Assembly (NCBI GenBank): GCA_025774805.1
Contig: JALGZR010000002.1
Span: 1 to 64,000 of the forward strand
DNA length: 64,000 bases
Origin: a bacterium
GTDB taxonomy: Bacteria > ARS69
Direction: 5' to 3'
The position numbers were made by a program, and so were the translations under genes. Each line of letters opens with the position of its first letter. Positions within the stretch are counted from its first letter, which is position 1. The notes under the pieces are model-generated. The model saw only the letters and a list, made by a program, of their open reading frames with translations, made no database searches and was not told the DNA's origin. This document shows positions 1 to 64,000 of this stretch, one piece after another.

Positions 1-1014
1 GTGCTCGGCGACCGCCGCCTGGACCCGATCGAGGAGGTCTTCGGAGTAGAGGGTCCCGACGTTTCGACGCGCCGCCCGTCGCCCGATCTCTCGGAACACC
101 TTCATGGCCGGATCGGGGACCGGAACGATCTGGAGGCCGGCGGCGCGGATGTCCTCGATCGCCTGCCGATTGTCGGCGCGGGACGAGTTCTTCAACCGCT
201 GAAAGATGTCACCGGCGATCCCCCGGATCGCGCGCCGGGACTCCTCGGACGCCTTGCGCCAGGCCCGCTGCGACAGGACGACCGCGCCGCTCGCGTGGGT
301 GATCGGGACCTCGCTCATGGCGGAGACCTGCGTGTGCCACTGGAGGACGACCCCGGCGTAGGGCGAGCAGTACACGCCGTCGACGAGCCCGGTCTGCAGG
401 CTGGTGTAGACGTCCGTGATGGCGAGCGAGACCGGCACGACCCCGGCCTCGGCGAAGAACGCCTCCGGCAGCGGATCGCCCTCCCAGAGCCACATCTTGG
501 TCTTTCGCAGATCCTCGAGCGCCGCCACCGGCCGCTTCGTGAAAAGGTGGACGAAGCCGACCTCGGCCCAGCCGAGGAGCACGTGGCCGCTCTCCTCCAG
601 GGCGGCTTCGAACTCCTCTCCGAAATCCGCGTAGACACCGTCGATCTCCTCTTCGCTCTCCAGGAGGAACGGGATCTCGAGAACACGCAGTCGGGGGGCG
701 ATCACGCCGAGTCCGTTCCCGGTGAAGCCCCCTCCGTGGAGCTGGCCGCTGCGCATCTTCCTCAGGACGATTCTCTCGTCCCCCTGGACTCCGCCCGCGT
801 AGAACTTGAAGCCGACCTCGTTCCGGGTCGCCTCGCGGGTCCGCTCATCGAGCTCGTGCATCAGCTTCATCCAGGTCGAGCCCTCGGGCGCCAGTGTCGC
901 GACCTTCCACACGATCTCCGGCTTCGGGTCTTTCGCCCACGCGGGATGGAGCGGCCCCCCGGCCGCGAGGAAGAGAGCGGCGAGGGCCCCGGCCCGGAGG
1001 ATGCGAGAAGTCAT
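1..1014 (-). CDS. dctP: TRAP transporter substrate-binding protein, DctP family (3' end cut by window edge)
   Basis: Periplasmic solute receptor of a tripartite ATP-independent transporter for organic acids. The start at 1014 gives a Sec signal peptide (hydrophobic core AALFLAAGG, then HPAWA before KDPKPE). The mature part follows the DctP pattern: VWKVATLAPEGSTWMK, then ALEDLRKTKMW, then VYTSLQTGLVDGVYCSP, where family members contact the ligand. About 338 residues are visible, close to full length, and the stop lies beyond position 1. It starts 13 bases after the stop of the TatT gene, so the two are co-transcribed; membrane subunits DctQ/DctM would be expected just outside the window. The natural substrate cannot be read from the sequence. 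Confidence 0.9.
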   Translation of the reverse strand, partial: MTSRILRAGALAALFLAAGGPLHPAWAKDPKPEIVWKVATLAPEGSTWMKLMHELDERTREATRNEVGFKFYAGGVQGDERIVLRKMRSGQLHGGGFTGNGLGVIAPRLRVLEIPFLLESEEEIDGVYADFGEEFEAALEESGHVLLGWAEVGFVHLFTKRPVAALEDLRKTKMWLWEGDPLPEAFFAEAGVVPVSLAITDVYTSLQTGLVDGVYCSPYAGVVLQWHTQVSAMSEVPITHASGAVVLSQRAWRKASEESRRAIRGIAGDIFQRLKNSSRADNRQAIEDIRAAGLQIVPVPDPAMKVFREIGRRAARRNVGTLYSEDLLDRVQAAVAEH

Positions 1015-1027
1015 GAATCGTCTCCCC

Positions 1028-1903
1028 TCACTCGAAAAGATCTTCGGCTCGCGCCAGCAATGTCCCGGCCTGGCGCCGGGCGATTCGATTGAGGAGCTCC
1101 GCCTCGGGCAGCATTCCCGGGGGAGCGTCGAGCACTTCGCGGAGGGAGGAATCGAAGGCGTCCGGATCGAACGTCTGGACACAGTAGGTCTTCGCGAAGA
1201 ACACCTGCGCGAGGTGCAGGTTCCTCCCGGAGATGGTGAACGCGCGCTCGAACTCGGCGAGCGCGCGGGTGGGATTTCCTCCCAGCATCACCGGTCGGCC
1301 GGCGTGCATCGCTCCGAGGAGGATGCGGGGCATTCCCCAGAAGAGCGTTTCGTCGAGCTCGGCGACGCGCTCGGCCAACCGCATCAGCCGGGCGAGGTCC
1401 GCGACCGCGCTCGGACTCTCGAGGTTGAGCTGAATCCAAAGACCCCAGTTCGCCGCCGCCCAGAGGAGCGCCTCCGCGTCTTCGTCCTCGAGTTCGGCCA
1501 GCGCCCGGTCGACTTCGTCGAAGGTGCCCTCTCTGATCGCCCGCTCCGTCTCGAGCCGGTCGAGCGCGGCCCATCCGTGCTCGGAGCCTTGCTCGTACAA
1601 CCATGATGCGCGCTCGGGATCCTCCTCTTCGACGTAGGCGAAGGCGTACGCGAAGTAGAGCATCGAGGCGAGAACCTCGATCTCCCGGTTGTCCGGGTTC
1701 GTCTCGATCATGCCCTCGAGGAGGAGAAGACTCGTGGGAAGTGCCTCCTCCACGAGCCGGGGATCTTCGCACCGGAGGGCGGCGTCGACGGTGTTCTCGA
1801 GGACGGGAGTCATCACGTTGACCGCGGTGCGCGAGGCGCTGCAACCGCAGAGTGCGAGCAGGCAAGCCCCGGTCACCGCCGCTGCCCATCGATGCGCTCG
1901 CAT
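1028..1903 (-). CDS. TRAP-associated TatT-family lipoprotein
   Basis: A 291-residue protein. The start at 1903 has a strong purine-rich ribosome site (GGGAGGGGAGAGGG) and gives a lipoprotein signal peptide with lipobox LALC at about residues 16-20, so the mature protein is probably lipid-anchored in the periplasm. The rest is almost all helical with TPR-like repeats, including NPTRALAEFERAF and the conserved end VFFAKTYCVQTFDPDAF, as in the TatT (TRAP-associated T component) family. Known TatT proteins form trimers that dock the DctP receptor. Position directly upstream of dctP supports this assignment. Confidence 0.85.
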   Translation of the reverse strand: MRAHRWAAAVTGACLLALCGCSASRTAVNVMTPVLENTVDAALRCEDPRLVEEALPTSLLLLEGMIETNPDNREIEVLASMLYFAYAFAYVEEEDPERASWLYEQGSEHGWAALDRLETERAIREGTFDEVDRALAELEDEDAEALLWAAANWGLWIQLNLESPSAVADLARLMRLAERVAELDETLFWGMPRILLGAMHAGRPVMLGGNPTRALAEFERAFTISGRNLHLAQVFFAKTYCVQTFDPDAFDSSLREVLDAPPGMLPEAELLNRIARRQAGTLLARAEDLFE

Positions 1904-1956
1904 ACCCTCTCCCCTCCCGATGCGATGCGCCAGTGTTCCTTCCGGGACGGGGGCCG

Positions 1957-2997
1957 TCAAGCGATTCTCCGTCCGCGCATCCAACCCTCTCGCTCGAAGT
2001 AGTCGACCAGCCAACGCGTGAGATCCTCGCGCTCGGCGAGCATGCGATCCCGGCGCGCCCTTCGCCGAATCGCGTCGTCGGGATCGGCCAGAATTCGCTC
2101 CGCGACCGTCAGGGCCTCGTCGGGGGATGCGAGGCAGCGCACGAGGTCGTAGCTCTCCTCGAGCTCCTGGAGATATCCGCGTGGCGAGGACGCGACGTAA
2201 AGGGAGGGCACGCCCAGCACGGCCGCCTCGGCCGCGACGGTCGCGCTTTCGCCGATCTGGAGGAGGGCGCATGCGAGAAGATCGTGGAATCGGTGCGCGG
2301 GCAACGAGAGCCGGCGCGGGCCGGAAGCCCGAGCCGTCGGGCTCTCCGCGGAAACCCGCACCGGACCGAGCCGCTCGAGTTGTCCGAGAAGAGTCTCGCG
2401 ATCTCCGATTCCGAGGACCCCCCGGTCGTGACTCGACGTCAGCGCGGGAAACCGGATGACGATCGGCCGCTCCTCCGAGGACAGGCCGACTTCCGTGAGA
2501 ACCCCCGGATCGGGTACGAACCGATCCGGATGCAAGTACGCGAGCTCATGGTAGCTCGGGTGCGCGACATGGGGACCCCGCACGCGTCCCCGCCAGGAGG
2601 ACGAGGTCACGTACGCGGACGCGAGGGGCTGCGCGATTCGATTCGCGAGCGTCGCCGTCTCGTTGTTGTAGAGAACGACCGTCGGAATGCCCCGGAGACG
2701 ACCCGCCAACGTCACGGCCGGCCCCATGCAGCCGGTGATCACATCGGGACGCCACCGGCCGGCGAGCTCCGCGAGTCGAACGGTTCGCGTGAGCCCCTCG
2801 GCGGTCAGACCGAGGAGCCCCCGACCGGATCGGCCGAGCGTCACGTGGGGGATACGGTACGCGTCGAGCAGCTCCGTCGTGACGTCCTTCTCCCGGGACG
2901 CGAAGCGGACATCGTGATCGCGATCCGCCATTTCTTGACGGAAATGGCGAAACACGTGGACGTGAGCCGGGTGCAGAACGTCGACGAGCACTCTCAC
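1957..2997 (-). CDS. DUF354 family protein, GT-B-fold glycosyltransferase-like
   Basis: A 346-residue protein matching the DUF354 family from end to end. It opens with MRVLVDVLHPAHVHVFRHF, has the middle motif VIRFPALTSSHDRG, and the C-terminal nucleotide-sugar-like loop IGESATVAAEAAVLGVPSLY that resembles the donor-binding region of MurG/UDP-GlcNAc epimerase-type GT-B proteins. Members often sit in surface-glycan loci, which agrees with the divergent glycosyltransferase genes beginning at 3129. No catalytic activity is proven for the family. It ends 53 bases before the TatT start and may share its transcript. Confidence 0.75.
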   Translation of the reverse strand: MRVLVDVLHPAHVHVFRHFRQEMADRDHDVRFASREKDVTTELLDAYRIPHVTLGRSGRGLLGLTAEGLTRTVRLAELAGRWRPDVITGCMGPAVTLAGRLRGIPTVVLYNNETATLANRIAQPLASAYVTSSSWRGRVRGPHVAHPSYHELAYLHPDRFVPDPGVLTEVGLSSEERPIVIRFPALTSSHDRGVLGIGDRETLLGQLERLGPVRVSAESPTARASGPRRLSLPAHRFHDLLACALLQIGESATVAAEAAVLGVPSLYVASSPRGYLQELEESYDLVRCLASPDEALTVAERILADPDDAIRRRARRDRMLAEREDLTRWLVDYFEREGWMRGRRIA

Positions 2998-3037
2998 AAC
3001 GCGATCCCGCCGGGGCGGAGGACTTCAGCCCCGCGGA

Positions 3038-3049
3038 AGAGTATACTCT
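3038..3049. promoter_or_regulatory. Perfect 12-bp palindrome in a divergent intergenic region
   Basis: AGAGTATACTCT lies between the divergent DUF354 gene (start 2997) and the GT2 gene (start 3129). It contains TATACT on both strands, so it could serve as a -10 element in either direction or as an operator. It is the most AT-rich spot in the gap. No convincing -35 was found. Confidence 0.3.
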
Positions 3050-3128
3050 GTAGGGGCGGGACACGTCGGCCGGCCCGTAGGAATCGCCGGTCCGAGTGGT
3101 TCGCGCAAAGAGACGCGGGGAGAACTCC

Positions 3129-4082
3129 TTGAAGCTCGTCATCCAGATTCCCTGCCTCGACGAAGAGGACACGCTTCCCCTCACGCTCCGGGACCTCCCG
3201 CGCCGAGTTCCCGGTATCGACGCGATCGAGACGCTGGTCATCGACGACGGCAGCCGGGACGGAACCTCGCGGGTTGCCCGCGAGCAGGGTGTCGACCGGG
3301 TCGTGCGCCTGCCGGTACGGTCGGGCTTGGCCCTCGCCTTCGCCCGGGGCTTGCAGGAGGCGTTGAGCATGGGGGCGGACGTCATCGTCAACACGGACGG
3401 TGATCACCAGTATCGCGGAGAGGACGTGGTCCGGCTGGTCCAGCCGATTCTCCGGGGCGAGGCGGATCTCGTCCTGGGGGCGCGGGATATCGAGTCGATC
3501 ACCCACTTCTCCTCGTTCAAAAAGCCGATCCAGCGGGTCGGAAGCCGGATCGTGCGATGGCTCTCGGGTTGCGACGTCTCCGACGCCGCCTCCGGGTTCC
3601 GGGCGTTTCACCGGGATGCGGCGTGTCAGATCTTCCCCCGCTCCTCGTTCAGCCACACGCTCGACACGCTGATGCAGGCCGGTGCGAAGGGCCTTCGAGT
3701 GGCGGAGATCGCCACCCGGACGAATCCGCAGACCCGCCGCTCCCGGCTGTTTCGCTCGACGACGGAGTACCTGGTCCGGTCGGCCGGAACGCTGATCCGT
3801 CTGACCGCGATCTTCCGGCCGGGACGCCTCTTTCGCTTCGCCGCCGCCGGGGTCTGCCTCACGGCGGGAGTCCTGTGGGTCCTTCCCGGAGCGGAAGGGG
3901 GCATCGCACTGCCTTTCGTCGCCGGCGCGGGTCTCCTTCTCGCGGTCGCGGGATCGGTCGCCGATCGCATCGCGATCCGCCGCCGCAGGCGCACCCCGAA
4001 CCCGGCATCCTCCGGAGGGCCTGCGACGGAACCGGCAGGACCCATTGCGCTGCCCTCCTCTCCCGAACGGATCCGGCACTGA
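3129..4082 (+). CDS. Family 2 glycosyltransferase, dolichol-phosphate-mannose-synthase-like
   Basis: Transfers a sugar from a nucleotide donor, probably to polyprenyl phosphate at the inner membrane. The TTG start at 3129 is preferred because GGGGAG ends seven bases upstream and the protein then begins at the fold with KLVIQIPCLDEEDTLPLTL. Donor-binding VIDDGSRDGT and the metal-binding NTDGDHQY (DxD type) are present, followed by SGCDVSDAASGFRAF, typical of DPM1-like GT2 enzymes. Two hydrophobic segments near the C-terminus (about residues 240-285 of 317) would anchor it. Its stop overlaps the beginning of the next gene, so it forms a pair with the GT-C enzyme that could use its lipid-linked sugar. 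Confidence 0.85.
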   Translation: MKLVIQIPCLDEEDTLPLTLRDLPRRVPGIDAIETLVIDDGSRDGTSRVAREQGVDRVVRLPVRSGLALAFARGLQEALSMGADVIVNTDGDHQYRGEDVVRLVQPILRGEADLVLGARDIESITHFSSFKKPIQRVGSRIVRWLSGCDVSDAASGFRAFHRDAACQIFPRSSFSHTLDTLMQAGAKGLRVAEIATRTNPQTRRSRLFRSTTEYLVRSAGTLIRLTAIFRPGRLFRFAAAGVCLTAGVLWVLPGAEGGIALPFVAGAGLLLAVAGSVADRIAIRRRRRTPNPASSGGPATEPAGPIALPSSPERIRH

Positions 4083-4083
4083 G

Positions 4084-5388
4084 GTGGACGACCCCGATCG
4101 GGAACCGGTGCGTATCGATCGGTTTCTGGCGATCCTCGCGGCCGCCCTCGGAGCGCGCACGCTCGCCGTTCTCGCGATCGGGCGGGACGTCTCCATCCGG
4201 CCGGGAACCGACGCGTTCAAGTACGAGATCACCGCCCGCGCCTTGGCGGACGGGACGTGGCTCACACCCGACGGGCCGCTCGCCCGGGAGCCGCTCTACC
4301 CGTTGATCCTGCTGGTCGGAGACCTCCTTCCCGGAACCGGGATGGCCGGACTCCAGACGCTCCAAATCGCGTTGGGGGCCGTCGTCCCGTTGCTGCTCTA
4401 CGTCGGTCTGAGGCCCGTCCTCTCGGAGCGGGTTCGACTCCTGGCCGCCGCCTGGACGGCGGTCTCCCCCCACCTCCTCTACCTGACTCCCCTCCCCCTG
4501 CGGGAGAACCTGGTGGCACCGCTCGTGACCGCGGTCGTGGTCTTCGGCCTTCGGGCCGCGGCGGGGCGACAGCGCAGCGCGGTGATCGGAGGTATCCTCT
4601 TCGCGCTTCTCGTGCACGCGGACGCGCGGTTTCTTCCCCTCGCCCTCGTCGCCCCCCTCTGCATGCGTATGGTCGCCGGATCGTGGGGGAAGACGCGGAG
4701 GCCGCTCGCGACCGCGACGCTCGTGACGCTCCCCCTCCTGCTTCCGTACTCACTCGTCGTCTCCCGGACCCACGACCGCCCCGTCGTCGTCACCGAGCGA
4801 TTCCTGGGCAAGTGGGGGCAGCGGGCTCTCGGCCGCGAGGAGCCGGCTCGGGGGGAGAGCCCGACGAATCGGCCGGTCGACCGGGAGGACTGGCGACGAC
4901 GATGGCGCGATCAGCGTCGGGTGGACCGGGACCGCATGAGCCCGGAGGAGCTCCGGTACTTCGATACTGGAGGGGAGCCAACTACAGATAATATAGGTAT
5001 TTGGGCGTTTCGATTCCGGGAATACTGGAGGTTCGCGCGATTCGCTCCGGAGTACCGTGCCTATCCGGACGGCCGGTTCGCTCCCCCCTGGTCGCGCCGC
5101 CACCACCTCGTCAGCGCGCTCTCGCTCCTCCCCCTGATCCTGCTGGCCCCGTTCGGTCTCGGACCGTTCCGGAGCGCGGGCTCGATCGCCCGCCGATCCG
5201 TCGCGGCGACTCTCCTCTTCATCGCGGCCCACTGCGCCCTTCACGTCGCAGTCCACGCGCGTGCGCGCTACCGCATCCCGATGGAAGGACTCTTGGCGAT
5301 TCCCGCGGCGATGGGAGCGATGTCTCTCGGCGACCGGGTCCGGCACCGTTTCGCCCGAGAGGCGCCCTCCGAGGATATCGGGCCCTGA
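4084..5388 (+). CDS. Multi-pass GT-C glycosyltransferase, ArnT/PMT-like
   Basis: An integral membrane protein of about 434 residues with roughly nine to ten hydrophobic segments and the early acidic region RPGTDAFKYEITARALADG, matching the catalytic Asp/Glu loop of lipid-phosphate-sugar-dependent GT-C enzymes. A large soluble loop (about residues 240-325) holds an Arg-rich stretch. It probably transfers sugars from polyprenyl-phosphate donors made by the preceding GT2. The GTG at 4084 is chosen for its immediate coupling to the upstream stop; GTG at 4108 is an alternative. Bases 4981-5003 are an odd AT-rich patch with an ATA codon in an otherwise very GC-rich gene. Confidence 0.75.
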   Translation: MDDPDREPVRIDRFLAILAAALGARTLAVLAIGRDVSIRPGTDAFKYEITARALADGTWLTPDGPLAREPLYPLILLVGDLLPGTGMAGLQTLQIALGAVVPLLLYVGLRPVLSERVRLLAAAWTAVSPHLLYLTPLPLRENLVAPLVTAVVVFGLRAAAGRQRSAVIGGILFALLVHADARFLPLALVAPLCMRMVAGSWGKTRRPLATATLVTLPLLLPYSLVVSRTHDRPVVVTERFLGKWGQRALGREEPARGESPTNRPVDREDWRRRWRDQRRVDRDRMSPEELRYFDTGGEPTTDNIGIWAFRFREYWRFARFAPEYRAYPDGRFAPPWSRRHHLVSALSLLPLILLAPFGLGPFRSAGSIARRSVAATLLFIAAHCALHVAVHARARYRIPMEGLLAIPAAMGAMSLGDRVRHRFAREAPSEDIGP

Positions 5389-5558
5389 AAGGCCCCTCTG
5401 GCCTCCCATTGCCCACCCTCTTCTCCCGCCATAAAATGGGAAGAATCGAACACGCTCGGACGTGGGACGTGGAAGGGGAAGTTCGCCCACCGCTTGCCCC
5501 TCGCATCGTCCCGCCCGGCGCAGGAGGAGCGCGCCGCCCCGATCAAGGAGCGAAATCC

Positions 5559-6950
5559 ATGGCCATAGCCGCCGAACGCCCGAAGCCCGTACTCCTTCCT
5601 CAGCTCTGCAAAGGTTGCGGTCGGTGCATCGATGCCTGCCCGAAGCACTGCATCACGTTGGGAGACGAGATCAACCAGACCTCCGGAATGATTCCGGTCG
5701 TCATCGACCTCGACGTGTGCAACGGTTGCGGGCTCTGCATCTCCGCCTGTCCCGAGCCGTACGGACTCACGACCGAGACCTACCAGCTCGAGGACCCGGC
5801 GGACCTCTACGGGGAGCGGGTCCGGGACGTGCCTCCGGAGCCCGAGACCATTCCCGACCGGGAGATTCCGCTTCCCGCCTGCCAGCCGTTGGTCCTCAAA
5901 GGGAACCATGCGGCGGCGATCGGCGCCGTCCTCGCCGGCTGTCGTCACGTCTTCGGGTATCCGATCACCCCCTCGACCGAAGGCGCGGAGCTGATGGCGT
6001 CGTTCCTCCCGAAGCTGAACGGGGTCTTCCTGCAGGCGGTCAGCGAGGTGGCGACGGTCAACCACATGTACGGGTGCGGCGGCGCCGGCCTTCGTTGCAT
6101 GACCTTCACGAGCTCTCCCGGCTTCAGCCTCATGCTCGAGGGGATCTCCTACCTGGTCGGATCCCAGATCCCCGCCGTCTTCGTCCACGTGATGCGGGGT
6201 GGTCCCGGGCTGGGCAACATCGCTCCCGAACAGGCCGACATCAAGCTCGTGTGTCGGGGACTGGGCCACGGAAACACGCACGCGATCGTGCTCGCGCCCA
6301 CGACCCCCCAGGAGATGCTGGACCTGACGATGGAGGCGTTCCGCCTCGCGTTCGAGTATCGAAATCCGGTGGTCATCGCGGCCGACGGCTACCTCGGCCA
6401 GATGACGGGACGGGTCCATCTCCCCGAGACCATGATCGAGCCGGGACTTCCCTCCTGGGCCGTGTACGGCGATGCCGCCCACCGCGGCAATCTGAACAAC
6501 TCCATCCTGCTACACGAGCCCTATCTCGAAGCGCACAACGAGATGCTGTGCGAGAAGTACGACCGGATGATCGCGAAGGAGCAACGAGCGAATTCGTACC
6601 AGACCGACGAAGCGAAGATCCTGGTGGTCTCCTGCACCACGCCCGCACGGATGGCCAAGGGCGCGATCGAACGGGTCCGCCGCGAGGGCGTGCCGGTGGG
6701 GCTTTTCACTCCCCTGACCCTCTGGCCGTTCCCCATCCAATTCTTCAAGCCCCATCTCGAGCACGCCGCCGACATCCTGGTCGTCGAGGCGAGCGCGGGA
6801 CAGCTCGAGGATGAGGTGAGGCTGGCTCTCAGCCACGCCGGGGTCGACGGGATCCGTATCCACAACCTGCGACACATGGGAGGAGTCCTGCCCCAGGAGC
6901 CGGAGATCGCCGACCGGATCCGCGAGGTCGCGAAGGAGGTGATTCGATGA
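5559..6950 (+). CDS. korA: 2-oxoacid:ferredoxin oxidoreductase, fused delta-alpha subunits
   Basis: Part of a CoA-dependent 2-oxoacid (probably 2-oxoglutarate) ferredoxin oxidoreductase. The start at 5559 follows AAGGAG with 8-base spacing. Residues about 15-65 are a two-cluster ferredoxin domain (CKGCGRCIDACP and CNGCGLCISACP), equal to the separate delta subunit of archaeal enzymes. From about residue 110 the alpha domain follows, with the pyrimidine-binding YPITPSTEGAE and later IHNLRHMGGVLPQEPEI. It ends in an ATGA overlap with the beta-gamma gene, so the enzyme is made as two polypeptides. Substrate choice (2-oxoglutarate versus a branched-chain 2-oxoacid) cannot be fixed by eye. Confidence 0.88.
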   Translation: MAIAAERPKPVLLPQLCKGCGRCIDACPKHCITLGDEINQTSGMIPVVIDLDVCNGCGLCISACPEPYGLTTETYQLEDPADLYGERVRDVPPEPETIPDREIPLPACQPLVLKGNHAAAIGAVLAGCRHVFGYPITPSTEGAELMASFLPKLNGVFLQAVSEVATVNHMYGCGGAGLRCMTFTSSPGFSLMLEGISYLVGSQIPAVFVHVMRGGPGLGNIAPEQADIKLVCRGLGHGNTHAIVLAPTTPQEMLDLTMEAFRLAFEYRNPVVIAADGYLGQMTGRVHLPETMIEPGLPSWAVYGDAAHRGNLNNSILLHEPYLEAHNEMLCEKYDRMIAKEQRANSYQTDEAKILVVSCTTPARMAKGAIERVRREGVPVGLFTPLTLWPFPIQFFKPHLEHAADILVVEASAGQLEDEVRLALSHAGVDGIRIHNLRHMGGVLPQEPEIADRIREVAKEVIR

Positions 6951-8395
6951 CCTCGACCAGCGCCTTCTTCCAGCGATTCGACCGTCACGCGGACGGCAAG
7001 GGACTCAAGGGAGCCTCCACCCACTACTGCCCGGGGTGCGGGCACGGACTCGCGCACAAGTACCTCTCGGAAGCCATCACCGAGCTCGGGATTCAGGACC
7101 GCACCGTCGCCATCTCCCCGGTCGGCTGCAGCGTCTTCCTCTACTTCTACTTCGACGTCGGCAACACGCAGGCGGCCCACGGTCGGGCCCCCGCCGTGGC
7201 TCTGGGGCACAAGCTCGCGAATCCGGAGGCCGTGGTCGTGAGCTACCAGGGCGACGGGGATCTGGCCGCGATCGGAATCGCCGAGATCGTGCACGCCGCC
7301 CAGCTCGGAATTCCCATCAGCGTGATCTTCATCAACAACGCGATCTACGGGATGACGGGCGGTCAGATGGCGCCCACCACGCTTCCGGGCCAGACCTCCG
7401 CGACGTGTCCCGCGGGGCGCGGGGCCCTCGAGGGCGAGCCGATGCGCGTGGCCGAGGTGATGGCGACGCTGAGCGGCACGGTCTACGTGGAGAGGACGGC
7501 CCTCTACGACCAAAAGACCCGCCTCCGGACGAAGAAGGCCATTCGCAAGGCCCTCCAGTTGCAAATGGAGGGACGCGGGTTCGGATTCGTCGAGGTTCTC
7601 TCCGAGTGTCCCACCCACCTCAAGATGTCCCCGGTCGAAGCGGAGGTGTGGGTGAAGGAGAACATGGTCCCCATCTTCCCGCTCGGCGTGCTGAAGGACG
7701 AGAAGAAGGAGCCCTGGTTCGAGCTGGGCCGGCGCGAGTTCGACCCGGCTCATGTCCTCGAGCTCGTCGAGGCGACGAGTGTCGAGGACTCGAGGCCGAA
7801 GGTCGGCGACGGGTTCCCCGAGCATCTCGACCCGACGGACATCTCGTTGAAGCTGGCCGGTGCGGGCGGCGACGGCGCACAGACGGCCGCCATGCTCCTC
7901 GCGAAGGCGGCGAGCGACGAGGGACACGACTCGACCCACATTCCGAGCTACGGACCCGAATCGCGGGGCGGCACGTCGTACGCCGACGTGCACATCGCCC
8001 GGGACGAGGTCCTCTCCCCCGCGTCCCCGCAACCGCACGTGCTCGTCGCGTTCAACGCTCCGAGCCTGGCCAAATTCGGCCCGACCGTGCGCGAGGACGG
8101 CATCGTGATCTACGACTCGAGCGTGATCACGGAGGTGCCGGAGTTCCGGAAGGGGGTCCGCGTCCATCCCGTGCCCTGTGCCGAGATCGGGCACAGCCTG
8201 GGCAAGCGGGTGGTCAAGAACGTGGTCGCGTTGGGAGCTCTGATCGAGGCATCGCGGGTCCTCCCCGAGCAGGCCATGCTGACCGCGATCGGCGACAGCC
8301 TGAAGGACAAGTGCGCCATGATCCCGCTCAACGAGGAGGCGTTCCGCTGGGGGGTGAAGGCCGTCCGCGAGGAGATCACCGAGTTCGCCGGCTGA
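6947..8395 (+). CDS. korB: 2-oxoacid:ferredoxin oxidoreductase, fused beta-gamma subunits
   Basis: This 482-residue partner carries the thiamine-diphosphate site. The beta part (about 1-275) has HYCPGCGHG near the N-terminus and the TPP/Mg motif SYQGDGDLAAIG...FINNAIYGMTGGQ. The gamma part (about 285-482) starts with ISLKLAGAGGDGAQTAA and contains IPSYGPESRGGTSYADV, the CoA/inter-domain region of gamma subunits. The usual separate beta and gamma genes are therefore fused here. The start overlaps the stop of the delta-alpha gene by four bases, implying translational coupling and 1:1 synthesis. The reduced ferredoxin it makes could feed the Rnf complex encoded near 18-29 kb. Confidence 0.88.
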   Translation: MTSTSAFFQRFDRHADGKGLKGASTHYCPGCGHGLAHKYLSEAITELGIQDRTVAISPVGCSVFLYFYFDVGNTQAAHGRAPAVALGHKLANPEAVVVSYQGDGDLAAIGIAEIVHAAQLGIPISVIFINNAIYGMTGGQMAPTTLPGQTSATCPAGRGALEGEPMRVAEVMATLSGTVYVERTALYDQKTRLRTKKAIRKALQLQMEGRGFGFVEVLSECPTHLKMSPVEAEVWVKENMVPIFPLGVLKDEKKEPWFELGRREFDPAHVLELVEATSVEDSRPKVGDGFPEHLDPTDISLKLAGAGGDGAQTAAMLLAKAASDEGHDSTHIPSYGPESRGGTSYADVHIARDEVLSPASPQPHVLVAFNAPSLAKFGPTVREDGIVIYDSSVITEVPEFRKGVRVHPVPCAEIGHSLGKRVVKNVVALGALIEASRVLPEQAMLTAIGDSLKDKCAMIPLNEEAFRWGVKAVREEITEFAG

Positions 8396-8413
8396 TGCCC
8401 GGCCCCGTCCGGA

Positions 8414-9613
8414 TCAGAGATCGCTCGTCATGATGAAGAGCGGGTGCCCCGCGAGAGAGCCGTAGTTGGGCCGGAGGCGCTCGACGTTGTAGAAGCGCTC
8501 GACGTCGACGTGTTTCCTCGCCCCCACCACGCTGTCGATGGGCACCGAGCAATATACGCCGTCCCGCACGCTCGCGAGCCGCCCCGACTCCCCTCCCAGG
8601 ATCAGGTCCAACGCGAGGTTCCCGAACGCCATGGGCACGATGGCGTCGAGGGCGTCCGGCTCGCCGCAGCGCACGAGGTAGCCGAGGCGCTGATTCACGA
8701 CGTTGACCCGCTTCCCGCGATTGTGCTTCGGGGACAGCTCCTTCAGTCGCGTCCCGACCCGATCCCCGACGCCCCCGAGCTTCTTGTGCCCGTACTGGTC
8801 GACCTCCTCCTTCTCGAAGACCATGGCCGCCTGATCCTTCATGGTCGATCCCTCGGAGACGAGGCAGACGGCGTACCTGCTCGGGTTGCGGCTCCGGTCG
8901 TAGACCAGGAACTCGCAGAGCCGGTCGATCTCGAACGGATGCTCGGGGATGACGCACCGATCGGCCGCTCCCGCCATGGTCGGCAGCAGGGCGGTGTAGC
9001 CCGCGTACCTTCCGAAGACCTCGATGACCAGGAAGCGCTCGTGGGACCCGGCCGTGGTGCGCAGGCTGTGGGCCAGCTCGATGGTCCGGGTCACGCAGGT
9101 GCTGAACCCGATGCAGTAGTCGGTTCCCGGAACGTCGTTGTCCATGGTCTTCGGGATCGCGACGGTCCTGACTCCTTCCTGATGGAGGCGATGGGCGTAG
9201 CTCAGCGTGTCGTCGCCACCGATGGGGATCAGAAAGTCGATTCCCAGGTATTCGAGATTCCGCAGGACCTCCGGCGTGACGTCGTTGCGCTCCTCCTGGT
9301 ACTGGTCCCGGAGGTGATCGGGTACCAGGGCTCGAGGGAGATGGCTCGGCCGCGTGCGGGACGTGTGAAGAAACGTGCCGCCGGTGCGCCCCGCCCGGTT
9401 CACGATCTCCTCGGTCAGGACGTGGACCTGGGGGGAGTTGTCGGCCGCCACATCGGGGACGACATCCACGAGCCCGGCCCAGCCCCGGCTGATCCCCAGC
9501 ACGCGGTATCCCTCGCGCAATGCCCGGTGGGTGATGGCGCGGATCGCGGGATTCAGTCCCGGTACGTCGCCGCCGCCCGTCAAGATCCCGATCGTTCCCT
9601 TGCTGCCCGGCAC
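8414..9613 (-). CDS. pfp: 6-phosphofructokinase, residues of the pyrophosphate-dependent type
   Basis: Interconverts fructose 6-phosphate and fructose 1,6-bisphosphate. The GTG start at 9613 follows AGGAGGT with seven-base spacing and gives 399 residues, starting close to the phosphate loop GILTGGGDVPGLN. The two residues that set the phosphoryl donor in this superfamily read as the PPi type: GGDD at 132-135 (ATP enzymes have GGDG) and IPKTMDND with Lys155 (classical ATP enzymes have Gly there). Such enzymes are reversible and serve both glycolysis and gluconeogenesis. It is convergent with the korAB pair, with only 18 bases between stops. A weak promoter-like pair sits about 105 bases upstream. 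Confidence 0.85.
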   Translation of the reverse strand: MPGSKGTIGILTGGGDVPGLNPAIRAITHRALREGYRVLGISRGWAGLVDVVPDVAADNSPQVHVLTEEIVNRAGRTGGTFLHTSRTRPSHLPRALVPDHLRDQYQEERNDVTPEVLRNLEYLGIDFLIPIGGDDTLSYAHRLHQEGVRTVAIPKTMDNDVPGTDYCIGFSTCVTRTIELAHSLRTTAGSHERFLVIEVFGRYAGYTALLPTMAGAADRCVIPEHPFEIDRLCEFLVYDRSRNPSRYAVCLVSEGSTMKDQAAMVFEKEEVDQYGHKKLGGVGDRVGTRLKELSPKHNRGKRVNVVNQRLGYLVRCGEPDALDAIVPMAFGNLALDLILGGESGRLASVRDGVYCSVPIDSVVGARKHVDVERFYNVERLRPNYGSLAGHPLFIMTSDL

Positions 9614-10064
9614 CGGCTCAACCTCCTGTACTGGACCGGCCCGCTCTCGGGCCGGTCGGACAGTGATGGCCCGGGGGCCCGACCCCGGTTTCCCCGGGCC
9701 CGGTCTTCCGGCCCGCGAATATAGCATCCGTGCCCGAACCGGGCGACCGCCCTCTCGTCCCCTCCGGGGGTGGACGATGCCCACGGAGGTGCATAGGATG
9801 AGATGAGGCCTTCGCCCCGATCTCCTTGCCCCGGGCGAGCCGTCTCTCAGCCTGCATCTCTCACCAGGCTCGTCGCGAGGCTGTGGATCGTCGTGTCGGG
9901 CGAGGAGATGAGGTGCTTACGCCCGAGGCGGGGCCGTAGCCCCGTCGCAGGGCGGAGGCGCCGCAACGACGAAGCCGGGCGCAGCGAGCCGCTGCCGCAG
10001 CAGAGACTGGTGAGAGATGCAGGCGAACGCCGGTCCTCGGTTCCCGGTACCTGGAGGTCCCGAG
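9614..10064. other. Intergenic stretch with GC hairpins, a weak promoter and an inverted repeat
   Basis: No gene is supported here. On the minus strand TATATT (9718-9723) with TCGCCC 17 bases upstream could drive the phosphofructokinase gene. GC-rich complementary tracts occupy 9650-9715. The right half contains the spaced inverted repeat described separately (9850-10024), and a ribosome site GGAGG (10053-10057) belongs to the lipoprotein gene. Confidence 0.5.
9850..10024. repeat. 175-bp element bounded by an 18-bp perfect inverted repeat
   Basis: Bases 9850-9867 (GCCTGCATCTCTCACCAG) reappear as their exact reverse complement at 10007-10024. The inside is very GC-rich and has no reading frame of interest. 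Two internal segments (9867-9881 and 9981-9997) also have exact reverse complements on the far side of the neighbouring lipoprotein gene. The shape suggests a non-autonomous mobile element (MITE-like) or a structured extragenic repeat; no transposase is nearby. Confidence 0.65.
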
Positions 10065-10892
10065 ATGAAGTTCCTGTCGATCCGGTCCCTCTCGCTCCTC
10101 GTGATTCCGATTCTCTTCGCTGGGTGCAAGCTGCTCGGCGAGGAGTTCGTCGCCGCCTCGCTCGAGGAGATGATGAGTGGAGCCATCCCGAGCACCGCGA
10201 ATCGCTATCGCGTGCCCGCCCCGCGAATCGCCGCGATCCGGAAGAACACCGGCATCATCCGGGAGGGCTCTCTGTTCGTCATCATCGTCGGTCCCGACCT
10301 GAAGAAGAACGTGAAGCAGCACGGAACCCGGGGAGTGGAGTACGGCGTTCGACTGCGCAAGGAGCCCCGCACCCACCTCGTGCTCGAGAAGATCTTCGCC
10401 TCCGGCGAAGAGATCAATCTCTTCGAGGGAAACGAGAAGCTCCGCGCCGAGTTCCCCCAGCTCGTGTCGAGCAGCGACATCCCCTTCACCAAATTCACGC
10501 CGGATGCGGCCCTGACCTCCGTGGGTCCGGACGACGACCGCCGGCTCAGCGAGCTCGGGAGCTCGCGCCGGATGATCTCGGGATTCGGCATCGAGAAGCG
10601 CCCGCTTCCGGAGAGCGCCGTCGATCCGGTGAAGAGCGTCTTCCCCGAATGCCGAACCGACCGACCGCAGTTCGTCCTCACGTCGGACGGGTGCGATTGG
10701 GTGGTCGTGAAGGGCGACGTCACGACGTACTTGATGCTCGATTTCCTGATCGTCGAAGAGCGGAACTTCAAGGGAGGCGTCGTGTTCACGAGCGCCTTCG
10801 ACCGAACCCTCCGCCGGGAGACGGACCTGGGAGGAACCGTGAGAGTGCGCTGGATCGATTTGGGAGGAACGCTCTTCTTCAAGGCGCCCTAG
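10065..10892 (+). CDS. Putative lipoprotein of unknown function
   Basis: I do not recognise the family. The ATG at 10065 has GGAGG seven bases upstream and gives a 275-residue protein with a lipoprotein signal: KFLSIRSLSLLVIPILFAGC, Cys at about residue 20. The mature part is rich in beta-strand-like segments with two near-identical LGGT motifs close to the end (DLGGTVRVRWIDLGGTLFF), which could mark a C-terminal beta-hairpin. The gene stands alone between inverted-repeat elements on both sides, and has no obvious operon partner. Base composition is like its neighbours, so recent transfer is not evident from composition. Confidence 0.7.
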   Translation: MKFLSIRSLSLLVIPILFAGCKLLGEEFVAASLEEMMSGAIPSTANRYRVPAPRIAAIRKNTGIIREGSLFVIIVGPDLKKNVKQHGTRGVEYGVRLRKEPRTHLVLEKIFASGEEINLFEGNEKLRAEFPQLVSSSDIPFTKFTPDAALTSVGPDDDRRLSELGSSRRMISGFGIEKRPLPESAVDPVKSVFPECRTDRPQFVLTSDGCDWVVVKGDVTTYLMLDFLIVEERNFKGGVVFTSAFDRTLRRETDLGGTVRVRWIDLGGTLFFKAP

Positions 10893-10918
10893 CCAGCACG
10901 TCCCGCCCGTGACGGCGG

Positions 10919-10954
10919 CGGCAGCGGCTCGCTGCTGCGGCCTCGCGACGAGCC
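10919..10954. repeat. Reverse-complement copies of two upstream segments
   Basis: Bases 10919-10935 are the exact reverse complement of 9981-9997, and 10940-10954 of 9867-9881. With the lipoprotein gene in the middle the order is A-B-gene-B'-A', a nested inverted arrangement of 15- and 17-bp arms. Arms A and B are 100 bases apart on the left but B' and A' only 4 bases apart on the right. Confidence 0.65.
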
Positions 10955-10970
10955 CGGCGAGACATGGGGG

Positions 10971-11165
10971 CTAGCCTCGATCCGTCAGAAAATCTCGGCG
11001 AAAAGCGCTAGCGCTCGCACGATAGCATGCCATCCGCGGCCGTGCTCGCCCTCGCCAATACTCACCTATCGTGAGATAAGCTCCGCTTGGCTCGGGCTGC
11101 GCGCGACCCCGGCTGGCGCGCTCTCGTGCGTTTTCCCTCGAGATCTTCTGACGGATCGAGGCTAG
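10971..11165. repeat. 195-bp element bounded by a 27-bp inverted repeat, one mismatch
   Basis: Bases 10971-10997 pair with 11139-11165 as reverse complements with a single mismatch; complementarity continues imperfectly inward (for example CGCACGA at 11016-11022 with TCGTGCG at 11124-11130). The right arm contains the TAG stop codon of isocitrate lyase (11162-11164). It may work as a long hairpin terminator for the two convergent genes, or be a MITE-like insertion that now supplies the stop codon. Confidence 0.7.
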
Positions 11166-12496
11166 AACTGCTCCTCCTCGGTCGACCCCGAGAGCGCCCC
11201 GACCGAGGTCTCGCCGCCGGAGATCGTCTCCATCACGCGATCGAAGTAGCCGGTGCCCACGAACTTCTGGTGGGTCGTGGCCATGTAGCCGTAATCCTTC
11301 TCGTGGGAGAACTCCTCGGCCTGGAAGTCCGCGTACGCCGTCATGCCCTGTTCCCGGTAGGAGCGCGCGAGATTGAACATCCCGAGGTTCAGGGAGTGAA
11401 AACCGGCGAGAGTGACGAACTGGAACTTGTACCCCATCGCCCCGAGTTCCCGCTGGAACTTCGCGATGGTGGCGTCATCCAGGTTTCCCTTCCAGTTGAA
11501 CGACGGGGAGCAGTTGTAGCTGAGGAGCTTGTTCGGGTACTTCTCGCGGATCGCCTCGGCGAAGCGCCTCGCCTCCTCGAGATCGGGCTTGGTGGTCTCG
11601 CACCAGATCATGTCGCAGTAGGGCACGTAAGACAGGCCTCGGTCGATGGCCATGTCGATCCCCCCGGTGATCCGGTAAAACCCCTCGGAGGTCCGCTCGC
11701 CGGTCATGAACTTCCGGTCGCGCTCGTCGATGTCGCTCGTGATCAGACGGGCGGCATCGGCGTCCGTACGCGCGATCAGAACGACGGGAGTCCCGCAGAT
11801 GTCCGCGGCCATCCGGGCCGCGATGAGCTTCTGGATGAACTCCTTGGTCGGGACGAGGACCTTCCCTCCCATGTGACCGCACTTCTTCGCGGAGGCGAGC
11901 TGATCCTCGAAGTGGACTCCGGCCGCCCCGGCCTCGATCATCTGCTTCATGAGCTCGAAGACGTTCAGCGGTCCGCCGAACCCGGCCTCGGCGTCGGCGA
12001 CGATCGGGGCGAACCAGTAAGGACCGTCCTCCCGCTCGTCCAGCATCTGGATCTCGTCCGCCCGCCGGAGCGCGTTGTTGATCTTGCGCACGACGACGGG
12101 GACGCTGTCGCTGGGATAGAGACTCTGATCCGGGTACATCTTGTCGGCGAGATTCGCGTCGGCCGCGACCTGCCACCCGCTGACGTAGATCACCTTGAGC
12201 CCCGCCTCGACCTGCTGCACCGCCATGTTGCCGGTGTAGGCCCCCAGCGCCGGGAGGAAATCCTCGGTGTGCAGCAGGTGCCAGAGCCGGAGCGCTCCAC
12301 TGAGCGCGAAGGTGTACTCGACCTTGAGGGTGCCCCGGAACTTCAGCATCTCCTCGACCGTGTACGGCCGCCGGATTCCCTCCCAGCGCTCGTCGCTCGC
12401 CCACTGCTCCTTGAGAAAGGCGATCCGCTCCGGATTGGGCTTGTGACTGGAGATCAGTTTCTCCAGCTCGCGGGCTCTCTGTTCCACCGTCAGCAT
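11162..12496 (-). CDS. aceA: Isocitrate lyase
   Basis: Cleaves isocitrate to glyoxylate and succinate in the glyoxylate shunt, allowing growth on acetate or fatty acids. The 444 residues match the usual bacterial length (about 430). Visible motifs are [10 protein letters not shown], the Mg-binding [10 protein letters not shown], the catalytic loop [14 protein letters not shown] with the active-site Cys, the second part [14 protein letters not shown] and the substrate-binding NCSPSFNWK. It lies 14 bases downstream of malate synthase in the same direction, forming an aceBA operon. Its last codons lie inside an inverted repeat. Confidence 0.97.
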
Positions 12497-12510
12497 CGTG
12501 TCTACCCCTG

Positions 12511-14082
12511 CTAGTCGATGTGTTCGTAAGCGCGAATCGTGAGGAACTCGTCCAGCTCCTCGCTGGAGATGATATCGTCGAAGAGGCGCGCGGCGAGGTC
12601 GTACTTACCGGCCTCGTACCGGGCATCCCCGAACGTCCGGCGCAGCGCGGCCAGCTCCTCTCCGAGGATCTCGTGGAAGAGCGGCAGCGTGACCTTGCGA
12701 CCGTCGTCCAGAATGCCTCGCGGGTGGTGGCTCCACTGCCAGACCTGGGTCCTCGAGATTTCGGCCGTGGCGGCGTCTTCCATGAGGTTGTAGAGCGGAA
12801 CGCACCCGTTGCCGTTCAGCCAGGCGGCCATGTACTGGACGCCGATCCGCACGTTCGTGCGGAGCCCCTCCTCGGTGATCGATCCCTCCGGCACCGTGAG
12901 GAGATCCTCGGCGGTGACCTTGACGTCCTCCCGGAGTCGCTCGACCTGGTTGGGAGTCGGCATCACGCGGTCGAAGACCTCCCTGGCCACGGGCACCAGC
13001 CCCGGATGCGCCACCCAGGTTCCGTCGTGCCCGTCGCCCGCCTCCCGCTCCTTGTCGGCGATGACCTTCGCGAAGGCGTCCTCGTTCGCGGCGGGATCTC
13101 CCTTGATCGGGATCTGGGCGGCCATTCCTCCGATCGCGTGGGCGCCGCGGCGGTGGCAGGTACGGATCGCGAGCTTCGAATAGCCGTGCATGCAGGGCAC
13201 GGTCATCGTGACCTGGGCGCGATCGGGAAGGATGTACTCGGGATGGTTGTGCAGCCGCTTGATCAGGCTGAAAATGTAGTCCCAGCGCCCGCAGTTGAGC
13301 CCTCCCGAATGCTCCCGCAGCTCGTACAGGATCTCGTCCATCTCGAAGGCGGCGGGTATCGTCTCGACGAGCACCGTCGCCTTGATGGTCCCGCGGGGAA
13401 TCCCCAGCTCCTCCTGGGCGAGAAGGAAGACGTCGTTCCACAGCCGCGCCTCGACGTGACTCTCCAGCTTCGGCAGATAGAAGTACGGCCCGGTCCCCCG
13501 ATCGATCTGCCGCTTCGCGTTGTGAAAGAGGAACAGGCCGAAGTCGAACAGGCTGCCGGAAATCGGAGAGCCGTCGAGCCGGACGTGCTTCTCCACCAGG
13601 TGCCAGCCGCGGGGTCGCACGAACAGCGTCGCGGGCGACCCTTCCAGGACGTAGCGCTTGCCCTCGGGGTTGGTGAACTCGATGTCGCCGGTCACGGCGT
13701 CCCGGAGGTTGATCTGACCCTGGATCGTCCCCGACCACGTGGGGGAGTGCGAATCCTCGAAGTCCGCCATGTACACGTTGGCCCCCGAGTTGAGGGCGTT
13801 GATCACCATCTTGCGTTCGGGCGGACCGGTGATCTCGACTCGCCGATCCCGGATATCGTCCGGAACGGGAGAGATCTTCCATTTCCCCTCCCGTACGCTT
13901 CGTGTCTCGGGGAGGAAATCAGGGCGCCGGCCGGCGTCGAACTCACGTTGCCGATCGGCCCGGCGGGCCAGGATCTCGCGTCGTCTCCCCTCGAACTCCC
14001 GGCAGAGCTTCTCGACGAACGGGATCGCCTGCGGGGTCAGGATCTCTCGAAACTCTGGAGTAGTGGGTCCGGCAATATCCAT
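12511..14082 (-). CDS. aceB: Malate synthase A
   Basis: Condenses glyoxylate with acetyl-CoA to give malate, the second step of the glyoxylate shunt. The start at 14082 ([15 protein letters not shown]) follows GGAAGGA and gives 523 residues, the normal size of the A isoform. Motifs include [35 protein letters not shown], the catalytic-base region [32 protein letters not shown] and [12 protein letters not shown], and the C-terminal [19 protein letters not shown]. It is first gene of the aceBA pair; a good promoter candidate lies about 150 bases upstream. Confidence 0.97.
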
Positions 14083-14229
14083 GGATATCCTTCCGTCGGG
14101 AGCCCCCGGTCCGAGGGACCGAGAGAGACGTCCCCTCCCCGTAGCCGACGGAAGCGATTCCGCGGGGGTGGCCACAATGGGCCGCTTCGGTCGGGTGTAC
14201 TCGTTCGGGGACGACCAAAGTGAGGTGAT

Positions 14230-14260
14230 ATTGTATTACGTTTCGCCGCCGCCCGGTCAA
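14230..14260 (-). promoter_or_regulatory. Sigma-70-like promoter for aceBA
   Basis: Read on the minus strand, TTGACC (14260-14255) is followed by 16 bases and TAATAC, or 19 bases and TACAAT (14235-14230). It is the only AT-rich stretch in the 210-base gap and points at aceB. Similar boxes ending in TACAAT are seen before two other genes of this window. Confidence 0.5.
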
Positions 14261-14292
14261 GCATCCATGCCGGACTTCGGACGGAACCGGCA

Positions 14293-15477
14293 TCAACCCG
14301 CGGTGGGCTCCTGAGCCCAGAGGAATCTCAGAATCTCTTCGGCCACGATCTCCGCTCCCCGGGGCGTGGGATGGCAATGATCGTAAAAGAGGTCCCCCCC
14401 GCCCGTGCGGCGGGCCGCGCGGAGCACGGTCAGGAGGTCTAGATAAGGCACTCCGAGGTCCGACGCGATCTCCCCCAGCCGGCGCTGGGGCTCATCGGCC
14501 ACATGATCCGCCTCGACCTGCAATCGGAGCGGAAACGAGACGATCTGCAGACGGAAGCCGTGCCGATCCGCGAGACGCCGGAACTCCTTCAACACGGGGA
14601 GCATCCGCTTCCACGCGCCATCCGACCAGACGCATCCCCAGTCACGGAAGTGTCGCTCGATCGCGAAGTTGAAGGCGGGACGCTCGAGGAGCGCGTCCCC
14701 GGGCTGCCCGGGGAAGTCGCGTGTCACCTGCGCGAGCCACGCTTCGAGATCGGGCGGATCGTAGTCGCGGCCCTCGGTGGTCAAGTCCCGATCCCGCAGA
14801 TGTGAAACGGCAAGCAACAGATAGGCCGCGATTCGGCTGCGTTCGAGCCAGGTCGGAGGCGGGATGAGCCGGACTCCCGGAGACGGAATCGCGTCGTTCA
14901 TGTAGAAGCCGAGGATCACGATGTCCGGATCGGTGCCGAGCCCGATCTCGGTGAGCAGGGCCAGCTCGTCCTCGATTCCGATCCCCCCCACCCCGGCGTT
15001 GATCGTCTCGTACGGAACCGGTCCCGTCGCCGAAAGGGCCTCGACCCGACGAACGAAGGTGTCCGGTTCGTCCAGGTACCCCGCGAGCGTGATCGAGTCA
15101 CCGAGGAACAGGACGCGGGCCCGCTCCTTCGGCCCGATCTCCCGGTTCCGGAAGCCGATCGAGTTCGTCTTCACCTGGACCGACTTCCGGCTGACGTGGT
15201 GGCTTCGGACCTCGGCGACCGTGTTGGCCCGAAGCCGCAGCCCGGTCGGCGTATAGACGTAGAGACCGGCGATCGCGTCCTTCTCCGCCTGGAACACCCG
15301 TCCCTCGGCGATCTCCATCTGTCGTCGCGCCTCCGCCTCGGGGTCCTCCCGGATCTCCACGTGCGGCAGTGGAGGCAGGAGCGCGCGGATCAGCAGCTCG
15401 CCCCCGGCGAGGGCCACGGCAGTCGCGACCCCCGCGACCAGCACACTCGAGGTGATTCCCCTTCGGACGGCGCTCAT
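14293..15477 (-). CDS. Membrane-anchored SGNH/GDSL-type hydrolase
   Basis: A 394-residue protein. It starts with an N-terminal membrane helix (about residues 8-30, SSVLVAGVATAVALAGGELL) and a conserved extracytoplasmic segment ending in KTNSIGFRNREIG, as in SGNH proteins tied to surface polysaccharide modification. The catalytic blocks are VLFLGDSITLAG (nucleophile Ser), INAGVGGIGIED (Gly), GFYMND (Asn) and, near the end, DHCHPTPRGAEIVA (Asp-x-x-His). It probably acts as an esterase or acyl-transfer enzyme on a cell-surface sugar polymer. The ATG at 15477 has only a weak ribosome site. It is transcribed towards the aceB promoter region. Confidence 0.8.
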   Translation of the reverse strand: MSAVRRGITSSVLVAGVATAVALAGGELLIRALLPPLPHVEIREDPEAEARRQMEIAEGRVFQAEKDAIAGLYVYTPTGLRLRANTVAEVRSHHVSRKSVQVKTNSIGFRNREIGPKERARVLFLGDSITLAGYLDEPDTFVRRVEALSATGPVPYETINAGVGGIGIEDELALLTEIGLGTDPDIVILGFYMNDAIPSPGVRLIPPPTWLERSRIAAYLLLAVSHLRDRDLTTEGRDYDPPDLEAWLAQVTRDFPGQPGDALLERPAFNFAIERHFRDWGCVWSDGAWKRMLPVLKEFRRLADRHGFRLQIVSFPLRLQVEADHVADEPQRRLGEIASDLGVPYLDLLTVLRAARRTGGGDLFYDHCHPTPRGAEIVAEEILRFLWAQEPTAG

Positions 15478-15785
15478 TCCGGCAGGATACGGGCTGATCG
15501 GGACGAGGGGAAGGCGACCCCCCGGCGACTTCCCGTCTGGCCTCGAAGTCCGCCTTGGGTTAGCTTCGGGGCGCCATCCGATCTCGGAGGGCGGCAGGGC
15601 GCGTCGGTCCCCGCTCGGGAGCGGGCCCCGAGTCCCCCCCGGGTCCGGCGTCTGGCCCGGTTCCCGGTCCCTTCGGAGGGTGGGCCGGAGGGTGGGCGCT
15701 CCCGTATCCTCGTGTCCTCGATCGCCGCTTCTCCGATCCGATCCACGGGCCGAACGGTTCACTTCCGGCGGCCGGAGGGTACACG
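15478..15785. other. Divergent intergenic region, no gene seen
   Basis: This 308-base gap separates the SGNH hydrolase and the hybrid histidine kinase. It is GC-rich throughout and I see no clear promoter. A small perfect hairpin (15610-15616 with 15619-15625, two-base loop) lies in the middle. The kinase start is preceded by GGAGGG at 15773-15778. Confidence 0.4.
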
Positions 15786-17702
15786 ATGAGCTGGGGTCCC
15801 GGATCTCCCGACTCGACGAAGGAGTCGTGGATCTCGCGTCGTCTCCGGGACCGGGAGCCCGCCCTCGGTCTCGGCCTCTGCTTCGCGGGAATCCTCCTGG
15901 CTCTGATCATCGGGGGCATCTCCTACCGGAACTCGGTCGATGCCGCGCTCGGGGTGGTCCAGAACTCGCAGCTGACCCGGGCGGTCATGATCGCCGAGAT
16001 CATCGACAGGGATTACGACCGCACGCCCGATGATCTCCTGCGCGACATTCGCACGTTCTGGAAGGGCGTCGGGGTCAGAGTTCAGGGCGAGTATCTGTAT
16101 GTGGTCGACGAGGACGGGCGACTGCTACTCCACACCTGGCGCCCGGAAGAGGTCGGCATGGACGTGGGAGAGGTGCGGCTTCTCGATCTGGACGAGAAAC
16201 CGGCCGGGAGTCTGAGATATCGGATCATTTCCAGGACTCCCTACCTCGGATACTACGTCGATCCGGCGGGAGACCTGGAGACGGTCGCTCTCGCCTGGGT
16301 CGCTTCGCGCGATTGGATGATCGGCCTGCACCGCGATCACCAGGCCTCCGTCGACGCGGTCCGGGAGCGCTTCCGTCCGATTCTCCTGAGCTTCCTGCTG
16401 GTGGTCGGGGTCATGATACCCTCCTCCCTTCTCCTGCTGCACGGGATCTTCCGGCGCGACCAGCGCCGTCGCGAGAGGTCGGATCGAGAACGGCACCACC
16501 TCCGGGAGCAGCTGCGTCAGGCGCAACGGATCGAGGCGCTCGGCACGCTCGCGGGGGGAATCGCCCACGACTTCAACAACATCTTGAGCGCGATCATCGG
16601 CAACACTCAGCTCGCGGAAGACAGCGCGAAACGTGGCGCGGATCCGAAGAGCAACCTCGACGCCGTGATCCGCGCGAGTCGACGGGGACAGAGCCTCGTC
16701 GACAAGATCCTCCGCTTCAGTCGCAAGGGAGAGAAGGAGCACCGCCCCGTCCACATGAGAGAGGTCGTCGAGGAGGCGTTGGAGTTGATCGAGGCCACCC
16801 TGCCCCGTTCGATCCGGCTCGTCCGGGAGATCGGCGGGGGTTCCGACGTCATCTTCGGAGACCCGACCTTGATCCGCCAGATCGTGGTGAACCTCTGCTC
16901 GAACGCGATCCAGGCAATGCGCGCGAAAAAGGAGGGGGTCCTCACGGTGAAGGTGTCCCAGGGGGAGGTCGTCCGCGAATCGGGCCAGGCCGCCTCGTTC
17001 CGCTGCGACGGGTGCGAGTACCGCGGACGGGGACTCGCCCAAGTCACCGACTCGGCGCGATCCCGCGAGCGGCCCGTCTGCCTGACCGTCCACGACACGG
17101 GCCACGGCATGTCGAAGGAGGTTCAGAAACGGATCTTCGAGCCCTTCTTCACGACCCGCCCGGTGGGCGAGGGCACGGGACTCGGGCTCTCCGTGGCCTA
17201 CGGAATCGTGGCCGACCACGGGGGCGAGATCTCCGTCAGCAGCCACCCGGAGGTCGGCACCGCCTTCCACGTCTGCCTTCCGGTTCTCCCCGAAACCGTG
17301 GTCGTGGAGGAGAGTCCCCCCGGCCCCATCGTCCGCGGGAAAGAGCACATCCTGCTCGTCGAGGACGACATTTCCGCGATCGGGGTGACCCGCCGGCTAC
17401 TCGAGTCGCTCGGATACCGGGTCACCGTCTGCGCAACCGGTTCCAAGGCGATCGATCTGCTCCGGAGGGATCGGGACGGCATCGATCTCATCTTGACGGG
17501 CCGTCTCGAATCCGGGACCAGCGGAATCGAGGTGGCGCGAGAGGTCCGGGCCACCCGGCCCGACCTTCCCGTTCTCCTCTGCGCCGGCCGGGGCGATCGC
17601 GTCTCCCGGAGTGAGGCGAGGGCGGCCGGCGTCCGGGAGATCCTGCGGCGGCCGATTCCGGTCGAGGAGCTCTCCCGGGTGATGAGGAACGCGCTCGATT
17701 GA
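15786..17702 (+). CDS. Hybrid sensor histidine kinase with a degenerate receiver domain
   Basis: A 638-residue membrane sensor. Order: membrane helix (about 26-46), a Cache-like periplasmic sensor (about 47-205, with YVVDEDGRLLLHT), second helix (206-226), a dimerisation domain with phospho-acceptor His near residue 260 (GIAHDFNNILSAIIGN), a HATPase domain (NLCSNAIQAM, DTGHGMSKE, GEGTGLGLSVAYG) and a C-terminal receiver (about 513-636). The receiver keeps the acidic pair (VEDD) but the phospho-acceptor Asp is Gly572 (DLILTGRLES), the usual Thr is Ala (LLCAGRGD) and the usual Lys is Arg (RRPIP), so it cannot be phosphorylated normally. An insert in the HATPase carries a CDGC pair. No cognate regulator is adjacent. 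Confidence 0.9.
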   Translation: MSWGPGSPDSTKESWISRRLRDREPALGLGLCFAGILLALIIGGISYRNSVDAALGVVQNSQLTRAVMIAEIIDRDYDRTPDDLLRDIRTFWKGVGVRVQGEYLYVVDEDGRLLLHTWRPEEVGMDVGEVRLLDLDEKPAGSLRYRIISRTPYLGYYVDPAGDLETVALAWVASRDWMIGLHRDHQASVDAVRERFRPILLSFLLVVGVMIPSSLLLLHGIFRRDQRRRERSDRERHHLREQLRQAQRIEALGTLAGGIAHDFNNILSAIIGNTQLAEDSAKRGADPKSNLDAVIRASRRGQSLVDKILRFSRKGEKEHRPVHMREVVEEALELIEATLPRSIRLVREIGGGSDVIFGDPTLIRQIVVNLCSNAIQAMRAKKEGVLTVKVSQGEVVRESGQAASFRCDGCEYRGRGLAQVTDSARSRERPVCLTVHDTGHGMSKEVQKRIFEPFFTTRPVGEGTGLGLSVAYGIVADHGGEISVSSHPEVGTAFHVCLPVLPETVVVEESPPGPIVRGKEHILLVEDDISAIGVTRRLLESLGYRVTVCATGSKAIDLLRRDRDGIDLILTGRLESGTSGIEVAREVRATRPDLPVLLCAGRGDRVSRSEARAAGVREILRRPIPVEELSRVMRNALD

Positions 17703-17746
17703 CGGCAGGGGTCGCGCGCGTCGGCCCCGAAGTCACCGCGACACGA

Positions 17747-18622
17747 TCAATACAGCAGCTCGACCCAGCGACGGCCGGCCATCAGCTCGGCCCGGCGACG
17801 CTCCCATTTCTCCTCGGATCCGGCCAGACCCGCGAACACCTTGTCGAGCTCGCTCCGCATCTTCTCGATCCCCGCCACGTAGACGTGGGTCTTCGGATCG
17901 CCCAGCATCCTCCAGAGCTCGTCGCCCCGCTGCGCGATCGTCTCTCCCCAGTCGATCGGGTCGTCCCAGCTCGGCCGCGGGCTCAGCGCCTGGAACGCCT
18001 CGAACGTCTCCTCGTCGTAGAACCGCGGAAAGTCGTTCTTCCGGTCGTTCATGTACAGCATCTCGAGACCGCTCTTGGCCCCGTAGAACAGCCACACGCG
18101 ACCCTTCCAGTCCGGGACGTTCCGGTAGATGTGCTTGACGAAGGCGCGGAACGGTGCGATCCCGGTTCCGCTGCCGATCAGGATCAAGTCGGCGTCCCGT
18201 TCCTCGGGAACCTCGAAGGGCAGACCGTACGGCCCCGTGATCGACAGCTCGTCCCCGGGCTTCAGATCGCAGAGGTAGTTCGACGCGACACCGTCGTACC
18301 GTTCGCCGCTGTACGGGTCGACGTAGCTGCAGCGCCGCACGCAGATCTTGATGCGGGGATTCCCCGACTCCGACCGTTCGGGAAGATCGGCCACGCTGTA
18401 CAGGCGGAAGTGGTACTCCTGTCCGAACTCCGCCGCACCGGGGGCGAGCACCCCGATGCTCTGACCGACCTGATAGGAGAAGTCGGGAAGATCCACGTCG
18501 AGCTCGATCTCCCGGACCTCCTCGTCCGATTGCTCCGAAGTGATGCACTCGCTGGAGACGACCGTCGTCCGGTAGCGCGTCTCGGTGTCGTAGTCGGCCA
18601 GTCGCGTGATCGTTTCGCTCAT
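17747..18622 (-). CDS. Ferredoxin-NADP(+) reductase-like flavoprotein
   Basis: Probably moves electrons between reduced ferredoxin and NAD(P)+. The 291 residues show the plant-type FNR order: FAD-binding RLYSVA (about residue 73), a flavin-side GVASNYLCDLKPGD, the NADP-side GSGTGIAPFR (about 150), VYVAG, and a C-terminal aromatic residue (WVELLY, final Tyr) that in this family stacks on the flavin ring. The start at 18622 follows GGAGGAGG. It is the last gene of the rnfB-PFOR-rnfCDGEA operon, 77 bases after the small Cys-rich gene, suggesting that it connects the ferredoxin pool of this module to NADPH. Confidence 0.82.
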   Translation of the reverse strand: MSETITRLADYDTETRYRTTVVSSECITSEQSDEEVREIELDVDLPDFSYQVGQSIGVLAPGAAEFGQEYHFRLYSVADLPERSESGNPRIKICVRRCSYVDPYSGERYDGVASNYLCDLKPGDELSITGPYGLPFEVPEERDADLILIGSGTGIAPFRAFVKHIYRNVPDWKGRVWLFYGAKSGLEMLYMNDRKNDFPRFYDEETFEAFQALSPRPSWDDPIDWGETIAQRGDELWRMLGDPKTHVYVAGIEKMRSELDKVFAGLAGSEEKWERRRAELMAGRRWVELLY

Positions 18623-18699
18623 GAAACCTCCTCCTCGCGCCGGGGCGGCGAGCCCTGTGGCCGACCGCGCTTGGCGCCGTGGATGACTCGGGCAGACTT

Positions 18700-18900
18700 C
18701 TACCCCGATTCGACTCGGTCCCGCCGTTCCTGCTCGCAGGCCCCCGCCCCCGCACAGCCGCGGCAGCCGAGGCGCCCCGCCAGCGCATCGGGATCGGAAC
18801 CCCGGCAGGGAAAGACCTTCCGCCAGGCGAACTGGATTCCCAACCAGGCGATCATCAGAACCACCATCGCCGCGAGTCCGGTCACGTAGCTCTCCAGCAT
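18700..18900 (-). CDS. Small Cys-rich single-helix membrane protein, NqrM-like
   Basis: A 66-residue protein: an N-terminal membrane helix (residues about 5-27) and a short tail with four cysteines (FPC, LGCRGCAGAGAC). Size, topology and cysteine pattern resemble NqrM, which helps insert the Fe centre between the NqrD and NqrE subunits, homologues of RnfA and RnfE. FeoB-associated Cys-rich membrane proteins look similar, so the name is provisional. It begins four bases after the rnfA stop, in the same operon, which favours a maturation role for the membrane Fe-S centre shared by RnfA and RnfE. Confidence 0.6.
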   Translation of the reverse strand: MLESYVTGLAAMVVLMIAWLGIQFAWRKVFPCRGSDPDALAGRLGCRGCAGAGACEQERRDRVESG

Positions 18901-18904
18901 CCCG

Positions 18905-19486
18905 TCAGCCTCCCAGCCCGGCGAAGCCCATGAAGGCGATCGACAGGAAACCGGCCAGCATCAGCGTCAGCGCGGTTCCCTTGACCACGTCGGAGATCGT
19001 GGCCAGCTCGAGCTTCTCCCTCAGTCCCGCCATCAGAACCAGCGCGATCGTGAATCCCACCCCCGCGCCGAGGGCATAGACGACGCATTGGATGAAGCCG
19101 TATCCCCTGTTCGTCTGAAACAGAGCCAGCCCGAGAATAGCGCAGTTCGTGGTGATCAGCGGCAGGAAGATCCCCAGAGCACGGAAGAGCGCCGGGCTGA
19201 CTTTCTTGATGAACATCTCGACGAGCTGAACCGTGGAGGCGATGACGGCGATGAAGGAGATCAGCCGCAGATAGGGGGCATCGATCGCCGTCAGCAACTG
19301 GTGGATTCCGAAAGCGCACGTCGAGCTGACCAGCATGACGAACGTCACGGCCCCTCCCATTCGGGTCGCCGTCTCCATCTTCCCCGAGACTCCGAGAAAG
19401 GGACAGATGCCCAGGAAGTACGCCAGGACGAAGTTGTTGATCAGGCAGGCGTTTACGAAGATCGACCAGAGGGGATCGCCGATCAT
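18905..19486 (-). CDS. rnfA: Rnf complex membrane subunit A
   Basis: The protein has 193 residues, the same length as Escherichia coli RsxA/RnfA, with six membrane helices. The family Cys motif is present in NNFVLAYFLGICPFLGVS and again in PLITTNCAILGLAL; these cysteines, with those of RnfE, hold an iron-sulfur centre in the membrane that carries electrons across the bilayer. The start at 19486 overlaps the rnfE stop (ATGA). It is the last of the rnf structural genes, followed by the small Cys-rich gene. Confidence 0.95.
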   Translation of the reverse strand: MIGDPLWSIFVNACLINNFVLAYFLGICPFLGVSGKMETATRMGGAVTFVMLVSSTCAFGIHQLLTAIDAPYLRLISFIAVIASTVQLVEMFIKKVSPALFRALGIFLPLITTNCAILGLALFQTNRGYGFIQCVVYALGAGVGFTIALVLMAGLREKLELATISDVVKGTALTLMLAGFLSIAFMGFAGLGG

Positions 19487-20136
19487 GGCGCCGCCTCCTC
19501 GGCCACGGATGCGAGGCGGGCCCCCCGCTCCTTGAGGTGGTTGAACAGGAGGACCCATCCGGCCAGGGCGAAGAACCCCCCGCTCGGGAGAATCATCATC
19601 ACCCAGTCCTGGAATCCGTCGTGGAAGAGGTGGATGCCGAAGAGCGAGCCGCTGCCCAGGATCTCCCGCACCGCTCCCAGGCAGAGCAGTGCGAACGCGA
19701 ACCCGACTCCCATGCCGAGGCCGTCCAGGATCGATCGTCCGATGCCGTTCTTGGAGGCGAACGCCTCGGCGCGCCCGAGAATGAGGCAGTTGACGACGAT
19801 CAGCGAAATGAAGGCGCCGAGCGCCTTGTGCAGTTCGAGGCTGATCGCCTGGATCAGGTACTCCACGATCGTCACGAAGGTCGCGATGACGAGAATGAAG
19901 GTCGCGATCCGCACCTGCTTGGGAATGAAGCGCCGGAGGGAGGAGACCACGAAATTCGACATGACGAGCACGAACAGCGTGGCGAGGCCCATCGCGAGCG
20001 CGTTCCGGGCGGTGTTGGAGACGGCCAGCACCGGACACATGCCCAGGACCTGAACGAAGACCGGGTTCTCCTTCCAGAGCCCCTTGATGAACTCGTCGGT
20101 CCCGCTCTTGGGCTGAAGCGCCGGTCCTCCGGACAT
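19483..20136 (-). CDS. rnfE: Rnf complex membrane subunit E
   Basis: The protein has 217 residues and six membrane helices. It is homologous in fold to RnfA with inverted topology, and has the paired Cys regions VFVQVLGMCPVLAVSNTARNA and ISLIVVNCLILGRAEAFAS that with RnfA ligand the intramembrane Fe-S centre. The C-terminus carries a short charged tail. It starts four bases after the rnfG stop and overlaps rnfA by four bases. Confidence 0.95.
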   Translation of the reverse strand: MSGGPALQPKSGTDEFIKGLWKENPVFVQVLGMCPVLAVSNTARNALAMGLATLFVLVMSNFVVSSLRRFIPKQVRIATFILVIATFVTIVEYLIQAISLELHKALGAFISLIVVNCLILGRAEAFASKNGIGRSILDGLGMGVGFAFALLCLGAVREILGSGSLFGIHLFHDGFQDWVMMILPSGGFFALAGWVLLFNHLKERGARLASVAEEAAP

Positions 20137-20139
20137 CCC

Positions 20140-20826
20140 TCACTCTCCCTCCCCGAAGTCCGCCAGGTTGCGGCGGAGCCGGGGGATCCAGTAGGCCGTG
20201 CTCTTGCTCAATATGTCCGCGATCGCCACCGAGGAGATCGTGGCCCCGGTGATTCCGTCGACCTGCCAGGGGTGCTCCTTCTCTCCGTGCTTCGTCGCCT
20301 CGATCGGGTGGAGGATCTCGGACCGATCCTCGGTCAGGGAGACGTCGAGCCGCCGGAAGTTCTCCAGGAACCCGGCGTCCGTCTCGATCTTGTCTCCCAG
20401 CCCCGGAGTCTCCTTGCTCTCGAGCACACGGAAGCCGACGACCGCGCTCTCGCCCGGAGAGTATCCGTAGAGAATCCGGATGACGTCCTGGTACCCCATG
20501 CCCGAGGCCTCGACCGCGAGTCCGACCAGCTCTCCCTGCTCGTCGTACCCGGCGTAGACGAGAGGCCGACCGGTCTCCTCCCCCGCCGAGACCTCGAAGT
20601 GCTCCTCACTCGTCATCCGAAACGTCTCGCTCGATCGCGCGGCGGGAAGAACCTGGAAGATCGCGCGCCGGAGGGCCTCCGCCTTGTTGCGCTCGATGAT
20701 CGGCCGCGTGATCTGGAACACGCTCACGATCAGCAGACCGCACAGGAGCCCCACTCCCACCATCGCCCGGTACATGTGCCAGACGCGGGGCGGGGCGGCC
20801 GGTCCGATCATCTCCGCCTGGCTCAC
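20140..20826 (-). CDS. rnfG: Rnf complex flavin-binding subunit G
   Basis: A periplasm-facing subunit anchored by one N-terminal helix (GVGLLCGLLIVSVFQIT). The covalent FMN attachment motif is DGITGATISS (Thr of TGAT), normally flavinylated by ApbE; no apbE gene is in the window. The family region SKETPGLGDKI is present. GTG at 20826 is taken as start because it overlaps the rnfD stop as GTGA and has GAGAAGAGGG upstream; ATG at 20811 is an alternative. 228 residues. Confidence 0.93.
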   Translation of the reverse strand: MSQAEMIGPAAPPRVWHMYRAMVGVGLLCGLLIVSVFQITRPIIERNKAEALRRAIFQVLPAARSSETFRMTSEEHFEVSAGEETGRPLVYAGYDEQGELVGLAVEASGMGYQDVIRILYGYSPGESAVVGFRVLESKETPGLGDKIETDAGFLENFRRLDVSLTEDRSEILHPIEATKHGEKEHPWQVDGITGATISSVAIADILSKSTAYWIPRLRRNLADFGEGE

Positions 20827-21848
20827 TCCCTCTTCTCCCGCCCCGAGGTCCCGTAAACGGTCGGTTGGATCATCCCGTCGATGTGCGGTACGATTGCATT
20901 CCCCAAGAGAATTGCGTACATCACTCCCTCGGGCATGCCTCCCCAGACGCGGATCACCACGACGAGGACTCCGATCAGCGCGCCGTAGAGGACGCACCCG
21001 AGGGAGGTCATCGGCGATCCCACCATGTCGGTGGCCATGAAGACGGCGCCGAGCATGAGCCCCCCGGAGAACAGCATGAAGAGAGGCGAGGCGTAGGCCT
21101 GCGAATCCAACGTGTACAGGATTCCCGAGAAGGCGGCGACCGTTCCCAGGATGGCGACCGGGATCCGCCAGTTCATCATGTTGCGCGCGACGAGGTAGAG
21201 ACCCCCGAGCAGGATCAGCAGACTCCCGGTCTCCCCCGTCGACCCGCCGATCATCCCCAGAGCGAGATCCCCGGTCCCGGTCAGCACGCGATCGAACTTC
21301 CAGAGGGCCAGCGGCGTGGCCCCCGTGACGGCATCGTAGACCGGCTCGGTGAACGGAGGAGTCAGGGTGGAAGACGGAAGCGAGGAGAAGCGCCCGGGGG
21401 TGAATCCCGAAATCCAGCTCGTCATCGCGACGGGGAAGGCGGCCTGGAGCACGGCCCTGCCGACCAATGCCGGATTGAAGGGATTGCCTCCGAGTCCGCC
21501 GAAGAGCCACTTCCCCAGCGCCACGCCGATGAATCCACCCACGGCGACCATCCAGAGCGGCAGTCCGGGGGGCAAGGTCAGACCGTAGAGGAGGCCGGTG
21601 ATCGTCACGGACCAGTCCGCGAGCGTGGACGACCTCCGGACGAATCGACAGATCAGGTGCTCGGTGAGCACACAGGAGAGCGTCGCCGTCACGAGAGTGA
21701 GCAGGCCGGCCAGGCCGAAGGCGTACACCGCGAACGCGGTCGTCGGGATCAGCGCGAGCACGACATTGAACATGATCGTGTCGACGCTGTACCCGCTGAG
21801 AATGTGGGGAGACGTCCGGATCTCGAGCGTCTTCGTCAGGGGTGCCAT
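20823..21848 (-). CDS. rnfD: Rnf complex membrane subunit D
   Basis: A 341-residue integral membrane protein with about nine to ten helices. It carries the second covalent FMN site (DAVTGATPLA) and the hallmark LGGNPFNPALVGRA, plus FMATDMVGSPMTSLG. With RnfG it passes electrons across the membrane while ions (Na+ or H+) are pumped. It overlaps rnfC at its start and rnfG at its end by four bases each, indicating strict translational coupling. Confidence 0.96.
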   Translation of the reverse strand: MAPLTKTLEIRTSPHILSGYSVDTIMFNVVLALIPTTAFAVYAFGLAGLLTLVTATLSCVLTEHLICRFVRRSSTLADWSVTITGLLYGLTLPPGLPLWMVAVGGFIGVALGKWLFGGLGGNPFNPALVGRAVLQAAFPVAMTSWISGFTPGRFSSLPSSTLTPPFTEPVYDAVTGATPLALWKFDRVLTGTGDLALGMIGGSTGETGSLLILLGGLYLVARNMMNWRIPVAILGTVAAFSGILYTLDSQAYASPLFMLFSGGLMLGAVFMATDMVGSPMTSLGCVLYGALIGVLVVVIRVWGGMPEGVMYAILLGNAIVPHIDGMIQPTVYGTSGREKRE

Positions 21849-23182
21849 CAGGCCGCTCCCGCCTTGCGGACCGCGGCCTTGGCGTACCGGAACTGGTGCA
21901 CGAGCGGGATGTGGGAAGGGCAGACGAAGGAGCAGGAGCCGCACTCGAAGCAGTCCATCAGGTGGTACTCGTCCGCCATACGCTGGTACTGCGAGCTCTG
22001 CGAGAGGATTCCGAGTTGAGCGGGATTGAGGAAGATGGGACAGGCGTCGACGCAGTACCCGCACCGGATGCAGGGATAGACGTTCCGGTACGTGCGCGTG
22101 GCCTCCTCGTCGTGGAACGCGACGACGCCGGACGTCCCCTTCGTGATCGAGATGTCCAGGCTCGACGCCGCCTGGCCCATCATCGGACCTCCCAGGAAGA
22201 CCCGGTACACGCTCTCGTCGACGCCGGCGCTCTCGAGGAGAAAGCGCAGCGGCGTTCCGATGGGGATGCGGTAATTGCCCTTCCGCCGGACCGCGGGGCC
22301 GGTGATCGTGATCACCCGCTCCTGGATGCCGCGTCCGCGCGGAAGCAGGCGACCGATCTCCGCGGTCGTCGCCACGTTGACGCAGAGTGAGTGCACGTCC
22401 AGGGGGAGGCCGCCGGAGGGCACCTCACGGCCGAGGAGGGCCGCGATCAGCATCTTCTCGGCCCCCTGCGGATACTTGACGCGGAGGACCTCTACCGAGG
22501 CCGGCAAATCCGCCGGGAGCTCCGCTCGCAAGTGCTCGGCGGCGTCGGCCTTGTTCGCCTCCACTCCGATGATCACTCGCTCCGCTCCCGTGACCCGGAG
22601 CAGGTACCGGATCCCGGTGAAGACGTCCTCGCTCTGCTGCAGCATGACCCGGTGATCCGTCGTCAGGTACGGCTCGCACTCGATCCCGTTGATGATCAGG
22701 GTGTCGACGTACTTGTCATCGGGGATCTTGAGCTTGACGTGGGTCGGAAACGCCGCGCCGCCGAGGCCGACGACCCCGGCGTCCTGGATGGCGGCGATGA
22801 TCTCGTCCGGGGTCGCCGTGTCCAGCGAGCACGGCATCCCCTCCATCACTTCCTGCGTGGATCCGGGGTGGGGCTCGAGGTAGACCGACGGGACCATGCG
22901 GCCCGTGATGCTCGGAGCCAGTGCGATCCGGCGCACGACCCCGGAGGCGGGAGCGTGCATCGACACGGAGACGAAGCCGTCGGGGCGGGCGATCCGCTGG
23001 CCCCGCGCCACCTCCTGTCCTTCCACGACGACCGGCTGCGACGGCTTGCCCATGTGCTGGATCAGCGGGATGATCAGCAATGGGGCGAACGGAAACTGCC
23101 GGATGGCGAGTCCGCTCGTCTCGTCCTTCGACTCCGGCGGGTGAACGCCGTGCCGGAACGTCTTCAGCCCCAGCAGTCCCAA
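21848..23182 (-). CDS. rnfC: Rnf complex NADH-oxidoreductase subunit C
   Basis: The cytoplasmic subunit that exchanges electrons with NAD+. The 444 residues include an N-terminal barrel-sandwich region (FRHGVHPPESKDET), the nucleotide/FMN-binding GLGGAAFPTHVKL and INGIECEPYLTTD, and two complete [4Fe-4S] motifs near the C-terminus (CIRCGYCVDACP and CFECGSCSFVCP). The TTG at 23182 is taken as start, with GGGG just upstream. It follows the stop of the giant PFOR gene by 16 bases, so PFOR lies between rnfB and rnfC in one transcript. Confidence 0.95.
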   Translation of the reverse strand: MGLLGLKTFRHGVHPPESKDETSGLAIRQFPFAPLLIIPLIQHMGKPSQPVVVEGQEVARGQRIARPDGFVSVSMHAPASGVVRRIALAPSITGRMVPSVYLEPHPGSTQEVMEGMPCSLDTATPDEIIAAIQDAGVVGLGGAAFPTHVKLKIPDDKYVDTLIINGIECEPYLTTDHRVMLQQSEDVFTGIRYLLRVTGAERVIIGVEANKADAAEHLRAELPADLPASVEVLRVKYPQGAEKMLIAALLGREVPSGGLPLDVHSLCVNVATTAEIGRLLPRGRGIQERVITITGPAVRRKGNYRIPIGTPLRFLLESAGVDESVYRVFLGGPMMGQAASSLDISITKGTSGVVAFHDEEATRTYRNVYPCIRCGYCVDACPIFLNPAQLGILSQSSQYQRMADEYHLMDCFECGSCSFVCPSHIPLVHQFRYAKAAVRKAGAA

Positions 23183-23198
23183 TTCCCCGGCCCCGGCG

Positions 23199-26100
23199 TT
23201 AGATGAACTTCTCGCCGCGCTTGATCCACTTGTCGATGTCTTTGGCGCTGCGGTCCTTCGGCAGCCCCGGATGAATCACCCGGGCCGTGCAGCGCTCGGC
23301 GGCCTTGACCAGATCCTTGTACGGCCCTCCGAAGGGATCTTTGATGACCGCCTTCTTGTCCGCGTTGTAGACGAAGATCCTGGAGTTCAGGTTCGTGCAC
23401 TCGTCGCAGGCCGTGCACAACGGGGTGTCGATCCACGGGGCCATGTAGTCGCCCGCCACGGCGGGCGCCCCCGCCGGAGCGGCCTCGGTCGCCGCCGCTC
23501 CTTCGGCGAGCGCCGCCAGACCCTCGCCCGATCCTCCGGCGAGCTGCATCAGCCCCGACGCGATCTTGCCGACGACCTCTCCCCGGATCTTCTCCGCGAT
23601 CTCTTCGCGGGAGAGCTCCTCCATGCCCGTCCCCGCCAGCGCCCGAAGCATGGTCCAGAAGTCGCGCCGGTCCTCGCACGATTCCACCATCATCTTGTCG
23701 ACGAGCAGTCGGCTGAGCTTCTGCGCGCTGACCACGGACCAGACGTAGGGGAACAGTCCTTCGCGCTCGTCCTTCGCCATCTCCAGATACTCGGCCAGGG
23801 GGACCATGTTCTCGTTCCAGGTGTCCGGCGGCGCCACGCGGAAGTGCTTCCGGAAGCGGATCTCGGTGATGGCGAAGTCCGCAAAGGTCATGGGCAGCGT
23901 CATTTCCCTCGTCCGACCCCCCTCCCGGTACTGAATGGTGTAGGTCGGCCAGTCCTGATCGATGGACGGATTGCCCTCCAGGTCGAAGCACTCCTCCGGG
24001 GTCTTGCCCTGGTCCGGGTCGTAGCGGAACAGCGGATACGCCCGGGACTCGACGGCCAGCTTGGCCTGCCGCGCGCTCATGTCGTCCCCGATGCCGTGCT
24101 CCGGCTGACACGAGGTGTACAGATTGAAGAGCGCCGGACGCCGCGCCTTCAGTCCGCGGATGAAGCCCTCGATCATGTGACTCGGATAGGCGATCGTGCT
24201 CTGCATCACGTAGGTCGTCCGGTGGGCCATCCCCAGCAGCCCGATCTCCTTGCGCGGCTCCTGCTTCCCCTGAATGGCCTTGCCGTACTGGGCCATGTCG
24301 GAGATCTGACCGAGGAACCCGGAGCTGCACGCCTGGCCGCCCGTGTTCGAGTACACCTGCGTGTCGACGACCAACACCTTGATCGGCTTGGCCGAAGCGA
24401 GCGCACGAGAGAGGTTTTGGAAGCCGATGTCGTACATCGCCCCGTCTCCGCCCACCGCGACGACCGGTGGACAGAGCTCCCACTCCTCGTCGGTGAACTT
24501 CGTCCAGTTGAAATAGGTGAAGAGCTCGTCGTGCTCGGCCGGGTCGTACTTTCCCTCGAGCTCCAGCTCGGCCATCCGGATCGCCTTGAAGCCTTCCCCC
24601 ATCTTCGCCATGTGGCCTTCGAAGACGCCCATCGCCATCGACGCCGGATCCTGGAACAGGTGGTTGGCCCAGGGGAAGGGATAGGGGTTGAAGGGGTAGG
24701 TGCTGCCCCAGACCGACGTACACCCGGTGGCGTTGAGCATTCCCATCTTGGAGCGGCCGCCCCCGGTGGTTCCCTCCAGGTACTTCCACTTCAGATCCTT
24801 GAGCTTGGTCATGAGCTGAGTCACCCGCTGCAGCCACTCCTGGTCGATGGGCTGTCCTCCCGTGCGGCTCTCCATCCGCTCGGCGATGCTGGCGAGTGTG
24901 AGGTCCTTGTCCTGAAAGTCGCTCACGATCTCCGCCATCGAGTCGCCGACGTTGATCTCCTGCACGAGCTCGAGCTGGATGTGCTTCTCCAGCTTCTCGA
25001 TCAGCTCGGTGAGGCGATCGAGGTGCCTCCGGATGCGAGGCTGCATCAGCGCCTCGACCGTCGCGATGAACAGGTGCAGTACCGTCTTCTCCGCGCAACC
25101 CAGGCAGGCGCCCTCTCCGCTCGTGAGGGCGAGGTAGCTCGTCTTGTCGAGTAGGATCGTCTCCAAGGCGCCGATCCCCTCCTCGATGTCGTCGACGCGG
25201 ATGTACCTCTCCGGAGTGTTCGGCAGGTCGAGCCAGAACTCCCACTGCTCACGGAGCTTCTTGATGGACTCGTCCGTCTGAGGCAAGGAACGGAGGGCAT
25301 CGTCGTCGCAAACTTCAACGCACTCCATGCATCCCTTGCACGTGTACGGATTGACCGTGACGGAAAACAGACCGCCGCTGCCCGCGTCCCGGGTCTCGGG
25401 AAGGGTGTAGTAGGGACGCGTCAGGGCGAAGGGGAATCCGTCCAGCTCCTCGCGAAAGAGATCGAGCTCCTTGGTGAGCCGTTGCTTGTCGGGGCCCTCG
25501 AGGTCGATCTCCTTGATCGTCTTGGCGATGGCCTCCTCCAGCATGCCGCCGACCGGGTCGGTCTCCTGGGCCTCGGTCAGGAGGCTCCGGAGGTGTCGCT
25601 CCACGATCCGCATCGCCTTGGGGAGGTGCTGGATACCGTCCCCGTTTCCGCTCCCGTTCTTCCGCACCCGCTCCACCACGGTGTCCAGGACCTGGCCGAC
25701 CTCGTTGACCAGACCCGGGATCGCGGTGTCGGGACAGACGGTGTAGCACTTCCCGCACCCCGTGCAGTTCTCGGGAATGAACTCAGGGTGCTCGAAGCGG
25801 ATCCCCGTCATGTCGCGAAACAGGGCGGAGCACACCGGCATCACGCCGAGACCGATGAACGGGTCGGTGATGTTGTCGTTGCCCATGCCGCGGGCGTAGA
25901 AGTTGCCGGTCTGCTCCCAGAAGCGGTGGATGTCCGTCATCGGGGCCTTGCTCTGCGGAATCGACTTGACCATCACGGGGATGTCGGGCTCGGCTCCGGC
26001 CGCCTTGCTTCCGGCCGCCGGCTCGGTGATCGGCCCCGGCAAGACCTCGATGATCTCGTCGAAGCCGCGCTTCACGACCCGCATGTTGTCCTCGACCACT

Positions 26101-28166
26101 CGCGCTCCCTTGGACCCGAACTTCTCCTGGAGCTGATCGTGGATCGCCTCGAGGAGCTTGGCCTCGTCCAGTCCCGCCTGCTTCATCACCGGCGAGGCGG
26201 CGAAGAACGCGCCCTGGAACGCGATGCCCTGCATGCGAAGCTGAAGGTCGGGGTCGGTCGCCTCCTTCCGGGCGATCTTGAACCCGTCGACGGCGAAGAC
26301 CTTGATCTCATTGTCGATGATGATCTTCTGGAATCCGGGGGGGATGGTCTCCCAGACTTTCTCAGACGTCGTGTGCTCGCTCTGGATGATGAAGACCCCG
26401 CCCTCCTTCAAACCCGCCAGCGCGTTCGTGTGGTTGAACACGTTGGGATCGGGAGAGAGCACGACGTCTACGTAGAAGTACTCCGAGTTGACCCGGATGG
26501 GCTCGGGAGCGGCCGAAAGGTAGTACGTCGTCGGCTGACCCTTCTTCTCCGAACCGTACTTGGGATTGGCCTTGATCTGATAGCCCAGCAGATCGAACAG
26601 CGTCATCGCCAGGTTTTTGCCGGTGGTGATGGCCCCCCAGCCGCCGACGGAGTGGAACCGCACCGTGATGCTGTTTTCGGGCATCAGGTTCGGATTCTCG
26701 GAGCCCCGCACCGACAGCTCCCGGACCCGCGGGTAGGCCTCCTCGATCGTCTGCTGATACATTTCCTGCTTCGGCGTGAACGGCGTCTCACGGATGAAGT
26801 CGATGGAGAGGTAGAACAGTCGCTTGCGCCCGCCGTCGGGAAGCATGTTCTCGACCGCACCGACGATTCCCTCGGGTTGCAGATCGCGGCTGCCCATCCC
26901 GAACGATCCGGAATAGAGCGGTGGGGCGTCGGTCAGGGCCTCGTAAGTCGCGAGCTCGGGGTAGATCGGGTTCCGCGGGTCCTTCCCGTTCTCCAGGCAC
27001 TTGCCGACGGTGGCGCGGATCTCGCGCATCAACGGGAGATCGACGGCCAGCGGCTGGTCCAGCCGCTCGAGCACGGTGACGCCTTTTCGACCCTTGACGA
27101 TGCGGCTGATCAGGTCACCGGGGAACGGACGGAACATCACGAAGTCGACGACTCCGATCTTGATGCCCCGGGTCTCCCGCAGGTAATCGGCGACGGCTTC
27201 GGCGGTGGGAAGCAGACTGCCCTGTCCGACGATCAGGTAGTTCGCGTCCTCGGCGCGGTACGTCTTGACCCGCTCGTAGCGCCGCCCCGTCAGCTCGTAG
27301 AACTCCCGGAACGCACGATCGGCCAGCTCCTGGATGTGGTCGAAGAAGAAGGGCCGTTGAGCCGCGACGCTCTGCATGTACGAGTCCTGGTTCTGTACCA
27401 GACCCGCCATCACCGGGTTGTCGACGTCCCAGAGCTTGGGAATGCGTCGCCTCGTCTCTCCGTAAATGATCCGCTGCGCCGGCGTCGGCGTCTCGATGAT
27501 GTCGTCCGGGCGTCCAAGGTACTCCTCGATCAGCCCCCGCTCGGGCACCCTCATCGACTCGATCAGGTGGGTGGTCAAGAAGCCGTCCTGGGCGATGGCA
27601 CCGGGCGTCAGCGAGAGCTCGGCGATCCGGTGGGCGATGATGTTCAGGTCGCCCGCCGACTGCGCGTCCTTGGCGAAGAGCTGGAAGAAACCGGTGTCGT
27701 CGATGCAGTGGTAGTCGTCGTGCCCGGCGTGGACGTTGAGGTTGGCCTTCGTCATCGCCCGGGCCCCGATGTTGAGCACGTAGGTCAGACGCTTCCCGAC
27801 GGCGGCGTAGAGGGACTCGTGCATGTAGGCGACGCCCTGGCCGGACGAGAAGTTCGCGGCTCTCAACCCGGTCATCGCCATCCCCGCCGTCACCGCGGCG
27901 GCCGCGTGCTCGCCTTCGGGCTCGATGAAGATCAGAGGTCGACCGGACACGTTGACGTGTCCCGCGGCCGCGGCCTCGGCCCAGTACTCGCCCATCTGAG
28001 TCGAGGGGGTGATCGGGTAGGCGCCCGCCCCATCGGTTGATTCGCGCTCGCACATGATGACGGCCGTATTGCCGTCCATGGCGGCACGGATCCCGGGGTA
28101 TTTGAAATCGCCCCTGTTCTTCTTCCGCTCGTCTTCGTTCTTGCGAGCGAGAGTCCGTACTGACAT
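23199..28166 (-). CDS. nifJ: Giant pyruvate:ferredoxin oxidoreductase with fused C-terminal ferredoxin
   Basis: Oxidises pyruvate to acetyl-CoA and CO2 and reduces ferredoxin. At 1655 residues it is far longer than usual (about 1180). Order: pyrimidine domain (GAYPITPSTQMGE, about 50), transketolase-like domain II, gamma domain (SVGGWGAITTGKNLA, about 505), first cluster CTGCGKCYTVCP (about 799), second CKGCMECVEVC (about 941), TPP domain with CLGCAEKT (about 1019), NATGCTSVWG (about 1143), GGDGAMYDIGFQN (about 1237) and SNTGGQ, LYTSCQPEHG. Two inserts, about 130 residues between the ferredoxin motifs and about 95 within the TPP domain, explain part of the size. The end (about 1580-1655) is an extra ferredoxin-like unit (CTACDEC...C). 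It sits between rnfB and rnfC. ATG at 28166 is preferred. Confidence 0.93.
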   Translation of the reverse strand: MSVRTLARKNEDERKKNRGDFKYPGIRAAMDGNTAVIMCERESTDGAGAYPITPSTQMGEYWAEAAAAGHVNVSGRPLIFIEPEGEHAAAAVTAGMAMTGLRAANFSSGQGVAYMHESLYAAVGKRLTYVLNIGARAMTKANLNVHAGHDDYHCIDDTGFFQLFAKDAQSAGDLNIIAHRIAELSLTPGAIAQDGFLTTHLIESMRVPERGLIEEYLGRPDDIIETPTPAQRIIYGETRRRIPKLWDVDNPVMAGLVQNQDSYMQSVAAQRPFFFDHIQELADRAFREFYELTGRRYERVKTYRAEDANYLIVGQGSLLPTAEAVADYLRETRGIKIGVVDFVMFRPFPGDLISRIVKGRKGVTVLERLDQPLAVDLPLMREIRATVGKCLENGKDPRNPIYPELATYEALTDAPPLYSGSFGMGSRDLQPEGIVGAVENMLPDGGRKRLFYLSIDFIRETPFTPKQEMYQQTIEEAYPRVRELSVRGSENPNLMPENSITVRFHSVGGWGAITTGKNLAMTLFDLLGYQIKANPKYGSEKKGQPTTYYLSAAPEPIRVNSEYFYVDVVLSPDPNVFNHTNALAGLKEGGVFIIQSEHTTSEKVWETIPPGFQKIIIDNEIKVFAVDGFKIARKEATDPDLQLRMQGIAFQGAFFAASPVMKQAGLDEAKLLEAIHDQLQEKFGSKGARVVEDNMRVVKRGFDEIIEVLPGPITEPAAGSKAAGAEPDIPVMVKSIPQSKAPMTDIHRFWEQTGNFYARGMGNDNITDPFIGLGVMPVCSALFRDMTGIRFEHPEFIPENCTGCGKCYTVCPDTAIPGLVNEVGQVLDTVVERVRKNGSGNGDGIQHLPKAMRIVERHLRSLLTEAQETDPVGGMLEEAIAKTIKEIDLEGPDKQRLTKELDLFREELDGFPFALTRPYYTLPETRDAGSGGLFSVTVNPYTCKGCMECVEVCDDDALRSLPQTDESIKKLREQWEFWLDLPNTPERYIRVDDIEEGIGALETILLDKTSYLALTSGEGACLGCAEKTVLHLFIATVEALMQPRIRRHLDRLTELIEKLEKHIQLELVQEINVGDSMAEIVSDFQDKDLTLASIAERMESRTGGQPIDQEWLQRVTQLMTKLKDLKWKYLEGTTGGGRSKMGMLNATGCTSVWGSTYPFNPYPFPWANHLFQDPASMAMGVFEGHMAKMGEGFKAIRMAELELEGKYDPAEHDELFTYFNWTKFTDEEWELCPPVVAVGGDGAMYDIGFQNLSRALASAKPIKVLVVDTQVYSNTGGQACSSGFLGQISDMAQYGKAIQGKQEPRKEIGLLGMAHRTTYVMQSTIAYPSHMIEGFIRGLKARRPALFNLYTSCQPEHGIGDDMSARQAKLAVESRAYPLFRYDPDQGKTPEECFDLEGNPSIDQDWPTYTIQYREGGRTREMTLPMTFADFAITEIRFRKHFRVAPPDTWNENMVPLAEYLEMAKDEREGLFPYVWSVVSAQKLSRLLVDKMMVESCEDRRDFWTMLRALAGTGMEELSREEIAEKIRGEVVGKIASGLMQLAGGSGEGLAALAEGAAATEAAPAGAPAVAGDYMAPWIDTPLCTACDECTNLNSRIFVYNADKKAVIKDPFGGPYKDLVKAAERCTARVIHPGLPKDRSAKDIDKWIKRGEKFI

Positions 28167-28245
28167 CGAAGCCCCCAATCAGGTCCGAACGAGACCGGCG
28201 TGATCGACACGGCCGGTTCTACCTATGGCAACCTGTTCCTCTTCC

Positions 28246-29109
28246 TCATGTCGGGGCGTCGCGGAGGGCGCCCCTGCGGATGATCCTCTTGGCGGCCCGA
28301 CCCTTGACGGGGCCGATGGTCGCATCGATCCAGACGATCGCCCCCGTGGGGCACCGCTGGATCGGAACACGCGTGTCGTGGTCCCGCTCGTAGTCGACGA
28401 TCGGAAGATTGCCTTCCATCGAGATCAGTCGAGGCGCGTCCAGCGCACAGCGTCCGCACGCGGTGCAGGCGACCTCGCAGTCCTCGAGCAGCTCGTCCCC
28501 GGCCTCCTCTGACTTGCAGGCGACCCACAGTCGATGGCTCGCCGGGTGCAGCGAAAACAGATCCTTCGGACAGGCTTCGACGCAGTCACCGCACGCCGTG
28601 CATCGGGACTCGTCGACGACCGGCAGGGCGTGCTCGTCCATGGTGATCGCCTCGAAGTCGCACACCTCGTAGCAGTCCGCGAGCCCGAGACAACCGAAGA
28701 AGCAGCCCTTTCCTCCTCCTGCGACCTGGGCGGCGGCGGCGCAGGTCATCAGCCCATGATAGCGGGCCCGGTTGCGCGCCACGTTCGTGCCCCCGGCGCA
28801 GGCCAGCCGGGCGACCCACCGTTCCTGAGCTCCGACGTCGACGTCGAGGAAGGCCGCGATGGCCTCTCTCCCCTCGTCAGAGCTCACCGTGCACTTCCCC
28901 GGCAGGACCTCGCCCCGAATCAGCCCCTCGGCAAAGGGGCGGCAGCCGGGGAAGCCGCAGGCACCGCAGTTGGAGAGGGGCAGCATCTCCTCGACGATGT
29001 CGATGCGCGGGTCTTCCTCAACGTAAAGCTTTTTGTTGGCCAGGACGAGAAGCGATGCGAGAACGAATGCGAGTCCGCCGATCGCGCCGACAGCCGTCAA
29101 AACGAGCAT
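28246..29109 (-). CDS. rnfB: Rnf complex ferredoxin-docking subunit B, altered C-terminal cluster set
   Basis: The first gene of the operon. An N-terminal membrane helix is followed by the [4Fe-4S] domain LSNCGACGFPGC and an extended ferredoxin region with KGCFFGCLGLADCYEVC and CTACGDCVEACP. In the last ferredoxin pair the first three cysteines are present (C215, C218, C221) and the final CP cysteine too (C253), but the fourth is Ala225 and the expected CxxCxxC before C253 is missing. In a two-cluster ferredoxin that pattern keeps exactly one cluster and removes the other. 287 residues. The PFOR gene starts 79 bases after its stop. Confidence 0.92.
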   Translation of the reverse strand: MLVLTAVGAIGGLAFVLASLLVLANKKLYVEEDPRIDIVEEMLPLSNCGACGFPGCRPFAEGLIRGEVLPGKCTVSSDEGREAIAAFLDVDVGAQERWVARLACAGGTNVARNRARYHGLMTCAAAAQVAGGGKGCFFGCLGLADCYEVCDFEAITMDEHALPVVDESRCTACGDCVEACPKDLFSLHPASHRLWVACKSEEAGDELLEDCEVACTACGRCALDAPRLISMEGNLPIVDYERDHDTRVPIQRCPTGAIVWIDATIGPVKGRAAKRIIRRGALRDAPT

Positions 29110-29356
29110 GGAGCGTCCTGCTCACCTTCCTAAGCAGAAGGACGTCGGGAGTACCCGATCGCCCCCTCCGTCTTTCGCCGCCACCCCATCACGCAATCGA
29201 GAGGACCGTCCGAGAAACAGCCTGCAAGAGCGTGCGTTATCCTGCCCCGCTTCGGGCCCGGAACCACAATACAGATCCGGGGCAGGACTGCCCAGGGGGC
29301 CGGTCGGGCTCGGGACCCACCCTCTCTTCTCGGTGGGAGGACCCGGGGAAGGCGGG

Positions 29357-30988
29357 TCAGTCGGCCCGCCCCCCGGGCCGGATCTCCACGATCTCATCGG
29401 TCAGATCGGACTGGGGATTGACGCCCCGCGGATCGACGACGACGCGTCCCACCTGACCGGGGTCCCGCAGGAAGATCGCCTTCGTGCTGTCGGAGGGAAT
29501 CACGAGGTCGTAGTCGCGCAGCAGATCTCCTTCGGGCGTGAAGACGGCGATGGTCGCCATTCCTTTCAGTTGCCCCCGATTCTCGACCTCGACGCGGAGC
29601 TGCTCTCCTCCCCGCCCGTCGGCCACCACCTCGTGAGAGACGATCCGGAAGTCGGGGAGCTGAGTCGTCCCGATGTACGGCGCGAGAAATCCATGCTGGT
29701 CCGCGAACGCCCAGCGGAGCTTGTCCCGGAAGTCCTTGCCGCTCGCGATCCGACCCTCATTCTCGGTGCGAAACTCCGAGAGCATCTCGATCCAGTCGGA
29801 CTCCGACCCCGCGGCCTCGGCCATGAGATGGGCCACGAGCGCTCCGCGCGTCTCCAGAACGTGCCGGCCCTCGAGGGAGAGGGCCGAGACTTCCGAGATG
29901 GCCCGATCCCGCTGAATGCCCTTCAGGAACGCCTCACGACGGGATCCGATGACGATCGACTCCCGGGCGAGACGGTTCTCCGGCGCGGCGAACGCCGAAA
30001 CCGCCGCGTCCCCGAGGTAGAGAGGGATCGCGCGGGCGAGCCAGGGCCCCGTGCCGTGCCGAAACCGAATCGACTCGGTCCAGAATCCGGCGGCGAGCGC
30101 CCCGGCGAGGTCGCGATCCAGGAGGGTCGAGGCGGGCTCCCCGGTGATCGACCGAGCGGCCGACTCGTCCCAGAAAAGCGTGCGCTGACCGCCGGACACC
30201 ACTCCCTTCCCCACGTCGATGAGCCTCCACGGGCCGGAGCCCGCGGCATCGCCGAGTCCGGCCTGATGGGACCGGATCACCTGCAGAATCGTGTCGATCC
30301 GAGGAGGCGGGCCCGAATCCTCGGCTCGGCGATACAGGACCACGGTCTCTTCGGAGGCGGACGAATCCCCTCCGGTGTGCTCGGAGGACACGTACTCCCC
30401 CCACACGGCGTAGGGTCTTCCCGGGATCTCCGCCTCCCATCCCCCCTCCGGTGCGGGGCGTCCCGCGGCGATTCCCGTCATCGTGGGCGGAAGGGTGAAG
30501 GTCGTGACGTGGGCGACCAGCTCTTCCATTTCCATCGAGGTTCGGGGAAACCAGCCGGAGTCGGGCAGGAGGAACCCGCCCCGCTCGTCCTGGTGGAGGC
30601 CGGGGGAGTCCTGCGGAACGATACTCCCGCGGAGCGTGACGGTCCGGGAATGGCCCGGCTCGAGCATGGTGGGGAGCTCGACGGACCAGATCCGCATCCA
30701 CGTTCCGTAGACGTCCCGGTGGGAGAGAAGGAGATCCTTCCCCTCCGAGAAGCCGGCCGTCACCGAGACATCGCGCGAGAGATGGACCTCCAGTCGCAGG
30801 AACGGCGCATCTCCCTCCGCGTACCAGTCGAATTCGGTCGTCCAACCGATCCGAGCCGGGTCGGTCAGGTCCAGCTCGATGCGGGCGCGCTCGATCGAGT
30901 CCCCCCGGGCCACAGGAGTCGCGGTCAGCAGTGCAAGAGTGGCCGTGCCCACCAGGGACACGACTCGGGTGGAGAAGGTTGGGGGCAT
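29357..30988 (-). CDS. Secreted M1-peptidase-like protein without the zinc motif
   Basis: 543 residues with a signal peptide (LVGTATLALLTATPVARG). The layout resembles M1-type proteins: an N-terminal beta domain, a middle catalytic-like domain and a C-terminal beta domain (VEVENRGQLKGMATIAV). Where M1 enzymes have HExxH followed by WLNEGFA, I see LDRDLAGALAAGFWTES and WLARAIPLYLGD, so zinc-binding residues appear lost. It may be a non-catalytic scaffold or binding protein; the family call itself is an inference from layout. The start at 30988 has GAGGA upstream. It is divergent from the kinase at 31169 and 247 bases upstream of rnfB on the same strand. Confidence 0.55.
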   Translation of the reverse strand: MPPTFSTRVVSLVGTATLALLTATPVARGDSIERARIELDLTDPARIGWTTEFDWYAEGDAPFLRLEVHLSRDVSVTAGFSEGKDLLLSHRDVYGTWMRIWSVELPTMLEPGHSRTVTLRGSIVPQDSPGLHQDERGGFLLPDSGWFPRTSMEMEELVAHVTTFTLPPTMTGIAAGRPAPEGGWEAEIPGRPYAVWGEYVSSEHTGGDSSASEETVVLYRRAEDSGPPPRIDTILQVIRSHQAGLGDAAGSGPWRLIDVGKGVVSGGQRTLFWDESAARSITGEPASTLLDRDLAGALAAGFWTESIRFRHGTGPWLARAIPLYLGDAAVSAFAAPENRLARESIVIGSRREAFLKGIQRDRAISEVSALSLEGRHVLETRGALVAHLMAEAAGSESDWIEMLSEFRTENEGRIASGKDFRDKLRWAFADQHGFLAPYIGTTQLPDFRIVSHEVVADGRGGEQLRVEVENRGQLKGMATIAVFTPEGDLLRDYDLVIPSDSTKAIFLRDPGQVGRVVVDPRGVNPQSDLTDEIVEIRPGGRAD

Positions 30989-31168
30989 GGCGGCAAGTCC
31001 TCGACGGGGAAGCGGCCGGCGGAGGATCCGCCGGCAGTCGGCGTAAGAGGATATCACAGGTCCCGCTCGAACCGAGTCCTCATCGGGCGAGAAAACCCGT
31101 GGTCTCGACGCACCGGCGCCTTATCCTGAAGCGTTGCCCACGGACCGCGCCGGGGAGGGAGATGCGGG

Positions 31169-34100
31169 ATGCGTCCCGAATCGATCGGAAGGTATTCCAT
31201 CGCGGGAGAGCTCGGGCGGGGCGGAATGGGAGTCGTCTATCTGGCGACGGATCCCCGGCTCGATCGGCGGGTGGCGCTGAAGGTCCTTCCCAGGCGCATC
31301 GCGCGGGATCCGGAGCGAGTCCGGCGCTTCGAGCTCGAGGCCCGCATCCTCGCCGCCGTCGATCACCCGAACATCGCCACGATCTTCTCGCTCGAGGAGT
31401 CGGACGATCGGCACTTCCTGACCATGGAGCTCGTCTCCGGGGAGACGCTCGCCGATCGATTGTCGCGAGGTCCTGTCCCTCTCGAGAGCTCGCTCGACAT
31501 CGCCCGACAGATCGCGAGCGCACTCGAGACCGCTCACCGTCAGGGGGTCGTGCACCGCGATCTCAAGCCCGCGAACGTGATGGTCGCTCCCGGACCGATC
31601 GCCAAGGTCATGGACTTCGGTCTCGCGAAGGCCGGCAAGTCCGACTCCGATTCGACATCCGAAGGCTCCACGGCGAGCGACTCGTTCGGACCGGTGCTTG
31701 GCACGCCCGGCTACGCGAGTCCCGAGCAGCTCCGGGGCGAGGACGTCGATCACCGCGCGGACGTCTGGGCCTTCGGCTCCGTTCTCTACGAGTGCCTGTC
31801 CGGCCGGCCCGCCTTCCCCGGCGACACGCCGGCCGATCGGATCGCCTCGACCCTCGGGGGCGGACCCGACTGGGCGGCCCTCCCCCCCACCACCCCCGAG
31901 CGTCTTCGCCGGCTCGTCCGTTGCTGCCTCGAGAGGGACGTGGGATGCCGCGTCGGCTCGATCGCGCGCGTCCGGACCGAGATCGAGGACATCCTCGCGG
32001 GACGCCCCTCTTCGGATCCGTCCTCCCCCGTCGGAACGGAGCCGGTCGCCACCCCCCACAACCTCACGCTGCATCTCGCGAGCTTCATCGGACGCCGGGA
32101 CGAGAGGGATGACGTCGCCCGGGCTCTCCGGGAGCACCGTCTCGTCACCCTCACCGGGGCGGGCGGATGCGGCAAGACGCGTCTCGCCCTCGAGGTCGGC
32201 CACGGTCTCCTGGCCGAGTACCCGGACGGGGTCTGGCTCGCGAATCTCGCCGGCGTAAGCGATCCGGCGAGGGTGGTTCCCTCCGTTGCCACGGTCGTCG
32301 GGGTTCAGGAGGAACCGAACCGACCTCTCGTCGACAGTCTCGTGGATCATGTGGACGGCCGGCGGCTACTTCTCATTCTCGACAACTGCGAGCACCTTCT
32401 CGCCGCCTGTGCCCGCCTCGTCGATGATCTTCTCGCCCGCGTCGAGAGCCCGCGGATCCTCACGACGAGCCGCGAGGCCCTCGGGCTCGCCGGCGAGGTC
32501 GTCCTTCGAGTGCCGCCCCTCGCCGTTCCCGCTTTCGGAACGCCCCCGGTCCTCGAGGAGCTCCGACGAGTCGAGTCCGTTCGCCTCTTCGTCGAGCGAG
32601 CGGCGGCGGCGGCGAGCGGCTTCGTCCTGACCGGCGAGAACGCCTCCGATGTCTCCCGGATCTGCCGCCGGCTCGACGGCATTCCGCTCGCCATCGAGCT
32701 CGCGGCCGCGCGCATCCGCGCGCTTCCCCCCGCCGAGATCGGGAGACGGCTCGATGATCGCCTCGATCTTCTCGCCGTCGGCCCCCACGCCGTCGAACCC
32801 CGCCACCAGACCCTTCGCGCCCTCATCGACTGGAGTCACGACCTTCTGTCGGAGAAGGAGCAGACGTTGTTCCGTCGCCTGTCCGTCTTCGCGGGAGAAT
32901 TCGACATCGACCGGGTCGAGACCGTCTGCGCCGGCGACGGGATCGATCGCGGGGACATCCTGACCCTTCTCTCCCATCTCGTGGAGCAGTCGCTCCTCGA
33001 GGTTCGCAGCGGCCGACGCCGGGAGGCGAGCCCGCGGTACCGCATGCTCGAGACGGTACGCGCCCACGCGAGAGATCGGCTGGCGGAGAGCGAGGACGAG
33101 GCCATGGTGCGCCGGCGCCACCGCGAGCACTTCGCCGAAGTCGCCGAACGCTCCGTCCCCGGCCTCACCGGTCCCGACCAGACGAGGTGGGCCGAGCGGC
33201 TCGAGGCGAGCCACGACGACCTCCGCGCCGCGATCGACGACTGCGCGAGGTCGGACGTGCCCCGGAGTCTCGAAATGGCGGGCGCCCTCGGCCGCTACTG
33301 GTTCGTCCGCGGACGGTGGAGTGAAGGACGCGACCTGATGACGGAGCTGCTGGGGAGACCGGAGGCTGCGGCCGGAACCGCCGGGCGCGCCCGGGCGCTC
33401 TCCTGGACGGGTTGGCTCCTGTACTGGCAGGGAGAATTCTCCGGCGCGAATTCCGTCCTCGAGGAGGCCCTGTCGATCTTCCGGGGGCTCGGCGATCGGA
33501 CCGGGATCGCGGAGGCGTTGAACAACCTGGGAGCGGTGGCCATGGGGCTCGGCGAGTTGGAGCGTTCTCGCGATTGTCACCAGGAAGCCCTCGCGATTCG
33601 CCGTCGGACGGACGATCGCCGCGCCATCGCCGTCTCCGTTCACAATCTGGGTGAGGTCTATCTCGCTCGAGGTGAGCACGAGAAGGCCCGCGCGGCCTTC
33701 GAGGAGAGCCTGTCGCTCTTTCGGAGCGTGGAGCACATGATGGGGGTCGCGGACTCCCTGAGCGCACTGGGGCAGATCGCGGAGCACTTCGGGGATCTCG
33801 AACGGGCACGCGCCCACCACGAGGAGAGCCTGGCGAATCGTCGGGATCGGGGCGATCCCATGGGCACGGCCGAATCTCTCCGTCAGTTGGGACGCCTGTC
33901 GATGCGGCGCGGTGATCTTGCCGACGCGCACGCGCTGCTTCGCGAGAGCCTGGCCATCCACCGAGAGCTGGGAGATCGCACGAACGTCGCGAGCGGGCTC
34001 GAGGCTCTGGGCGAGCTGGCCGCCCGGGACGGTCGGGCGGCCCGGGCCGCCCGGATCCTCGGCGCCGCCGCGGCGCTCCGGGAGGAGATCCGGGCGTGGT

Positions 34101-34249
34101 CCTCCGCCGGTGATCGCGAACGGCTCGAGCAGGCCGTGGTCCTGACGCGAAAAGCCCTGGGCGGGGAGAGGTTCGACGCCGAGCGCCGGGCCGGTCAGGC
34201 GATGCCGATCGAGGAGGCCGTCGAGTTCGCCCTCGGTTCGGACAACTGA
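31169..34249 (+). CDS. Ser/Thr kinase - STAND ATPase - TPR regulator
   Basis: A 1026-residue soluble signalling protein. Residues about 8-270 are a eukaryotic-like kinase with GELGRGGMGVVY, VALKVL, VVHRDLKPANVM, DFGLAKAG and ASPEQ, all catalytic residues present. From about 305 follows a STAND/NB-ARC-type ATPase: Walker A TGAGGCGKTRLAL, Walker B LLLILDNCEHLL, ILTTSREALGLAGE and GIPLAIELAAARI, then a winged-helix region. From about 640 to 980 lie TPR repeats (ALNNLGAVAMGLGELERSRD and similar). The architecture resembles mycobacterial PknK and AfsR-like regulators, minus a DNA-binding domain that I can see. A GGGGAGGGAG ribosome site precedes the ATG at 31169. No target gene is evident nearby. 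Confidence 0.9.
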   Translation: MRPESIGRYSIAGELGRGGMGVVYLATDPRLDRRVALKVLPRRIARDPERVRRFELEARILAAVDHPNIATIFSLEESDDRHFLTMELVSGETLADRLSRGPVPLESSLDIARQIASALETAHRQGVVHRDLKPANVMVAPGPIAKVMDFGLAKAGKSDSDSTSEGSTASDSFGPVLGTPGYASPEQLRGEDVDHRADVWAFGSVLYECLSGRPAFPGDTPADRIASTLGGGPDWAALPPTTPERLRRLVRCCLERDVGCRVGSIARVRTEIEDILAGRPSSDPSSPVGTEPVATPHNLTLHLASFIGRRDERDDVARALREHRLVTLTGAGGCGKTRLALEVGHGLLAEYPDGVWLANLAGVSDPARVVPSVATVVGVQEEPNRPLVDSLVDHVDGRRLLLILDNCEHLLAACARLVDDLLARVESPRILTTSREALGLAGEVVLRVPPLAVPAFGTPPVLEELRRVESVRLFVERAAAAASGFVLTGENASDVSRICRRLDGIPLAIELAAARIRALPPAEIGRRLDDRLDLLAVGPHAVEPRHQTLRALIDWSHDLLSEKEQTLFRRLSVFAGEFDIDRVETVCAGDGIDRGDILTLLSHLVEQSLLEVRSGRRREASPRYRMLETVRAHARDRLAESEDEAMVRRRHREHFAEVAERSVPGLTGPDQTRWAERLEASHDDLRAAIDDCARSDVPRSLEMAGALGRYWFVRGRWSEGRDLMTELLGRPEAAAGTAGRARALSWTGWLLYWQGEFSGANSVLEEALSIFRGLGDRTGIAEALNNLGAVAMGLGELERSRDCHQEALAIRRRTDDRRAIAVSVHNLGEVYLARGEHEKARAAFEESLSLFRSVEHMMGVADSLSALGQIAEHFGDLERARAHHEESLANRRDRGDPMGTAESLRQLGRLSMRRGDLADAHALLRESLAIHRELGDRTNVASGLEALGELAARDGRAARAARILGAAAALREEIRAWSSAGDRERLEQAVVLTRKALGGERFDAERRAGQAMPIEEAVEFALGSDN

Positions 34250-34309
34250 GCCTCTTTCCTACCGGCTCCAGGGGAGCTCAGAATTCACCGGAATTGTGCA
34301 TGCTTCCTC

Positions 34310-34632
34310 ATGCGTGCGCCCGACCACGGAGAAGCGGATCGACCGCTCCGGCCTCCGGCGAGGCGAAGCGTCTACCCGAATCCTTTCCGGTGCGAGATTT
34401 CGGTGCGATCTCAGGTGGACCGGGGTCCATCCGACGTTCGCATCGAGATTCTCGACGTGACCGGCCGGCGGGTCCGGACGCTCATCGACCGGACGATGAC
34501 TCGGGGCACGCACACCGTCGGGTGGAACACCGATGGCGGCGACGGTCGCCCTGTGGCCCCGGCACGTACCTCGCCCGTCCGCTCGTGAGCGGAAAGCGAG
34601 CCGGCACGAAGAAGATGACCGTCTTGCGGTAA
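34310..34632 (+). pseudogene. Orphan FlgD/T9SS-like C-terminal domain with a frameshift
   Basis: This is a remnant of a secreted protein. The translation runs RRSVYPNPFRCEISV, VRIEILDVTGRRVRTL, GTHTVGWNTDGGDGRPVAP and then, in another frame, GTYLARPLVSGKRAGTKKMTVLR to a TAA at 34630. A one-base deletion at about 34559-34560 splits the domain. The rest of the parent protein is missing: the kinase stop is only 60 bases upstream. The same domain ends two intact secreted proteins of this window, the multiheme cytochrome and the M12B protease. Confidence 0.8.
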
Positions 34633-34851
34633 TCTCGCGCCGGCCGAGCTTGCGGACCTTCTCGCCGAGTGGTGCTCCCGTCCGTACGAACTCCGTGCTG
34701 TCCGCGCGACCGGAAGATCCCTTACCATCACGCTGCCCGGTCCGACTTCCGGATCGGTGGATGGGCCTCACGAGCCGCTGTTCCGGCGCGCCCCCACCTT
34801 TCCGCCGGCGACGGCGGGCGCCCGACCTCGCCGCGAACGGAGAAGAGACGA

Positions 34852-35316
34852 ATGGACGAGAAGCACGAGTTCACGATCACGCTCGAGCATCGAGAGGATT
34901 TCGAGTTCGGGGTCAAGTTCGACTGGCCCGACACCGCGGACCTCCTGCTGGACGAACCGGAGCCTCTGGGGCACCGGAAGGGCCCGAACGCCTCGAGGAT
35001 CGCGGCCGCCGCGGTCGGCAACTGTCTCACCGCCAGCCTCTTCTTCTGCCTGAGGAAGTCCAAGGTCGAGCCGACGAAGCTCGGAGCGACCGTCACCGGC
35101 ATCCTTCGCCGCAACGAACGGGGTCGAATGAGAATCGGGGAGTTCCGGGTCCGAATCCGGATGGAGGGAACCGGAGAGGAGCCCGCCCGTGTCGGCCGTT
35201 GCCTGGAGCTGTTCGAGGACTACTGCGTCGTCACCGACAGCATCCGGAACGGCGTTCCCGTCGCGGTCGAGGTCGTGGACGAAAACGGAAAGGTCCTCAC
35301 GGACCAGGGAGCGTGA
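34852..35316 (+). CDS. OsmC family protein
   Basis: Related to thiol peroxidases that detoxify organic hydroperoxides. The 154-residue length is typical. The peroxidatic-type cysteine lies in AAVGNCLTASLFFCLRKSK (Cys58) and the second in ELFEDYCVVTDSI. The end VPVAVEVVDENGK is a family feature. Start at 34852 follows GGAGAAGAGA. It is probably monocistronic; a strong hairpin about 80 bases after the stop may end its transcript. Confidence 0.82.
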   Translation: MDEKHEFTITLEHREDFEFGVKFDWPDTADLLLDEPEPLGHRKGPNASRIAAAAVGNCLTASLFFCLRKSKVEPTKLGATVTGILRRNERGRMRIGEFRVRIRMEGTGEEPARVGRCLELFEDYCVVTDSIRNGVPVAVEVVDENGKVLTDQGA

Positions 35317-35393
35317 TCGTCCATCCATCCCCTGCCGCGTCCTCCCGTGTCCGAGGAGGCCGTAGGGGGAGATCGCGGACTCTCCCGAAAGAA

Positions 35394-35421
35394 GGGGGAG
35401 GCGATCGGGATCGCCTCCCCC
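35394..35421. terminator. Perfect 13-bp hairpin between convergent genes
   Basis: GGGGGAGGCGATC (35394-35406) pairs exactly with 35409-35421 across a two-base gap. It lies between the OsmC stop (35316) and the stop of the cytochrome gene on the other strand (35475). There is no T tract, so it would act as a bidirectional or factor-assisted terminator. Confidence 0.6.
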
Positions 35422-35474
35422 ACACCGCTGCCCCGACCCTTTGCCGCGTCGTCCCCGGCTTCCCGGCTACCCCG

Positions 35475-38144
35475 TCATCTCACACGCACGATCTTGCGGG
35501 TGATCGTCTTCTCGATCGTCTCGAGCCGGACGAAGTAGATGCCGGAGGCGAGGGTGCGACCGCTCTCGTCCCTGCCGTTCCACGTGACCTCGTAGCGATC
35601 CGGCTCCTGCACCTCGTTCACGAGGCCGCGGACCTTCCGGCCGGCCACGTCGAAGACGGAGAGACGGACGTGCTCCCGGTCCGGGATCGCGTAAAAGACC
35701 GTCGTGAGGGCCCGGGACGGATTGGGTCGGGCCGCCGAGAGGCTGTACGTGAGCGGAGCGGCGACCGCCGAATCGTCGGCCCCGAGACCGATGTCGCCCA
35801 GGGCCACCGTCTGCTGGGCGATCACGACCGGGGGCGCCTTGCCGGTGGCAACCCAGGCGTCGTACAGATCGTGTCCCCACGAGTTCGTGGTGTTCTCGTC
35901 GCGGAGGAACTCCACGTACTCCTTGCTCGTGGTCTGGTAGTACAGCGTCACCCGGGCCGTCTCGGAGGCGGCCGGCAGGAAGTACTGCGTATCGTCCCAG
36001 TACTGCCCGTCCGCGTAGCTGTAGGCGACCGGGGCTGACTGAATCGCCTCGAAGCCCGCGTTCGTGAACCCGCGCGGGGGGATGCGATTGTCCGAGTAGA
36101 CCGTGTCGCTCAGCACGAAGTGGAATGAAGGCCCGGCGGGAAGGCCCAGGGCCGTCGCCAGACCGGGACTCAAACCGGGATGGACCTCGTAGATCTTCAG
36201 GTTTTCGTCGTGGCTCAGCTCTCCGGTCGCGAAATCGTACGCCCCCGACTCGAACACCGGTGCCCCGACATCATCGACCGCTTCGACGCGAATCCACACG
36301 CGGCGTCCCTCCGGGTAGCCCGACGGGAGCCGGTGCCCGGTCTCGTTCGTCACGCGAACCGTGATCCCGAAGTCCTCCGGGGTCACCTCCAGCGTCGCCG
36401 CCAGCTGGATCATGGCGATGGCCCGGTCTTTGGCCGCAGCGAGCTGCGCGACGTCCACCTCGTCGGGGAAGAACATGGCGATGATGTCCGGAACGAAGGT
36501 GTTGCCACCGGTCAGATCGTGCAGGCCCAAGTCCGAGCGTGTCGGCGCCCCGGGTTCGTTACAGCCTTTGCCCGTGACGTCCCTCATGTGGCAGTCCTGG
36601 CACGTGGAGACGATCCCGTCCGGCTTGTCGCCCGCGAACTGGGGAGCGTAGACGCCGGTGCTCGCGTACTCGCTCTGCGACCACTCGCTGTAGGTCCGCT
36701 CCACCGGGAACATGTTCCGAATGTCCATGTCGGGATGCTGCTCGTCGAAGGGCGTCGGCGCGTAATCCCCGGGCGCCGTCTGGATGAAGACGGGATTGCT
36801 CACGTCGTGGCAGGTTCCGCAGAGATCCGACGACCGGTGAAAGGGCGACTCCACGGTGGCATGGCTCGCGTCGGCGTCCGCATAGGGACCGCGGCGCAAC
36901 GGCGCCGGATCGTTGATGAACTGTCCGTTGCCGTACTGCAGCGGCAGCGGCGAGACGGTCGCGAGCACGTCGACGTCCTCGGCGGGGCTGACGCCGGGCA
37001 CGTAGTCGAAGTCGACGGCCCGGTGACAGAAGTCGCAGTGGACGCCGTGCCGGTCCTTGGCGTTGAGCAGATCGCCGCTCGTGTCGACCGACCGCCCTTC
37101 CTGCCAGCCGCCCGGCGAGTGACAGCGGATGCAGACGTCTCCGACTCCCGGAGCGTCCTGCTCGGCAATGGCCATGCAGGCGAAGAAGAACGGGTCGCGG
37201 GCCGCCTGGGCCATCATGCTCCCGCGCCAGTTGAACCAGGGCTCGACCGCGGAATTGTAGTTGCCGTGGCAGCCGGCGCAGTTCACGTCCGGATCCTCGA
37301 CGACGGCGCCTTCGAACGGCTGGGTTCCGGAGAGGTCGACGTCCCGCAGCGTCGTCGGCACGTAGCCCGCCGGGATCCCGGTGATGGTGAAGTCGGCATC
37401 GCTGTCGTCGTGCCCCGGGTTGCCGGCGTTGTCGACCGCCTCGACCCGGATGCGCGTCGGGCCGGGACGGTGGGGAACGAACCAGGAGAACCCCGTGCCC
37501 GGCGCCTCGTTCCGGGCCACCGGTTTGAAGGAGGCGCCGCCGTCGTCGGACATGTAGACGTTGACGTACGCGATTCCGCTCTCGTCCATCGCGGTGTACG
37601 AGATCGAGTAGTAGCTGGCGGCGTCCAGGTTCTCCCCCCCGTTGGGAGAGCTCACGACGACCACGGGCGCGGTCGTGTCCGAGCCACCGGAGGGAGTCAG
37701 GTAGGGCTCGATCTCGGAAACGGGGATGTTCACCACGTTTCCTTTGTTCCCCTCGTAAAGCCCGGGAAACGTGGGTGTGTTCCCGAAGTTCGCGACATCG
37801 GTGATCTCTACGAGGTTGATGAAGCCGTCGCTGTCCGAGTCGTCGTTCTCGATGGCCAGGATGGCCTCCGCTTTCGTCAGGCCACCGTTCAGGCCGACCT
37901 CGACTCCGAGCCCGTACGGGTTGCGAGGGCCGCCCCCGTCGAAATTGAAGTGACAGACGCCGCAGTGGCCCGCGTTACTCGGTAGGTTGTCCAGCTGGGT
38001 GCCTTCTGCCACGGGATAGAGGTCGAAAAAGGTGCGCCGAATGGGGTTGCGGGCCTGGGCCGACTCCGCGACCACGAGGAGGACCATCGCGACCAAGGGA
38101 ACCGCACGACCGATTCGGGGACGAGACATCCGGGGCCGGGACAT
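35475..38144 (-). CDS. Secreted multiheme c-type cytochrome with C-terminal sorting-like domain
   Basis: 889 residues with a signal peptide ([18 protein letters not shown]). Six CxxCH heme-attachment motifs are seen: CGVCH at 61 and CAGCH, CIRCH, CDFCH, CGTCH, CQDCH at roughly 287, 336, 368, 440 and 513. An EF-hand-like acidic loop [13 protein letters not shown] lies near 105, and an Ig/cadherin-like segment ([14 protein letters not shown]) follows. The last 85 residues are a FlgD/T9SS-like domain (PNPS...VFDVAGRKV...GIYFVRLE). It probably carries electrons at the cell surface or in the periplasm. AAGGAGG lies six bases before the ATG. The partner donor or acceptor is not encoded here. Confidence 0.88.
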
Positions 38145-38382
38145 CGGGAACCTCCTTGTCAGGACGTGGGTCAGATGGCGGGAGTCGTCAGTTCACGACC
38201 TCGAGCTCATGATCATGATACCTGACCGCAGGCCGGACTTCCAATCGCCTGGGTTCGGCCGGTTCGAGCCCCCGCCGTCCATGGGCCGTATCGTGTGGCC
38301 CCTCGCACGTCCCTCTTCTCGTGCGGTCTCATTCGAGGCCGGAAGCGCGGCTCTCGGCGTTTGTGGGGACCCCGCGGATCGG

Positions 38383-41300
38383 TCACTCGAAGAGCGACCG
38401 GAGGCGGGTCTCGCCGGCTTCGAGAGCGCGGGAGAAGCGCGGATCGTCGCGGATCGCATCCAGATCGGGGTCGACCCGGGCCCACCAGAACTCCTGGTAC
38501 CCCCGATCGACGGCCCGGCGGAACCAGTCGAGCGATCTCTCCCGGTCCCCCACCAGCGCGTAAAGGCAGGCCGCGTGGTACGCCGCCTCCGCGCTCTCGG
38601 GCTCCGCCCGCAGGGAGCGCTCGATCTCCTCGATCGCCTCCTCCGAACGGCCCATGCGCGCCAGGGTGAGGGCACGCAGGGCCGCCTCGGTTCCCGCGGG
38701 CTGGTACACGGAGTTGCGGACGGCGATCGTGAGAAAGCGCAGCGCCCGCTCGAGGTGGTGCTCGGCTTCGGGCGAGCCCTCGAAGACCTCGAACTGTGCT
38801 CGGCGATAGAGGGGTCTCGCGTAGTGCCCCACCGCCCACTCCCGGGTCAGCCCCTCGAGCCGCGGACCCCGGATCTGCCGGATCCACGTCCGCACCTCCT
38901 CACGGTGGCCCATGGCATGGTGGAGACGGACCACGAGCGCCGCGTCGGGATCCGTCTCCCACATGTTGACTCGGCTCTCGAAGACCTGCACGGCCAGATC
39001 GTGAGCGCGCCCCAGATTGCCCCCGGCCGCTTCGAGAAGCGCCAGCTCCGGCCAGGCCATGATCCGTGTCTCGAAGGAGGCGGTGTCGATGACCTCCTCC
39101 AGCAGCGCCCGCGCCCGCTCCATGTCTCCCTTCTGCCGGTACCAGGAGGCCTCGGAGACCTTCAGATCGTCGGTCCAGGTGACGTGGCCGGTTTCGCGCG
39201 CTTCGGCGAGGACGGCCAGCGCCTCGTCGAAGCGTCTCATCCGGGCGTAGTAGGAGCCCGCAGTCCAGGCCCAGGCGTCGATCCCCGAGTACTTCTGGGG
39301 AATCCCCTCCCGGATTCGCCGCAGGTACGCCTCGACGCGATCCCGCTCCCCGCGCCAGGTCAGGATCCGGACGATCGGATCGTGGTTGTAGGTCGGCGCC
39401 CGCTCGAGGGACTCGAGGGCGCCCTCCTCGTCCCCCGTCAGGAACTGCGTCTTTGCCCGCCCAGTCAGGAGCCGGGGCCCCTCCCGGATCGCGAGCGCCC
39501 GTCGGTAGGTCTCGCGGGACTCCTCGTAGTGCCCCGCGCACCGCTGGTAAGCACCCAGCAGTCCCAGGAAATAGGGCTCGTCGCGGCCGAACTCCCCGGC
39601 CGCCCGCTCCAGGATGGGGAGCATCTCGTCCGAGCGTCCGAGCTGCTCGAGCGCGTTCCAGAGAACGCTGTAACTGTAGGGCCAACGGAGCCCCGGTGTT
39701 TGCTCCACCGTCAGTCGAGCCTCCTCTGCCGCACTCTCGAAGTCGGCGAGCAGCGAATAGCTCCGGGCGATCGAGTAGGACAGGTTGGCCCAGCCCGGGC
39801 TGACGGCGAGCCCCCGGCGATAGTGCTCGATCGCCTTCTCCTGATCGCCCGAATAGCTCTGGACGTCTCCGGCCCACTGGAGCACGCGCGGAGAGTTCGG
39901 CCGCAACGCCAGCGCCCGGTCGAGAGCCTCGCGGGCCTTGTCCAGCTCCCGGTCTCGGTGCATTTCGTTCGCGAAGAAAAAAGCGCGCAGGAGGTGAGGC
40001 CACACGCGGTCCGGATTCTGTCGCACGGCCTCCTCGAGCACGGTCAGAGCGGTCGCGTAGTCTCCCCGCCACCAGGCGATGACGTCGAACAGGACCTCAT
40101 AGGCCTCCCAGTTGTAGGGGAACCGCTCCACGAAGCTCCGGGCCAGGGCTTCCATCTCGTCCAGGTTCTCGGACTTCGTCCCCAGGACATTGATGACACC
40201 GTAGTAGCCGCCGCTGTGATCGGGCCGCACCGAGATCGCCCGCCGGTAGAAGGACTCGGCCTGCTCGGGCGAGCGCAGATCGCCGTCATGCAGATCTCCG
40301 AGTTCCAGGTAGGGGCGCACGTGGTCGGGCTGGAGCTCCAGCGCCGCACGGTAGTCCCGCTCGGCCCCCTCGAAGTCGCCCCGACCCTGGAGGATACTCC
40401 CCCGGCCGCACAGCGCATCGACGCTCGGCCGCAGGGCCAGCGCCCTCTCGAACATCTCGAGCGCCTGGGACCGCTCCCCTCGCTCGGTACGGGCTTCCCC
40501 GAGCCGCACGTAGGGGGCGTCCCAGTCCGGACGGAGCTCGCTCGCCCTCTCCGCGGCCTCCAGCGCGCCGACCAGATTCTTCTCCTCGATCAGGACCTCC
40601 GCCCGAGACTCGTGGGCCTCGCTGAGGTCCGGGTCGAGGTCGAGGGAGGCCTCGATGAGCCGCTTCGCCTCGTCGAGCCAGTGCTCGTCGTAGTCGTAGC
40701 GCTCCCGGTAGCGCTGCACGTACGCGTCCGCGAGCCCGGCCGTCGCCAGAGGGTAATCCGGATCGATTCGGAGAGCCCTTTCGTACTCCGAGGCGGCCCG
40801 CGCGTTGTCCTCGAACGTCGCGAGGTCGTGGAAGTAGCGACCCTTGAGGTAGTGGTCGTAGGCCTCCCGGCTCCGGGTCGGCAGCTCGGCGACCTGCTGC
40901 CACTCGGCGTTCGTGAGCTGGACGCTCAGCTCGCTCGCGATCCGGAGCGCGATCGAGTCCTGCAGCGCGAAGACGTTTTCCAGCACGTCGTCGAATCGGG
41001 CCGTCCAGACCTGGTTCCCCTCCGCCACGTCGACGAGCCGCGGCGTGACGCGGATCCGGTCGGCCTCGCGCCGGACCGTGCCCGTCAGCACGAAATCGCA
41101 CCGGAGGCGCTCTCCCACCTCCCGCGTCGTCAGGGACTCGCCCTTCAGAGGCCGTATGTCGTCCCACGTGCTCACCCGCAAACCGCCCATCTTCCACAGC
41201 TCGTTGATCAGCTCCTCCGTCATCCCGGCCGCGAAGTAATCCTGTTCCCGGCCTTCCGAAAGGCTCTCGAACCAGTACACGGCCACCGAGGGCTTTTCCG

Positions 41301-42309
41301 CCGGATCCCGCGGACCTCGGGGCTGACGCAACCCGCGGATGCCGTTGAGCAGGCCCACAACGACGAGGAGCGCGACGATGGCCCAGAGCGCCCGGCTCAA
41401 CCGCGGACGAACAACGGCCCCCCGCCGTTCATCGGTCGGCGTCGGCGTCGCGGTCTCCGGATCCAGCTCGCGACGGAGTCGCCGCAGGTCGACCCAGAGA
41501 TCCTTGACGTCCTGGTACCGATTCTCCCGGTGCTTCGCCAGCGACTTCTGCACGATCCGCTGGAACTCGTGCGGCAGCTCCTCGTGGAGCTCCGAGATCG
41601 GCTGCGGCTGGTGCTGGACGATGGCCTGCAGCACCTCGGGGACGATCTCCCCGCGAAACGGACGCACGCCGGTCGCCAGCTCGTACATCATCACCCCGAG
41701 TGAGAACGCGTCGCTGCGGTGGTCCGCCGGCTTGCCGCGCACCTGCTCGGGAGACATGTAGTGCGGGGTGCCCATCAGCATCCCCGGACGCGTCATGTCC
41801 GAGGAAGCTCCGATCGTCTCGGTCGAAGCGAGCGACTCCTGGATCAGCTTGGCCAGGCCGAAATCCAGCACCTTCGCGCGCCCGTCCTCGTCGATCATGA
41901 TGTTCTCGGGTTTGAGGTCGCGGTGAATGATCCCCTTTTCATGCATTCGGGCCAGCGCGTCGGTGACCTGGATCATCCACTCGAGCAGGCGAACAAACGG
42001 AATCTGTCCGCCGTGGGCCTCTTGGCGAAGGGTGCGACCTCGGACCAGCTCCATCGCGATGAAGATCAGTCCCTCGTGCTCGCCGAGCTCGTAGACCTGC
42101 GCGATGTGTGGATGATTGAGGGCCGAGGCGGTGCGGGCCTCGCGGAAGAAACGGTCCCGCAGCGTGCGGTCGGCAACGACTTCCGGAGGGAGGATCTTCA
42201 GCGCCACCGCCCGATGGAGCATGAGATCCTCGGCCTCGTAGACGACTCCCATGCCGCCCTCGCCTAGCTTCTCGAGGATACGGTAATGGGAGACGGTCTC
42301 GCCGATCAT
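38383..42309 (-). CDS. Membrane Ser/Thr kinase with TolB-like region and long TPR array
   Basis: 1308 residues. The N-terminal kinase (about 1-270) has EKLGEGGMGVVYEAED, VALKIL, IIHRDLKPENIM, DFGLAKL and MSPEQ. A membrane helix follows at about 330-350 (LWAIVALLVVVGLL). Next comes a FlgO/TolB-like region (KPSVAVYWFESLSEGREQDY, FVLTGTVRREADRIRVTPRL), which in related proteins precedes TPRs. From about 480 to the end are some twenty TPR-like repeats outside the membrane. This layout is common in Acidobacteria and FCB bacteria and suggests a receptor sensing extracytoplasmic proteins. ATG at 42309 has GGAGG just upstream, and a good promoter lies 130 bases further. Confidence 0.9.
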   Translation of the reverse strand: MIGETVSHYRILEKLGEGGMGVVYEAEDLMLHRAVALKILPPEVVADRTLRDRFFREARTASALNHPHIAQVYELGEHEGLIFIAMELVRGRTLRQEAHGGQIPFVRLLEWMIQVTDALARMHEKGIIHRDLKPENIMIDEDGRAKVLDFGLAKLIQESLASTETIGASSDMTRPGMLMGTPHYMSPEQVRGKPADHRSDAFSLGVMMYELATGVRPFRGEIVPEVLQAIVQHQPQPISELHEELPHEFQRIVQKSLAKHRENRYQDVKDLWVDLRRLRRELDPETATPTPTDERRGAVVRPRLSRALWAIVALLVVVGLLNGIRGLRQPRGPRDPAEKPSVAVYWFESLSEGREQDYFAAGMTEELINELWKMGGLRVSTWDDIRPLKGESLTTREVGERLRCDFVLTGTVRREADRIRVTPRLVDVAEGNQVWTARFDDVLENVFALQDSIALRIASELSVQLTNAEWQQVAELPTRSREAYDHYLKGRYFHDLATFEDNARAASEYERALRIDPDYPLATAGLADAYVQRYRERYDYDEHWLDEAKRLIEASLDLDPDLSEAHESRAEVLIEEKNLVGALEAAERASELRPDWDAPYVRLGEARTERGERSQALEMFERALALRPSVDALCGRGSILQGRGDFEGAERDYRAALELQPDHVRPYLELGDLHDGDLRSPEQAESFYRRAISVRPDHSGGYYGVINVLGTKSENLDEMEALARSFVERFPYNWEAYEVLFDVIAWWRGDYATALTVLEEAVRQNPDRVWPHLLRAFFFANEMHRDRELDKAREALDRALALRPNSPRVLQWAGDVQSYSGDQEKAIEHYRRGLAVSPGWANLSYSIARSYSLLADFESAAEEARLTVEQTPGLRWPYSYSVLWNALEQLGRSDEMLPILERAAGEFGRDEPYFLGLLGAYQRCAGHYEESRETYRRALAIREGPRLLTGRAKTQFLTGDEEGALESLERAPTYNHDPIVRILTWRGERDRVEAYLRRIREGIPQKYSGIDAWAWTAGSYYARMRRFDEALAVLAEARETGHVTWTDDLKVSEASWYRQKGDMERARALLEEVIDTASFETRIMAWPELALLEAAGGNLGRAHDLAVQVFESRVNMWETDPDAALVVRLHHAMGHREEVRTWIRQIRGPRLEGLTREWAVGHYARPLYRRAQFEVFEGSPEAEHHLERALRFLTIAVRNSVYQPAGTEAALRALTLARMGRSEEAIEEIERSLRAEPESAEAAYHAACLYALVGDRERSLDWFRRAVDRGYQEFWWARVDPDLDAIRDDPRFSRALEAGETRLRSLFE

Positions 42310-42612
42310 ACAGCCTCCGTTCGCCCGAGACCCGAGGCGCGAGGCACGTCCCGGCAGCGAGGCACGGTGGCGCCGCATCCGGTGACCGCATCACGGAGGA
42401 TGCCGTTATCGGCGGCCGAGCGCGGTGCGAGGCCGCAAACGATTGTACCCCCGCCGCCGAGACCCGGTCAGCCTTTTTGGCCGCAGAACGGAAAACCGGT
42501 CGGCCGCGGACGGAGCCGGGACGCGAGGGGAAGGGCCTTGTTCTCACCCCGGATTCGTGCTACCGCGGTACCCGCCCGTCGGGGTCCCCGTTTCACAGAG
42601 AGGTCGGGCCGC
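42310..42612. other. Divergent intergenic region
   Basis: 303 bases between the membrane kinase and the aminotransferase. It holds the kinase promoter listed separately and, towards the aminotransferase, the ribosome site GAGAGG (42598-42603). No small gene is supported. Confidence 0.5.
42442..42471 (-). promoter_or_regulatory. Promoter for the membrane kinase gene
   Basis: On the minus strand CTGACC (42471-42466), 18 bases, then TACAAT (42447-42442). The same TACAAT box with a C-rich -35 and 18-19 base spacing occurs before aceB and before the small secreted protein at 52323. Confidence 0.45.
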
Positions 42613-43797
42613 ATGATCGAGGAATCCGCCACGGCAAAGGTGAGTCGGGTCGGCAAGGAGATGCCGCCGTTCCTGGTGATGGACGTTCTCGACCGGGGGC
42701 GCGCCCTCGAGCGAGAGGGGCGGTCCGTCATTCACATGGAGGTCGGTGAGCCGGACTTCGATACCCCGGAGGTCATCCGGGAAGCCGGCGTCCGCGCGAT
42801 CCGGGACGGCCATACGCACTACACCCACTCCCTGGGGCATCCCGAGCTTCGTGAAGCGATCTGTGCCTGGATGGATCGTCGGTACGGGATCGAGGTCTCC
42901 GCGGACCGCGTGGTCATCACTCTGGGCAGCTCCGGAGCCATGGTCCTGACGTACCTGGCGCTCCTCGATCCCGGGGATCGCGTGCTCATGACCGACCCCC
43001 ACTACGCGTGCTATCCCAACTTCGTGCGCTCCTGTCACGCCGAGTCGGTTCGCCTTCCGGTGCGGGAGGCCGAGGGATTCCAGTACGACCCGGCCGAGGT
43101 GAAAGAGCAGGTGTCCCGAGGGGCTCGCGCTCTCCTGCTCAACTCCCCGGCGAACCCAACCGGCATCGTGACCTCGGCCGATCGGATGCGGGAGCTGGTC
43201 GAGATCGCCCGCGGTCGAGTCCAGATCATCTCGGACGAGATCTACCACGGTCTGACCTACGGCGAGCGGCCCCACTCCGTTCTCGAGTTCGACCCCGATG
43301 CAGTGGTGGTGAGTGGCTTCTCCAAGCTGTTCGCCATGACCGGGTGGCGCCTCGGCTACGCCATTCTTCCCGACTACCTCCTGCGTCCCGTGCAGAAGCT
43401 GCAGCAGAACCTCTTCGTCTCGCCGCCGGACTTTCCCCAGTACGCCGGCATTGCCGCGTTGACCAGCGCGGACCAGGAGATCGAGCGCATGAGGCAGTGT
43501 TACGACGAGCGGCGCCGCCTCGTCCTCGAGAGGCTGGCCGAGATCGGACTCGAGGTCCTCGTCGAGCCGACCGGGGCTTTCTACGTGTTCTTCAACGTGA
43601 GCCGGTACACGGACGACGTCCTCGCCTTCGCGTTCGATATCCTCGAGAAGGCCGGAGTGGCCCTGACGCCGGGGGTCGACTTCGGCCCGCACGGAGAGGG
43701 CTACTTGCGCCTGTCCTACGCCAATTCCCTCGAGAACCTCGAAGAGGGAATCGGTCGCCTGAAGCGGTTTCTCGCCGAACGGCCCGTGAACGGGTGA
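42613..43797 (+). CDS. Class I/II pyridoxal-phosphate aminotransferase
   Basis: 394 residues of the aspartate aminotransferase fold (subgroup I). Diagnostic segments are MEVGEPDFDTPE, LNSPANPTGIV with the substrate/PLP Asn, IISDEIYHGLTY with the PLP Asp and Tyr, VVSGFSKLFAMTGWRLGY with the Schiff-base Lys, and the C-terminal YLRLSYANS with the carboxylate-binding Arg. It converts an amino acid to its 2-oxo acid. It heads a same-strand set with RidA, an ornithine cyclodeaminase-family reductase and an acyl-CoA dehydrogenase, so catabolism of an amino acid such as lysine, ornithine or a branched-chain residue is likely; the exact substrate is unknown. Confidence 0.88.
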   Translation: MIEESATAKVSRVGKEMPPFLVMDVLDRGRALEREGRSVIHMEVGEPDFDTPEVIREAGVRAIRDGHTHYTHSLGHPELREAICAWMDRRYGIEVSADRVVITLGSSGAMVLTYLALLDPGDRVLMTDPHYACYPNFVRSCHAESVRLPVREAEGFQYDPAEVKEQVSRGARALLLNSPANPTGIVTSADRMRELVEIARGRVQIISDEIYHGLTYGERPHSVLEFDPDAVVVSGFSKLFAMTGWRLGYAILPDYLLRPVQKLQQNLFVSPPDFPQYAGIAALTSADQEIERMRQCYDERRRLVLERLAEIGLEVLVEPTGAFYVFFNVSRYTDDVLAFAFDILEKAGVALTPGVDFGPHGEGYLRLSYANSLENLEEGIGRLKRFLAERPVNG

Positions 43798-43880
43798 TTC
43801 TCGTGTTTTGGAGATCTCGAAGCGGCTCACGGAGCCACCCCGGTCGAGATCGCCCGTAGCCGTCCTCGAAGGAGGTCATG

Positions 43881-44264
43881 ATGCCCTATCGTGCCGTCAG
43901 CACGAAGAACGCTCCCGCCGCCATCGGACCCTACGCCCAAGGGGTCGTCGGTTGCGGCCTTCTCTTCACCTCGATGCAGATCGCACTGGACCCGGAAACC
44001 GGCGACCTGGTGGGCTCGACCGCGGCGGAACAGGTCGAGCGCTGCCTGGAGAACGTGCGGGCCATCGTGGAGGCGGCCGGAAGCTCACTGGGCCGGGTCG
44101 TCAAGGTCTCGATCACCATGACGGACATCTCCGAGTTCGCCTCCGTCAACGAGGTCTACGCCCGTTTCTTTCCGAAGGAGCTCCCGGCCCGTGGTGTCGT
44201 GGGAGCCTCGGCCCTTCCGAAGGGCGCGCTCATCGCCGTCGAGGCGATCGCGGAGATTCCGTAA
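43881..44264 (+). CDS. ridA: RidA family enamine/imine deaminase
   Basis: Hydrolyses reactive enamine or imine intermediates made by PLP enzymes, releasing ammonia and the 2-oxo acid. Length (127 residues) and motifs AIGPYAQG, GDLVGSTAAEQVERCLENV and the C-terminal ARGVVGASALPKGALIAVEAIA fit, including the conserved Arg (PARG) and Glu (VEAIA) of active members. Two ATGs occur in tandem; the second (43881) is better spaced from GGAGG at 43871-43875. It follows the aminotransferase by 83 bases, a setting where removal of its unstable by-products makes sense. Confidence 0.9.
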   Translation: MPYRAVSTKNAPAAIGPYAQGVVGCGLLFTSMQIALDPETGDLVGSTAAEQVERCLENVRAIVEAAGSSLGRVVKVSITMTDISEFASVNEVYARFFPKELPARGVVGASALPKGALIAVEAIAEIP

Positions 44265-44309
44265 CTGAAGACGATCGAGAGACTCGCCCGTAGTCCAGGG
44301 AGTGAAAAG

Positions 44310-45296
44310 ATGCCGCTGTTGCTTTCGCGTAGAGACGTGGAGTCGGTCCTCACGATGGAGGACTGCCTCGAAGCGGTGGAGACCGCGTTTCGGGAGCTGG
44401 CCCGGAGCCGGGCCGTCATGCCGCAGAGGGCCGTGATCAAGGTCGAGGAGCACAGAGGGCTGTTTCTCGGGATGCCGGCCTACATCGGAGGTGATCTCGA
44501 TGCCCTGGGTCTCAAGGTCGTCACCGTCTATCCGGAAAATCCCGCCCAGCACGATCTTCCGACCGTATTGGGCACCTTGATGCTCTGCGACCCGGCCACC
44601 GGGAAAGCGGTGGCCATCATGGATGCCGGCTACCTGACGGCCGTCCGCACCGGAGCGGCGAGCGGCGTGGCCACGCGTGCCCTCGCCCGTGAGGACTCCC
44701 GGACGTGCGTGCTCTTCGGCGCGGGGGTCCAGGCGCGCCAACAGCTCGTCGCCCTGAATCTCGTCCGCCCGCTGGCCAAAGTCTCGGTGATCGACGTCAA
44801 TCGAGAGGCCGCGCGCTCCTTCGCCCGGGAACTGGGCGATTCGTTGGAAATCCGGATCGAGGCGACCGAGGACGTCGAGAGGGCCGTGCGAGAGGCCGAC
44901 ATCGTCGTGACGGCGTCGAGCTCCCACGACCCGATCTTCGACGGAAGCTGGCTGCGGGAGGGAACCCACATCAACAACATCGGCTCCCACTCGCCCGACG
45001 CGCGCGAGCTGGACACGACGACCGTGAAGCGCTCCAAGTTCGTTGCCGATCTCCGCGAAGCGAACCTCGCCGAGGCGGGCGACATCCTGATTCCGATCCG
45101 CGAGGGCGCCGTGAACGAGGATCACATTCACGCCAGCCTGGGCGAGGTCCTCATCGGCGCCAAACCGGGACGCGAGAGCTCCGAGGAGATCACGCTCTTC
45201 AAGTCGTGCGGGTTGGCGATTCAGGACGTGTCGACCGCTCTGGCCGTCTACTCCGCGGCGCGAGAGAGGGGAATCGGGATCGAGGTCGAGCTGTAG
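44310..45296 (+). CDS. Ornithine cyclodeaminase / mu-crystallin family protein
   Basis: 328 residues of the family that includes ornithine cyclodeaminase, alanine dehydrogenase and ketimine reductases. Seen are the substrate region LKVVTVYPENPAQHDLPTV, the MDAGYLTAVRTGAASG block, the dinucleotide-binding FGAGVQARQQLVAL, INNIGSHSPDARELD, and the end ITLFKSCGLAIQDV. It probably reduces an imine or cyclises an amino acid using NAD(P). It starts 45 bases after ridA. Beside an aminotransferase and an imine deaminase, a ketimine reductase role is as likely as cyclodeaminase. Confidence 0.85.
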   Translation: MPLLLSRRDVESVLTMEDCLEAVETAFRELARSRAVMPQRAVIKVEEHRGLFLGMPAYIGGDLDALGLKVVTVYPENPAQHDLPTVLGTLMLCDPATGKAVAIMDAGYLTAVRTGAASGVATRALAREDSRTCVLFGAGVQARQQLVALNLVRPLAKVSVIDVNREAARSFARELGDSLEIRIEATEDVERAVREADIVVTASSSHDPIFDGSWLREGTHINNIGSHSPDARELDTTTVKRSKFVADLREANLAEAGDILIPIREGAVNEDHIHASLGEVLIGAKPGRESSEEITLFKSCGLAIQDVSTALAVYSAARERGIGIEVEL

Positions 45297-45348
45297 GCGG
45301 TCCGACCGAACCCATGCCGCCCGCGGTCCGCGAAGACGAAGGCAATCC

Positions 45349-45377
45349 TTGGCGGCTCGGCCCCGATCGGGCACAAT
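45349..45377 (+). promoter_or_regulatory. Promoter-like pair before the acyl-CoA dehydrogenase
   Basis: TTGGCG (45349-45354), 17 bases, then CACAAT (45372-45377), about 90 bases before the start at 45465. The gap of 168 bases after the preceding gene leaves room for a separate promoter. Confidence 0.35.
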
Positions 45378-45464
45378 GTCGCATTCGTGTTCCACCCCGG
45401 TTCGAACGTCCCCGTTCGGAACGGGCTCTCATCACCCTCCGGACGATGGAAGACGAGTGAAGCC

Positions 45465-46631
45465 ATGATCAATGAGCTCTATACCCCCCGGCAAATCGAG
45501 CTGAGAGAGCGTGCCCGGGACCTGGCCGAGAATGTGATGCGTCCCGTCGCGGCCAAGTACGACGTCGAGCAGACCTACCCGTGGGAGGTCCAGAAGGCCA
45601 TCAAAGAGGCCGGACTCTCGGGAGTTTGGATCCCCGAGGAATACGGCGGTCTCGGCGGAGGTGTGCTCGATCTGTGCGTGGTGGTCGAGGAGTTCTCCCG
45701 GGCCTGCGGCGGCATGGGCGTCGGATACGCCGTGAACGCCCTGGGCTCCTTCCCCATTCTCGTCGGGGGCACCGACGACCAGAAAGAGCGATGGCTGCCT
45801 CCCATCGCCGCGGGAGAGAAGCTCATCGCCTTCGGTCTGTCCGAGAAGGAAGCCGGTTCGGATGCCGGATCCATGACGACCCGCGCCGAGCGCGATGGCG
45901 ACTTCTATGTCCTCAACGGGGAGAAGAAGTGGAACACCGGGGGCGCCGTCGCGTCGTTCAACACCATCTTCGCGGTCACCCAGCCCGATCGGGGCGCGCG
46001 GGGGATCTCGGGGATCGTCGTCGAGGAGGGGACCCCCGGCTATCGCGTGGGCAAGCACGAGGACAAGATGGGCATCCGCTGCGTGCCCGTGGTCGAGCTC
46101 CATTTCGAGGACTGCCGGGTTCCGGCGGAGAATCTCCTCGGGGGGACGGAAGGGCGCGGCTTCAAGCACGCCATGATGACGCTCGACCGCGCGCGTCCGG
46201 GGGTCGCCGCCCAGGCGGTCGGGCTCGCCCAGGGCGCGCTCGACCTCGCCATCGAATACACGCACAAGCGTCAACAGTTCGGCCAGTCCATCAGCTCATT
46301 TCAGGGCGTGCAGTGGATGCTGGCCGACATGGCCACCCAGATCGAGGCGGCCCGCCAGCTCGTTCACGCGTCCGCCCGCACTATCGACTCCGGCCACAAG
46401 AACATCACGAAGATCTCGGCCATGGGCAAGTTGATGGCCACCGACGTCGCCATGAAGGTGACGACGGAGGCCGTTCAGCTTTTCGGAGGCTACGGTTACT
46501 GCAAGGACTATCCCGCCGAGAAGTACATGCGGGACGCCAAGATCACGCAGATCTACGAGGGAACGAACCAGATCCAACGGCTCGTGATCGCGCGGAACCT
46601 CCTTCGCGAGGCGGCCGGGGGAACGGACTGA
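45465..46631 (+). CDS. Acyl-CoA dehydrogenase
   Basis: FAD enzyme that makes a 2,3-enoyl-CoA. 388 residues with the standard order: N-terminal helices ([16 protein letters not shown]), the beta domain [19 protein letters not shown] and [10 protein letters not shown], the FAD-contact [21 protein letters not shown] and the ending [20 protein letters not shown], then [16 protein letters not shown] with the catalytic Glu at the short/medium-chain position. It resembles butyryl/short-branched-chain enzymes. Electrons would go to ETF, which is not encoded in the window. It probably completes the amino-acid catabolic set upstream. Confidence 0.93.
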
Positions 46632-46725
46632 TCGCTCGGACCCGATCGCGGATCGGGAGGACGGCGGAGTCCGGAGACCCGGGACGGCGGACGTCCCACC
46701 GTCCAGAACCGAGGAGGAGCCTTCT

Positions 46726-47487
46726 GTGCCGGTAGAGACATTCGACGTGGTGATCCTGAACGGCCGTCCGGCGGCCGGGAAGTCGGAGATCATCGATTAC
46801 CTGAAATCGATTCCCGTGCCGGAGCGGATCCGGCGCTTCCACATCGGCGAATTCGAGGAGTTCGACGACTTCCCGATTCTCTGGGAGCGCTTCGAGGACG
46901 ACGACATCTACGAACGGCACGGAAAGGCCCGCCTGATCTCGAACACGGCGTTCGAATACGGGGGAGCGTCGTATGAGGGATACGTATTCAAGGATCCGTT
47001 CTTCTGGAACTTCCTCATCGAGAAGCTGAACCTTCTCTATACGAAGCGGCTCCGCGATGAACCGGACTATCACCGGTCGACGACGGCCATCTTCGAGTTT
47101 GCCCGGGGAAGCCAGCACGGCGGTTTTGCGGAGGCATACTCCCATCTCGCCGGCGAGATTCTGTCCCGGGCGTGCACGATCTACATCCGTGTCGGAATGG
47201 AGGAGTCACTTCGGAAGAACCTTCGCCGCCGCAATCCCGACCGACCCGACAGCATTCTCGAGCACTCCCTCGAGAACAAGAAGCTCGAGTACCTCTACCG
47301 GGAATCGGATTGGGACGAGTTCTCCTCCGCGAGCCCGGATCACCTCGTCGTCGGCGATCATCGAATCCCTTACGCCGTCTTCGAGAACGAGCCGGAGAAG
47401 ACCGACGATCCCGTGCGACTCGGGAAACACCTCGAGGGGGTCTGCGACCGACTCTGGGCGCTGCGGAGACAGCCCGGGGCGCGGTGA
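46726..47487 (+). CDS. P-loop NTPase of unknown function
   Basis: 253 residues. A Walker A motif lies at the very N-terminus (VILNGRPAAGKSEIIDYL, about residues 9-26), so a nucleotide kinase-like fold is likely. Further segments, TTAIFEFARGSQHGGFAEAY and CTIYIRVGMEESLRKNLRRRNPDRPDS, could be the acceptor region and an Arg-rich lid. I recognise no specific family. A GTG start with GAGGAGGAG upstream is chosen. The gene follows the acyl-CoA dehydrogenase by 94 bases on the same strand but a shared role is not apparent. Confidence 0.75.
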   Translation: MPVETFDVVILNGRPAAGKSEIIDYLKSIPVPERIRRFHIGEFEEFDDFPILWERFEDDDIYERHGKARLISNTAFEYGGASYEGYVFKDPFFWNFLIEKLNLLYTKRLRDEPDYHRSTTAIFEFARGSQHGGFAEAYSHLAGEILSRACTIYIRVGMEESLRKNLRRRNPDRPDSILEHSLENKKLEYLYRESDWDEFSSASPDHLVVGDHRIPYAVFENEPEKTDDPVRLGKHLEGVCDRLWALRRQPGAR

Positions 47488-47541
47488 CGGACCCGAGGCG
47501 GGCGAATCGACGGCACCGTGGGGGGCAGGTGGAGGCGGATC

Positions 47542-48873
47542 CTAACGCGGCGACGGGGCCTCGCCGATCGGGGGCGGATCGTAGGTGCCGCAGGGAGTGA
47601 CGACCTCGGCGTACGGGCTGTTCCAGGAACCTTCGAAGAAAGCCACGACGTCCGCGGTCGCCGCCTCGCCGTACACGAAGAGGCTGACGTTGCGGGAACG
47701 GTGGAAATAGCTGCGGGCCCAGTTCGCCGTCCCGATCCAGCACGCCGTTCCGTCCGCGACGAGGTACTTGGGGTGCTCCACTCGCGCGTAGGGAATGAAA
47801 CCCCCCGACCACCCCGGGATGTTCGTGAATCGAATCTCGATGTTGGGCACGGCCGCCAGGCTCTGAATGTGCGGTGCCAGTTCGGGGCGTTTGGACCAGT
47901 TCGCGAGGATGATTCGCACCCTCACGTCTCGAGCGGCGGCCCTCCGCAGTGCGTTTTCCAGAACCTCGTAGTACTCACCACTTCGATCCACCGGGCGGTA
48001 GGAGAGCAGGTGCACGAGCAGGGATTCCCTCGCGGAGTCCATCAGGTCCACCAGGAGGGGTTCGTCCCACGGGACTCCGCCGGGCAGAGCACGTGCGGGA
48101 CTGGCCCCCAGGACCACCGAGACCGTGTCCCCGGACGCGAGATGAAGCAGCGGGACGCGGCGGCGCTCCGCGCCCGGGTCCCCTTCGGTCGCCGGCGGCG
48201 GGGAGCCCTCCCCGCCTGCAATCGCGTTGCTTTCCGGGGGCTCGGCCCCCTTCGAGGCCAGGGCCCAGTCCAGGTCGAAGACCCCTTGCAGACTCGTGGT
48301 CAGCCCCTCGTCGCGAACCCGTACGCCGAGCTCGTGAATGTGCTCGAGAGCTCGCCAGTCCCAGTTCTGACTGCCCAGGAAGAACTGCTTCCCGTCGACG
48401 ATCATGCACTTCGTGTGGAGGGAGCCCCCCCAAAGAGCCCGGGCGTCCAGCAGGCGGGTCTCGGCGCCGGAGAGCGTGCCCAAGCGATCGGGAATCTCGG
48501 GGTACTTTCGATAGAACCCGGCATCCACGAGCGTCCGCAGCCGCACGCCCCGCCGGACGGCGCTTTCGAGCTGCCCGAGGATCGGCCGCAGGGCACCCGA
48601 CCCGTTCGTTCGCGGGCTGATGTAGAAGGCCGCGACATCGATCCGCGAACGGGCGGACTCGAGCATCTCGCTCCAGACCTCGGGCGTATCGCGGATGTCC
48701 GGCAGATCGAGCTCGGTTTCCACCGGCACGCTCTCGACGAACTCGAGCGTGCCCAGAGGCGGATCTCCGGCGGAATCGGAGAGAGCCTCCTCGGCACCGG
48801 CAAGAGGCATCGGTACGAACGACAACACCCCCCCCACCAGAGGAATCGCCCAACCGAACAGAAGATCCCGCAT
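47542..48873 (-). CDS. Secreted phospholipase D-like protein with two HKD motifs
   Basis: 443 residues with a signal peptide (WAIPLVGGVLSFVPMPLAGA). Two complete HxKx4Dx6GS/TxN motifs are present: HTKCMIVDGKQFFLGSQN and HPKYLVADGTACWIGTANW. Both catalytic halves are therefore intact in one chain, as in phospholipase D, cardiolipin synthase-like proteins and PLD-type nucleases. Export argues for a phospholipase or extracellular nuclease more than for lipid synthesis. The ATG at 48873 gives the cleanest signal sequence. Confidence 0.83.
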   Translation of the reverse strand: MRDLLFGWAIPLVGGVLSFVPMPLAGAEEALSDSAGDPPLGTLEFVESVPVETELDLPDIRDTPEVWSEMLESARSRIDVAAFYISPRTNGSGALRPILGQLESAVRRGVRLRTLVDAGFYRKYPEIPDRLGTLSGAETRLLDARALWGGSLHTKCMIVDGKQFFLGSQNWDWRALEHIHELGVRVRDEGLTTSLQGVFDLDWALASKGAEPPESNAIAGGEGSPPPATEGDPGAERRRVPLLHLASGDTVSVVLGASPARALPGGVPWDEPLLVDLMDSARESLLVHLLSYRPVDRSGEYYEVLENALRRAAARDVRVRIILANWSKRPELAPHIQSLAAVPNIEIRFTNIPGWSGGFIPYARVEHPKYLVADGTACWIGTANWARSYFHRSRNVSLFVYGEAATADVVAFFEGSWNSPYAEVVTPCGTYDPPPIGEAPSPR

Positions 48874-49301
48874 GAGGCCTCGCCTCCCGCCTTCCTGTCG
48901 CGGGAGATTCGTGCCGATCGCTCTCCGCGGCCGCGTGGCCAAAAGCCCGGGGGGACGATCCGGCAGGGGGACACGGCTTCACCCCTGGAATCGGCTCCGC
49001 TCCGGACTCCCCTGAACGAAACCACGGGACACCGTCGCGCCGATCGTGTCAAGGCGGATGAGGTGAACGCCGCCGGGTCCGACACGCCGGTCGGCGTCGA
49101 GCCGACGACGACCGCGCCCCGGTCCCGCAACCGGCCCCGAGCCCCACGCGAAGAGCCCCTTTGCCAATCCGGTCGCGCGCCGCTATTCTGCTTCCTCGAT
49201 TCTCGGACTCGCGCGTTCACGGCTCGCGCTCGTCTCCTCCGATCATCGGGGAGGGCCCGAACCGGATCGCCCGGCACGCGACTTCGTCCTGGGGGTACCT
49301 C
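48874..49301. other. Divergent intergenic region
   Basis: 428 bases between the PLD-like gene and the OPT transporter. It contains the transporter promoter (49163-49191) and a short hairpin near 49090 (GTCGGC/GCCGAC). No gene or RNA is supported. Confidence 0.45.
49163..49191 (+). promoter_or_regulatory. Promoter for the OPT transporter gene
   Basis: TTGCCA (49163-49168), exactly 17 bases, then TATTCT (49186-49191), 110 bases before the GTG start at 49302. Confidence 0.5.
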
Positions 49302-51092
49302 GTGTCCGACTCGTCCTCGGCCGACCCGCGACCGCTCCGGTACGGCCCCTATCCCGAGTTCACGTGGCAGGCGATTCTAGTCGGCTACTTCCTGGGATCG
49401 ATCATCGCGATCTCCATCGGCTACGCCGCCCTCATCTTAGGATTCAGCATCGAGGGGTCGGAGCTCGCGGCCATCCTCGGGTGGGCCATCCTCCGCGGTC
49501 TCCTGAGGCGGACCAGCATCATCGAGAACAACATCAACCAGACGATCGCCTCGGCGGTGAACGGGGCGTCGGCCGGTCTCATGTTCACGCTGCCCGCGGT
49601 CTACATTCTGAATCGGACCGGTGACTACCCCGGCATCACCGACTACAGCAAGGTGCTGATGGTCCTGGCCGCGATCACGGGAGGCATCCTGGGAATCGCG
49701 TTCATCGTTCCCCTTCGCAAGCAGATGATCGATTTCAACCGTCTCGCCTATCCCGGCGGCATCGCGGTCGCCGCGATTCTGAAGTCCCCGGGCGCGGGCA
49801 TGCGGAAAGCGATGCTGCTGTTGGGCGGAGCCGCGCTCTCGGGGATCGTTCACCTCGTACTGCTCACCCTGCCCGAGGGCATCCCGTTCCTGGACGGAGA
49901 GGACTATCACCTCGGACAGCTCATCCGCGCCCCGTCCATCCTCAACCTGACGTTCTATCTCTCATTGCTGACCGTGGGCGTGGGCTTCCTCTCGGGCCGC
50001 GGAGGACTCATCTTCGGCCTGGGAGGCTTCCTCTGTTACTGGTTTCTCGGCCCCCTGTTGATGAACTTCGGACAGATGGAGGGCCCTCACGCCATCACGG
50101 AGATCGTAACCTCGGGTGACCCCGATCGATTCCGGACCGGGCTCTTCCGCCCCACCGGCATCGGAATGCTGATCGGCGCGGCGATCGGCGGGATCGTGGC
50201 GGCTTTCCCGCTCATCCGGAGCGCCATGGCGTCCATGCATGACGCCCAGCGGAAGAGCAAGACGGGAGGAACCGACGAGCTGCCGATCCGATTCCTCTAT
50301 GGCGCCATCGGAATCGGGGTGATCGCCTTGATCGTCCTCGCCTACCTCGCGGCGGAACAGATGAGCGTCGTCCGGGCGCTCGGCATGGCCGTTCTCGGCA
50401 CGCTCTGGATCTGGGTGGCCGGCGTCATCGTCTCCGAATCGTTGGGGCGAACGAACTGGTCCCCCCTCTCGGGAATGACCTTGATCGCCGTCACGATCCT
50501 CCTCTTCATCGCGAGCGGCATGGTCAGCACTCAGATGATGATCGCCTCGATGGTCGTCGGCGTGGCGATCTGTCTCGCCATCGCCATGGCCGGTGACATG
50601 ATGCTGGACCTCAAGGCGGGTTACCTCGTCGGGGCCATTCCCCGGCGACAGCAGATCGCTCAGCTCTGCGGGAACTGGCTCGGCCCCATTCTGGTGATGG
50701 GTCTGGTGGTTCTGTTGGAGCGGGCCTACGGCCTGGGAAGCGAGCGCCTGCCCGCCCCCCAGGCCACCGCCCTGGCCGGAGTCATGGAGGGGATCGTGGG
50801 AGGTGAAGTCCCCGCCTTCCGGTACGCGGCGGGGGCCGGACTCGGGGCGATCCTCGCCTTCAGCGGCCTCGGGGGAATCGGGGTTCTCATCGGCCTCGGA
50901 TTCTACATGCCGTTCAACATCGTGCTGACCTACACCGTCGGCAACGTGATCCGCATGGTGGTGGATCGAACCAAGGGACACACCATTGTCGAGAACGTCG
51001 GAATCCCGGTGGCGGCGGGACTGATCGTGGGAGAGGCCCTGGTGGGTGTGGGGAACGCGCTTTGGATCGTCTTCACCGCGGCGAATCAGTAG
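49302..51092 (+). CDS. OPT family oligopeptide transporter
   Basis: 596 residues with about 14-16 membrane helices and no soluble domain. Typical OPT elements are IIENNINQTIASAVNGASAGLMFTLP split over the third and fourth helices, FNRLAYPGGIAVAAILKS, and MMLDLKAGYLVGAIPRRQQIAQ. The family moves small peptides or metal-chelate complexes by proton symport. The GTG at 49302 is selected because the upstream extension is not hydrophobic and a GGGGG tract precedes it. It is followed after 13 bases by a small membrane protein gene that may be its partner. Confidence 0.9.
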   Translation: MSDSSSADPRPLRYGPYPEFTWQAILVGYFLGSIIAISIGYAALILGFSIEGSELAAILGWAILRGLLRRTSIIENNINQTIASAVNGASAGLMFTLPAVYILNRTGDYPGITDYSKVLMVLAAITGGILGIAFIVPLRKQMIDFNRLAYPGGIAVAAILKSPGAGMRKAMLLLGGAALSGIVHLVLLTLPEGIPFLDGEDYHLGQLIRAPSILNLTFYLSLLTVGVGFLSGRGGLIFGLGGFLCYWFLGPLLMNFGQMEGPHAITEIVTSGDPDRFRTGLFRPTGIGMLIGAAIGGIVAAFPLIRSAMASMHDAQRKSKTGGTDELPIRFLYGAIGIGVIALIVLAYLAAEQMSVVRALGMAVLGTLWIWVAGVIVSESLGRTNWSPLSGMTLIAVTILLFIASGMVSTQMMIASMVVGVAICLAIAMAGDMMLDLKAGYLVGAIPRRQQIAQLCGNWLGPILVMGLVVLLERAYGLGSERLPAPQATALAGVMEGIVGGEVPAFRYAAGAGLGAILAFSGLGGIGVLIGLGFYMPFNIVLTYTVGNVIRMVVDRTKGHTIVENVGIPVAAGLIVGEALVGVGNALWIVFTAANQ

Positions 51093-51105
51093 GGGGGGAC
51101 ACGCC

Positions 51106-51678
51106 ATGAGAAACTTCGGACACGCTCTGATGTGGCTCGGCTTCCTGACCGCGGCGTTTCTCACGACCCGCGAGCTGGATCGAATCGACTGGCCCCTTTA
51201 CTCGGTCGCGGCGGTGGTCGGAGTCGCCGGTGTCGTTCTTCTCCGTCGCACCGCGTTCCAGGCCGCAGCGCAGACCGAGACCGTCCGCACGAACATCGTG
51301 GCTCTCGAAAGCGCCCTGAAGCGGCTTGTTCGGAACCTCGAGGCAATGAACGCGAACCGGGATTCGATTCTCGTCTACGACGTGCACGGAAAGATCGACG
51401 CCGAGCTCCTCGAGGACCTCGCCGAGTTCGCCGACGCCCGCGAGTCGATGATCCACGGAATCGGTCTCCAGGGGTACGCGAACGTGATGGACCACTTCGC
51501 CCGGTCCGAGCGTGCGATCAACCGGGCCTGGTCGGCTTCCGCCGACGGCTACGTGGACGAGGTCTGGACGTACCTGGAGATGGCCGAAAAGTCGATGCGG
51601 GAAGCGGATTTCATTCTCGCTTCCCACGTCGGCGGTCGGGCCGGTGGGCCCGACCCGTCCCCCTCCGGGGGCGATTGA
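51106..51678 (+). CDS. Small membrane protein of unknown function downstream of OPT
   Basis: 190 residues. Two N-terminal membrane helices (about 5-20 and 30-46) are followed by a soluble helical part with a possible coiled coil (TVRTNIVALESALKRLVRNLEAM) and an acidic helix (ELLEDLAEFADARESM). It starts 13 bases after the OPT stop with a GGGGGGA ribosome site, so the two are one operon. Comparable helical appendages follow OPT genes in related bacteria as far as I recall, but no function is known to me. Confidence 0.65.
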   Translation: MRNFGHALMWLGFLTAAFLTTRELDRIDWPLYSVAAVVGVAGVVLLRRTAFQAAAQTETVRTNIVALESALKRLVRNLEAMNANRDSILVYDVHGKIDAELLEDLAEFADARESMIHGIGLQGYANVMDHFARSERAINRAWSASADGYVDEVWTYLEMAEKSMREADFILASHVGGRAGGPDPSPSGGD

Positions 51679-51696
51679 CCCCCATCCCGAAAAACG

Positions 51697-51727
51697 GCGT
51701 CCCCGAGGGGTCTCCCCCCGGGGACGC
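51697..51727. terminator. Hairpin between convergent genes
   Basis: GCGTCCCCG (51697-51705) pairs with 51719-51727 around a 13-base loop. It lies between the small membrane protein stop (51678) and the stop of the secreted protein on the other strand (51757). No T tract follows on either strand. Confidence 0.5.
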
Positions 51728-51756
51728 GCTTCTGGCCCCGGTTGGTACGATTCCTT

Positions 51757-52323
51757 CTACCTGTAAAGGCTCTTGATGCTCCCCCAGGAGCCCGACTCGA
51801 CCGAGACCGGGACGTCGCAGAACGCGGGGCTCTCGCAGGGGACACCACCGGCGCTGTCGTATCCGATGTAGTCGTTGTCGTAGCCGTTGCCGTCCACCCC
51901 GACGGTGATGTTGCGGCCGTTCGAAGCCGACGGGACGAAACAGACGCCTCCCCCGGTCCCCTGGTCAAACGCGGTCACGATGCCGACCATCGTGCCGCCG
52001 CCCGGGCCGCCGCCGAATGCGCCCAGGAGGTCGGTAACGCTTCCGGTGAAGAGGAACTGCGGCTGCGATCCAACAACGCCCGAGACCGTGATGACGCCGG
52101 TGGAGCTCAGCCCGAATTCGGACGCAGCGGCCCCGGTCACGCCCGTGTCGCAGGCGATCCAAAGGTACAAAGTGATCAACTGGGGGGTACCGGCGGGCGA
52201 GCCAATGTGGGCAAATGCGTCGGTACTGCTGCTGCTGACGGTCCATCCGAATTCGCCCGCGACGGCGGTCGACGCGAGCGCGAGGGTCGAGAGAACCGCA
52301 ACCACGGTCATGAAGCGCTTCAT
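51757..52323 (-). CDS. Small secreted protein of unknown function
   Basis: 188 residues with a clear Sec signal peptide (KRFMTVVAVLSTLALASTAVA). The mature part is Gly/Ser/Thr-rich and beta-like, with GGGPGGGTM, and four to five cysteines (IACDTG, GGVCFVP, VPCESPAFCDV) that could form disulfides. No family is recognised. A GGAGG ribosome site precedes the ATG, and a TACAAT-type promoter lies about 120 bases upstream. Confidence 0.65.
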   Translation of the reverse strand: MKRFMTVVAVLSTLALASTAVAGEFGWTVSSSSTDAFAHIGSPAGTPQLITLYLWIACDTGVTGAAASEFGLSSTGVITVSGVVGSQPQFLFTGSVTDLLGAFGGGPGGGTMVGIVTAFDQGTGGGVCFVPSASNGRNITVGVDGNGYDNDYIGYDSAGGVPCESPAFCDVPVSVESGSWGSIKSLYR

Positions 52324-52670
52324 GGTGTTCCTCCATTAGTACGATTGAGCCGGTTCCTCTACCCGAGCCACCGGCTCCTCTCCGCCGCGTACCACGGAGC
52401 ACCGAACCTCGCGGCGGCGGGCAGATCTCAAGGTGTGCGCACTGATTGTACACCCTCGGTGGCCAAACGGGCAAGGCCGGAGGGCGAGAGGGGGTGCTGA
52501 CAACGCCGGGCCCGCTTCGCAGGACGGCCCCGCGCGAGAGCGTCGATTCGAGTGTCTTGGGGGTGAATCGTCGAACTTGGGGAATCGCGGCACCCTCCCC
52601 CACTCCCGCGCCGAGATCCCCGTCCGCCCCCTCGACCCATGGACCGTGGTCGTGTCGCGGCCCTTCCATA
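52324..52670. other. Leader and upstream region of the small secreted protein
   Basis: 347 bases. The left part is the untranslated leader and promoter of the secreted protein; nothing else is recognised up to the sorting-domain remnant at 52671. Confidence 0.45.
52445..52474 (-). promoter_or_regulatory. Promoter for the small secreted protein
   Basis: On the minus strand TTGCCC (52474-52469), 18 bases, then TACAAT (52450-52445). Confidence 0.45.
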
Positions 52671-52946
52671 TCATCCAATCAGCGTCATCGTCTCCCGGTG
52701 TACGCTTCCGTCGGCCGGCAGCCGCACGAAGTGGACTCCCGGGCGGACCGGGGCTCCCGAGTCGGTTCGGCCGTCCCACGTCCAAAAGCGGGTGAGACGT
52801 TGTGCGATCGGCGACCGCCCCGAGTGTCGAATGGACGACAACCGGACCCTGTTGTCAGGAATGAATGCGGCGTTTCGAACGGGCCATTCCAGGGGAGATC
52901 CGAACCCGGCACTCGCACCGTCCACGGTGGCGAAGAACCCAGTCAT
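52671..52946 (-). pseudogene. Second orphan FlgD/T9SS-like C-terminal domain remnant
   Basis: The end of this frame reads IAQRLTRFWTWDGRTDSGAP then VRPGVHFVRLPADGSVH, matching the last half of the sorting-like domain found in the intact secreted proteins. The N-terminal half is only weakly recognisable (VRLSSIRHSGRSPIAQ). No signal peptide or upstream body exists; its first 90 bases overlap the 3' end of the GIY-YIG gene in another frame. It is best read as the eroded tail of a lost secreted protein. Confidence 0.6.
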
Positions 52947-53859
52947 ACACGATGTTCCCGCGATCCAGGATGAACCGTGCGTCCTCCGGTCCTTCCTTCC
53001 CCGGGCCTCCCTGGGGGATCCCCTTCCAGCGTGTCAACCGTCCCCGCTCGAACACGTACGATTGCCGACCTCCGCTCACGCGGACGATGAGCGTGCGGTC
53101 CCGGAAGTCCCGCAGGAAGGTCTGGCGGGTGCAGAATCTCCGGCAGAAACCCACCCCCCGCTTCAGCTCCGCGGCGGTCTCATAGCGACCGGCGGCGACC
53201 GCGGCTTCCATTCTCTTCGTGAGCTCCCCGACGACGATCGTCGAATCCCCGTCCAGGAAGTCGATGACCTTCTCCACGATTCGCCCATAGTCGACCTTCA
53301 AGATCGCCCCCCGGCAGGGTCCCGTGCACTGCCCGAGATCGTACCGGGCCGACTTCCGGTCCGGATGGAGCTCCGGGCACGCTCGCAGCCGGAGCACGTC
53401 TTCAGCAATCCCCTGGACACGCCGGGTGAGATAGCGGTCCCGAAACGGCCCGAACAGGGTCCCCGGGGGAGCCTGGTCGGTACGGGCGATCACTCGGAGA
53501 TTCGGAAAATCGACGTCGGTCAGACAGAGGTATCGGTACTCGAGATACTTCCGCTGTCTCGTGTTGTGCTCGGGAAGGTGCTCCTTGATGAGCCGATCCT
53601 CGAGAAGAAGCGCCAGGAGCTCGGTCTCCGTCTCGACGAACGAGAACTCCTCGATCTCGAACGCGAGTCTCCGGACAGGCCCCCGGGGTTCGTTGCGTCC
53701 CGTGCGGAGGTGCTCGAGCATTCTGCGGCGCAGGTTCACCGACTTCCCGATGTAGAGAGCTCGGCCGCCGCTTCCGCGGAAGACATAGACGCCGCACCTG
53801 GGGGGCACGTTCTCCGCGATCGAACGGATCATCTCCTCTCGTCGAGACGAGTCGCTCAT
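52855..53859 (-). CDS. UvrC N-terminal-like GIY-YIG endonuclease
   Basis: 334 residues that match only the N-terminal half of UvrC. The GIY-YIG domain (about 20-105) has CGVYVFRG, ALYIGKSVNLRRRM and the catalytic-Glu region ELLALLLEDRLIKEHLPEHN. A cysteine set (RACPELHP, GQCTGPC) corresponds to the UvrC metal-cluster region, followed by a UVR-like helix (VGELTKRMEAAVAAGRYETAAELKR). The RNase-H-like second nuclease and helix-hairpin-helix domains are absent, as in Cho-type proteins. It starts two bases after the stop of the SbcD-like gene, pointing to a shared DNA-repair role. ATG at 53859 is used because longer versions run into that gene. Confidence 0.82.
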   Translation of the reverse strand: MSDSSRREEMIRSIAENVPPRCGVYVFRGSGGRALYIGKSVNLRRRMLEHLRTGRNEPRGPVRRLAFEIEEFSFVETETELLALLLEDRLIKEHLPEHNTRQRKYLEYRYLCLTDVDFPNLRVIARTDQAPPGTLFGPFRDRYLTRRVQGIAEDVLRLRACPELHPDRKSARYDLGQCTGPCRGAILKVDYGRIVEKVIDFLDGDSTIVVGELTKRMEAAVAAGRYETAAELKRGVGFCRRFCTRQTFLRDFRDRTLIVRVSGGRQSYVFERGRLTRWKGIPQGGPGKEGPEDARFILDRGNIVYDWVLRHRGRCECRVRISPGMARSKRRIHS

Positions 53860-53861
53860 CC

Positions 53862-54902
53862 TTACCCTCGAGCCGCGAAGAGCTCCCGAGCGCACTCCAC
53901 ATTCATGCTCTCCGGGAACACGGCGCGCAGGAACTCGGGGGTCAGCTTCGCCCGAACCTCGAGCGGCAGCGGTTCCCGGGATCGAAGGCGCACGATGGAG
54001 TCGGCTTCGAGTCCGTCCATCGCAGCGCGAAGGTGGCGCCCCAGCTGCCTCCCGGCGGTCACGGGATCGATGTAGAGCTCCACCATCGGACGTGAGGGAA
54101 GCGGGTGGAACGCGAGATGGCCGAGCTCCCAACCCGGGGTCGAGCGTCGAATCGTGACCTCGAAATAGCCCTTCGGTTCGAATCTCTCGGCGAACGAGGT
54201 CCGCTCGGTGGCCCCGGCGTAGATCACGGGTGTTTCGACCTCCTTCCCATCGAGGGTCTTCGTGAGAACCTGCCGGCGGTGGATGTGTCCGGCCAGTACC
54301 GCATGAAAGCGCGCGGGCACGTCCCGCATCCGGATCACGTCCCGACCGCCCCGGAATGTGAAGTCGGACGGGCCGACCCGGGCACCTTCCACCGCTTGGT
54401 GGATGCAGAGTAAACGGATCTCCGCCGGGATGCCCTTCCACCCCGTCTGCTGAAGGACTCTCGGAAAGCGGGTCCGGATGTCCCGGCGTTCGAAGGGGAA
54501 TCCGGAGAGCGCGAGTGTCACACCGGCGATATCGAAGCGAAACGTCCGAGGGCGATCGAAAACGTGAATGTCCGGGTGATTGAGGTACAGCGAAGTCGGA
54601 AGATGGGACCTTTCGTGGTTTCCGGGGACAATGACGATCGGGACTCTTCGCCTCACACACTCCGCGAGAGGCTCGAACGCGAGATCGACGATCTTGCCGG
54701 GCACGCGGCTCCGGAAGAAGAGATCCCCGCCGTGGACGACCAGATCGGCCTTCGTGCGGATCGCGTGGCGAAGCACGCTGCGGTAGTTTCGGAAGAAGTC
54801 GGGCCCCCGGCGCCTTCTCTTCACCCGCGGTCGAATCGGGAAGTCGAGTCCGAGGTGGGTATCGGCGAGGAACACGATGCGGAGGGAGTCACGCGAGCTC
54901 AA
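53862..54902 (-). CDS. SbcD/Mre11-like calcineurin-type phosphoesterase
   Basis: 346 residues. The metal-binding motifs are all present: FLADTHLGL, VVHGGDLFFRS, IVPGNHERS, LCIHQ and LAGHIHRRQ. The subdomain order and the C-terminal cap (EFLRAVFPESMNVECARELF) resemble SbcD/Mre11 exonuclease subunits. No SbcC/Rad50 ATPase gene follows; instead the GIY-YIG nuclease lies immediately downstream, so it may work in a two-nuclease repair unit or with an SbcC encoded elsewhere. Confidence 0.8.
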   Translation of the reverse strand: MSSRDSLRIVFLADTHLGLDFPIRPRVKRRRRGPDFFRNYRSVLRHAIRTKADLVVHGGDLFFRSRVPGKIVDLAFEPLAECVRRRVPIVIVPGNHERSHLPTSLYLNHPDIHVFDRPRTFRFDIAGVTLALSGFPFERRDIRTRFPRVLQQTGWKGIPAEIRLLCIHQAVEGARVGPSDFTFRGGRDVIRMRDVPARFHAVLAGHIHRRQVLTKTLDGKEVETPVIYAGATERTSFAERFEPKGYFEVTIRRSTPGWELGHLAFHPLPSRPMVELYIDPVTAGRQLGRHLRAAMDGLEADSIVRLRSREPLPLEVRAKLTPEFLRAVFPESMNVECARELFAARG

Positions 54903-55252
54903 CGGAGGTCCTTCGTCGCCGGGGGAAGACCGCAGAGGCGGGGCTCACGGTCGTTCGTTGCGGCATCCTGACTCGATTCCGCGCGGGGATCAACATCCCC
55001 TTGCCGGGTGAATCGACCCGGCCGCTCGGAGAGTCCCGCTTCCCGTCCCGGCACGGATCCCGGTGGGACCGGAGTCGTGGCTCGAGGCCCCGGGAGCCGG
55101 TCAAGGAACCGTCGAGAAGGCGGCCCTCCCCCACCCCGGCCGGCCTTCGCGCCCTAGGCCCGATTCGATCCGGGGCCCTCGCGTTCCGACCGCTCTTGCG
55201 CTAGAATTGAGGATTCTTCCCCCCCGTTCGACTCTTTTCGGAGAAGGAACCC
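54903..55252. other. Divergent intergenic region
   Basis: 350 bases between the SbcD-like gene and the M12B protease. A possible -10 box TAGAAT (55202-55207) precedes the protease by about 45 bases, without a good -35. A short inverted repeat (GAAT, five bases, ATTC) overlaps it. The ribosome site GGAGAAGG is at 55240-55247. No gene is supported. Confidence 0.4.
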
Positions 55253-57550
55253 ATGGAATCGCCCCGGATCGTCCGGCTGGGCCTCTTTCGGCCTGCCACC
55301 GTGGTGGGCCTCGCCGCTGTCGTGCTGTTCTCAGGTGCGCCGGTCTCGGCCGCTCCCCTCTTCCTCGAGGTCTCGGAGATGGAGGTCGACGCGATCGGCT
55401 ACCCCGAGACGTCACGCTACTTCACCCTTGAGCTCGCGGAAATGCAGGCCTTCCTGGCGGGAGCGCCGCGGGAGAGCTTCGCGACTCCCGTCGAGGGACT
55501 CACGCTGACCCTCCCGCTTCCCACGGGAACGTCGGAGCGATTCTCGATCTGGGAGTCGTCCATTCTCCATCCGGAGCTCGCGGCGAAGTACCCGGAGATC
55601 AAGACTTACGTGGGCCGCGGCATCGACGATCGGACGGCCACGGTCCGGCTCGACACCACTCCGGCCGGCTTCCACGCGCTGATCCTCTCGGCGCGGCGCA
55701 CGATGCTCATCGATCCTCTCCACCGGGGAGACGCACGGACCTACGTGAGCTACTTCAAGAGGGATCCATCCTCGAGGGGTATTCCCCCGGGCGAGGTCTT
55801 CACCTGCGAGATCGAGGAGGATCCGGAGGTCGTAGCCGAAATCGACCGTCTCGTCGCCGAACGAGCGGCCTCACCGCTGCGGGCCACGGGGCAGGACCTC
55901 CTCACCTATCGTATCGCGATCGCGGCGACCGGTGAGTACACGCAGTGGCACGGGGGATCCATTGCGGACGGGATGGCGGGAATCGCGACATCGTTGAATC
56001 GTGTCACGGGTGTGTATGAGCGCGAATTCTCCATTCGTATGGAGCTGATTCCGAATAACGATCTCGTCGTGTACACGGACGGGGCGACGGATCCGTACAC
56101 GAACGGCAACGGCTACGTGATGCTCGGTCAGAACCAGGAGAACTTGGACACGGTCATCGGAAACGCCAACTACGACATCGGTCACGTCTTCAGCACCGGA
56201 GGCGGCGGCATCGCGGGTCTCGGCGTCGTCTGTCGGTCCGGAAACAAGGCGCGAGGAGTCACGGGGTCTTTCAATCCGAGCGGCGATGGGTTCGACATCG
56301 ACTACGTGGCTCACGAGATGGGCCACCAATTCGGCGGAAGCCACACGTTCAATGGCAACGCGGGGGGCTGCTCCGGCAATCGTTCCGCCTCCTCCGCCTA
56401 CGAGCCGGGGTCCGGATCGACGATCATGGCGTACGCGGGCCTTTGCGGTTCGCAGAACCTCCAGACCCGCAGCGACGACTACTTCCACGTGCGGAGCTTC
56501 GTCCAGATCACGGCCTACACGCAGAGTGGGAGCGGGAGCACGTGTGCCCAGGTCACGCCGACCGGCAACGATCCGCCCGTGGTCGAGGCCGGAAACACGG
56601 GCCACACGATTCCGCTCGAGACGCCGTTCATCCTCTACGGCGAGGCGACCGATCCGAACGGCGACGAGATGACGTACTGCTGGGAGCAGTTTGACCTCGG
56701 GCCGGCCGGGCATCCGGATTCGCCGTCGGGAGACGCACCGATCTTCCGGTCGTTCCAGCCGAAGGACCGCGCATGGCGGTCCTTCCCCAAGAACAGCAAC
56801 ATCCGGAACAACACCCACACGATCGGAGAGCTTCTCCCCACCTACAGGAGGACCCTCCACTTCCGCTTCACCGTGCGGGACAACCTGGGTGGCGTCGACA
56901 AGGACGGAACGTCGGTGGAGGTCGACGACACCTCCGGACCCTTCCTGGTCACATCGATCGGCGCGACTCCGTGGAACGCGGGGCAGCAGCGCACGATCAC
57001 GTGGGATGTCGCGAACACGGATGCGGCCCCCGTCTCCTGCTCGACGGTGAACATCCTCCTCTCGACGGATGACGGCCGCATGTTCCTGTACGATGTGCCG
57101 CTCGCGATGGGGACCCCGAACGACGGGAGCGAGACGGTCACCGTACCGAACATCAATATCGCCGAGGCCCGACTGATCGTGGAGGCGGCCGACAACATCT
57201 TCTTCGACATCAACGACGAGTCCTTCGTGGTCGCGGCGGGGGGTACGGGAGTGGAAGACCTCTTGGCCGCGGCTGCCATCACGGCTCTCGAGGTCCGTCC
57301 GAATCCCTTCGGCCGCCGGACCCGAATCACTTACTCGGTTGCCCGCCGGGGACCGGTCACCGTCGACGTCTTCAACACGGCCGGTCGACGGGTCGAGAAG
57401 CTCTTCGACGGAACGCGGGACGCCGGCGTTCACGTGGTGGAGTGGGACGGCCGCGACCAGGTCGGCGGTCGCGTCGCCTCCGGCATCTACTTCGTCCGCC
57501 TGGAGTCCGGGAACGAGGTCCGGACAGCTCGGGTCGTCCACATCGAGTAG
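55253..57550 (+). CDS. Secreted M12B (reprolysin-like) metalloprotease with C-terminal sorting-like domain
   Basis: 765 residues. Signal peptide (TVVGLAAVVLFSGAPVSA) and a propeptide-like region (about 35-210) precede the reprolysin-like domain, which begins near TYRIAIAATGEYTQWHGG. The zinc motif HEMGHQFGGSH (about 354-364) keeps all three His and the catalytic Glu, followed by a Met-turn candidate STIMAYAGLCG. A cadherin/Ig-like part (DPPVVEAGNTG, TDPNGDEMTY) and a second beta domain come next. The last 85 residues are the FlgD/T9SS-like domain ([25 protein letters not shown]). It is probably an extracellular protease exported by a sorting system not encoded here. Confidence 0.88.
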   Translation: MESPRIVRLGLFRPATVVGLAAVVLFSGAPVSAAPLFLEVSEMEVDAIGYPETSRYFTLELAEMQAFLAGAPRESFATPVEGLTLTLPLPTGTSERFSIWESSILHPELAAKYPEIKTYVGRGIDDRTATVRLDTTPAGFHALILSARRTMLIDPLHRGDARTYVSYFKRDPSSRGIPPGEVFTCEIEEDPEVVAEIDRLVAERAASPLRATGQDLLTYRIAIAATGEYTQWHGGSIADGMAGIATSLNRVTGVYEREFSIRMELIPNNDLVVYTDGATDPYTNGNGYVMLGQNQENLDTVIGNANYDIGHVFSTGGGGIAGLGVVCRSGNKARGVTGSFNPSGDGFDIDYVAHEMGHQFGGSHTFNGNAGGCSGNRSASSAYEPGSGSTIMAYAGLCGSQNLQTRSDDYFHVRSFVQITAYTQSGSGSTCAQVTPTGNDPPVVEAGNTGHTIPLETPFILYGEATDPNGDEMTYCWEQFDLGPAGHPDSPSGDAPIFRSFQPKDRAWRSFPKNSNIRNNTHTIGELLPTYRRTLHFRFTVRDNLGGVDKDGTSVEVDDTSGPFLVTSIGATPWNAGQQRTITWDVANTDAAPVSCSTVNILLSTDDGRMFLYDVPLAMGTPNDGSETVTVPNINIAEARLIVEAADNIFFDINDESFVVAAGGTGVEDLLAAAAITALEVRPNPFGRRTRITYSVARRGPVTVDVFNTAGRRVEKLFDGTRDAGVHVVEWDGRDQVGGRVASGIYFVRLESGNEVRTARVVHIE

Positions 57551-57765
57551 TCCATTCCTCCAGAGTCGAATCGGCGGCCCCGGGCGATCCGCTCGGGGCC
57601 GTCTTGCGTTCCGGCGGGCGCCACGCCCTCTCGATCACCGGTCAGGGGTCCCCCCTCTCCGCCGCCGGAATGAACCCTCGTCGTCCCGGTATCCCCGACA
57701 GAGGCATCGACCTCACCCGTGGATTCGTGGTCGTGAAGAACGGAGATCGAACAGGAGGGATCGAG

Positions 57766-58040
57766 ATGAACCGGGTTCTCCCCGCGTGTCTGCTTCCCGT
57801 GATCCTGCCCTCGGTCGTGCTCGCCGACGGAGGCTTTGTCTGGAATGGAGACGTCGACATCTACGAACCGGAGCAAAGGGCGCTGATTGTCCACGATGGA
57901 GGCCGTCAGGACCTCGTCTTGGAGGTGAAGTTCGAGGGAGCGGCCTCGGAGTTCGGATGGATCGTTCCGCTTCCCGCCGTGCCCGAGATGTCCCCCGAGG
58001 ATCCGAGCCTTTTCGTAAACCTGAGCCGGGCCACGCAGGA
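57766..58040 (+). pseudogene. Truncated DUF2330 protein (N-terminal part only)
   Basis: The ATG at 57766 follows AGGAGG and gives a signal peptide (VLPACLLPVILPSVVLA) and the exact start of a DUF2330 protein: DGGFVWNGDVDIYEPEQRAL, then FGWIVPLPAVPEMSPEDPSL. After about residue 90 (NLSRATQ) the homology stops and the frame continues as antisense of the neighbouring M56 fragment. Members of the family are normally several hundred residues, so most of the gene is missing. Confidence 0.75.
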
Positions 58041-58043
58041 TCG

Positions 58044-58061
58044 CCGCCCCCGAAGGGGCGG
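58044..58061. other. Hairpin exactly at the DUF2330/M56 junction
   Basis: CCGCCCC (58044-58050), loop CGAA, GGGGCGG (58055-58061). It lies where the two truncated genes meet. It could be the remaining terminator of the convergent pair or a structure that promoted the deletion. Confidence 0.5.
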
Positions 58062-58362
58062 GTGGAGAGCCGGCAACCGCGACCGCGCCCTCGCCCGACG
58101 ACAGGAACGGGATCCCGGTGAGCCCCGCGCCGTCCCTCGCCCAGGTCACGGATGGCTCGATGCCGGCCGGCCACGGCAGAAAGGGGGGCACGAAGAGCTT
58201 TCCGAGGCCGATCAGCCCGATGCCGTAACGGAGACGCGCGGAAGCGCGGCGCATCACGTGCATCAGGACGAGCACCGCGGCCAGAAAAAACGTGTTCTGG
58301 ATGAACGCCGGGAGGAATACGCCGGCCCAGGCGTCGGCCACGCTGTTCCAGTGGGGAATCAT
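58062..58362 (-). pseudogene. Truncated BlaR1/M56-family sensor (N-terminal part only)
   Basis: The start at 58362 overlaps the BlaI stop by four bases as in normal blaI-blaR1 pairs. About 100 residues are recognisable: AFIQNTFFLAAVLVLMHVM (first helix) and ASARLRYGIGLIGLGKLFVPPFLP, the typical opening of M56 membrane peptidases. The HExxH zinc site and everything beyond are missing, because the frame runs into antisense of the DUF2330 fragment. The partner repressor may therefore be without its inducer-sensing protease. Confidence 0.75.
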
Positions 58363-58757
58363 CCGTCGTCCCCCTCCAGTTCTCGGGTCCGGCGGTCGAG
58401 CACCTCACGGAGCCGCGCGATCTCCTCGAGGTCTACGCCGTCCAGCGAAAGCAGCGAGCTCGCCACCGCCGGAATCGAGCCTCTGAAGACCTTGCTGACG
58501 ACAGCGGCCACCTCGGCCCGCGCGGCCTGCTCCCGGGTGCGCATCGGCCGGTAGAAGTTCACCAGGCCGACCTTCCGGCGGCGCAGGAGTCCCTTTCGCA
58601 CGAGCGTGTTCATCACCGTTTGGACGGTAGTGTACGCCTTCCGGCCGTCGGGGTACGCCCGTTCCAGCACCCTACGGACCGTCGGAGCCCCGCCGAGCTC
58701 CCAGACGGCCTCCATGATCTCCCATTCGGCCGGAGTCAGCCGGTCCCGCTTCGACAT
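58359..58757 (-). CDS. blaI: BlaI/MecI/CopY-type transcriptional repressor
   Basis: 132 residues with the winged-helix DNA-binding domain of this family: LTPAEWEIMEAVWELGGAPT, then AYTTVQTVMNTLVRKGLLRR. The C-terminal dimerisation helices (VVSKVFRGSIPAVASSLLS, IARLREVLDRRTRELEG) are complete. Such repressors bind palindromes containing TACTA-TAGTA, as at 58782-58801 just upstream, so autorepression is likely. Normally the downstream M56 protease (BlaR1) cleaves it on induction; that gene is truncated here. Confidence 0.9.
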   Translation of the reverse strand: MSKRDRLTPAEWEIMEAVWELGGAPTVRRVLERAYPDGRKAYTTVQTVMNTLVRKGLLRRRKVGLVNFYRPMRTREQAARAEVAAVVSKVFRGSIPAVASSLLSLDGVDLEEIARLREVLDRRTRELEGDDG

Positions 58758-58781
58758 GGTCCGTCCTCTCGAGCACGGGGC

Positions 58782-58806
58782 TCTACTATGACTCTAGTAG
58801 ATCTAC
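58782..58806. promoter_or_regulatory. BlaI-type operator palindrome
   Basis: TCTACTA (58782-58788), six bases, TAGTAGA (58795-58801): a perfect 7-7 inverted repeat centred about 35 bases before the blaI start. An overlapping 10-bp palindrome GTAGATCTAC covers 58797-58806. Position and sequence fit the TACTA/TAGTA half-sites of BlaI-family operators. Confidence 0.65.
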
Positions 58807-58958
58807 GAAGAACTTCGGGAAACGCCAAGATCCCGCCTGCGGGACCCGGTCGTCTCTCGGATGTCTCCGCCAATGGAGAACCATGAACCATGATTCGCCT
58901 CTTCTCCCCACCTCGACCGGCGCCGACATTGGAGATGGGCTTCCCCGGGGTCGGAGAC

Positions 58959-58964
58959 TATAAT
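58959..58964 (+). promoter_or_regulatory. Consensus -10 box for the liv operon
   Basis: A perfect TATAAT lies about 50 bases before the start of the substrate-binding protein gene. No good -35 is present at 16-18 bases, so an activator may be needed. Confidence 0.45.
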
Positions 58965-59010
58965 TCCTGAGCTCAGAGTCCCGTATCGGATTCCCGCGAG
59001 GAATGCCGTG

Positions 59011-60285
59011 ATGCGATCACGCATGTCTCGAGCCCGTCTTCTGACCCTGTTCGCGGCGCTGGTCCTCTTCTCGTCGCTCCCCGGCTGCGGGGGGCAGGAC
59101 GAGACAACGATCAAGATCGGGGCGCCGCTGTCCACGGCCTATCTCTACGGGTGGGCCGCAGAGCGTGGCATCCGACTCGCCGTCGAGGAGATCAACGCGG
59201 CGGGAGGCGTACAGCTCGGAAAGAGAATGGTCCCCCTGGAGCTGGAGGTCATCGATACCCGCGATCTGGAGCCGGGAGTCCCCGTCGACGACGCCATCAA
59301 AGCGGTGGAGAAGCTCATCCTTCAGAAGGACGTGAGCTTCCTCGTGGGAGGTCCCGTCCGCTCGGAGGCCGCTCTCGCGGTGATGGACCTCGTGAGCCGG
59401 CACAAGAGAATCTCGATCATCACGACCGGAGTCCTGTCCCCCGCGTATCATGCGACGATCGCCGAGAACTACGAGGAATACAAGTACTGCTTCCGCAACA
59501 CGAGTGACGTCCTGACGCTCACGAACGACTTCCTGACCGTGCTGCGAGACCTCCGCCGGGATCACGGCTTCCAACGCGTGACCATCATGGTTCAGGACGT
59601 CGCGCACGCCCGGAAGGCGGGCGAGCTCATGGCCAAGCTCTTGACGGAGAACGGCTTCGAAGTCGTGGGACACGAGATCTACCCCACCGGGTCGACGGAC
59701 TTCGCACCCGGTCTCCTGCAGTCCGGGAAGCGGGATGCCCAGCTCATCTTCATCTGGATGGACATGCCGGAGACCGCGGTTCTTCTCAAGCAGTGGAAGA
59801 GCCTTCGCCTGCGGAGCCTCCCGATGGGATTCATGTCCGCGGCGGAGCAGCCCGGATTCTGGAATGCGTCGGACGGAAGCGCGGAGTACACCCTGGTGGA
59901 TCTCATCAACGGAGGAAACGCGCCGGGTCAGATCACCCCTTGGACCACCAAGTTCGTCGAAGCCTACCGGGAGCGATGGGGCCTGGAGCCGGAGGGATAC
60001 GGCGCCAGCTCCAGCTACATGGCGGTCTACAGCCTCAAGGAGGCGGTGGAGCGGGCCGGAACCCTCGACCCCGATGCCGTCGTACGCGCTCTTGAGACCG
60101 CGGACGTCATGGGCGTCTACGGACGAATGCGCTTCGATCCCGAGAGTCACCAGGTCATCCCATCCGAGGATCCCGCCGAGGGCGCGGTGGGGAGCATCTT
60201 CCAGTGGCAAGACGGACAGCGGGTCGTCATCTGGCCCGTGAGCGCGGCCACCGGAGAGCTCCGGCTGCCACCCTGGATGGAGTAG
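59011..60285 (+). CDS. livK: Branched-chain amino acid-type ABC transporter substrate-binding lipoprotein
   Basis: 425 residues, type I periplasmic-binding fold. Lipoprotein signal LTLFAALVLFSSLPGCG; then IKIGAPLSTAYLYGWAAERGIRLAVEEIN, the standard LivK-like opening, VSFLVGGPVRSEAAL, and later MGFMSAAEQPGFWNASDG. It binds the solute outside the membrane and delivers it to the LivHMGF components encoded next. The LivK class also binds amides, aromatic acids and short fatty acids, and the downstream acyl-CoA ligase suggests a carboxylic acid rather than leucine. GTG at 59008 or ATG at 59011 are both possible; GAGGA fits ATG better. Confidence 0.9.
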   Translation: MRSRMSRARLLTLFAALVLFSSLPGCGGQDETTIKIGAPLSTAYLYGWAAERGIRLAVEEINAAGGVQLGKRMVPLELEVIDTRDLEPGVPVDDAIKAVEKLILQKDVSFLVGGPVRSEAALAVMDLVSRHKRISIITTGVLSPAYHATIAENYEEYKYCFRNTSDVLTLTNDFLTVLRDLRRDHGFQRVTIMVQDVAHARKAGELMAKLLTENGFEVVGHEIYPTGSTDFAPGLLQSGKRDAQLIFIWMDMPETAVLLKQWKSLRLRSLPMGFMSAAEQPGFWNASDGSAEYTLVDLINGGNAPGQITPWTTKFVEAYRERWGLEPEGYGASSSYMAVYSLKEAVERAGTLDPDAVVRALETADVMGVYGRMRFDPESHQVIPSEDPAEGAVGSIFQWQDGQRVVIWPVSAATGELRLPPWME

Positions 60286-60288
60286 ACC

Positions 60289-61155
60289 GTGGACATCCTC
60301 GTCTACGGGATCGTGCAGAGCGCGACGTTGCTCCTCATGGCCTTCGGATTCTCACTGGTCTATGGAATCAGTCGGCTCCCCAATTTCGCCCACGGAGCCC
60401 TGTACGTCTTTACCGGTTTCATCGCCTGGCTTCTCCTGAATCGCCTGGGACTCCCCTATCCGCTCGCCGTCCTCGGTGCCTTGGCCGCCGCGGCCCTGCT
60501 CGGAGTCCTGATCTACCGGCTGATCTTGAAGCGCATCCGGGGCATGGAGACGTCGGAGATCATCGCCACGTATGCCATCGGTCTCGCGATCCTCGAGGGT
60601 CTCCGTTGGGCGGGATTGCGGGGAACGACGTACACCCTGCCCGTCTTCGTCGAAGGGTCCGCCACTCTCCTGCGGGTGCCCGTCGACTTCCAGCGCATCG
60701 TCGTCGTGACCTCCGCGGTCGCGGTCGTGACCCTTCTCTGGGTCTTCACCCGGCACACGCGAATCGGCCGGGCCCTGCGAGGGGTCGCCCAGGACGAGCG
60801 CGCGGCCCTGATGCTCGGCATCGACTCGGATCACGTGGCGACGGTGGCCGTGGCCCTGGGCTCCGTGCTGGCCGGCGTCGGCGCCCTCGTGCTCCTGCCG
60901 CTGGGGTCCATCGTGGTTCAGGAGGGATACAAGGTCCTCATCTACGCGATCGCCGTCTGCGTGGTGGGCGGACTGGGAAGCTGGGCCGGCACCGTTCTGG
61001 CGTCGCTGGTCCTGGGATTCTCGCAGTACCTCACCGTCGCCTACGGCAAACCCCACTTCCAGATGGTGGTCATGCTGCTGGCCATCATCGCGACGTTGAT
61101 CCTCCGCCCGTCCGGGCTCTTCGGCCGACAAAAGGAGCTCGAGGAGAGAGTCTGA
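60289..61155 (+). CDS. livH: LivH-type ABC transporter permease
   Basis: 288 residues with about eight membrane helices. The family opening SATLLLMAFGFSLVYGISRLPNFAHGALY and the cytoplasmic coupling loop GRALRGVAQDERAALMLGID are clear, and GSIVVQEGYKVLIYAIAVCVVGGLGSW matches the C-terminal half of LivH. A GTG start lies three bases after the stop of the binding-protein gene. Confidence 0.93.
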   Translation: MDILVYGIVQSATLLLMAFGFSLVYGISRLPNFAHGALYVFTGFIAWLLLNRLGLPYPLAVLGALAAAALLGVLIYRLILKRIRGMETSEIIATYAIGLAILEGLRWAGLRGTTYTLPVFVEGSATLLRVPVDFQRIVVVTSAVAVVTLLWVFTRHTRIGRALRGVAQDERAALMLGIDSDHVATVAVALGSVLAGVGALVLLPLGSIVVQEGYKVLIYAIAVCVVGGLGSWAGTVLASLVLGFSQYLTVAYGKPHFQMVVMLLAIIATLILRPSGLFGRQKELEERV

Positions 61156-61156
61156 G

Positions 61157-62170
61157 ATGGACCGAGGCCGTCGCCGGAAGAGGCTGGATCGCGGCATCAA
61201 AGTCCGGAGCGACTCGATCTACGTCCTCTGCTCCCTCCGCGAGCTCGGCTACCTCACCGCTCCGCGACTCCTCCTGATCGGCGGACTCCTGATTCTGCCC
61301 GTCGTACTGTTGCCGTGGCCGTACTGGAGCCGGGTGGCTCTCTCTTCCTGCATCCTCGCGTTCATGGCTCTCTCGTTCGACTTCCTGGCGAACTACGTGG
61401 GTCTGATCTGTTTGGGCGGGGCCTTCTTTCACGGGGTCGGCGGCTACACGGCCGCGCTGCTGAACGTCGAGTTGGGCCTCCCCTACTTCCTGTCCCTTCC
61501 CCTCGGCACCGTCGTCGGCGCGTTGATCTGCACCGCGGCGGTCTACCCCTGTCTTCCGCTCCGGGGCGTCTACTTCGCGGTCGTGACGCTCATGTACCCC
61601 CTTCTCATGACCCGCCTGATCGAGGCGTTGGATATCTTCGGAGGCACCGAGGGGCTCCGGGGCATCGACGGATTCCACTCCCCGTGGGAGGAGCAGTACA
61701 CCGTGATCGTGCTCCTCCTCTTGTCGCTGTTCGCGCTCCGGCGCTTCGTGTCGGAGGACGCGGGTCTGGTCTTCCGGGCGGTGCGGGACAACGACCAGGC
61801 CGTGCGAGCCGCGGGCATCGACGTGGCCCGGTGCCGGGCCCGGGCCCTCTTCATCGCCTCGCTCCTGGGGTGCTTCGCGGGAGCCTGCTATGCGCATGTC
61901 TACCGGACCGTGGGGGTGTCCTCCTTCGCCCTGGACCTGTCGATTCTGCCCATCGGTGCGACGGTGATCGGGGGAGGCGGAACTCTCGTGGGGCCCGTGA
62001 TCGGGAGCCTCGCTCTCGGACCACTCGGAGAGGTCCTCCGCGAGTTCGGGAGCCTGCGTATCGCCGTCTATGCCCTGATCCTCACGGCCGCCGTCGTGCA
62101 CCGCGCGGAAGGTCTGATCCCCTTTCTCGCCCGCAAGTACGAGCAGTTCGAGACGTGGGAGGAGGTTTGA
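61157..62170 (+). CDS. livM: LivM-type ABC transporter permease
   Basis: 337 residues, about nine helices after an unusually basic N-terminus (DRGRRRKRLDRGIKVRS). LivM features: LSFDFLANYVGLICLGGAFFHGVGGYTAA, GGTEGLRGI, and the coupling loop FRAVRDNDQAVRAAGIDVARCRARAL. It starts next to the livH stop and overlaps the livG start. Forms the membrane heterodimer with LivH. Confidence 0.93.
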   Translation: MDRGRRRKRLDRGIKVRSDSIYVLCSLRELGYLTAPRLLLIGGLLILPVVLLPWPYWSRVALSSCILAFMALSFDFLANYVGLICLGGAFFHGVGGYTAALLNVELGLPYFLSLPLGTVVGALICTAAVYPCLPLRGVYFAVVTLMYPLLMTRLIEALDIFGGTEGLRGIDGFHSPWEEQYTVIVLLLLSLFALRRFVSEDAGLVFRAVRDNDQAVRAAGIDVARCRARALFIASLLGCFAGACYAHVYRTVGVSSFALDLSILPIGATVIGGGGTLVGPVIGSLALGPLGEVLREFGSLRIAVYALILTAAVVHRAEGLIPFLARKYEQFETWEEV

Positions 62171-62940
62171 GCGCCGGCCCCCTGCTCGAGGTTCGCGACC
62201 TGTCGAAGCGCTTCGGGGGCGTGCGCGCCCTGGACGGCGTGAGCTTCCGGGCCGATACGGGGGAGATCCTCGGCGTGATCGGCCCCAACGGTTCGGGAAA
62301 GACCACCCTTGTCAACTGCATCACCGGCTTCGCGAAGCCGACGGACGGGCGGGTTCTGTACCGGGGACGGGAGATCACGGGCCGGCCGGCCCACCGCATC
62401 GCCGATCTCGGGATCACTCGGACGTTTCAGATCATGCGTCCGTTCCACAGCCTGCCCGCCTACCAGAACCTCGTCATTCCGCTCCTGTCCTCCCGGGCCC
62501 GGAGGTCCGGAGGGTGGAGAGGAGGAGGGCGTCACGGGGATCGGAGCACGGTCTCCGTGGACCTTCTCGAAGAGCTGGCGTTCGAGCGCGACTCGCGGGT
62601 TCCCTATCAAATCGCCGGAACGCTACCCACCGGTTACCTGAAGCGGCTGGAGCTCGCCCGGTGCATCGCGCTGCGACCCGAGGTGATCCTCTGCGACGAG
62701 ATCTTCTCCGGACTCTCCAGCAGTGAGACCGCGAGTCTCTCCCCCCTGATCGAACGGCTCCGCGACCGGGGAGTGGCCCTGATCATGATCGAGCACCGCC
62801 TGCGGGAGCTCTTTCGCCTCGCCGATCGCGTCCTCGTCCTCTCTCAGGGACGGATCGTCGCGGAAGGCGACCGGAACACCGTCCTGGAGGATCCCACCGT
62901 GCGGGAGGCCTATCTCGGGTCGGAACGGGGACCGGCATGA
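62167..62940 (+). CDS. livG: LivG-type ABC transporter ATPase with a degenerate signature motif
   Basis: 257 residues. Walker A GPNGSGKTTL, the LivG-typical TRTFQIMRPFHSLPAYQNL (Q-loop region), Walker B VILCDEIFSGL with catalytic Glu, and H-loop MIEHRL are present. The ABC signature, usually LSYGQQRRLE, reads LPTGYLKRLE, losing the Ser and Gln that contact ATP. A TTG overlapping the livM stop (62167) is taken as start with AGGAGG next to it; GTG at 62155 is an alternative. Confidence 0.88.
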   Translation: MSAGPLLEVRDLSKRFGGVRALDGVSFRADTGEILGVIGPNGSGKTTLVNCITGFAKPTDGRVLYRGREITGRPAHRIADLGITRTFQIMRPFHSLPAYQNLVIPLLSSRARRSGGWRGGGRHGDRSTVSVDLLEELAFERDSRVPYQIAGTLPTGYLKRLELARCIALRPEVILCDEIFSGLSSSETASLSPLIERLRDRGVALIMIEHRLRELFRLADRVLVLSQGRIVAEGDRNTVLEDPTVREAYLGSERGPA

Positions 62941-63683
62941 TCCAGGCCAAGAACCTCATGGTGTTCTTCGAGAACATGCTGGCGCTGAACAACGTGTCGC
63001 TCCGGTGCGGAGACGGGCAGATCGTCGGGGTCTTCGGAACGAACAGCGCGGGGAAGTCGACCCTGATGCACGCCCTCTCGGGAATCCTCCTCGACATCCG
63101 GCGCAAGGAGGAGACGAGGGGCGGGGAGCGCGTCACGCTGCTCGGCGAGATCCACTACGAGGGACGCCGGATCGAGGAATCGGCCCCCGACGCGAGGGCC
63201 CGCATGGGGATCATCCTCTGTCCGGAGAGACGCCGCCTGTTCCCCGAGAGCACCGTTCTGGAAAACCTCAAGATCGGCGCGTACTTGGCGACCGGCCGGC
63301 AGACCCGGGACACGCTGGACTACGTTCTGGACCTCTTCCCGGCGCTGCGGAAGCTCCTCAAGCGCCCGGCGGCCCTCCTCAGCGGAGGGGAGCAGCAGAT
63401 GGCCGCCATCGGACGGGCGCTGATGGCGCAACCGCGTCTTCTCCTCCTGGACGAGCCCCTGCTCGGCCTCGCTCCCTTCGTCCAGAGGACCATCGTGGAC
63501 GTGATTCCCGCCATTCGAAGCGAGCGGAGGGCCTCCGTGATCGTCGTGGAGCAGTACGCCCGGCCGGTTATGCCCTGCGTGGACTACGCCTACATTCTCG
63601 AGACCGGTTCTCTGGTCCTGGAGGGCACGCGGGAAGAGCTCTTGAAGAATCCCGACGTCACCGCGGCTTACTTCGGCACCTGA
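62937..63683 (+). CDS. livF: LivF-type ABC transporter ATPase
   Basis: 248 residues. Walker A FGTNSAGKSTLMHAL, signature LLSGGEQQMAAIGRALM, Walker B RLLLLDEPLLGLAP and the H-loop region IVVEQYARP are all intact. An insert of about 15 residues (DIRRKEETRGGERVTLL) sits before the Q-loop. It overlaps livG by four bases (ATGA). It would pair with the LivG ATPase, whose signature is degenerate. Confidence 0.93.
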   Translation: MIQAKNLMVFFENMLALNNVSLRCGDGQIVGVFGTNSAGKSTLMHALSGILLDIRRKEETRGGERVTLLGEIHYEGRRIEESAPDARARMGIILCPERRRLFPESTVLENLKIGAYLATGRQTRDTLDYVLDLFPALRKLLKRPAALLSGGEQQMAAIGRALMAQPRLLLLDEPLLGLAPFVQRTIVDVIPAIRSERRASVIVVEQYARPVMPCVDYAYILETGSLVLEGTREELLKNPDVTAAYFGT

Positions 63684-63700
63684 CCGTCAGGAGCGGCTCG

Positions 63701-64000
63701 ATGCGAGGCAGGATGCAAGGCAAGCACGCCAGTCCACCCTCCACGACCTGGCCGGAGGGATGCACGTTCTCGCGGTTCTTCGAGGTCGCCGCCCGGCATC
63801 CGGACCGGACCGCGCTCGTCTTCCTCGGCACGCGCTTCTCCTATGCCGAGCTCCGCGACGCCGTCGAGCGCTTCGCCACCGGACTCCACGGCCTGGGTGT
63901 GCGGCGGGGGGACCGGGTCATGCTCTACATCCCCAACAGCCCCCAGTGGGTCATCGCGAACTTCGCCATCCAGAGAATCGGGGCGGCTGTCGTACCGGTC
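63701..64000 (+). CDS. AMP-dependent acyl-CoA synthetase/ligase (N-terminal 100 residues, cut by window edge)
   Basis: The ATG at 63701 has AGGAG seven bases upstream. The translation shows the N-terminal pattern of adenylate-forming ligases: FFEVAARHPDRTALVFLGTR, FSYAELRDAVERFATGLHGL, GVRRGDRVMLYIPNSPQWVI and IQRIGAAVVPV. It continues past the window, so the ATP motif is not visible. It begins 17 bases after livF, in the same operon, and probably activates the imported acid to its CoA ester. Confidence 0.88.
   Translation, partial: MRGRMQGKHASPPSTTWPEGCTFSRFFEVAARHPDRTALVFLGTRFSYAELRDAVERFATGLHGLGVRRGDRVMLYIPNSPQWVIANFAIQRIGAAVVPV

Follow-up and report, generated by a model that had tools for sequence, protein, structure and literature searches.

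A giant PFOR with a tethered ferredoxin domain encoded within a conserved rnf gene cluster

Why does the gene for a pyruvate:ferredoxin oxidoreductase (PFOR) lie in the middle of the genes for an Rnf ion pump, and does this reflect a physical unit or co-regulated neighbours? The question is raised by a locus within a 64,000-nucleotide stretch of bacterial DNA, here called the window. Nine genes, all on the minus strand, span positions 17747-29109 by their open reading frames. They are listed below in the order of transcription, together with two segments of PFOR.

28246..29109, minus strand: rnfB, 287 aa; membrane helix, FeS domain and ferredoxin-type clusters, with the last cluster of canonical RnfB lost
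23199..28166, minus strand: giant PFOR, 1655 aa; TPP motifs and three classical [4Fe-4S] clusters
23451..23528, minus strand: disordered Ala/Pro/Gly-rich linker, PFOR residues 1547-1572; pLDDT under 50, variable composition
23202..23450, minus strand: tethered ferredoxin domain, PFOR residues 1573-1655; Pfam Fer4_13, alignments, model and fold search
21848..23182, minus strand: rnfC, 444 aa; RnfC_N, FMN/NADH-type 51K domain, SLBB and two ferredoxin clusters
20823..21848, minus strand: rnfD, 341 aa; TGAT flavinylation-type motif
20140..20811, minus strand: rnfG, 223 aa; TGAT motif in an FMN-binding domain
19483..20136, minus strand: rnfE, 217 aa; HMM match
18905..19486, minus strand: rnfA, 193 aa; HMM match
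18700..18900, minus strand: 66-aa one-helix Cys-rich membrane protein; W..VQ..W, D.L.GR and a Cys cluster
17747..18622, minus strand: plant/cyanobacterial-type ferredoxin-NADP reductase (FNR), 291 aa; match to 2b5o_A, E 8e-45

Gene layout and the giant PFOR

The identities of RnfB, C, D, G, E and A, of the POR domains and of FNR are backed by HMMs from Pfam and NCBIfam. Gene order, coordinates and content agree with the original prediction, including the insertion of PFOR between rnfB and the remaining rnf genes and the extra ferredoxin domain of PFOR. The several ATGA/GTGA overlaps claimed there reduce to two, one of 1 nt between rnfC and rnfD (TGATG) and one of 4 nt between rnfE and rnfA (ATGA). 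The other genes are separated by gaps of 79 nt (rnfB-PFOR), 16 nt (PFOR-rnfC), 11 nt (rnfD-rnfG), 3 nt (rnfG-rnfE), 4 nt (rnfA-small protein) and 77 nt (small protein-FNR). A simple, uninformative scan inside the module gave no credible promoter or terminator. Directly upstream of rnfB, a predicted protein of 566 aa (29357-31057, minus strand) has zero Pfam or NCBIfam matches. About 9 kb from the module, the window encodes a second 2-oxoacid:ferredoxin oxidoreductase with a VorB-like alpha chain and a fused beta-gamma chain (5001-8395, plus strand). Adjoining genes for isocitrate lyase and malate synthase A (11162-14175, minus strand) form a glyoxylate shunt.

The locus encodes all six Rnf subunits (A, B, C, D, G and E), and RnfC combines the NADH/FMN 51K-type domain with ferredoxin clusters. 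RnfA, B, C, D and E score above the TIGR cut-offs; RnfG, with 98.5 bits against 102, stays slightly under and yet is clearly homologous. RnfB matches 7zc6_B with an E-value of 9e-55. Its last cluster is missing in 63/63 RnfBs of the module, and we considered this loss as compensation for the PFOR ferredoxin. It is not diagnostic, as about 8/18 other RnfBs lack the cluster too.

PFOR is encoded by one open frame. Its length is no artefact, because homologues in other genomes mostly have 1630-1680 aa. It carries the POR_N, PFOR_II, POR and TPP domains, PFOR-type motifs such as YPITPST and YSNTGGQ, and the TPP and three-cluster motifs that make up the domain content of TIGR02176. By analogy with PFOR, the cluster ligands are Cys 801/804/807/953, 943/946/949/811 and 1021/1024/1149/1353. 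The TIGR02176 equivalog score is 390.6 bits against a cut-off of 911, and since all TPP and cluster motifs are present, we regard the giant PFOR as a divergent subfamily. With motifs as the evidence and a score below the equivalog cut-off, pyruvate is not certain as its substrate. A related PFOR type, 35-43% identical, occurs at three other loci (L036, L037 and L149), and the stretches read there showed no rnf genes; the L036 copy is complete and has no C-terminal ferredoxin domain.

The C-terminal ~80 residues of the giant PFOR form a ferredoxin domain for a single [4Fe-4S] cluster, with Cys 1584, 1587, 1590 and 1626 retained throughout the alignments. Every full-length giant PFOR examined ends in such a domain; its apparent absence in seven PFORs was due to a too narrow search pattern or to truncated contigs. 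The stretch before it is poorly conserved and rich in Ala, Pro, Gly and Glu. In a single-chain AlphaFold2 model of residues 1390-1655, the linker has a pLDDT under 50 and the domain about 90. Foldseek gave Desulfovibrio africanus ferredoxin I (1fxr) as the top PDB match (probability 1.00, target TM 0.84, rmsd 1.0), with an E-value of merely 0.02 that refers to the whole two-domain model.

The 66-aa protein is conserved in most module loci and is possibly a cluster-maturation factor or a small subunit. An NqrM-like iron-sulfur maturation protein was considered and rejected, the window protein having no Pfam match and 14 members no relevant one. The FAD and NAD(P) domains of FNR are homologous to those of the PetH type; its 171.9 bits lie below the PetH equivalog cut-off of 600.

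Conservation across genomes

The scan of species genomes returned at least 594 PFOR relatives, and we read the best 80 loci; these are the nearest relatives, and the rates given here may not hold in distant members. Among these best 80, rnfC lies directly downstream of the giant PFOR in 67 of the 69 loci with at least 600 nt of downstream flank. In 38 of the loci read, the gene for RnfB directly precedes PFOR; in 27 it lies at the opposite end of the cluster, which is the order of Bacteroidota and a few others. Of the 54 loci with enough sequence, 50 carry FNR, and a role of FNR in making NADPH is plausible. At least seven host phyla are represented, cultured aerobes and oxygen-breathing marine species included; the record titles name Myxococcota, Gammaproteobacteria, Planctomycetota, Bacteroidota, Calditrichota, Hydrogenedentota, Verrucomicrobia and Thermoanaerobaculia. 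A genome from the same family as the window also contains rnfB-PFOR-rnfC-rnfD. Because the module occurs in many phyla and in cultured strains, errors of metagenome assembly cannot explain it. The trees of PFOR, RnfB, RnfC, RnfD and FNR are congruent over 51 loci (r 0.77-0.92, permutation maxima at most 0.24), which shows joint inheritance, not contact. Given the adjacency and the congruent trees, the arrangement is more than chance.

The two exceptions to PFOR-rnfC adjacency are L048, where PFOR is followed by FNR on a short flank, and L085, where no rnf gene lies near PFOR. Both PFORs keep the ferredoxin domain, so this domain can exist without adjacent rnf. As a base-rate control, we took 18 RnfB loci of other lineages from a sample of 60 genomes; 1 of these 18, all read with short flanks, has a PFOR homologue beside rnfB; this locus is itself a Kor-Rnf module as described below. 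In a drawn sample of Bacteroidota, the giant PFOR was present in 2 of 296 genomes, one of them the centre of the draw, from which we take the module to be rare and patchy.

The PFOR-Rnf order is not unique to this contig, so the finding that would have refuted the original prediction does not occur. The physical or stoichiometric tie of pyruvate oxidation to Rnf proposed there gains support from the conserved adjacency, from the rearrangement as a unit in Bacteroidota, from the tethered ferredoxin and from the second module; the coupling itself we still infer.

Two side observations concern other gene sets. In Woeseiaceae and in one Lysobacterales genome (L090, L094 and L111), the rnfB-PFOR module is closely preceded by genes read as KorA, KorB, KorG and an HdrA-like flavoprotein. 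The window's genome also contains a third Rnf-like gene set (L181, G000:C282:76000-85562) in which RnfC-like and 908-aa RnfB-like proteins are encoded beside an apparent multiheme cytochrome, an apparent ferredoxin-type subunit and an apparent NrfD-like membrane protein.

A second module with a degenerate PFOR

A second conserved operon has the order KorA-KorB-pseudo1-RnfB2-pseudo2-RnfC2DGEA (L033, L121, L122, L146, L147, L148 and L176) and occurs in the window's family and in other phyla. In the window's own genome, KorA-KorB-pseudo1-RnfB2-pseudo2 is found on another contig, which ends inside pseudo2, and rnfC2 was not found in this genome. Contigs from two sister genera continue beyond pseudo2 with rnfC2, D2 and G2. 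The full set through RnfE2 and RnfA2 stands uninterrupted in one Phycisphaerae and one Calditrichales genome; an unrelated genome has it with a single gene inserted. A Calditrichaeota genome has it contiguous as far as rnfC2, near which the stretch read showed no more Kor-Rnf genes.

Most of pseudo2, which measures 1260-1494 aa in complete copies, is homologous to the giant PFOR. The YPITPS, NATGC, GDG and YSNTGGQ motifs are gone, as are the ligands of the proximal cluster. The ferredoxin-type clusters of pseudo2 are kept in some copies and lost in others, and the copies without clusters can hardly be more than scaffold. Pseudo1 resembles the C-terminal part of PFOR but has none of its active-site motifs; it still carries the ferredoxin domain, with L041 as the exception. 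KorA scores above the cut-off for 2-oxoacid:acceptor oxidoreductases, KorB fits the PorB/KorB family slightly under the cut-off, and the last RnfB cluster is missing in 6/6 RnfBs of this module. None of the Kor-Rnf stretches examined contains FNR.

Two genomes combine KorAB and an active-type giant PFOR in one rnf operon, namely a Myxococcales genome and that of Gemmatirosa kalamazoonensis, where the operon lies on the megaplasmid. In both, KorA and KorB are followed by a pseudo1-like gene and then by rnfB, PFOR and the other rnf genes. One natural reading is that both oxidoreductases may at first have shared a single Rnf, and that after duplication of the operon one copy specialised for Kor, its PFOR decaying to a scaffold. 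The Kor-Rnf module would represent a natural experiment in which catalysis was lost and the scaffold kept, and this operon deserves a study of its own.

Proposed function and relation to known systems

We put the chance at about even that the nine genes encode one electron-transfer unit, in which PFOR is dedicated to the Rnf pump and its tethered ferredoxin passes electrons to RnfB. Physical assembly is the best explanation because a PFOR with its own ferredoxin lies beside RnfB, which receives electrons, and RnfC, which delivers them, and because a degenerate copy is retained in the same slot when another enzyme supplies the electrons. That a degenerate PFOR persists beside a different oxidoreductase points to the enzyme as a physical component of the pump. 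Given such a contact, we infer electron path, direction and substrate as follows. Electrons would leave the TPP site via the three classical PFOR clusters and reach the ferredoxin domain, which would act on its flexible linker as a swinging arm and deliver them to RnfB, not to the free ferredoxin pool. Rnf would exchange electrons with NAD(H) at RnfC and move ions, and FNR may swap electrons of the ferredoxin domain with NADP(H). When pyruvate is oxidised with ferredoxin as acceptor, the potential left relative to NAD suffices for ion movement by Rnf, a gain that the ordinary pyruvate dehydrogenase forgoes. The likeliest net direction would be pyruvate oxidation, as an energy-conserving alternative to pyruvate dehydrogenase, with the chemistry being reversible. 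Tethering may also keep low-potential electrons away from oxygen, which would be one reason for such a carrier. The parallel Kor-Rnf module would serve another 2-oxoacid, probably 2-oxoglutarate, with the dead PFOR as adaptor.

A rival explanation is that PFOR reduces a diffusible ferredoxin used by Rnf and FNR, with the operon setting the stoichiometry and no contact between PFOR and Rnf. In known anaerobes, free ferredoxin links the two enzymes, operons often gather the members of a pathway, and PFOR has no adjacent rnfC in L085 and L048. However, a PFOR that depends on a diffusible pool would not be expected to carry its own ferredoxin domain, and such a pool has no need for the degenerate PFOR kept between RnfB2 and RnfC2 in several phyla. 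We consider this explanation rather improbable.

The main alternative on direction is reverse use of the same physical unit. Ion gradient and NADH would reduce the tethered ferredoxin, and PFOR would work as pyruvate synthase on acetyl-CoA and CO2 for carbon assimilation in aerobes. All 25 hosts checked have genes for COX1-type heme-copper oxidases and for E1 2-oxoacid dehydrogenases (E1_dh). The oxidases place the role of the module in cells able to respire oxygen, and because the E1 enzymes give these cells other means of oxidising 2-oxoacids, an oxidative role is not forced. Reverse Rnf is established in Azotobacter (PMC12174285), and the Melioribacter authors proposed carboxylation of acetyl-CoA by PFOR (PMC3534657). 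Against reverse use, the glyoxylate shunt next door in the window's genome already serves C2 growth, and the Kor partner suits an oxidative cycle at least as well. A consistent dedicated driver, light-driven or other, is lacking; with rhodopsin in 5/25 hosts, we rejected light-driven reverse flow. Overall, reverse use seems unlikely.

It is very doubtful that Rnf and FNR form an energy-linked NADH/NADP transhydrogenase via the ferredoxin domain, with PFOR as side input: FNR is of the NADP-type plant family and frequent among the best 80 of at least 594 relatives, but the Kor-Rnf stretches examined do without it, and the core slot is taken by PFOR. Known organisms supply nitrogenase with electrons through Rnf (Rhodobacter, Azotobacter) or through a NifJ-type PFOR, but as a general role of the module this supply is refuted, and it is scarcely conceivable here, as 1 of 25 hosts, which is not the window's genome, has a nifH above the curated cut-off.

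Returning to a PFOR dedicated to Rnf, we tentatively consider ion-pumping 2-oxoacid dehydrogenases as a possible new class of respiratory enzymes. PFOR, or KorAB via a dead PFOR adaptor, would be structural in a dedicated Rnf, a swinging ferredoxin would replace the diffusible one, and low-potential oxidation of 2-oxoacids could thereby conserve energy in aerobic cells. If true, some Rnf complexes are built around one oxidoreductase and are not only pumps for a shared ferredoxin pool. In place of pyruvate and 2-oxoglutarate dehydrogenase, oxygen-respiring bacteria would have an alternative that pumps ions, and it would be explained how PFOR can run where oxygen is present. The cultured hosts Gemmatirosa, Marivirga and Persicobacter make the module directly testable.

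As far as we have seen, the parts are known and the assembly is apparently undescribed in the open literature. Open full texts gave no description of the rnfB-PFOR-rnfC operon or the Kor-Rnf module, which is not proof of absence; the same holds for targeted reading of an RNF/NQR review (PMC12174285), a paper on NQR evolution (PMC4014512) and the Melioribacter and Caldithrix genome papers (PMC3534657, PMC5317091).

Compared to Rnf of Clostridium tetanomorphum and Acetobacterium woodii (PDB 7zc6, 9eri), the six subunits are the same, with a clearly homologous RnfB and common RnfC, D and G domains and TGAT motifs. The PFOR gene inside the operon, the 66-aa protein and FNR are additional here, and RnfB is without the last ferredoxin cluster, a trait common to some other RnfBs. 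With the one-chain PFOR of D. africanus and Moorella thermoacetica (PDB 1b0p, 6cin), the giant PFOR shares POR domains, TPP motifs and three clusters; it is ~450 aa longer, with extra segments and the tethered ferredoxin. This domain matches D. africanus ferredoxin I (PDB 1fxr) in fold and single-cluster Cys pattern, but the latter is a free protein, whereas the domain here is covalently tethered. Similar to KorAB of aerobes (Mycobacterium type), KorA is a gamma-alpha fusion accompanied by KorB; here, both belong to an operon that also includes a dead PFOR and all rnf genes. The NQR-fumarate reductase supercomplex of Prevotella bryantii (PMC8516057) sets a precedent, as in it an Rnf/NQR-family pump binds a metabolic oxidoreductase. 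Pump and partner differ, and the link is quinone there and a tethered ferredoxin here.
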